Below are positions 1 through 20,342 of a stretch of DNA of 20,342 bases, piece by piece (the stretch's first letter is position 1; every line of letters begins with the position of its first letter). Where the stretch lies: positions 1 to 20,342 of the forward strand of contig JACROM010000084.1 in assembly GCA_016214445.1 (NCBI GenBank), in the 5' to 3' direction. The stretch is from Microcaldota archaeon (lineage in GTDB: Archaea > Micrarchaeota > Micrarchaeia > Norongarragalinales > Norongarragalinaceae). The notes under the pieces were generated by a model. The model was not told the origin of the DNA. It was given only the letters and a program-made list of their open reading frames with translations, and did not search any database. The position numbers and the translations under genes are program-made.

Positions 1-1
1 T

Positions 2-133
2 TTTGGGAGTCAATCAGAACAGGGTGCGGACACGACAGCGGTGTTGATGAGTTTTTATCAAACTTCGATTTTGCGGGAAGAAAATTTCCTTGATTTCATG
101 CAAAACCTTACTGATAACCGCCTACGAAACTAA
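2..133 (+). pseudogene. C-terminal remnant of an IS66-like transposase
   Basis: The open frame enters from the window edge and ends at a TAA after 43 codons. It contains GADTTAVLMSFYQTS, which resembles the conserved end of IS66 transposases (a GS..GA...A.L.SL..T pattern followed by a short helical tail). Only the tail is visible, so I cannot tell whether the rest lies intact to the left. A second decayed transposase follows directly, which suggests an insertion-sequence graveyard. The family call rests on a short motif and could be wrong. Confidence 0.5.
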
Positions 134-159
134 ACGGATACGAAAAAGGCCTTTTTGAA

Positions 160-609
160 ACAAAAAAGAAAAAACATTAGCCGAACGGCTTTTCGTCGCA
201 TTCGCGGCACAATCAACCGCCCTGTGGGAAAGGCACGCCGTTCTTTTGCTTTGCCTCAACGGAGTCTCCGGAGCCTACTCGGTCCACGAACAAACCCCGC
301 CCAGTGCATCCGGGTAGGCCTTCATAGGCACTATCGAGTGTTTTACGGACGATTACGAGGGTTACGCGATTGTTGAAGCGCGTGGCGAGCACGCGACGGT
401 CATCAAGGAAACGGGCAAACCGTTGGTGAACGACATCAACGGTATTGAAGGGCTTCTGGTCGTACGCGAAAACATGGTTGTACCATTACCGCGGTGTGCC
501 GCGCCATTACTTTCATGGGTATTTGAAGGAGATTGAGTGGCGGTTTAATAACCGCGCTAGGAATTTATTCCAGGAAATGGTAAAATTGTTGGTAAAATTG
601 GTTCCGTAA
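160..609 (+). pseudogene. Frameshifted IS1595/ISXO2-like transposase remnant
   Basis: Two frames together give a recognisable DDE/N transposase C-terminus. From 327 the frame reads FTDDYEGYAIVEARGEH and then VNDINGIEG, matching the TD.Y.GY and H.NGIE.FW blocks of ISXO2-like enzymes (second catalytic Asp and the Asn). An extra C near 453 shifts the frame. The continuation from 454 reads FWSYAKTWLYHYRGVPRHYF and then YLKEIEWRFNNR, ending with TAA at 607-609. Upstream of 327 the reading frames are broken by stops (about 160-326), so the N-terminal part is degenerate. It is inactive. The 130 bases after it, up to the operator at 739, hold no gene that I can see. Confidence 0.75.
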
Positions 610-738
610 ACTGGGGTATTACCAAAAAGTATACGGGCCATCTGGCTCTCGAAATAGTTCTCGAGACAGTATAAAAGGCGCGTCCGTGGTTGAAAGACCG
701 CGGCTCCATTGAAGCGGTGTTGCTTCCGGCGGCGTTTA

Positions 739-792
739 TCGGTATTTGAAATACCGAAAAACATATAAGTATCGGGATTCAGAATACCGATA
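739..792 (+). promoter_or_regulatory. TATA box flanked by two inverted-repeat operators
   Basis: A perfect 9-bp-arm inverted repeat, TCGGTATTT-G-AAATACCGA, spans 739-757. The TATA element ACATATAAG follows at 761-769, about 25 bases before the ATG at 792, so the mRNA is probably leaderless. A second inverted pair, TATCGG (770-775) and CCGATA (787-792), brackets the likely transcription start and runs into the start codon. The four half-sites share TATCGGnATT. The arrangement suits a repressor that blocks TBP/TFB or the start site; autoregulation by the downstream gene or by an unlinked regulator is inference. Confidence 0.7.
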
Positions 793-2129
793 TGGATTTT
801 GAGAAGCTGGCCGAACAAAACCCATGGTGGAAAGACAAAGCAGCAGTGGAAAAGGACTACGACGTGGAAAAATGGCGCGCAAAGCGTTTCAAGTGGACCC
901 CGAAATTCATCGGAAAACTCCCGCTTGATTCTTTTTCCCTCCACGTCCTAGTAGGACCGCGCCAAACCGGCAAGACCACCGCAGTAAAACTGTTAGTGAG
1001 AAAACTGTTGAAGGAAAACGACGCCAGAAGCGTGTTCTACCTTGACTGTGAACCGCTCGCGGGTTTCGAGGAACTCATGGAAGCAATGGAAGCATACATG
1101 CATTACAGGGAAAACTGCGGCATAAAAAAGTCGTTCATCCTCCTTGACGAGGTATCCGCGCCAAAAGAGTGGTTCCGGGGCGTAAAAGCGTTGATTGACC
1201 GCGGCAAACTGAAAAACGACGTCCTCCTCTTAACTGGCTCAAGCAGCATGGCAGTAAAACGGCAAGTTGAACTGTTCCCGGGAAGACGAGGCAACGGGAA
1301 GGACGTGCTTCTCCTGCCGCTCTCTTTCAGGGAATTCCTGAAAGTAGTCAATCCGAAACTCCACGACAAGATACAGCCAACCAAAAGTTTGGACGAACTG
1401 GAACAAAAGGCTACAACCGCCCTACCGTACATAAGCGAACTAAACAAGGAACTCTCAAGATACATGAAGTACGGCGGCTTCCCGTTAAGTGTTGAAGCGC
1501 TTGACGGAAACAACGAAGAAGCCAAACGCGCCTGCCTCAGCTGGGTCAAGACAGCAGTGCTCAAGGCCGAAAGAAGCGATGTGATAGCCCGCCAGATTGT
1601 CGGGGCTTTCGTGGAAAAAATGCCGAGCGCCATAAGCTGGGAAGGCGTGTCCAAAGAGTTGGAAATCAAGTCACCGAAAACCGTCTCCGCCTACACGGAC
1701 CTCCTGAAGTCGCTCTACGCGATAATGATATCCTACAACGTTGACGTAAACGACAAAAACGTCTTGTTCGGAAAAAACAAAAAAATCCACCTCGCCGACC
1801 CGCTCCTGCTTGAGGTATTCGAAAACTGGAGCCTACGGAAAGCGAAAAACAGGGAAAGCGTCATAGCGGAGTCCCTTGCCGCAACCCACCTATCCCGCCT
1901 TTTCCCCGAAAAAGTATTCTTCTGGAAGAACGGCTTCGAAGTCGACGCGGTAGTAATGGAAAAAAACTCGCTTTACGGCTTCGAAGTCAAGTGGACGGAA
2001 AAACCAGCAGGACAAGTAAAAAGCCTGCCCCAATTCAAGAAAACATTCCTATTAAACAAGAAGGGGTTCACACCCGGCAAAAACCCAGTAATGCCGCTGG
2101 CAGTCTTCCTAAGCATGCTCGAAGAATAA
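792..2129 (+). CDS. AAA-type ATPase with C-terminal DUF4143/PD-(D/E)xK-like domain
   Basis: This 445-aa protein has a Walker A motif GPRQTGKT (residues 55-62), a Walker B motif FILLDE (115-120), a sensor-like TGSSS (148-152), and the PGRRG and PLSFREF blocks typical of the prokaryotic AAA_14/DUF4143 ATPases. The middle carries GGFPLSVEAL and a winged-helix-like stretch. The C-terminus has EVDAVV (Asp385) followed by GFEVKW (Glu398, Lys400), the D...ExK signature of a restriction-endonuclease-like fold. These proteins are common in archaea, often in multiple copies near mobile DNA, and their biological role is unsettled. The ATG at 792 is preferred because a TATA box lies about 25 bases upstream. 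The elaborate operator suggests that expression is kept low. Family assignment is confident; function is unknown. Confidence 0.88.
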   Translation: MDFEKLAEQNPWWKDKAAVEKDYDVEKWRAKRFKWTPKFIGKLPLDSFSLHVLVGPRQTGKTTAVKLLVRKLLKENDARSVFYLDCEPLAGFEELMEAMEAYMHYRENCGIKKSFILLDEVSAPKEWFRGVKALIDRGKLKNDVLLLTGSSSMAVKRQVELFPGRRGNGKDVLLLPLSFREFLKVVNPKLHDKIQPTKSLDELEQKATTALPYISELNKELSRYMKYGGFPLSVEALDGNNEEAKRACLSWVKTAVLKAERSDVIARQIVGAFVEKMPSAISWEGVSKELEIKSPKTVSAYTDLLKSLYAIMISYNVDVNDKNVLFGKNKKIHLADPLLLEVFENWSLRKAKNRESVIAESLAATHLSRLFPEKVFFWKNGFEVDAVVMEKNSLYGFEVKWTEKPAGQVKSLPQFKKTFLLNKKGFTPGKNPVMPLAVFLSMLEE

Positions 2130-2202
2130 ACAACTTCAAAAAACCGCGCGCGTTGATTCCTCAGACCTGCCGCCGAAGAAAGGAACTAGCGAGCGAACCA
2201 AA

Positions 2203-2781
2203 CTACAACTCCCTATATTCTTCCTCATTAAACTCGTAGACGCTCTTCTTGATGACATGAGTCTTGCCGTATTCTCCGAAAGCCTCTTCCAATGAGCCTG
2301 CCTTTAGGAGGACGTTGTGAACCGGGTCGAGGAGCCAGACCGGCGGGGCAGACCGGTCCGCGTCCGGGCCAAGGTTTTCGGACAGATTGAACCATACAAG
2401 AGCGTGCTGCATGCCGTTCTCCAACACAACCACGCGCAAGAAAGCCTTCGCGCCTTTCAGGTTCAGCAAGGACGTAAGGAAAACCGCCTTGTCCATGGGG
2501 TCTCCTGCACCCAACTCAAGGATGTCCTCGGTCTTCAGCCAAAAAGATACGGGCAGGGGGATGTGGATGGTGTCGAATGAGGAAACAAATGCGAAACAGG
2601 CCCGCGCGTATTCCTCGAAAGGCTCGCGGTCGAGCTTGTCCTTCAACGAAAGGATGGCCGGGTTGGGTTTCAGTAGTGCCTTCAGCTCGGCGATGTTCTT
2701 CTGTTCCTGGAGGTTTACCGCGTCCTTGTACCTCTCGATTATCTTGCGCAGGTAAGCCTCGCGAACCTCGCTTTCGTCCAT
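2203..2781 (-). CDS. Transglutaminase-fold protein without the catalytic cysteine
   Basis: The 192-aa protein has a charged helical N-terminus (1-60) followed by a region that aligns by eye with transglutaminase-like domains: GDPMDKAVFLTSLL (93-106), then QHALVW with His126, then WLLDPVHN with Asp152. In active family members the first block reads GDCxDxA. Here Cys is replaced by Pro95, while the His and Asp positions are kept. No signal peptide or membrane segment is seen, so it is probably cytosolic. It is likely a non-catalytic or binding version of the fold. It diverges from the aCPSF2 gene across only 55 bases, sharing a palindromic TTTAAA. Fold call moderate; role unknown. Confidence 0.7.
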   Translation of the reverse strand: MDESEVREAYLRKIIERYKDAVNLQEQKNIAELKALLKPNPAILSLKDKLDREPFEEYARACFAFVSSFDTIHIPLPVSFWLKTEDILELGAGDPMDKAVFLTSLLNLKGAKAFLRVVVLENGMQHALVWFNLSENLGPDADRSAPPVWLLDPVHNVLLKAGSLEEAFGEYGKTHVIKKSVYEFNEEEYREL

Positions 2782-2802
2782 GCAAAAATAGGAACAGCGG
2801 CG

Positions 2803-2808
2803 TTTAAA
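2803..2808. promoter_or_regulatory. Shared palindromic TATA element (TTTAAA) for two divergent genes
   Basis: The only AT-rich block in the 55-base gap is GTTTAAAGC, about 24 bases from the - strand ATG at 2781 and about 30 bases from the + strand GTG at 2837. Because TTTAAA is its own reverse complement, one site could position TBP for either direction. This is inferred from spacing only. Confidence 0.45.
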
Positions 2809-2836
2809 GCCCTAGCTGGTTAATAAACTGGATGGG

Positions 2837-4150
2837 GTGACTGAAACGACTACCATAAGGTTCCTGGGAGGTGCGGAAGAGGTCGGAAGGAGCTGCTTCC
2901 TAGTTGAGGGAACGAAAAAAACCCTTCTGGACTGCGGAGTGAAATTAGCGGAAGAGGAAGAGGAGTTTCCGCTGATAGAGATGGCGGAAGCCAGGAAAAT
3001 AGACAGCATAATACTCAGCCACGCGCACCTCGACCACTCCGGGTTTTTGCCCTACCTCTACCGCGAAGGCTGCAGGGCGAAGTGCTTCACCACCAAACCA
3101 ACGCGCGACCTCATCCAAGTGCTTTTGGCGGACTACGCAAGGCTCAACGAAGGGAGCGCGTACAAGGAAAAGGACATACTGAAGCTGCTCAAGAGCACAA
3201 CACTCATGGAGTACGGCAAAGCGAAGGAAGGGGTAGTTATGCACAACGCCGGCCACATCATAGGCAGCGCCATAACCGAACTCCAGACGGACGGGCACAA
3301 AATACTTTACACCGGCGACCTCAACCTGCGGCCAACAAGGCTGCTGGAAGGCGCGCGAAAAGGATACGAAGCGGACACGCTCATCATAGAGAGCACCTAT
3401 GGTTCCAAGAAAGACAAGCACCCTTCGCTTAAAGACGTTTCCAACAGGCTCGTGAGCATGGCAAAGGAAACCTTCGCGAACGGCGGCAAAGTGCTCATAC
3501 CGACGTTCGCCATAGGACGAGGGCAGGAAATACTTTTCATGCTCGAAAACTACATGCGTTCAGGCGCGCTGGAGGAGACGCCCATATACCTCGACGGAAT
3601 GGTGAACAAGGTTCTGCGCATCTACAGGCACAACGCCCTTTACTTGAAAAAGGAGATACAGTACCGCATACTCTCTTCGGACGACGACCCGTTCAAGAGC
3701 GAACACTATTTCGTGCCCAAGACCAAGGACAGGAGCGACGTGTTCGAACAGGAACGAGCAATCATCCTTGCAACAAGCGGCATGCTGAACGGCGGGCCCG
3801 TCTTGACTTACGTGAAGAAACTCGGGCCGCACAAGGAAAACACCCTTATTCTAGTAGGGTTCCAGGCCAAGGGCACAAGGGGAAGGGAACTGGAGGAAGG
3901 CGCTGAAGAGCTGACAATAGACGGGCAAATCGTGCCCATAAACCTGGGGGTCGAACGCGCGAATATCTCGGGTCACTCCGACCACGTTGATTTGGTGGAT
4001 TTCGCCCGAAACGTCAAGGGGCTCAAAAACATCCTTGTCGTGCACGGCGAACCTGAAAAAAGCAGGGAACTCGCTGACGCGCTGCAGAAAATCCACAAGA
4101 AAGCCAGGGCGCACGTGCCGAAGCTCGGAGAGGAAATAGAACTCAGATAA
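2837..4150 (+). CDS. Archaeal beta-CASP ribonuclease, aCPSF2 type (no KH domains)
   Basis: This 437-aa metallo-beta-lactamase/beta-CASP nuclease has all catalytic blocks: HAHLDH (62-67), GHIIGSA (139-145), TGD (159-161), beta-CASP motif A ESTYG (185-189), PTFAIGRGQE (222-231), TSGMLNGGP (313-321), and the C-terminal ISGHSDH (377-383) and VVHGE (401-405). The family uses two zinc ions to cleave RNA and acts in archaeal RNA processing or decay. The length, with HxHxDH within 70 residues of the N-terminus, rules out the N-terminal KH domains of aCPSF1. The start is a GTG at 2837, about 30 bases after a TATA-like TTTAAA. It ends 41 bases from a convergent gene. It could also be described as an RNase J/CPSF relative, but the archaeal CPSF type fits best. 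Confidence 0.93.
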   Translation: MTETTTIRFLGGAEEVGRSCFLVEGTKKTLLDCGVKLAEEEEEFPLIEMAEARKIDSIILSHAHLDHSGFLPYLYREGCRAKCFTTKPTRDLIQVLLADYARLNEGSAYKEKDILKLLKSTTLMEYGKAKEGVVMHNAGHIIGSAITELQTDGHKILYTGDLNLRPTRLLEGARKGYEADTLIIESTYGSKKDKHPSLKDVSNRLVSMAKETFANGGKVLIPTFAIGRGQEILFMLENYMRSGALEETPIYLDGMVNKVLRIYRHNALYLKKEIQYRILSSDDDPFKSEHYFVPKTKDRSDVFEQERAIILATSGMLNGGPVLTYVKKLGPHKENTLILVGFQAKGTRGRELEEGAEELTIDGQIVPINLGVERANISGHSDHVDLVDFARNVKGLKNILVVHGEPEKSRELADALQKIHKKARAHVPKLGEEIELR

Positions 4151-4191
4151 AACGAATTCCGAGAGTTTGCGCTTGCAAAACAACCGTTCTT

Positions 4192-4461
4192 TTAACCGAA
4201 CGACTTCTCCATCTTCTCCCTCGCGCCCTTGGAGATTTTCCACAAAACGGTCTTTTCGAGCGGGCCGGTTTTCCCTTCTTTCATCCTCGTGACAACCCCG
4301 CTACCCTCCAAAAACTCCAGCACCTTCAGGGTGAATTCGTCGTCACGCACGATCTGCTCTGCTACCCGCCTTGTGCTCAACGGGACCGGAAACGAGTCGT
4401 ACAGCACGCCCACTGCCTGCTCGGCGATTCTCTTGAAACCTTCCTTCGAAATGCGCGACAT
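4192..4461 (-). CDS. Small winged-helix DNA-binding protein
   Basis: The 89-aa protein has a helix-rich first half, a helix-turn-helix-like segment around LSTRRVAEQIVRDDEFTLKV, and a basic wing-like segment (VVTRMKEGKTGPLEKTVLWKI). This is the pattern of a winged-helix regulator. The ATG at 4461 (MSRISKEG) is chosen over a GTG 12 bases upstream. It starts 20 bases after the antitoxin stop on the same strand, so it is probably the third gene of the toxin-antitoxin operon and could regulate it. It may instead be an independent archaeal regulator. No close family is recognised. Confidence 0.65.
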   Translation of the reverse strand: MSRISKEGFKRIAEQAVGVLYDSFPVPLSTRRVAEQIVRDDEFTLKVLEFLEGSGVVTRMKEGKTGPLEKTVLWKISKGAREKMEKSFG

Positions 4462-4481
4462 AGCAAAAACCACTGAATGAA

Positions 4482-4814
4482 CTAAGGCACTTCCACAACC
4501 AACCGATTTCGGTTTACTTGGGGGACTAAAATCACTTCACGCGGAGAAGTGATGCCCAAAGATTCTGCAACCTTCTTTTTTAGGGAGATGACGAAGTTCC
4601 CGCCCACCTTGTATACCCTGGAGGGTACCGGAACTCCCCATAAGCCAAGTTTTTTTATTGCCGCTTCTATTTTTGCGGCTTCTTTCGAGGAAAATATCTG
4701 TTCGCCGCAACCGGAGCAAACTTCGGCCGCAAAAAGGCCAACGGGCGTACCGTATTTTTCGACTTCAACCTTTCGCCTCTTAAGATTCCCTCCATCGCAC
4801 AACGGGCATTTCAT
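4482..4814 (-). CDS. YgiT-type zinc-finger plus AbrB-like antitoxin
   Basis: From the ATG at 4814 the protein is 110 aa. The N-terminus has two CxxC pairs, KCPLCDGG and VCSGCGEQ, which form the MqsA/YgiT-type zinc ribbon. The C-terminus (about 63-110) has RVYKVGGNFVISLKKKVAE followed by a short beta-rich stretch, an AbrB/SpoVT-like DNA-binding half. GGAAGGTGG lies 5 bases before this ATG and looks like its Shine-Dalgarno site, which is why I prefer it to the GTG at 4823. It lies downstream of a DUF4258 protein, the usual toxin-first order of YgiT-type pairs. It probably neutralises the toxin and represses the operon through the inverted repeats at 4844-4937. Confidence 0.8.
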   Translation of the reverse strand: MKCPLCDGGNLKRRKVEVEKYGTPVGLFAAEVCSGCGEQIFSSKEAAKIEAAIKKLGLWGVPVPSRVYKVGGNFVISLKKKVAESLGITSPREVILVPQVNRNRLVVEVP

Positions 4815-4843
4815 TTCAACCACCTTCCGCTCAACGGATACGA

Positions 4844-4937
4844 TATAGTAAGTGACGCAATATTTTAGACGGAATAGGCGTCACTTACTATATAGTGGGC
4901 GACACCTATTGTATAAAAATTTGTGTCGTCCACTATA
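4844..4937. repeat. Two tandem inverted repeats built from four related 15-mers
   Basis: TATAGTAAGTGACGC at 4844-4858 has a perfect reverse-complement copy at 4878-4892. Two bases of that copy are reused by TATAGTGGGCGACAC at 4891-4905, which pairs with GTGTCGTCCACTATA at 4923-4937 (14 of 15). All four units follow TATAGTRRRYGACRC. The first hairpin fills the gap between toxin and antitoxin; the second overlaps the last codons of the toxin gene. It may be an operator for the antitoxin, an mRNA hairpin that tunes the toxin/antitoxin ratio, or a small palindromic mobile repeat. Confidence 0.8.
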
Positions 4938-5132
4938 GCACGTTACCACCAGCCAATATCCCTGCGTTTTCACGCAAACCACTTCCAAATCCCTGTACCC
5001 GAACCTGAATTTGTTGTCGGCAATTCTTGTCCTGAGTTCCGCTTTTCTGAAGACCGCCTCGACTTCGCTCTTGCTAATCTTCTCGTCCGGCATCGAGTCC
5101 AAAATAGCGTGCCGCGTATAGCGGATATCCAC
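4881..5132 (-). CDS. DUF4258-type toxin of a toxin-antitoxin pair
   Basis: This small protein (83 aa from the GTG at 5132; a TTG at 5138 would give 85 aa) has the DUF4258 layout: an early YTRHA with a conserved His, an acidic helix SKSEVEAVFRKAEL, then FRFGYRDLEVVCV and YWLVVTCY as the closing strands. Proteins of this fold resemble RelE/MqsR-type ribonuclease toxins and are found next to YgiT-type antitoxins, as here. GGGTG lies about 9 bases before the GTG and a TATA-like CATATTTAAT about 25 to 30 bases upstream (5157-5166). The last codons run into an inverted repeat, so the C-terminal tail may be altered from the ancestral protein. RNase activity is inferred from the family, not seen. Confidence 0.75.
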   Translation of the reverse strand: MDIRYTRHAILDSMPDEKISKSEVEAVFRKAELRTRIADNKFRFGYRDLEVVCVKTQGYWLVVTCYSGRHKFLYNRCRPLYSK

Positions 5133-5156
5133 AACCAATTCACCCTAATTATACAA

Positions 5157-5202
5157 ATTAAATATGTTTAACTATATATCCTTTGCGGTGGTTTTAAATC
5201 TT
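5157..5202. promoter_or_regulatory. Divergent promoters of the toxin operon and the DHH nuclease
   Basis: On the - strand CATATTTAAT (5166-5157) lies about 25 bases before the toxin start. On the + strand GGTTTTAAATC (near 5192-5202) lies about 25 bases before the ATG at 5223. Both spacings fit leaderless archaeal promoters. The intervening sequence is AT-rich and holds no other visible gene. Confidence 0.5.
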
Positions 5203-5222
5203 CAGACGACCACTAAAGGCGA

Positions 5223-6584
5223 ATGGAAGACTTCTTTAAACACGCCAAGGAAATCGGGGACGCATGCCTTTCACTCAAAAACCCGGTAATAGTCCACCAT
5301 CTCGACTGCGACGGGCTTGCGAGCGCGGCAATAGTGAAACAGGCTTTCCTTAACGAAGGAAAGGAAGCGGAAACGCTCATGCTGAAAAAAATGGACGCGT
5401 CTGCTAAAATACCAGAAGACAAGGACCTTGTTTTCACGGACTTGGGTTCGGGCCAGCTGGAACTCGTTGAAAAACTGCCGAACAAGAACAAGATAATCAT
5501 AGACCACCACCCGCCCTCAAAGGAAACGGAAATATTCCAGGCGAATTGCCACCTGCACGGGTTGGATGGCACAACTGATGCGTGCGCCGCTTCAACAGCC
5601 TACTTCTGCTTCGCGCACAAAAACATCAACACTGTTTTAGGGATAGTCGGGATGGTTGGGGACATGCAGGAACGAGATGGAATAAAAGGTTTGAACGTGG
5701 AAATGGTAAAGCGCGGAATTGAGAACGGGGAAGTTTTGAAGACGAGGGACTTGCGCGTTTTCGGAAAAGTCACGCGGCCGCTCGTCTCTTTTCTTTCCTA
5801 CTGCACCGAACCCTACCTGCCAGGACTAACCGGAAACGACAAGGCGTGCGCTGTTTTCCTGAAAAACAACTGCATAGAAACGCACAAGGATGGAAAACAA
5901 AGAGCGTATTACGACTTGAGCGTGTTCGAACGGAAAACCCTTGTTTCCGCGCTGGTAGAGTACGCGCACCAGAAGGACGTGGAAAGCGAGGCAATAGGGG
6001 AAATGATAGGAGACGTCTATCTGTTCGTGAAGGAACAGGAACGGTCGGAGCGGAGGGAAGCGTACGAATTTTCCACATTGCTCAACGCGTGCGGCAGGAA
6101 CAACGCTCCCAAAACAGGGATAGACGCGTGCCTCGGAAAAAAAGAGGCGGCAGAACAAGCGCTTAGCCTTTTGCTCGAGCACCGCCGCAACCTACGGGCG
6201 GGAATAGGCTACGCACGCCGGCACACCATGGACGCCGGACCTTTTTATCTTCTCGACGGGAGGGAAAAGATAAGCGACACCATCATAGGAGTGGTGTGCG
6301 GGGCGTATTTCACGAGCGGGCTAGTTGAAAGAAGCAAGCCTGTCATAGGGTTGAGCGTGGACAACGAGAACGCGTTGAAGGCATCGGGCCGCGGAACAAA
6401 AGAGCTCGTAGAAAACGGCCTTGACCTCGGCGAGGCGATGAAAAAAGCAGCTGAACCACTTGGAGGGTACGGGGGCGGCCACACCATCGCAGCAGGCGCC
6501 TCGTTCCCGAACACTCCCGAAAACCTGAAAGCGTTCCTCCTGAAGGTCAAGGAAGTGGTGGAAGTGCAACTTCAGTTGAGATAA
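5223..6584 (+). CDS. DHH-family phosphoesterase, archaeal RecJ/GAN-like nuclease
   Basis: The 453-aa protein has the DHH motifs in order: HHLDCDG (25-31, motif I with Asp28 and Asp30), FTDLGSGQ (71-78), DHH itself at 94-96, and VGD (145-147). The C-terminal DHHA1 region contains GGYGGGHTIAAG near 414-425, which binds nucleic acid. Known archaeal relatives are Mn-dependent single-strand 5'-3' exonucleases; GAN works with GINS and the CMG helicase, others in tRNA or RNA trimming. The length is normal for the archaeal RecJ-like group. The start is supported by a TATA box about 25 bases upstream. It ends convergently with the histone gene. The distinction between GAN and other archaeal RecJ paralogues cannot be made by eye. 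Confidence 0.87.
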   Translation: MEDFFKHAKEIGDACLSLKNPVIVHHLDCDGLASAAIVKQAFLNEGKEAETLMLKKMDASAKIPEDKDLVFTDLGSGQLELVEKLPNKNKIIIDHHPPSKETEIFQANCHLHGLDGTTDACAASTAYFCFAHKNINTVLGIVGMVGDMQERDGIKGLNVEMVKRGIENGEVLKTRDLRVFGKVTRPLVSFLSYCTEPYLPGLTGNDKACAVFLKNNCIETHKDGKQRAYYDLSVFERKTLVSALVEYAHQKDVESEAIGEMIGDVYLFVKEQERSERREAYEFSTLLNACGRNNAPKTGIDACLGKKEAAEQALSLLLEHRRNLRAGIGYARRHTMDAGPFYLLDGREKISDTIIGVVCGAYFTSGLVERSKPVIGLSVDNENALKASGRGTKELVENGLDLGEAMKKAAEPLGGYGGGHTIAAGASFPNTPENLKAFLLKVKEVVEVQLQLR

Positions 6585-6600
6585 AAATAAAAAAAGAAAA

Positions 6601-6807
6601 TCAGTACATCTTCGACGCCAAGAGGATGTCCTCTCGCGTTATGCTTTTGCGGCCGGCATGCTGCGCCATGAGCTTGGCCTTGAAGGAGATGTCCTTTGCC
6701 GCATCCTCTAAAATCTCGCGCAGCTTGAACGAGGCTTTTTCGTCAACCCGCTGCGCGCCAGCTCTCCTGATTATGGCATCTGAATCGAACAACGAAAACT
6801 CTGCCAT
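6601..6807 (-). CDS. Archaeal histone
   Basis: The 68-aa protein is a single histone fold: AIIRRAGAQRVDEKA, then a long central helix ILEDAAKDISFKAKLMAQHA, then GRKSITREDILLASKMY. The last block closely matches the (G)RKT...EDI.LA.K pattern of HMfA/HMfB-type histones, and AGAQRV matches their first loop. It forms dimers that wrap DNA. No N- or C-terminal tail is present. The ATG at 6807 lies 3 bases after the stop of a 46-codon gene on the same strand, so the two are probably co-transcribed and translationally coupled. Confidence 0.96.
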   Translation of the reverse strand: MAEFSLFDSDAIIRRAGAQRVDEKASFKLREILEDAAKDISFKAKLMAQHAGRKSITREDILLASKMY

Positions 6808-6810
6808 AAC

Positions 6811-6951
6811 TCAACCAACTACGTTCATGTTCATCAACGAGCCCATCAAGCCGTCCACTGACAACGCAACCCGGCCGTCCGAACTCACTGAAAACTTGTA
6901 TGCTGTTTTCGCGTTGCCCAACTCGGCAACCATTTCCCCCAACGTCTTCAT
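6811..6951 (-). CDS. Small 46-aa protein gene preceding the histone
   Basis: The ORF begins MKTLGEMVAELGNAKTAYKF and ends with a glycine- and methionine-rich tail. A strong Shine-Dalgarno sequence, GAGGTGGGG, sits about 6 bases before the ATG, which argues that it is translated. Its stop is 3 bases from the histone ATG. The product would have one amphipathic helix and a beta hairpin (FSVSSDGRVALSVDG). I do not recognise a family. It may be a histone-associated small protein or a leader ORF that couples histone translation. Confidence 0.6.
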   Translation of the reverse strand: MKTLGEMVAELGNAKTAYKFSVSSDGRVALSVDGLMGSLMNMNVVG

Positions 6952-6976
6952 ACTTTCCCCACCTCATTTGAGTGAA

Positions 6977-7003
6977 GCGGTTGTTTCTTTGCGAAACAAC
7001 CGC
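6977..7003. promoter_or_regulatory. Perfect 11-bp hairpin in the leader of the histone operon
   Basis: GCGGTTGTTTC (6977-6987) pairs perfectly with GAAACAACCGC (6993-7003) around a 5-base loop. On the - strand it lies between a TATA-like TATTAAAG (about 7011-7018) and the Shine-Dalgarno of the 46-codon gene, so it would form in the 5' leader. No T-run follows it on that strand, which argues against a simple terminator for the upstream ATPase gene. A DNA operator is the alternative. Confidence 0.6.
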
Positions 7004-7021
7004 GACCTTCCTTTAATACTT

Positions 7022-8143
7022 TTAATGTTTCGTGAACAAGTTCCGAACCTTGCCCACAACCACGTAAACGTTCTTCTTCCGCGCTCCGACCATCAACGGC
7101 TTCGCCTTCACAAGAGGAAAAGGCACGGACGGCTTCCTCTTCTTCTCAGCTGAATCGTCCCCCCTCAGCTGGTACAAAGCATTGAAGGCGGTGTTCTGCG
7201 ACAAGGCAGTCTTCTTCATTATTTCCTGCAGTGACAGGCCGTCCGGGCTGTTCACCAACGACTGCATGACCCCTTGCTGCGAAGGCGAAAGAAGCTGCCA
7301 CCAGAAAGCGTGCGAAGTCTCGAGCGACTGCTCCAATACCGCTTCAACTAGCGGGTCGCCTGCATACTCAGCTGCTCCTTTCCAGGCGGTCTCGCCCATA
7401 GCGACCGAAGCGAGGAAAGCGTTCAGCTCGTCGAACACGTACCTCGGCGAAAGCAAGTTCTGCTCTGACAGGATAGTCGAAAGGTACGCCTTCGGGAACG
7501 GTTTGAGTGCAGAGCCGCCAACTGCGCTGATGCGGTGCTCTATTATGGAAGTCATTTCCGCCTGCGTAAAGTTCCTCCTCGAAAAAACATTGGGCTCGCC
7601 TATGAGGTGCATGAGCGCGTCCGGGAAATTGTCTCGTGAAATGGCGGACACCACCATCCTCAGGTTCGGCACATCGTCTAATAAGTATTTGAACTCCATG
7701 TACATGTCCCTGTTCTTTTCCAAGTGCGCCTCGTCAATGAAGAACACTATCTTCCTGTTGAAGTTGCGCAACGACGAAACGAAATCGTCTCTCGAGAAAG
7801 GCTTGCCCGTAATGGAAGCCCACAAAGGCTTTTTGTACAGGCCGCTCAGCTTCGCCAAGCCCTCCACTGTCTCGGGCGGCTCCTTGAATATTACGGGGCG
7901 AAAGTCTTCAGGCAAGGAGTAGGCGACGTAGTGAGTTGCCGATGTCTTGCCCACACCCTTCGGCCCCAAGAACAAACAGGCTTTGGCGTCGAAAGCCAAA
8001 CGTTTGAGGATCTCGTTGGCTTCGAAAGGATAATAGTATTTAAGGAACTCTGTCTTGTCGGTAACCCTCAAGTCCTTCACGAAAGGGTTTTCGCTCCAAC
8101 CGAGCTTTTCCAACAGGGCCTTCTTGGCTTCAAAAACTTCCAT
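7022..8143 (-). CDS. AAA+ ATPase with C-terminal winged-helix-like domain (Cdc6/ExeA-like)
   Basis: From the ATG at 8143 (MEVFEAKK) the protein is 373 aa. It has Walker A GPKGVGKT (60-67), Walker B IVFFIDEAH (132-140), a sensor 1-like VVSAISRD (164-171), and a helical lid region with LLSPRYVFDELN. The C-terminal part has a helix-turn-helix-like GLSLQEIMKKTALSQNTAFN and a lysine-rich tail. It recalls Orc1/Cdc6-like or ExeA/TniB-like AAA+ proteins, but I cannot assign a subfamily. The frame stays open upstream to 8284, but that extension runs through two hairpins and lacks protein-like character, so I place the start at 8143. An AT-rich ATTTATTTTTTTT (8160-8172) could be its TATA box. Confidence 0.7.
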   Translation of the reverse strand: MEVFEAKKALLEKLGWSENPFVKDLRVTDKTEFLKYYYPFEANEILKRLAFDAKACLFLGPKGVGKTSATHYVAYSLPEDFRPVIFKEPPETVEGLAKLSGLYKKPLWASITGKPFSRDDFVSSLRNFNRKIVFFIDEAHLEKNRDMYMEFKYLLDDVPNLRMVVSAISRDNFPDALMHLIGEPNVFSRRNFTQAEMTSIIEHRISAVGGSALKPFPKAYLSTILSEQNLLSPRYVFDELNAFLASVAMGETAWKGAAEYAGDPLVEAVLEQSLETSHAFWWQLLSPSQQGVMQSLVNSPDGLSLQEIMKKTALSQNTAFNALYQLRGDDSAEKKRKPSVPFPLVKAKPLMVGARKKNVYVVVGKVRNLFTKH

Positions 8144-8159
8144 GAAACACGACCTTGTA

Positions 8160-8228
8160 AAAAAAATAAATGGGCGGAATCCTCCGCCACTTGCCTCGAA
8201 CGGAACCAGAACCGTCCGAGGCTTTTTT
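8160..8228. terminator. Paired hairpins with T-tracts on both strands
   Basis: GGCGGA-ATCC-TCCGCC occupies 8173-8188. CCTCGAACGG (8194-8203) pairs with CCGTCCGAGG (8212-8221) with one mismatch. A T-run follows at 8223-8229 on the + strand, and ATTTATTTTTTTT follows on the - strand. It therefore looks like an intrinsic terminator in either direction, yet no gene end lies nearby. It may be an attenuator in the 5' leader of the ATPase gene, with a possible TATA (CTTTTATATG, 8299-8290) upstream, or a small structured RNA. Confidence 0.5.
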
Positions 8229-8317
8229 TCTCCCACACCAACCGAGGGGATAAAGCCACCGAGTTGATGATATGATACTCTCAAAGGACATATAAAAGGG
8301 TTGCGCTTCCGGTATTA

Positions 8318-8413
8318 GGCTCGTAAAAGGCTTATAAGAATTGTAAAGACTCAGTAAAAGACTCGTAAAAAACCATAAGTGACTCGTAAGAGGCTCATAA
8401 AAGACTCGTAAGA
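8318..8413 (+). repeat. Array of degenerate 11-bp repeats, consensus GRCTCRTAARA
   Basis: Units start at 8318, 8329, 8348 (12 bases), 8360, 8381, 8392 and 8403, with a weaker unit at 8371. Examples are GGCTCGTAAAA, GACTCGTAAAA and GACTCGTAAGA. The 11-bp period puts each copy on about the same DNA face. The array ends about 22 bases before a TATA-like GCTTAAAT (8435-8442) and 50 bases before the Nre gene. It looks like a cooperative protein-binding array. Units are too short and have no spacers, so it is not CRISPR. Confidence 0.8.
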
Positions 8414-8463
8414 GATTTATTGGGGGCTAAAAAAGCTTAAATGAGTTCGGTCAAAGCAAAGGC

Positions 8464-9576
8464 ATGGAACGAAGGAGCGTATACGAGTGGGTACGCGGCA
8501 AAGAGTGGTTCAATGCGCTTCAGGAGGAGGTAAAGCCGAAGCTCAAGCGCATAACATTCGGGCCATCTCCACCCAACCTGTTCGTCGGCGAGTACGGCTA
8601 CCCGAAAGTACGAGCGGGGCCGATGCTAGGCCTCGAAGAGGGGATAGTGGACGCGCCACAAGAGCTCTACGGACTGAATTATTCCGCGCTCATCAGGAAC
8701 CGCGCTTTTCTCGCGAGAGGCTTCAACGTCAGCGACGTGAAGCTGCCGAAAGACGAACTCTTCTGGCTTGCTGCCTCGCAGAAAAGGATAGATGTGGAAG
8801 CGGAATTTACTTCGGTGCCGAAATTCGACCTGTCCTTTTCGCAATACCTGCAGCCCATGGGGCCGAGCGGCGAAGTCAAGAAAGTAAGGCTCGCGAGCAA
8901 CCCAAAAGTGCCGGGAAAAATAGAGTCGCTGATAGAGGAAAAACTCAAAGTGAGCGAAGCCCTGCCGGAAATAATGGATTTCGACTACAACTACGTGCAA
9001 AAACTGTTGAGCGCCGGAGTGCTCGGCAAGGAAAGGAAAATGGTGCCCACCAAATGGAGCATCACCGCAACTGACGACATGCTCGCGAGGGAAATACTCA
9101 AAGAGGTGAAAAACAACGCGAGCATAAACGACTATCGGATATACTCGAACAACTACCTGCACAACCACTTTGAAATCCTTCTGCTGCCGGGGCCATGGGA
9201 ATTCGAGCAGTTCGAGTCATTTGAAAACTCTTCAAACGTAGAGCACGAGTATGAGGCGTATTGGGGCCGCACCAAATACGCGGAAACCGAAGGAGGCGGC
9301 TACTACGCGGGCAGGTACGGGGTTGTGGAGGCCTTGCAGAAACTCGGCAAACAAGCCCGCGCCATAGTGTTCCGCGAAGTTTCCCCTGAATACGTCCTGC
9401 CAGTTGGGGTGTGGCAGGTGAGAGAATCTGTTCGAGATGCTTTCACCTCGCAGCCTTTCAAAACCTCTTCGTTTGACGACGCAGCCCTGGAACTCCAGCG
9501 CCGCTTAAAGCAACCGTGGACAGAATACTTGAAAAAGAGCAGGATACTAACGCAGAAAAAGCTCTCCGATTACTGA
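8464..9576 (+). CDS. Nre-family DNA repair protein
   Basis: The 370-aa protein has the N-terminal Nre block PPNLFVGEYGYPKVRAGPM (about residues 37-55) and a C-terminal domain with SNNYLHNHFEILLLPGPWEF and VLPVGVWQVRE, both characteristic of the archaeal NreA/NreB (DUF650/DUF651) family. Nre proteins act in DNA damage repair, and many bind PCNA through a C-terminal motif. This one ends in QKKLSDY (364-370), a plausible noncanonical PIP box. A TATA-like GCTTAAAT lies about 25 bases before the ATG, behind an array of 11-bp repeats. The 3' end overlaps the convergent prepilin gene by 7 bases. I see no N-terminal Cys cluster. Confidence 0.85.
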   Translation: MERRSVYEWVRGKEWFNALQEEVKPKLKRITFGPSPPNLFVGEYGYPKVRAGPMLGLEEGIVDAPQELYGLNYSALIRNRAFLARGFNVSDVKLPKDELFWLAASQKRIDVEAEFTSVPKFDLSFSQYLQPMGPSGEVKKVRLASNPKVPGKIESLIEEKLKVSEALPEIMDFDYNYVQKLLSAGVLGKERKMVPTKWSITATDDMLAREILKEVKNNASINDYRIYSNNYLHNHFEILLLPGPWEFEQFESFENSSNVEHEYEAYWGRTKYAETEGGGYYAGRYGVVEALQKLGKQARAIVFREVSPEYVLPVGVWQVRESVRDAFTSQPFKTSSFDDAALELQRRLKQPWTEYLKKSRILTQKKLSDY

Positions 9577-10232
9577 CGCTTTGCAGATGGCCTCGAAGAC
9601 GTTGCCTCTTTCTTCTCTCTTATCTCAAGCAGCTTGAACGCCTTAGGGGCAACAGCCCTGGATACCCTTTTCTTCGACTGTGCCTTCTTCAACTTGACTA
9701 CAGCGTCAAAACGTTTGCCCTTGAAGTCCCAAGCAACTATCAGGCTGCCGCATTTTATGCTCGTTGGCGGAGGCTTAAGCACCACCCTGCCGGACTCGAA
9801 GTCTTTACAGTCGAACGGAAGCTCGTAAACTATTTCGACATCCGCCCGCTCCTTGGGCTTAAAGGAAATGGAATAAACCACCTCCTTTTCAGTTTCAACA
9901 AAAGACAGCTTTGACTCGCCGCCTACCGCATCGCCGGAAACCGGTTCTTCTTGGATTCCTGAAAACCTGTCGCCAATGAAGTTCGCGCAATCGCACCTCG
10001 TGTCCTCAGGCACCATGGCACTCGAAAAACTCGCCTCCGGGTCGAATTCGCCTTCAGCAAAACACAGGGAAGACTGCAGCGCTTCTGTCCTGCATTGAGC
10101 GGTTTTCGCGGTTTCAAGGGAAGACGCACTCTGCTGGAACGACCCGGACAGCACCACCATTGCCAGAACCGCTATGAGCAGTACTCCCGCCAGAAGAATA
10201 ACGTACTCGAAAGTTCCTTGGCCTTTGCACAT
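9570..10232 (-). CDS. Class III signal peptide (type IV pilin-like) secreted protein
   Basis: The 220-aa protein starts MCKGQGTFEYVILLAG. KGQGTFEY is the archaeal class III prepilin signature; cleavage after Gly4 would leave Gln1 and the conserved Glu5, followed by one hydrophobic segment (about 11-28). The mature part is a beta-rich extracytoplasmic domain with several cysteines (about 47-82) that could form disulfides, and a Lys/Arg-rich tail of about 40 residues. It is probably a minor pilin or surface-anchored protein processed by an EppA-type peptidase. A TATA box (GTTTTAATTC, 10262-10253) lies about 25 bases before the ATG. It overlaps the Nre 3' end. The exact pilus system is not shown by the neighbours. 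Confidence 0.8.
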   Translation of the reverse strand: MCKGQGTFEYVILLAGVLLIAVLAMVVLSGSFQQSASSLETAKTAQCRTEALQSSLCFAEGEFDPEASFSSAMVPEDTRCDCANFIGDRFSGIQEEPVSGDAVGGESKLSFVETEKEVVYSISFKPKERADVEIVYELPFDCKDFESGRVVLKPPPTSIKCGSLIVAWDFKGKRFDAVVKLKKAQSKKRVSRAVAPKAFKLLEIREKKEATSSRPSAKRQ

Positions 10233-10299
10233 GGAAAGCTAACGCAGTTCAGAATTAAAACAGTTGGCAGACGCTCGGACACTCCGATTGCTTCAAACG

Positions 10300-11013
10300 C
10301 TAAACCTTCTCCCACTCCAACCCAATCCCCTCAATCCACGGGATTATTTTGTCCCTCTGTTCCTTGCTGCAGCCCTTCCAGTCGATGAAAGCCAAATCGA
10401 CTTTTTCCAGAGTCCGCGAAACCATTTGCCCGACAAGTTCCTTGGTGACGAAGTCAAGCGAGTGTTTGGAAGCGACGTGCGAGAAAGCGTACTCTCCGAA
10501 AAGAGGCGCGAAGGAAGTGCAGTAGTGCGTGCCTCCGAAACCAATCGCCACCTTGCCCGAATCCTTCCGCTCAACCGCGTCCAGAACAGCCGAAGCAATT
10601 GCTTCAGCGTTTTCTCCCTTTTTCCAAGCAGCCTCGTCGGAGCCGATTTCCACGAACAGCGAAGGTTTTTCCAGAAGCGGGCCATGGTGGGTGGCCTCGC
10701 GGAAAACATTGCCGGTCTTCAACAAAGCCAGATAAAACCTGTGCATCCACTCCGCGGAAGCCATGCTCAATTCCCCTTGCTTTCCGCCGTGCCCGGCAGA
10801 ACCGAAGTTGCCAGTAGGGTGAACTGTAAAGCACTCCTTCCCTGATGCGCTCCGGTGCTTGGACAGGAAAACAGCGACGTCGAACCCGTAACCATCTACT
10901 TCTTCCGCTTCAAGAACTGAACGCTCAAGGCGGACCAAGTCAACCTTCCCCTCCAGTTTGGAGGCCATGTTCACGCCTGCCGGGTCCTGCGCAGAGTAGA
11001 AAAACTTTGGCAT
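10300..11013 (-). CDS. dtdA: D-aminoacyl-tRNA deacylase, archaeal DTD2 type
   Basis: The 237-aa protein from the ATG at 11013 begins MPKFFYSAQDPAGVNMA, the typical DTD2 start (YS..DPA..N.A). It contains HPTGN (65-69), THHGP (108-112) and GFGGTHYCTSF (158-168), all matching conserved blocks of archaeal and plant D-Tyr-tRNA deacylases (GEK1/DTD2). The enzyme hydrolyses D-aminoacyl-tRNA to keep D-amino acids out of protein and also clears aldehyde-modified D-aminoacyl-tRNA. The frame is open upstream to 11214 but that stretch is the complement of the next gene. A TATA-like TTTAATTTC (11040-11032) lies about 25 bases before this start, inside the opposing gene. Confidence 0.88.
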   Translation of the reverse strand: MPKFFYSAQDPAGVNMASKLEGKVDLVRLERSVLEAEEVDGYGFDVAVFLSKHRSASGKECFTVHPTGNFGSAGHGGKQGELSMASAEWMHRFYLALLKTGNVFREATHHGPLLEKPSLFVEIGSDEAAWKKGENAEAIASAVLDAVERKDSGKVAIGFGGTHYCTSFAPLFGEYAFSHVASKHSLDFVTKELVGQMVSRTLEKVDLAFIDWKGCSKEQRDKIIPWIEGIGLEWEKV

Positions 11014-11461
11014 GCAAATGGAATGGAAGAAGAAATTAAAGAGGCTTGAGGAAATGCTGGAAAGGGCAACGGGAATGGTGGAAAGCGCAAAAAACATGGT
11101 GTTGTTAAAACAATTCAAACTTTTGGGGTTCGAAAACTTAAGAGACTTCGGAACCCACATAGAAGCAGAACACCAAAAGACACTGGAAGAATTGTGGGAC
11201 CGGCATAAGGACACACTGAAAGAAGTCGCAGCCTACCATATAGAACCTGGCGTAAAACCTAAAATAATCTTAAGAAAGGGAGAAAAGCCAATAGTGGAAC
11301 TTGAAGAAAAGGAAAGAAAAGAAGAAAACGCAGTAGTGAAACTTGAAGAAAAGGAAAGAAGAGAAAAAACTACTTACAAGATAAAAATAGGAAAAGAGTT
11401 GCGAAAAAACCCACTTCTCCTAATCCGCTTCGTGTTGGCGCAAAAGAGGGAAAGACAATGA
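11012..11461 (+). CDS. Coiled-coil hypothetical protein coupled to the E1-like gene
   Basis: This protein of up to 149 aa is mostly helical and highly charged (Lys/Glu), with a likely coiled coil at both ends. I recognise no family. A 14-residue unit is repeated (VELEEKERKEE and VKLEEKERREK), from a 42-base duplication at about 11292-11360. The stop overlaps the E1 start as ATGA (11458-11461), so the two genes are probably translationally coupled and functionally linked. The first ATG (11012) overlaps the opposing DTD2 start codon in a shared CATG, so a later ATG (11018, 11054 or 11075) may be the real start. Its A-rich coding strand differs from E1 and resembles the small genes at 15312-16551. 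Confidence 0.65.
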   Translation: MQMEWKKKLKRLEEMLERATGMVESAKNMVLLKQFKLLGFENLRDFGTHIEAEHQKTLEELWDRHKDTLKEVAAYHIEPGVKPKIILRKGEKPIVELEEKERKEENAVVKLEEKERREKTTYKIKIGKELRKNPLLLIRFVLAQKRERQ

Positions 11462-12222
11462 ACATCGATGAGGACCGGTTCGACAGGCAAAAACGCCTGC
11501 CACAATGGAACCAGAAGGCAATCGAGGAACAAAAGGTCCTGATGATAGGCGCCGGGGCGTTGGGCAACGAAGTCCTGAAGCTTTTGCTCCAGCTGGGGGT
11601 AAGGAACGTCAGGATAGTGGATTTCGACACCATAATCAAAGCCAACCTCAACAGGTGCGTCTTCTTCACTGAAAAGGATGCTGAAGGGAACGCGTTCAAG
11701 TCGCATGTGCTCGCGAGGGAAGCCAAAAAACTTTACCCGCAGGCGGAAGTGACAGCGGACACGCGAAGCGTGGAGGTGTTGGAGGAAAACATTTGGAAAG
11801 GGCACACCATCGTGATGGGCTGCCTCGACAACCTCGGCGCAAGGCTCCACACCAATTCCCACGCTTACGGCAACACACCCTACATTGACGGCGGGACAAT
11901 AGGGTTTTTGGGCAAGGTCCAGACCGTACGCGCCCCGTCAAGCTGCGTTGAATGCTCGTTGAGCAAGCGCGACTACAGGCAATTATGGGAACGCTACAGC
12001 TGCGTTGGGGAAACGCTCGACATAATCGACCCCAAAGCGCCAGCACTCCCGACCACCACCGCCATAATAGCGGCAATCCAGGTGAACGAGCTGGTGAAGA
12101 TTGCGCACGGCCTGCCCTGCTTGGAAGGCAGATACCTCCACTACGACGGCCTCAAACAGGAAACCAAGCTGTTCGAAGTGGCGAAGAGGAAGGACTGCCC
12201 GGTCCACCCGGAAGAAATATAA
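11458..12222 (+). CDS. E1-like ubiquitin-activating enzyme (ThiF/MoeB fold)
   Basis: The 254-aa protein has the ATP-binding loop GAGALGNE (31-38), DFD...NLNR (55-66) with the Arg finger, and D124 in the DxxxAR motif (DNLGAR). CVEC (163-166) with CPVH (247-250) forms a probable zinc site. YSCVGE follows, with Cys182 at the place of the catalytic cysteine of UBA3-type E1s, then LPTTTAIIAAIQVNE. It should adenylate the Gly-Gly end of the ubiquitin-like protein and carry it as a thioester to the E2. At 254 aa it is a minimal, single-domain E1 without the separate Cys domain or ubiquitin-fold domain of eukaryotic enzymes. ThiF/MoeB-type sulfur transfer is the alternative, but E2, RING, JAMM and ubiquitin-like neighbours argue for conjugation. 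Confidence 0.88.
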   Translation: MNIDEDRFDRQKRLPQWNQKAIEEQKVLMIGAGALGNEVLKLLLQLGVRNVRIVDFDTIIKANLNRCVFFTEKDAEGNAFKSHVLAREAKKLYPQAEVTADTRSVEVLEENIWKGHTIVMGCLDNLGARLHTNSHAYGNTPYIDGGTIGFLGKVQTVRAPSSCVECSLSKRDYRQLWERYSCVGETLDIIDPKAPALPTTTAIIAAIQVNELVKIAHGLPCLEGRYLHYDGLKQETKLFEVAKRKDCPVHPEEI

Positions 12223-12246
12223 ATAAGAAACTCTTATTTTCTTATT
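12222..12246 (+). promoter_or_regulatory. AATAAGA/TCTTATT operator before the AbrB-like gene
   Basis: AATAAGA (12222-12228) pairs with TCTTATT (12232-12238), and a third copy TCTTATT sits at 12240-12246, 7 bases before the ATG at 12254. A TATA-like AAATATAAAT (12216-12225) overlaps the end of the E1 gene. The spacing suggests an autoregulated promoter internal to the E1 block. Confidence 0.6.
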
Positions 12247-12253
12247 GATTGGA

Positions 12254-12514
12254 ATGGTTTACTTAAGCAAAGTGACTTCGAGGGGACAAATCACCCTACC
12301 GCAGAAAATAAGAGACGACGAGGGTATCACAGAAAACGATTACGTCATCATCCAGCCAGCCGGAAGCTGCGTCCTAGTGCGCAAGGCTGAGGTCAACATG
12401 GAGGAAATAATGAAAATCTTCCAAAAGGAGGCCAAGCGCAAAGGCGTAACGAAAAAGGAAATACTTGATGAATTGGAAGCGGTTAGGAAGGCCCGCTACA
12501 AGAAAAAGGAATAG
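12254..12514 (+). CDS. AbrB/SpoVT-type DNA-binding regulator
   Basis: The 86-aa protein begins MVYLSKVTSRGQITLPQKIR, the classic swapped-hairpin AbrB/MazE-like N-terminus, and continues NDYVIIQPAGSCVLVRKA. A C-terminal Lys-rich helix (MEEIMKIFQKEAKRKG) follows. The ATG at 12254 is preferred over a TTG 9 bases upstream. It lies 31 bases after the E1 stop and is separated by 1 base from the convergent RING-like gene. AbrB-like proteins serve as antitoxins or transcription regulators. No toxin is adjacent, so it more likely regulates itself and perhaps the ubiquitin cluster, through the AATAAGA palindromes before it. That role is inference. Confidence 0.85.
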   Translation: MVYLSKVTSRGQITLPQKIRDDEGITENDYVIIQPAGSCVLVRKAEVNMEEIMKIFQKEAKRKGVTKKEILDELEAVRKARYKKKE

Positions 12515-12515
12515 C

Positions 12516-13241
12516 CTAATCAAAAGCATCCTTGATGCCCTTGAAGCTCTCTTCCCCGTGCTTGTCCAGTATGACCGGCAGCTTTTTCCCGCACCGTGCG
12601 CACTTGCCGCCGCCGTCAACCAACGCGTGATAACAGTCCTTGTGGTAGGCAGCTCCGCAAACGCAATGGGCGAACTTGCCTGAAGACGGGTCCTTGACGG
12701 AAATCTTGAACCCTGCCCTGCACAGGTCGCATACTTCTCCGTTGTCGCCCAACGGCCTAGCTGGAAGGAAAGGCTTGGCTGCAGAGGAAGGCGCGCCTTT
12801 CTTCATGAGCTCGCTCAAATTAACGTCAGCGACCTTGGCCGGAACGGGTTTTTCGAGCGCTACCCCTACGTTAGCTGAAAACACCTCGGACAAGTCAACT
12901 GAATCATCCTGTTTTTCCTGCGTTTTCTCCCGAACCTGCTTCAGCTTCGGCGCAAACCTGTTGTACCCCTCCACTCCCAAGCCGTAATTGCCGCCGTCCA
13001 AGACAAGGTAACCCTTTTCGACCAACACGTCAAGGCGCTGCTTAGCAGCGTTCCTGTCCACCCCCAGCTTCAGGCACAACGAGCTGAGCGAAGAGACGCC
13101 GGACTGTATAAGCTTCGCGACATCCTTGTCGAACCTGCTCAGCTTCAACGCTTTCTTTCTTCCCGCTTTCCTGGCTTTTTTCCTCGGCTTGCGCTCGGCA
13201 TCCGACTGCGTCAAGCCAGTTTGCTCGCTCTCACTTACCAT
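12516..13241 (-). CDS. Winged-helix plus RING-like zinc-finger protein, candidate E3 ligase
   Basis: The 241-aa protein has a basic N-terminal tail (18-34), a winged-helix domain (about 36-95, with LSSLCLKLGVDRNAAKQRLD and a wing YLVLDGGNYGLG), a flexible linker (100-168), and a C-terminal zinc module: Cys171/Cys174, Cys193/Cys195, His200/Cys203, Cys214/Cys217. The CGAAYHKDC core followed by CARCG matches prokaryotic and archaeal RING-like fingers found with E1/E2 genes (CGxxYHxxCW...C.xCG). It probably recruits the E2; the winged helix could bind DNA, RNA or a protein target. Its ATG overlaps the JAMM protease gene by 11 bases and is preceded by GAGGAAG. A plain zinc-finger regulator is the alternative. 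Confidence 0.75.
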   Translation of the reverse strand: MVSESEQTGLTQSDAERKPRKKARKAGRKKALKLSRFDKDVAKLIQSGVSSLSSLCLKLGVDRNAAKQRLDVLVEKGYLVLDGGNYGLGVEGYNRFAPKLKQVREKTQEKQDDSVDLSEVFSANVGVALEKPVPAKVADVNLSELMKKGAPSSAAKPFLPARPLGDNGEVCDLCRAGFKISVKDPSSGKFAHCVCGAAYHKDCYHALVDGGGKCARCGKKLPVILDKHGEESFKGIKDAFD

Positions 13242-13680
13242 GTTTCTTCCTCACTACTGCGTACGAAGCTTCAGCGTAATCTTCCTTTTTCAACTTGAAA
13301 AACTTTTTTTCACCTCGAACAGGGTCCACCACCAACGCCACGTGAAAAGGCTCGTTGAAAAAATCCTTCTGAGTTCTCAGGTCCGTTGCTGAAAGGAAGC
13401 ACCCGTAACCGGGATGCGAATGACACCAAGCGACGAAAATCTGGCCGTCTTTGAGGGCCTTGGCCAACGCAGACAACGCGCCGTCCTGAAAACGCACGCT
13501 TACAGCGGTCGCGTCGTTGGATGCCGTCAAATAATCCTCCGCCACCACGTAATGCCTGCCTTCGAACGAAAAAACCCTGCCAGCCAGCAACCCCAGCGCT
13601 TCAAGGCCCTTCAGCGAGGAATAAGAAAAATGCTCTTCCACCCTCTTGATGACCGACTCAAGAATGTAAACGTCGAACAT
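13231..13680 (-). CDS. Rpn11-like JAB/MPN (JAMM) deubiquitinase
   Basis: The 149-aa protein is a single MPN+ domain. The JAMM zinc motif is complete: Glu27 in LEALGLLAG, then CHSHPGYGCFLSATDLRTQ with His87, His89, Ser97 and Asp100 (HxH-x10-D). The stretch HSHPG.GC.LS..D..TQ resembles eukaryotic Rpn11 more than bacterial JAB proteins. It should remove the ubiquitin-like protein from substrates, as Rpn11 does at the proteasome. It has no N-terminal or C-terminal extension for lid assembly. It is the middle gene of the - strand block and overlaps the RING-like gene by 11 bases, so both are made from one mRNA. Confidence 0.9.
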   Translation of the reverse strand: MFDVYILESVIKRVEEHFSYSSLKGLEALGLLAGRVFSFEGRHYVVAEDYLTASNDATAVSVRFQDGALSALAKALKDGQIFVAWCHSHPGYGCFLSATDLRTQKDFFNEPFHVALVVDPVRGEKKFFKLKKEDYAEASYAVVRKKHGK

Positions 13681-13691
13681 TCAAAAAACCC

Positions 13692-13726
13692 AAAATCGCC
13701 TTTGGCGATTTTCCGTTTACGGAAAA
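13692..13726. terminator. Two overlapping hairpins between the disordered protein and JAMM genes
   Basis: AAAATCGCC-TTT-GGCGATTTT (13692-13712) and TTTTCCGT-TT-ACGGAAAA (13709-13726) share the four bases 13709-13712, so both full stems cannot form at once. On the - strand the second is followed by GGGTTTTTT just before the JAMM ATG. It may partly terminate the upstream gene and set the ratio between the disordered protein and JAMM/RING. Confidence 0.6.
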
Positions 13727-13744
13727 ACCTTGATACACGAACAG

Positions 13745-14440
13745 TCACCCTAGCCTGAAGAACCGCTTTATTTGCCCTACAAAGCCTTGGGCCTGCTCCT
13801 TCTCGTGCAGTTCCCTCGCAAGCGCCATCGCCCTCTCTCTTTCGTCATGCAGCATCATGGGCGACGGCTCTACTCTCGGGGGGAGGATGTCCCTGGCTGC
13901 TTGCTCATGGTACTCCTTCACGAGCGTCGGCGTCTCCTGAACTGCCACTATCTTCGGACTCGTCAGCTCATGCGCCAACTCGTCCTCCTGTTCAACAGGC
14001 GGCCTGAACACCACCCGTTTCGGCTGCTCGACCTGTACCGGCAGTTGCTCGTGCGGTTCCGGCAGCCGGAGTTCCTTCATCTCCGGCCTCTCAAGTTTCG
14101 GCGGCCTCATGCCCAACGGCAGCTCCTCGGGTTCCAAAACTTTTTGCACTGGCGACTGGGCTGATTCGCTCGCGCGCTGAATTTCTCGAGGAATATTCTC
14201 TTCTATGGAAAACTTTGGTTTTTCACGCTCCTGACTGCCAGCTGCTTCAGGCAATTGAATTGGTTCCTGTTTTTCTCCACCAGCCTCTTCGCTTTTTTCC
14301 GCTCGCGGAAGCTCCGGCAGCTTCTGCTCGTTTGGCCGTACTTCCGGCTGCTCTGAAGGAAGGTCTGGAACGTCAACCTGTTTTTCGGGCGACTCGACAA
14401 CATCGGGTTCCTTCAACGAAACAATCTTCGGTTTTTCCAT
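13745..14440 (-). CDS. Pro/Glu-rich, probably disordered protein of the ubiquitin cluster
   Basis: From the ATG at 14440 (MEKPKIVSLKEPD) the protein is 231 aa. Most of it is low-complexity Pro, Glu, Gln, Lys and Arg without predicted globular cores. The last 50 residues are more helical (HDERERAMALARELHEKEQ), ending in a basic amphipathic GFVGQIKRFFRLG. I recognise no family. It is the first gene of the - strand block, transcribed from the promoter shared with the ubiquitin-like gene. Its first residues resemble those of the Glu-rich protein at 15693 (EKPKI plus charged residues). It could be a substrate, scaffold or proteasome-recruiting tail. The frame is open upstream to 14494 but that part crosses the promoter. 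Confidence 0.7.
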   Translation of the reverse strand: MEKPKIVSLKEPDVVESPEKQVDVPDLPSEQPEVRPNEQKLPELPRAEKSEEAGGEKQEPIQLPEAAGSQEREKPKFSIEENIPREIQRASESAQSPVQKVLEPEELPLGMRPPKLERPEMKELRLPEPHEQLPVQVEQPKRVVFRPPVEQEDELAHELTSPKIVAVQETPTLVKEYHEQAARDILPPRVEPSPMMLHDERERAMALARELHEKEQAQGFVGQIKRFFRLG

Positions 14441-14489
14441 GCTTTTGTAGAGGCGCCTAAGGTTAAAGAAAGTTGCGCAATAGGCAAAA

Positions 14490-14554
14490 AACAAGCTTTT
14501 ATAGCAAGACCAGCAAATGAATCTACGAAATAGGTCGGTCTTGCTATATAATTC
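14490..14554. promoter_or_regulatory. Bidirectional promoter with 12-bp inverted repeat overlapping both TATA boxes
   Basis: TATAGCAAGACC (14500-14511) and GGTCTTGCTATA (14537-14548) are perfect inverted copies with a 25-base spacer. Read outward, each arm becomes a core promoter: GGTCTTGCTATATAAT toward the ubiquitin-like gene and GGTCTTGCTATAAAAG toward the - strand block. Each TATA lies about 35 to 50 bases from its start codon, so these mRNAs have short leaders; GGAAGGGG precedes the ubiquitin-like ATG by about 8 bases. One factor bound here could control both directions. Confidence 0.75.
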
Positions 14555-14584
14555 TCAAGGCCATAACTGGAAGGGGATGAGACT

Positions 14585-14827
14585 ATGACGGAATTCAACA
14601 TAACGATAACCCACACGACAACAGGCAAGGAGATAACCATGGCAGTGGAGCCGCACTTCACGGTTTCCTCGGTAATCGAGGTTCTGGCTGAAAGCCTGAA
14701 GCTGAAGGACCGGTTTGTCCTGGCGACTAAGGAAAACAAGATAATCGGCCCGGACGTGACAATCGAGGAAGCCGGAATCAAGGAAGGCGACTCTTTGCTT
14801 TTGATGCCCGACCCGACAGGCGGCTGA
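14585..14827 (+). CDS. Ubiquitin-like protein with exposed C-terminal Gly-Gly
   Basis: The 80-aa protein has a beta-grasp pattern: strand FNITITHT, strand KEITMAV, the central helix SSVIEVLAESLKL, strand FVLAT, then IIGPDVTIEEAGIKEGDSLLLM, which parallels the ubiquitin segment around its second half (a DGRTLSDYNI-like turn then a final strand). It ends PDPTGG, so the conjugation-competent Gly-Gly is present without any processed tail. Several lysines could accept chains (for instance Lys39, Lys41, Lys49, Lys52, Lys66). It is the first gene of the + strand block and is followed by the E2 after 14 bases. SAMP/Urm1-like sulfur carrier function is the alternative, but the E2 next door favours protein conjugation. 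Confidence 0.87.
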   Translation: MTEFNITITHTTTGKEITMAVEPHFTVSSVIEVLAESLKLKDRFVLATKENKIIGPDVTIEEAGIKEGDSLLLMPDPTGG

Positions 14828-14841
14828 GAGGCGCATAAGAA

Positions 14842-15306
14842 ATGCAGTTGCCCGAAGACATATGGAAAAGGCGGCTGGAAAGCGAGCACAACGAAATGAC
14901 GCGGAGCGGGATACGCTTCGAAGCCAACTCGGAATACACCGAATACACCCTCAGCCTGCAGGGCGAAGGGTACGCCAAAGAAGGCGAGACAGTCAAGCCA
15001 AGGCTTCAGCACGCTGTACTCGTTGAAATACGCAGGACCTACCCTTACCCGGGAGGAGTGAACGCCTACTGGCTAACCCCAATATTCCATCCCAACATCC
15101 GCAGGGAGGACGGCGCGGTCTGCATCCAATTGGTGAACGCGTGGAGCGAAACCCAGAACCTGGTGAGCCTCATCGGGGGGTTGAAGCAGTTGCTGGAAAA
15201 CCCGAACCCGCAGAGCCCTTTGAACGAGGATGCCGCGAGATACTTCCTAGAACACCCTAACCTAGCACAGCACAAACCCAAAGGTCCGAGGATTGTCAAG
15301 TTGTGA
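14842..15306 (+). CDS. E2-like ubiquitin-conjugating enzyme (UBC fold)
   Basis: The 154-aa protein matches the UBC core: N-terminal helix (1-22), strands up to HAVLVEIRRTYPYPGG, the HPN motif FHPNI (His83-Pro84-Asn85), and active-site Cys94 in DGAVCIQLV, nine residues after the HPN Asn as in eukaryotic E2s. NAWSETQNLVSLIGGLKQLL follows, then NPQSPLNEDAARYF, the conserved PN..dPLN.eA helix. It should accept the ubiquitin-like protein from the E1 and pass it to lysines, probably with the RING-like protein. It lies 14 bases after the ubiquitin-like gene and 5 bases before the next gene. This is an unusually eukaryote-like E2. Confidence 0.92.
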   Translation: MQLPEDIWKRRLESEHNEMTRSGIRFEANSEYTEYTLSLQGEGYAKEGETVKPRLQHAVLVEIRRTYPYPGGVNAYWLTPIFHPNIRREDGAVCIQLVNAWSETQNLVSLIGGLKQLLENPNPQSPLNEDAARYFLEHPNLAQHKPKGPRIVKL

Positions 15307-15311
15307 TGTGA

Positions 15312-15536
15312 ATGTTGCGTTTATTGGAAAAACTGCAAGAATTGAAAGAAAAAAAAACAATAGAAGGCGCCATAATCACGCACTTCGCCCACTATAAGAC
15401 AGGCCACGGCACCATGAGAGCGACGGTTTATCTCGAACCCAGGAAAAACGAGCCTGCTGAGCTGTGGGAAAGCAGGGTCGCCGCGCTTGTTGAAGGTTGT
15501 GGTTCCGTGCGCCAATCAAGAAAAAGGAGGAAATAG
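15312..15536 (+). CDS. Hypothetical protein, first half of a possible frameshifted gene
   Basis: The 74-aa frame starts 5 bases after the E2 stop. It has a Lys/Leu-rich helix (1-15), then IEGAIITHFAHYKTGHGTMRATVYLEP, a beta-rich part, then a helix ending RQSRKRRK. No family is recognised. The frame after it (15497-15682) overlaps in the -1 register and reads naturally as a continuation (KKEEIAEKLRGMKE). The crossover could be at the A-run 15518-15525. Either the two are separate overlapping genes, or one base is missing from the sequence, or ribosomes shift frame there. Confidence 0.6.
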   Translation: MLRLLEKLQELKEKKTIEGAIITHFAHYKTGHGTMRATVYLEPRKNEPAELWESRVAALVEGCGSVRQSRKRRK

Positions 15537-15682
15537 CTGAAAAATTGAGGGGAATGAAAGAGACGATGTACACGGAAATAAGATGGGATCAGGAAGATCC
15601 GCTAATCGAACAATTCAGACTAAACAAGTTAAAGTGGCACACCACGCAGTACACGACTAAAGGCAAACCCCACACAAACTAG
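15497..15682 (+). CDS. Hypothetical short frame, possible second half of the preceding gene
   Basis: As a separate gene it would use a TTG at 15497 (61 aa) or an ATG at 15554 (42 aa, MKETMYTEIRWDQEDPLIEQ). It is charged at the start and ends with aromatic and polar residues (KWHTTQYTTKGK). The TTG has no ribosome-binding site, and GAGGGGA touches the ATG at 15554, too close for a normal Shine-Dalgarno. Both points favour its being the tail of the protein that begins at 15312. I do not recognise a family. Confidence 0.5.
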   Translation: MWFRAPIKKKEEIAEKLRGMKETMYTEIRWDQEDPLIEQFRLNKLKWHTTQYTTKGKPHTN

Positions 15683-15692
15683 GGAACAGGAA

Positions 15693-16133
15693 ATGACTGA
15701 AAAACCAAAAATAATCAAGGTAAGGGAACTCGAAATACCTGAAAAGGAGCCGCCGAGCGAGGAAGAGTACGAGTTCTTGGAAACCTACGAGCCGGAAGGG
15801 GAGGAAGAAACCGGAGAGGACAAAGAGGAAGAAAAAACAGAAGGGGAAAAAGGGGCTGGAGGGGAAAGGGAAGAAAGCGGCGCAGACGGGACGAAGGAAG
15901 AAGAAAAAGAAACAGAAGGAGAAGAAAAACAAGAGCAAACAACCGAAGCAAACGGAACCGAAGGGAAGGAAGAAGGCAAAACAACGGAAAGAAAGAAAAA
16001 GGATGAAACAACCGAAGGAAAAGAAGAAAGCGAACCAACTGAAGGGAAGCAAGGCAACGGGACTGAAAACAAGGAAACGGGCGAAAACACCAACCAAAGC
16101 GAAACAGAGAAAAACAGCTGGGAACAAGAGTGA
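15693..16133 (+). CDS. Glu-rich low-complexity acidic protein
   Basis: The 146-aa protein starts MTEKPKIIKVRELEIPEKEP and then becomes an almost uninterrupted run of Glu, Lys, Thr and Gly, with TEGKE/TEGEE-like units. It is surely disordered and strongly acidic. No family is recognised. The N-terminal KPKI block resembles that of the disordered protein encoded at 13745-14440, so both may dock on the same partner. GGAACAGGAA precedes the ATG. It sits 10 bases after the previous stop and 4 bases before the next gene, within the ubiquitin operon. The reverse strand is also open but gives only a Phe/Leu/Ser-rich artefact. Confidence 0.7.
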   Translation: MTEKPKIIKVRELEIPEKEPPSEEEYEFLETYEPEGEEETGEDKEEEKTEGEKGAGGEREESGADGTKEEEKETEGEEKQEQTTEANGTEGKEEGKTTERKKKDETTEGKEESEPTEGKQGNGTENKETGENTNQSETEKNSWEQE

Positions 16134-16137
16134 AAGC

Positions 16138-16551
16138 ATGCCGTTCAAAGCACTGAAAAAAAGGCTTGAATTACGGAACGTCAGAAAAAATAACGTCTAT
16201 TACGCCACACTCGAAGCAAAAGCATATCTCCCGGAAGAAATAGGAAAAGTAGAATTGGCGGAGAAAATAGGAGAACGCTGGTTTGGATTAAAAATAGGAG
16301 AACGCTGGTTTGGATTAAAAATAGGGGAACGCTGGCCCTGGTTAAAAAAAGAACTTGAAGAAATAACCGTTACCGCACACCTCAAAGAAAAAATCCACCA
16401 TGAAAGCAACGAAGTAACTGCGTTTAAGGACCGCCTAGAGGCTCTAATTGAAGACGTGGGAAAGGGCTTAAGCGTAAAAACAAGCCAAGCGAAGCCCATA
16501 ATCAGAGAAAACAAAGTAATCGCGTATTCGTTCGACGTAACCAAAACCTAA
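16138..16551 (+). CDS. Hypothetical protein with a triple 9-residue repeat
   Basis: From the ATG at 16138 (MPFKALKKRLE) the protein is 137 aa. A 27-base unit is repeated three times at 16264-16344, giving KIGERWFGL, KIGERWFGL and KIGERWPWL. The first two copies are identical at the DNA level, so the expansion is recent or actively maintained. The rest has a charged helix (LKEKIHHESNEVTAFKDRLE) and a beta-strand ending. The function is unknown. It is the last gene of the ubiquitin operon and overlaps the convergent Lhr gene tail by 4 bases. Confidence 0.7.
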   Translation: MPFKALKKRLELRNVRKNNVYYATLEAKAYLPEEIGKVELAEKIGERWFGLKIGERWFGLKIGERWPWLKKELEEITVTAHLKEKIHHESNEVTAFKDRLEALIEDVGKGLSVKTSQAKPIIRENKVIAYSFDVTKT

Positions 16552-19097
16552 GCCCTCCAGAACCTCTTTGTGCGGATGAACTCCTTCTGGCCGGTAAGCA
16601 AGTCGTAGAACAGCGATTCGTCGGTTTTCTGCAGGCGGCCGAGAAGCCTCGCAGCAGTCTCCGGGCCGACCCCGTAAACGCTCAAGGCGTAAAGGGCTTT
16701 CTGGCCGTAGGCCGATACGAGCGAAGCAACCTTCTTTTGCTCCTTCTTGCCGAAAAACTCGTCGGGAACAATCTGGTTGGAAGAACAGAAGATGCACTTT
16801 GGTTCGGGAAAAGAACCGAGGGTCTTCGAAAAGAACTGCTTGCAGTAAGTGCACCGCAGCTTCACCTTCTTCGCCCTAAGCTCTTCGGCAAACGCTTCCA
16901 GAACCTTTTCAGTCGGCTCTGCAGCAACGTACAGCTCCGAAAAGCCACCAGCATCAAGGGCGTTCTTCGCAAGCGAAGACCACTTCTCAACTGAAGCAAC
17001 AGGAACGCGGAAAGGTATGAAAGAGAAGGCCGACAAGTCTATCTTGTCGTAGAACAGTTCGCTGAAAACCTCCTCCGAAATAACGGAGTTCTTCATCAAC
17101 GCAGCGAGGCGCTTGACGCTTATTGCATTGTAGTCGCGGTCTTTCCTCAACAGGCCAAAACGCTTCGCGACGTGGACAAACCGCCGCAAAAACAAAGGCG
17201 ACTCAAATAAATTGGTTTTAAGGAACGAACGCGCGTCAACTGACCGCAGGTGAAGCAGGTTTTCAACGAGCTTGTCAGGTTCGGCTTTCCGTGAAAACTC
17301 GAAGATGATGGTGTACGCGGAGGCGCGCGAACGGACGCTCTTCCCTTGAAGGGAAAACAATATCGAAACACCTTTCGCTATTGCCTCGTTCGCCTTGTGC
17401 CCGAGGAAACTGTGCAGAACACAGGCAGTATCACGGCACTCCAGCGACATTCCCTCCTCCTTTAGCACGGAAGCGACATCACGGGCCACGTCCATGGTAA
17501 CCGGAATCTCCTCACCAATCCAGTCCGGGATCGCAGCGGAAAAATCGCGGCACGGCTCAACCACCACTTCGTCATCGCTCACGCTCAAGACCTTCCACGC
17601 CTTCCCTCGCGCTATAAAGGAAGCGCCCTCGGCGAGATAGTTGGAAACGAAAGCCTCGTCCAGCATTGCCACGTTCTTGTTGGTTTCGGCGTTCTTGACG
17701 AAAAACCTCTTCTCGTCCGGGATGGTGCTCAGGTTCTCGTAGTAATAAAACCTCAGCCTCTTAGTTGACTCAACGGTTTTACCGTCAGAAGCGATTATGC
17801 CAGAGGAAGCGAGCTCCTGCGCAACCGCCTGCAGGTCTTCAAGCGAAACATCCTTGAACGGCTCGGCTTCGCGGAAAACCTTCAACGCATGTTCAAGGCG
17901 AACAGGACCGTACTCCATTATGAGCCCGCAGAGCTGCTGCGCCAGAACATCCAACGCCTTCTGCCTTTTGCGCTGAACATCCAGCTTCGCCTCGTGGGCC
18001 CGCCTCACCAACACTTCGGCCTCCAGCGCGTCCATCTCATCCAAGGCAAGAATAACCCCTTTGGGGGTCAAGTGCTTTCGGTGACCGCTCCTCCCGACCC
18101 GCTGGACTAGCCTTGAAACCTGGCGCGGCGAACCCATCTGGATGACCAAGTCAACCTCGCCGATGTCCATGCCCAGCTCAAGGGAGGAAGTGCATACAAG
18201 CGCCTTCAGCGAGCCTCTCTTGAATTCCTCCTCCACTTCCAGCCTCGCCTCCTTGGAAAGCGAGGAATGGTGAACTGCGAAATCCTCGCCCAATACTCCC
18301 CCGAGCAAGGCACCCAACGCCTCGGCCATGAAGCGCGTGTTCACGAAAATCAGCGTCTTGGAATGCGACTTCACCAGCGCCTCAATTGCCTTCAAACGCG
18401 AGGACGTCTCTGCAGACAGGCCGGAAAGGGCCTTGCCCGAAGAACCGCGGGTTACTTCGAGCTTCATGGACCTCAGGTGCGAACAGTCAACTACTTCTAC
18501 TCCTTTGCCGAGGAAAGCGGCCACGTCTTCAGGCGAATAAACAGTAGCGCTCAAACCAATAATCTGGAAACGCGAAAGAAGGCGCAACCGCTCGAGCGCC
18601 AAGCTCAGCTGCACCCCGCGTTTGGAGTAAGCCAGTTCATGAACTTCGTCCACCACCACAAACCGTACGTTTTTCAGGGAATCCCGCATGCCCGCAACGA
18701 GCAGAGCATTGAGGCTTTCGGGAGTGGAAATCAAAACATGAGGAGGCCTCGCCTTCTGCTTCACTCTCTCGTAGGAGGAGGTGTCGCCGTGCCTGACGCC
18801 CAACCGCAAACCAAGCATCTTGCAGTAAAACCTCAAACGCTCAAGCATGTCCCGGTTCAACGCCTTGAGCGGAGTCAGGTAAAGCACCTGCACCCCTTCT
18901 CCTTTTTGCTCCGCGAGCTTGGAGAGAACAGGAAGCATGGCGGCCTCGGTTTTGCCGAAGCCAGTTGGCGCTATAAGGAGAACATTCTTGCCTTCGAGAA
19001 TGAGCGGAAACGCTTTTGCCTGGACTTCGGTAAACTCGCTGAGGCCCTTGACTTCCGCCAAACGCGCGACGTCAGGATGAAGGCCGGTAGAAGACAT
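16548..19097 (-). CDS. lhr: Lhr-type superfamily 2 helicase
   Basis: From the ATG at 19097 the protein is 849 aa. It has all SF2 motifs: the Q-motif region FTEVQ, Walker A APTGFGKT (43-50), TPLKALNRD (75-83), ISTPESL (123-129), DEVH (150-153), GLSAT, LIFVNTR, then SSLELGMDIGEVD and QRVGRSGHR. A winged-helix and the Lhr beta-barrel region (IARGKAWKVLSV) follow. Near the C-terminus are CTYC (749-752) and CIFC (768-771), a zinc ribbon, and a helix-hairpin-helix-like YGVGPETAARLL. Lhr helicases are 3'-5' DNA or RNA-DNA translocases in archaeal repair. The upstream open stretch to 19208 is the antisense of the divergent gene. TTTTTATC near 19121-19128 is a fitting TATA box. Confidence 0.92.
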   Translation of the reverse strand: MSSTGLHPDVARLAEVKGLSEFTEVQAKAFPLILEGKNVLLIAPTGFGKTEAAMLPVLSKLAEQKGEGVQVLYLTPLKALNRDMLERLRFYCKMLGLRLGVRHGDTSSYERVKQKARPPHVLISTPESLNALLVAGMRDSLKNVRFVVVDEVHELAYSKRGVQLSLALERLRLLSRFQIIGLSATVYSPEDVAAFLGKGVEVVDCSHLRSMKLEVTRGSSGKALSGLSAETSSRLKAIEALVKSHSKTLIFVNTRFMAEALGALLGGVLGEDFAVHHSSLSKEARLEVEEEFKRGSLKALVCTSSLELGMDIGEVDLVIQMGSPRQVSRLVQRVGRSGHRKHLTPKGVILALDEMDALEAEVLVRRAHEAKLDVQRKRQKALDVLAQQLCGLIMEYGPVRLEHALKVFREAEPFKDVSLEDLQAVAQELASSGIIASDGKTVESTKRLRFYYYENLSTIPDEKRFFVKNAETNKNVAMLDEAFVSNYLAEGASFIARGKAWKVLSVSDDEVVVEPCRDFSAAIPDWIGEEIPVTMDVARDVASVLKEEGMSLECRDTACVLHSFLGHKANEAIAKGVSILFSLQGKSVRSRASAYTIIFEFSRKAEPDKLVENLLHLRSVDARSFLKTNLFESPLFLRRFVHVAKRFGLLRKDRDYNAISVKRLAALMKNSVISEEVFSELFYDKIDLSAFSFIPFRVPVASVEKWSSLAKNALDAGGFSELYVAAEPTEKVLEAFAEELRAKKVKLRCTYCKQFFSKTLGSFPEPKCIFCSSNQIVPDEFFGKKEQKKVASLVSAYGQKALYALSVYGVGPETAARLLGRLQKTDESLFYDLLTGQKEFIRTKRFWRA

Positions 19098-19132
19098 GAA
19101 GCTTTTATGCACTGGCGGCGATAAAAAGGGGT

Positions 19133-19435
19133 ATGCGTTATGAAGAAGCCAAAAGGCGTCTTGCGAACGAAGCTCTAAAGGATGCCGAAAACAGGTCAGA
19201 AACCCCAAGAATAATCAAGGAGCATTTAGTTAACGCAGGTTACGGCTCCAAGAAATCTTCGCAAGCCTTGCCGCGCATCTGGAAACAGTTGGCCGAGGCT
19301 GTGGTTACAAAAGAACAGGAAATGATACTCTACACAAACGCAAAATTGCCGTCGCTAAAATTGCTCCTTCAAAAAGGAATAGCGCAACGCCTCGGGAGAA
19401 TGCGGTGGGCGGTACCAAGAAGCTACACGCAATAG
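19133..19435 (+). CDS. Hypothetical 100-aa basic protein
   Basis: The protein starts MRYEEAKRRLANEALKDAEN and is Lys/Arg-rich and mainly helical. No known domain is recognised. It diverges from the Lhr gene across 35 bases; CTTTTATGC (19102-19110) about 25 bases upstream could be its TATA box, giving a leaderless mRNA. A hairpin CCGCCAA-CTTT-TTGGCGG (19447-19464) lies 12 bases after the stop and may end transcription. It could be a small regulator or a degraded gene near the insertion element. Confidence 0.6.
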   Translation: MRYEEAKRRLANEALKDAENRSETPRIIKEHLVNAGYGSKKSSQALPRIWKQLAEAVVTKEQEMILYTNAKLPSLKLLLQKGIAQRLGRMRWAVPRSYTQ

Positions 19436-19446
19436 TTGTCGGTATA

Positions 19447-19464
19447 CCGCCAACTTTTTGGCGG
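19447..19464. terminator. Hairpin after the small hypothetical gene
   Basis: CCGCCAA (19447-19453) pairs perfectly with TTGGCGG (19458-19464) over a CTTT loop, 12 bases beyond the TAG of the gene ending at 19435. There is no clear T-run after it, so a terminator role is tentative. Confidence 0.4.
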
Positions 19465-19519
19465 AGCCTGAAAAGAAGAAAAATACCACAAAAAACACCC
19501 AAAACCCTACATTCCGACC

Positions 19520-20342
19520 TGTTGAGTCCTGATATTATTTCCCACTTCGTTGTGAACCATTGATTTCATTACAAATCACCACCCAAATAAGTCTTTCGTC
19601 AACCCAAACACGTGTTCGGGAGCCAACCTCCGCAAAAACACCTCGGAAGGCGTCCGCAAACCCGTTCGCCCTCCAAATTACACGTGAACACCGACCCGTT
19701 GTCGGTAATGAACTCGCGAATGCAGGCAAAGTCCTGAACTGACTCTATCACCTGCAACGACATGGCCAACGTGGTTTCGACGGATTCGGCGTCGAATTCT
19801 CCGCCCGCAAGAATCTTGCGGGACGCGTCGTCAATCACCGCCAAAACGTGTTTTCCGTCTTTTGTGGGGTGCCAGTCCAAGTGGACTGCGCTCAAGGAGT
19901 GCTCGCGCTCGTAACAACGATATTTCCTGCGCTTTTGCTTGTTTTTGTTGGGTTTAGCCAAACCCTCCTGCAAGAGTATTTTGTGTATCCGGTTGTGGCC
20001 CATGAACGTGCGGTAGTCTTGTTCGATGACTTTCTCCAGGCGTCTTGCGCCAACGCGTTGTTGGGTGTGCGCTTCGCGCACGACTTCTGTTTCCCAGTCT
20101 TGAACGGGTTTCATTGGTCTCCCGACTCCGTTTCCTATTACTGGGAGCACGCCGTCCTTCAAGTATTTTGCGTACACCTGGTTTACTCGCCGTTTGCTTA
20201 TTCCGAGCTCTTTGGCAAGGTTTTTCGAGGATTTGCCCTTGTTTCGTTCGGTGACTAGCCGTATGATTAGTCGTTTCTTGAGCCTCATTGAAGAAGAACG
20301 CAGGGGGTTACTTAAGGTGGGAAATATTTTCGGGACTATACA
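19520..20342 (-). mobile_element. IS481-like insertion sequence, internally deleted, with both terminal repeats
   Basis: The left end reads TGTTGAGTCCTGATATTATT from 19520 and the right end, on the - strand from 20342, reads TGTATAGTCCCGAAAATATT; both continue TTCCCAC. About 21 of the first 26 bases agree, and TGT termini suit the IS3/IS481 group. The element is about 823 bases, shorter than the usual 950 or more, because its transposase lost a central part. The right end coincides with the last base of the window, so a target-site duplication cannot be checked. Confidence 0.8.
19576..20288 (-). pseudogene. Broken IS481-like (rve) transposase
   Basis: The first 200 or so codons are intact: an N-terminal helix-turn-helix (LAKELGISKRRVNQVYAKYL), then the integrase core AVHLDWHPTKDGKHVLAVID with Asp138, and ITDNGSVFT with Asp196. 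Right after that the sequence jumps. The original frame ends at 19599 with nonsense residues, while another frame gives LRTPSEVFLRRLAPEHVF and stops at 19576-19578, which looks like the normal C-terminus of such transposases. The segment between, including the catalytic Glu, is missing, so the enzyme is inactive. The deletion junction is near 19650-19680. Confidence 0.8.

Follow-up and report, generated by a model that had tools for sequence, protein, structure and literature searches.

A candidate ubiquitin-type conjugation and deconjugation locus in an order of Micrarchaeota

The gene cluster described here raises the question of whether an order of Micrarchaeota possesses a working ubiquitin-type system and, if so, how its parts are wired together. 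The ubiquitin operon of Caldiarchaeum subterraneum clusters Ub, E2, E1, srfp and Rpn11, with the JAMM gene transcribed against the operon, and its cascade has been reconstituted in vitro (PMC5654768). The window (20,342 nucleotides, one entire contig of a draft genome in 140 contigs) had been read from its sequence alone as holding a eukaryote-like gene set similar to those of Caldiarchaeum and some other archaea, arranged in divergent blocks and packed into about 4 kb: an E1 with Cys182, an E2 with HPN and Cys94, a modifier with a terminal GG, a RING-like protein and an Rpn11-like JAMM protease. This description holds in every part, the five components spanning 3.85 kb; sets of this type occur in Caldiarchaeum and among Asgard archaea. 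Judging from the conserved residues, the locus probably encodes a conjugation and deconjugation system that operates as a cascade in this order.

Components of the locus and their conservation

The features discussed below are as follows.

11458..12222, + strand: E1-like activating enzyme of ThiF fold, 254 aa (Pfam ThiF 1.9e-45, residues 16-249)
12516..13241, − strand: winged-helix-RING protein, candidate E3, 241 aa (alignment of 21, AF2 models, Foldseek)
12516..12764, − strand: RING part of this protein, modelled alone (AF2, Foldseek)
13231..13680, − strand: Rpn11-like JAMM isopeptidase, 149 aa, with E27, H87, H89, S97 and D100 (Pfam JAB 3e-6)
13745..14440, − strand (frame open to 14494): P249, rich in proline and acidic residues, with N-terminal and internal copies of P[KR][IV][IV] and an amphipathic-looking C-terminus
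14585..14827, + strand: ubiquitin-like modifier, 80 aa, PDPTGG directly at the stop (Pfam Rad60-SLD, 1.6e-5, and ubiquitin)
14842..15306, + strand: E2 conjugating enzyme, 154 aa, HPN at 83-85, Cys94 (Pfam UQ_con 3.1e-15)
15286..15297, + strand: C-terminal PRIV of the E2, residues 149-152 (comparison of 26 E2 tails of the order)
15693..16133, + strand: X15693, a small companion with about 40 conserved first residues (MTEKPKIIKVRELEIPEKEPPSEEEYEF...) followed by an acidic tail

Pfam matches were obtained to ThiF, UQ_con, Rad60-SLD/ubiquitin and JAB. The sequence-only reading had called for structural placement of the active-site residues; a structure was modelled for the RING protein, whose RING part is predicted to have a RING fold, while Cys182, Cys94 and the JAMM residues were followed by conservation instead and are invariant. 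The E1 carries Cys182 together with zinc-type ligands (C163, C166, C247 and H250), and its invariant residues, Cys182 included, are kept in all 20 aligned sequences. HPN and the catalytic cysteine of the E2 are present in 26/26 sequences (profile matches UBE2H 9.9e-19 and UBE2A 3.1e-18), as are the catalytic residues of the JAMM protein in 23/23. The JAMM profile is closest to RPN11 (4.8e-22), followed by the 6fjv N11-like protein (2.1e-19), which we take to be the Caldiarchaeum protein, and CSN5 (1.2e-18). A GG was found in all 24 ORFs of the modifier family, exactly terminal in 18 and followed by 1-18 more residues in six; that of the source genome already ends in GG, so no maturation would be needed.

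Homologues were drawn from genome searches and one scan of genome contigs. The E2 was found in 26 of the 29 genomes of the order, with no convincing E2 in the 272 remaining Micrarchaeota genomes. Gene order is kept among the relatives' loci, and the JAMM, modifier and E2 genes adjoin the winged-helix-RING gene in most of them. Two proteasome-family genes were found in the source genome and at least one in each of 60 relatives; CDC48_N is present in all 29 genomes of the order, and a PAN-type OB domain in none of them.

In the cascade that we propose, the ThiF-type E1 would adenylate the C-terminal Gly80 of the modifier, carry the modifier on Cys182 and transfer it to the E2 at Cys94. As E3, the winged-helix-RING protein would bring the E2 to substrates, and the JAMM protease would strip the tag. 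Cdc48 and the 20S proteasome, which are both encoded, may receive the conjugates.

The same five parts are clustered here and in Caldiarchaeum, a comparison made with the published description of the operon and, for the JAMM protein, through the 6fjv match. By sequence and model, the locus has the GG modifier, a ThiF E1 with a conserved cysteine, an HPN/Cys E2, a RING protein and a nearby Rpn11-like JAMM protein. It differs from that of Caldiarchaeum in the winged helix joined to the RING, in the additional P249 and X15693, in a modifier that lacks a propeptide in the source genome, and in an E1 that ends without a ubiquitin-like domain at its C-terminus.

A short motif common to the E2 and two companion proteins

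P[KR][IVL][IVLM] lies within the last 14 residues of all 26 E2s of the order, in every case as P[KR][IV][IV] (0.8% of shuffled tails). The motif recurs in X15693 (20/22) and P249 (11/12, usually in two copies); it was found in none of the RING (0/22), JAMM (0/23) or modifier (0/24) sequences and in one of 20 E1s. The DNA pattern AARCCNMRNATHRTN is too degenerate for a census of the motif: it gave 12, 9, 9 and 11 matches in four genomes and 11, 1, 3 and 1 for reversed-pattern controls. The 12 matches against 11 in the control indicate no excess in the source genome as a whole, where three of the 12 lie on this contig, and no further motif-bearing family was recognised around 30 of the 41 matches (narrower pattern).

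The sequence-only reading had set an AbrB regulator and five unknown companion genes beside the ubiquitin genes. P249 and X15693 belong to conserved families: a short ORF related to X15693 occurs in 21 of 25 relatives' loci, where its acidic tail was not seen, and P249-like ORFs occur, by position, in further loci. AbrB and the ORFs at 11012, 15312 and 16003 were rejected as parts, with no match in the 25 relatives' loci, and the 11012 ORF also had no match in the 28 other genomes of the order. KPKII occurs inside the 11012 ORF, so that a tie of this ORF to the system is still conceivable. PHROGs returned nothing useful.

The motif on the E2 tail, P249 and X15693 may tether all three to a single shared partner, for which the acidic modifier, bound in a SIM-like manner, is the likeliest candidate; we favour this tentatively, and X15693 would probably be a companion of the JAMM protease. 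Mean net charge of the modifier is −6.5 in the order, with its KPRIV-like E2 tails, versus +0.8 in an Asgard-like family with DDIIIIDD-like tails (see below); that of 14 modifiers from a third phylum is −7.0. Within a genuine cascade, it is also quite conceivable that PRIV docks instead to the E1, the winged-helix-RING protein or the JAMM protease. The ThiF match of the E1 extends to residue 249 of 254, so that the additional domain of a comparison E1 (L117), recognised by its ubiquitin-family match (3.6e-5; three further comparison E1s, L164-L166, reach 0.012-0.18), could not be accommodated. Docking by the motif, also when it is to the modifier, may make up for this missing domain; with the E1 as partner, the E2 tail, carried by all 26 E2s, could replace its recruiting role, as a short linear motif does in the UFM1 pathway. 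A weakly detected X15693-like peptide ahead of the JAMM domain in another phylum also speaks for a partner other than the modifier. The presence of the motif on three proteins argues against such partners, since the modifier is the one plausibly common to all three.

The winged-helix-RING protein and alternative affinities of the system

The winged-helix-RING protein was found in 26 of the 29 genomes of the order and, within Micrarchaeota, the fusion was found only there. It comprises a winged helix (about residues 33-98) and a RING (about 171-218) with ligands C171, C174, C193, C195, H200, C203, C214 and C217, all eight invariant in the alignment of 21. A zf-RING_2 match at E≤1 was obtained for 15 of these 21 members, and Foldseek aligned the separately modelled RING part with RING folds, the first being TRAF6-Ubc13~Ub, TRIM32 and gp78, none under E 0.001. 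Sequence and model thus mark the protein as a candidate RING E3. C193/C195 bring to mind the srfp of Caldiarchaeum, described as having an extra Cys and a two-residue shift in its zinc ligands (PMC5654768). With the whole model, 50 VIA rows among the matches listed align with the winged helix alone, and the first two Foldseek rows are Nse1 of SMC5/6, which likewise joins a winged helix to a C-terminal RING; the scores are weak (TM about 0.25), one winged helix is seen here in contrast to Nse1, and the 25 Pfam families listed, out of 45, include no Nse1 family. It appears unlikely that the protein serves chiefly to regulate the locus by binding DNA, or works as an E3 bound to chromatin, rather than as a general E3: 12 of its 15 invariant columns fall within the RING part, its gene stays beside those for E2, modifier and JAMM protease in most loci, and winged helices bind proteins as well.

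The E1 profile is nearest to UBA1, UBA3 and SAE2 (from 6.3e-35), with MoeB next (7.1e-26). UBA5, of the eukaryotic UBA5-UFC1 (UFM1) pair, is likewise compact and bears its cysteine within the adenylation fold; it is matched over positions 18-248 (9.4e-20) but is outscored by UBA1, UBA3, SAE2, MoeB and ThiF. Bacterial Bil (ISG15-like) and CBASS E1-E2 systems share E1, E2, JAMM and ubiquitin-like parts, and PADLOC E1-E2 models match the E1 (best 3.8e-13), with no match for E2, JAMM or modifier at 1e-3; here, however, two distinct short proteins serve as E1 and E2, and the JAMM profile matches BilC at 0.0074 versus 4.8e-22 for RPN11. It is very improbable that the locus is a sulfur-carrier or SAMP-type system with a vestigial E2 and RING: the E1 is of ThiF/MoeB-like length and matches TIGR02356 ThiF at 4e-28, yet far under the cut-off (98 of 275 bits), and against this a system that needs neither E2 nor E3 would hardly retain the invariant E2 active site and RING ligands described above, or a JAMM protein closer to Rpn11 than to desampylase (NF041370, E 0.015). 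The fragmented draft might suggest a foreign contig binned with a micrarchaeal genome, which is scarcely credible given that the locus, flanked by the same DTD, Nre, AAA, histone or Lhr genes, recurs across many related genomes on contigs of up to 187 kb (L036).

Related gene sets in other archaeal phyla

Similar E2s outside the order include those of a group (that of genome G391) that we call Asgard-like, an assignment suggested by large genomes, a nearby Ras-like GTPase ORF (L115, 13494-13808, by eye) and weak profilin matches, found in five of eight genomes tried versus none of 14 controls, only one being above the family cut-off. Its E2s score 2.8e-36 to 1.7e-30 in family f76 (16 genomes) and 1.4e-39 in G550 of family f100, the next best in that phylum being 1.4e-23. 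These loci resemble those of the order in their short E1s, which share one well supported tree group with the order's E1s, and in an X15693-like ORF (9/17 loci). They differ in E2 tails that are hydrophobic and acid-flanked (IIIIDD-like, 16/17) rather than PRIV, and no winged-helix-RING match was obtained in the stretches read. In L115, some proteins that seem to have membrane segments show RING-like Cys patterns by eye.

The order's E1 also groups with E1s of a third phylum (that of genome G341), represented in the tree by family f59 only. Among the 22 of 41 E2 places read in this phylum, mostly the best-scoring, an E1 of 258-290 aa was present in seven loci and the tail motif within the last 25 E2 residues in 14 (14 of 20 besides f59). 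These stretches yielded no RING match by profile or loose Cys/His pattern, and L188 and L189 differ in having a longer, weakly matching E1. An X15693-like peptide may form the JAMM N-terminus in two loci that are near relatives, although the link depends on weak single scores (L184 0.02; in another search L184 0.15, L182 0.26 and L198 2.9, versus 1.3 for a non-JAMM ORF and 2.8 for a shuffled ORF); the strict motif occurs in three of 17 third-phylum JAMM N-termini, the likeness of others being by eye.

Groups in the E1 tree are clean (midpoint rooting; long-branch warning for L119). Asgard-like and f59 sequences fall among micrarchaeal ones in the E2 tree, and Asgard-like ones are nested among them in the JAMM tree, both with weak support, so these trees do not fix the direction or number of transfers. 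Since the short-E1 group crosses phyla, ubiquitin gene sets must have passed from one archaeal phylum to another or else be of greater age than an account that runs only from Asgard archaea to eukaryotes suggests. With some reserve, we propose an old archaeal ubiquitin class, defined by the short E1 and comprising the DPANN order, the Asgard-like family and the third phylum, that would be wired by a SIM-like PRIV motif. This motif, present on the E2 tail, on the companion of the deubiquitinase or at the N-terminus of that enzyme, and in repeated copies on the putative adaptor P249, would bind the modifier; the winged-helix-RING E3 would be an addition of the Micrarchaeota order.

With its complete-looking E1-E2-RING-DUB set, this DPANN order extends eukaryote-like ubiquitin systems beyond the Asgard archaea to organisms whose genomes are very small. 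If PRIV binds the modifier, prokaryotes too would read ubiquitin-like tags by short linear motifs; since the parts are small and soluble (80-254 aa), binding between modifier and motif can be tested directly.

Gene Cluster and Its Distribution in the Order

The window is one entire contig of 20,342 bases, and its source genome is a 1.29 Mb draft (71.8% complete). Pfam matches in the window identify the E1 by ThiF, the E2 by UQ_con, a ubiquitin-like protein by its ubiquitin fold, and the protease by JAB/MPN. Together with the invariance of the catalytic residues, these matches bear out the E1, E2, ubiquitin-like, and JAMM calls of the sequence-only reading; the tight cluster of about 4 kb that it described has a core of 3.85 kb, from the E1 start at 11458 to the E2 end at 15306. 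Within this order of Micrarchaeota, the E2 profile matches 26/29 genomes, the source genome included; the three genomes that lack a match are 61–79% complete, and one of them (G028) has the RING protein. The single match among 272 other genomes of the phylum was discounted for its weak score (8.9e-4) and internal stop codons.

Gene order is E1 forward, RING and JAMM backward, and modifier (Ubl) and E2 forward in 19 of 25 related loci; the other six hold fewer of these genes within the stretch fetched. The RING gene lies ~17 kb away on the same contig in G012 and on a different contig in G023. Neighbors that recur among the 25 stretches are DTD (15), AAA (14), Lhr (14), Nre (13), and histone (12), and three genes flanking the locus in the window keep their place in many relatives:

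6601–6807 (−), archaeal histone gene
8464–9576 (+), Nre gene
16548–19208 (−), Lhr-type helicase gene

Elsewhere in the window, an MqsA-like antitoxin ORF (4482–4823, −; PF15731, E = 0.0029, under the cut-off) adjoins an 85-aa ORF with no Pfam match (4881–5138, −) that could be its toxin partner; the two look like a toxin-antitoxin pair. A transposase/integrase-like ORF (19599–20288, −) lies by the contig end (rve, 3.8e-5; HTH_21, 8.3e-5; both under the cut-off).

Enzymes of the Cluster

Invariant residues are C182 in E1 (20/20), the HPN motif and C94 in E2 (26/26), and E27, H87, H89, S97, and D100 in JAMM (23/23). C182 lies behind C163/C166 at a spacing presumably like that of the active-site cysteine in ThiF and UBA5. 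When profiles were compared with solved structures, E1 was closest to UBA1 (6.3e-35), UBA3, and SAE2, followed by MoeB (7.1e-26), ThiF, and UBA5; E2 was closest to UBE2H and UBE2A; and JAMM was closest to RPN11 (4.8e-22), then to the N11-like protein 6fjv (2.1e-19), which we take to be from Caldiarchaeum, and CSN5 (1.2e-18), with BilC distant (0.0074).

The E1 is only 254 residues long and is filled by the ThiF match. Among comparison loci, a further ubiquitin-family region was found in the E1 of L117 (3.6e-5), with weak hints only in those of L164–L166. In an E1 tree rooted at the midpoint only, the 20 E1s of the order group with 16 from an Asgard-like family (name inferred) and two third-phylum E1s (family f59) with support of 100/98; six longer E1s (332–533 residues) stand apart. 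One Asgard-like genome (L119, G391:C5) encodes a second E2 as well as a second E1 of 533 aa, in which a long stretch breaks up the ThiF match; it perhaps holds a second ubiquitin system. Next to the Asgard-like locus L115 lie three ORFs (5404–6471, 10491–11474, and 11793–12842, all −) that, judged by eye, seem to contain membrane segments and to carry RING-like Cys patterns at the C-terminus.

Companion Proteins and the PRIV Motif

Five companions had been called unknown in the sequence-only reading; two of these recur in the related loci, and both are conserved families:

13745–14440 (−), P249
15693–16133 (+), X15693

The profile of P249 finds it in half of the 22 loci having both JAMM and Ubl; the other 11 have an ORF at its place, judged P249-like by eye, with the PRIV motif (P[KR][IV][IV]) in all except L032. 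X15693 has a conserved core of ~40 residues in 21/25 related loci. The order profile for X15693 also matches a similar small ORF in 9/17 Asgard-like loci (E = 7e-6 to 7e-3) and one between E2 and JAMM in the locus L194 (2e-4). In two related third-phylum loci, L184 and L182, an X15693-like stretch is carried on the JAMM N-terminus itself (RPRIVAERKRRAREMKPPQDF in L184), which suggests that X15693 acts together with JAMM; the scores are all weak (0.02 in one search; 0.15 and 0.26 in another), and the two loci rank best among 4,450 ORFs after L194, which is part of that model. An ORF at 16003–16551 (+), which overlaps the end of X15693 in a different frame and probably has an internal true start, encodes a peptide repeated three times almost exactly (IGERWFGLKIGERWFGLKIGERWPWLK).

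The motif, as P[KR][IVL][IVLM], occurs within the last 14 residues of 26/26 order E2s (0.8% of shuffled tails), in 20/22 X15693 sequences, and in 11/12 P249 sequences, eight of the 12 having two copies. Among order sequences, it was found in 0/22 RING, 0/23 JAMM, 0/24 Ubl, and 1/20 E1 proteins. In the third phylum, it lies within the last 25 residues of 14/22 E2s (22 of 41 places read, mostly best-scoring). Of 17 Asgard-like E2s, 16 have in its place a terminal hydrophobic run flanked by acidic residues, such as DDDIIIIDD, which resembles a SUMO-interacting motif (SIM). Mean Ubl charge is −6.5 in the order (23 sequences) vs. +0.8 in Asgard-like loci (16), and −7.0 for 14 third-phylum Ubls, f59 excluded, six loci having no Ubl match. 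The correspondence between E2 tail type and modifier charge favors, tentatively, a role in which the PRIV motif would act like a SIM on the modifier. The two f59 loci break the pattern: their Ubl is acidic, yet the E2 tail lacks the motif (0/2). Docking of the motif to E1, RING, or JAMM is an equal rival to modifier binding, likewise short of an even chance.

Possible Downstream Route and Relation to Described Systems

Proteasome-family genes number two in the source genome and at least one in 60/60 relatives, including those without E2. CDC48_N is present in 29/29 order genomes; the PAN-type OB domain was found in 0/29 and in all four control archaea. From this gene content, a Cdc48–20S route downstream of tagging is possible.

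In a search outside which most subscription papers lie, none of the titles listed concerned ubiquitin in Micrarchaeota, and a prior description is possible. Fuchs et al. (PMC6043591) already note prokaryotic operons pairing Ub, E1, and E2 homologs with JAMMs, and report RING proteins in Caldiarchaeum and Asgard archaea only; the third-phylum locus type may belong to these operons. Hennell James et al. (PMC5654768) refer to clusters I–III of their supplement, with which the short-E1 group possibly overlaps.

The observed gene set is real, a variant of an already known kind of archaeal ubiquitin system. The case for the locus is strengthened by its conservation across the order and by three features that the first reading lacked: a winged-helix-RING protein, a short E1, and a PRIV motif common to E2 and the companion proteins. 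The ubiquitin locus is an inherited trait of the order rather than a local oddity.
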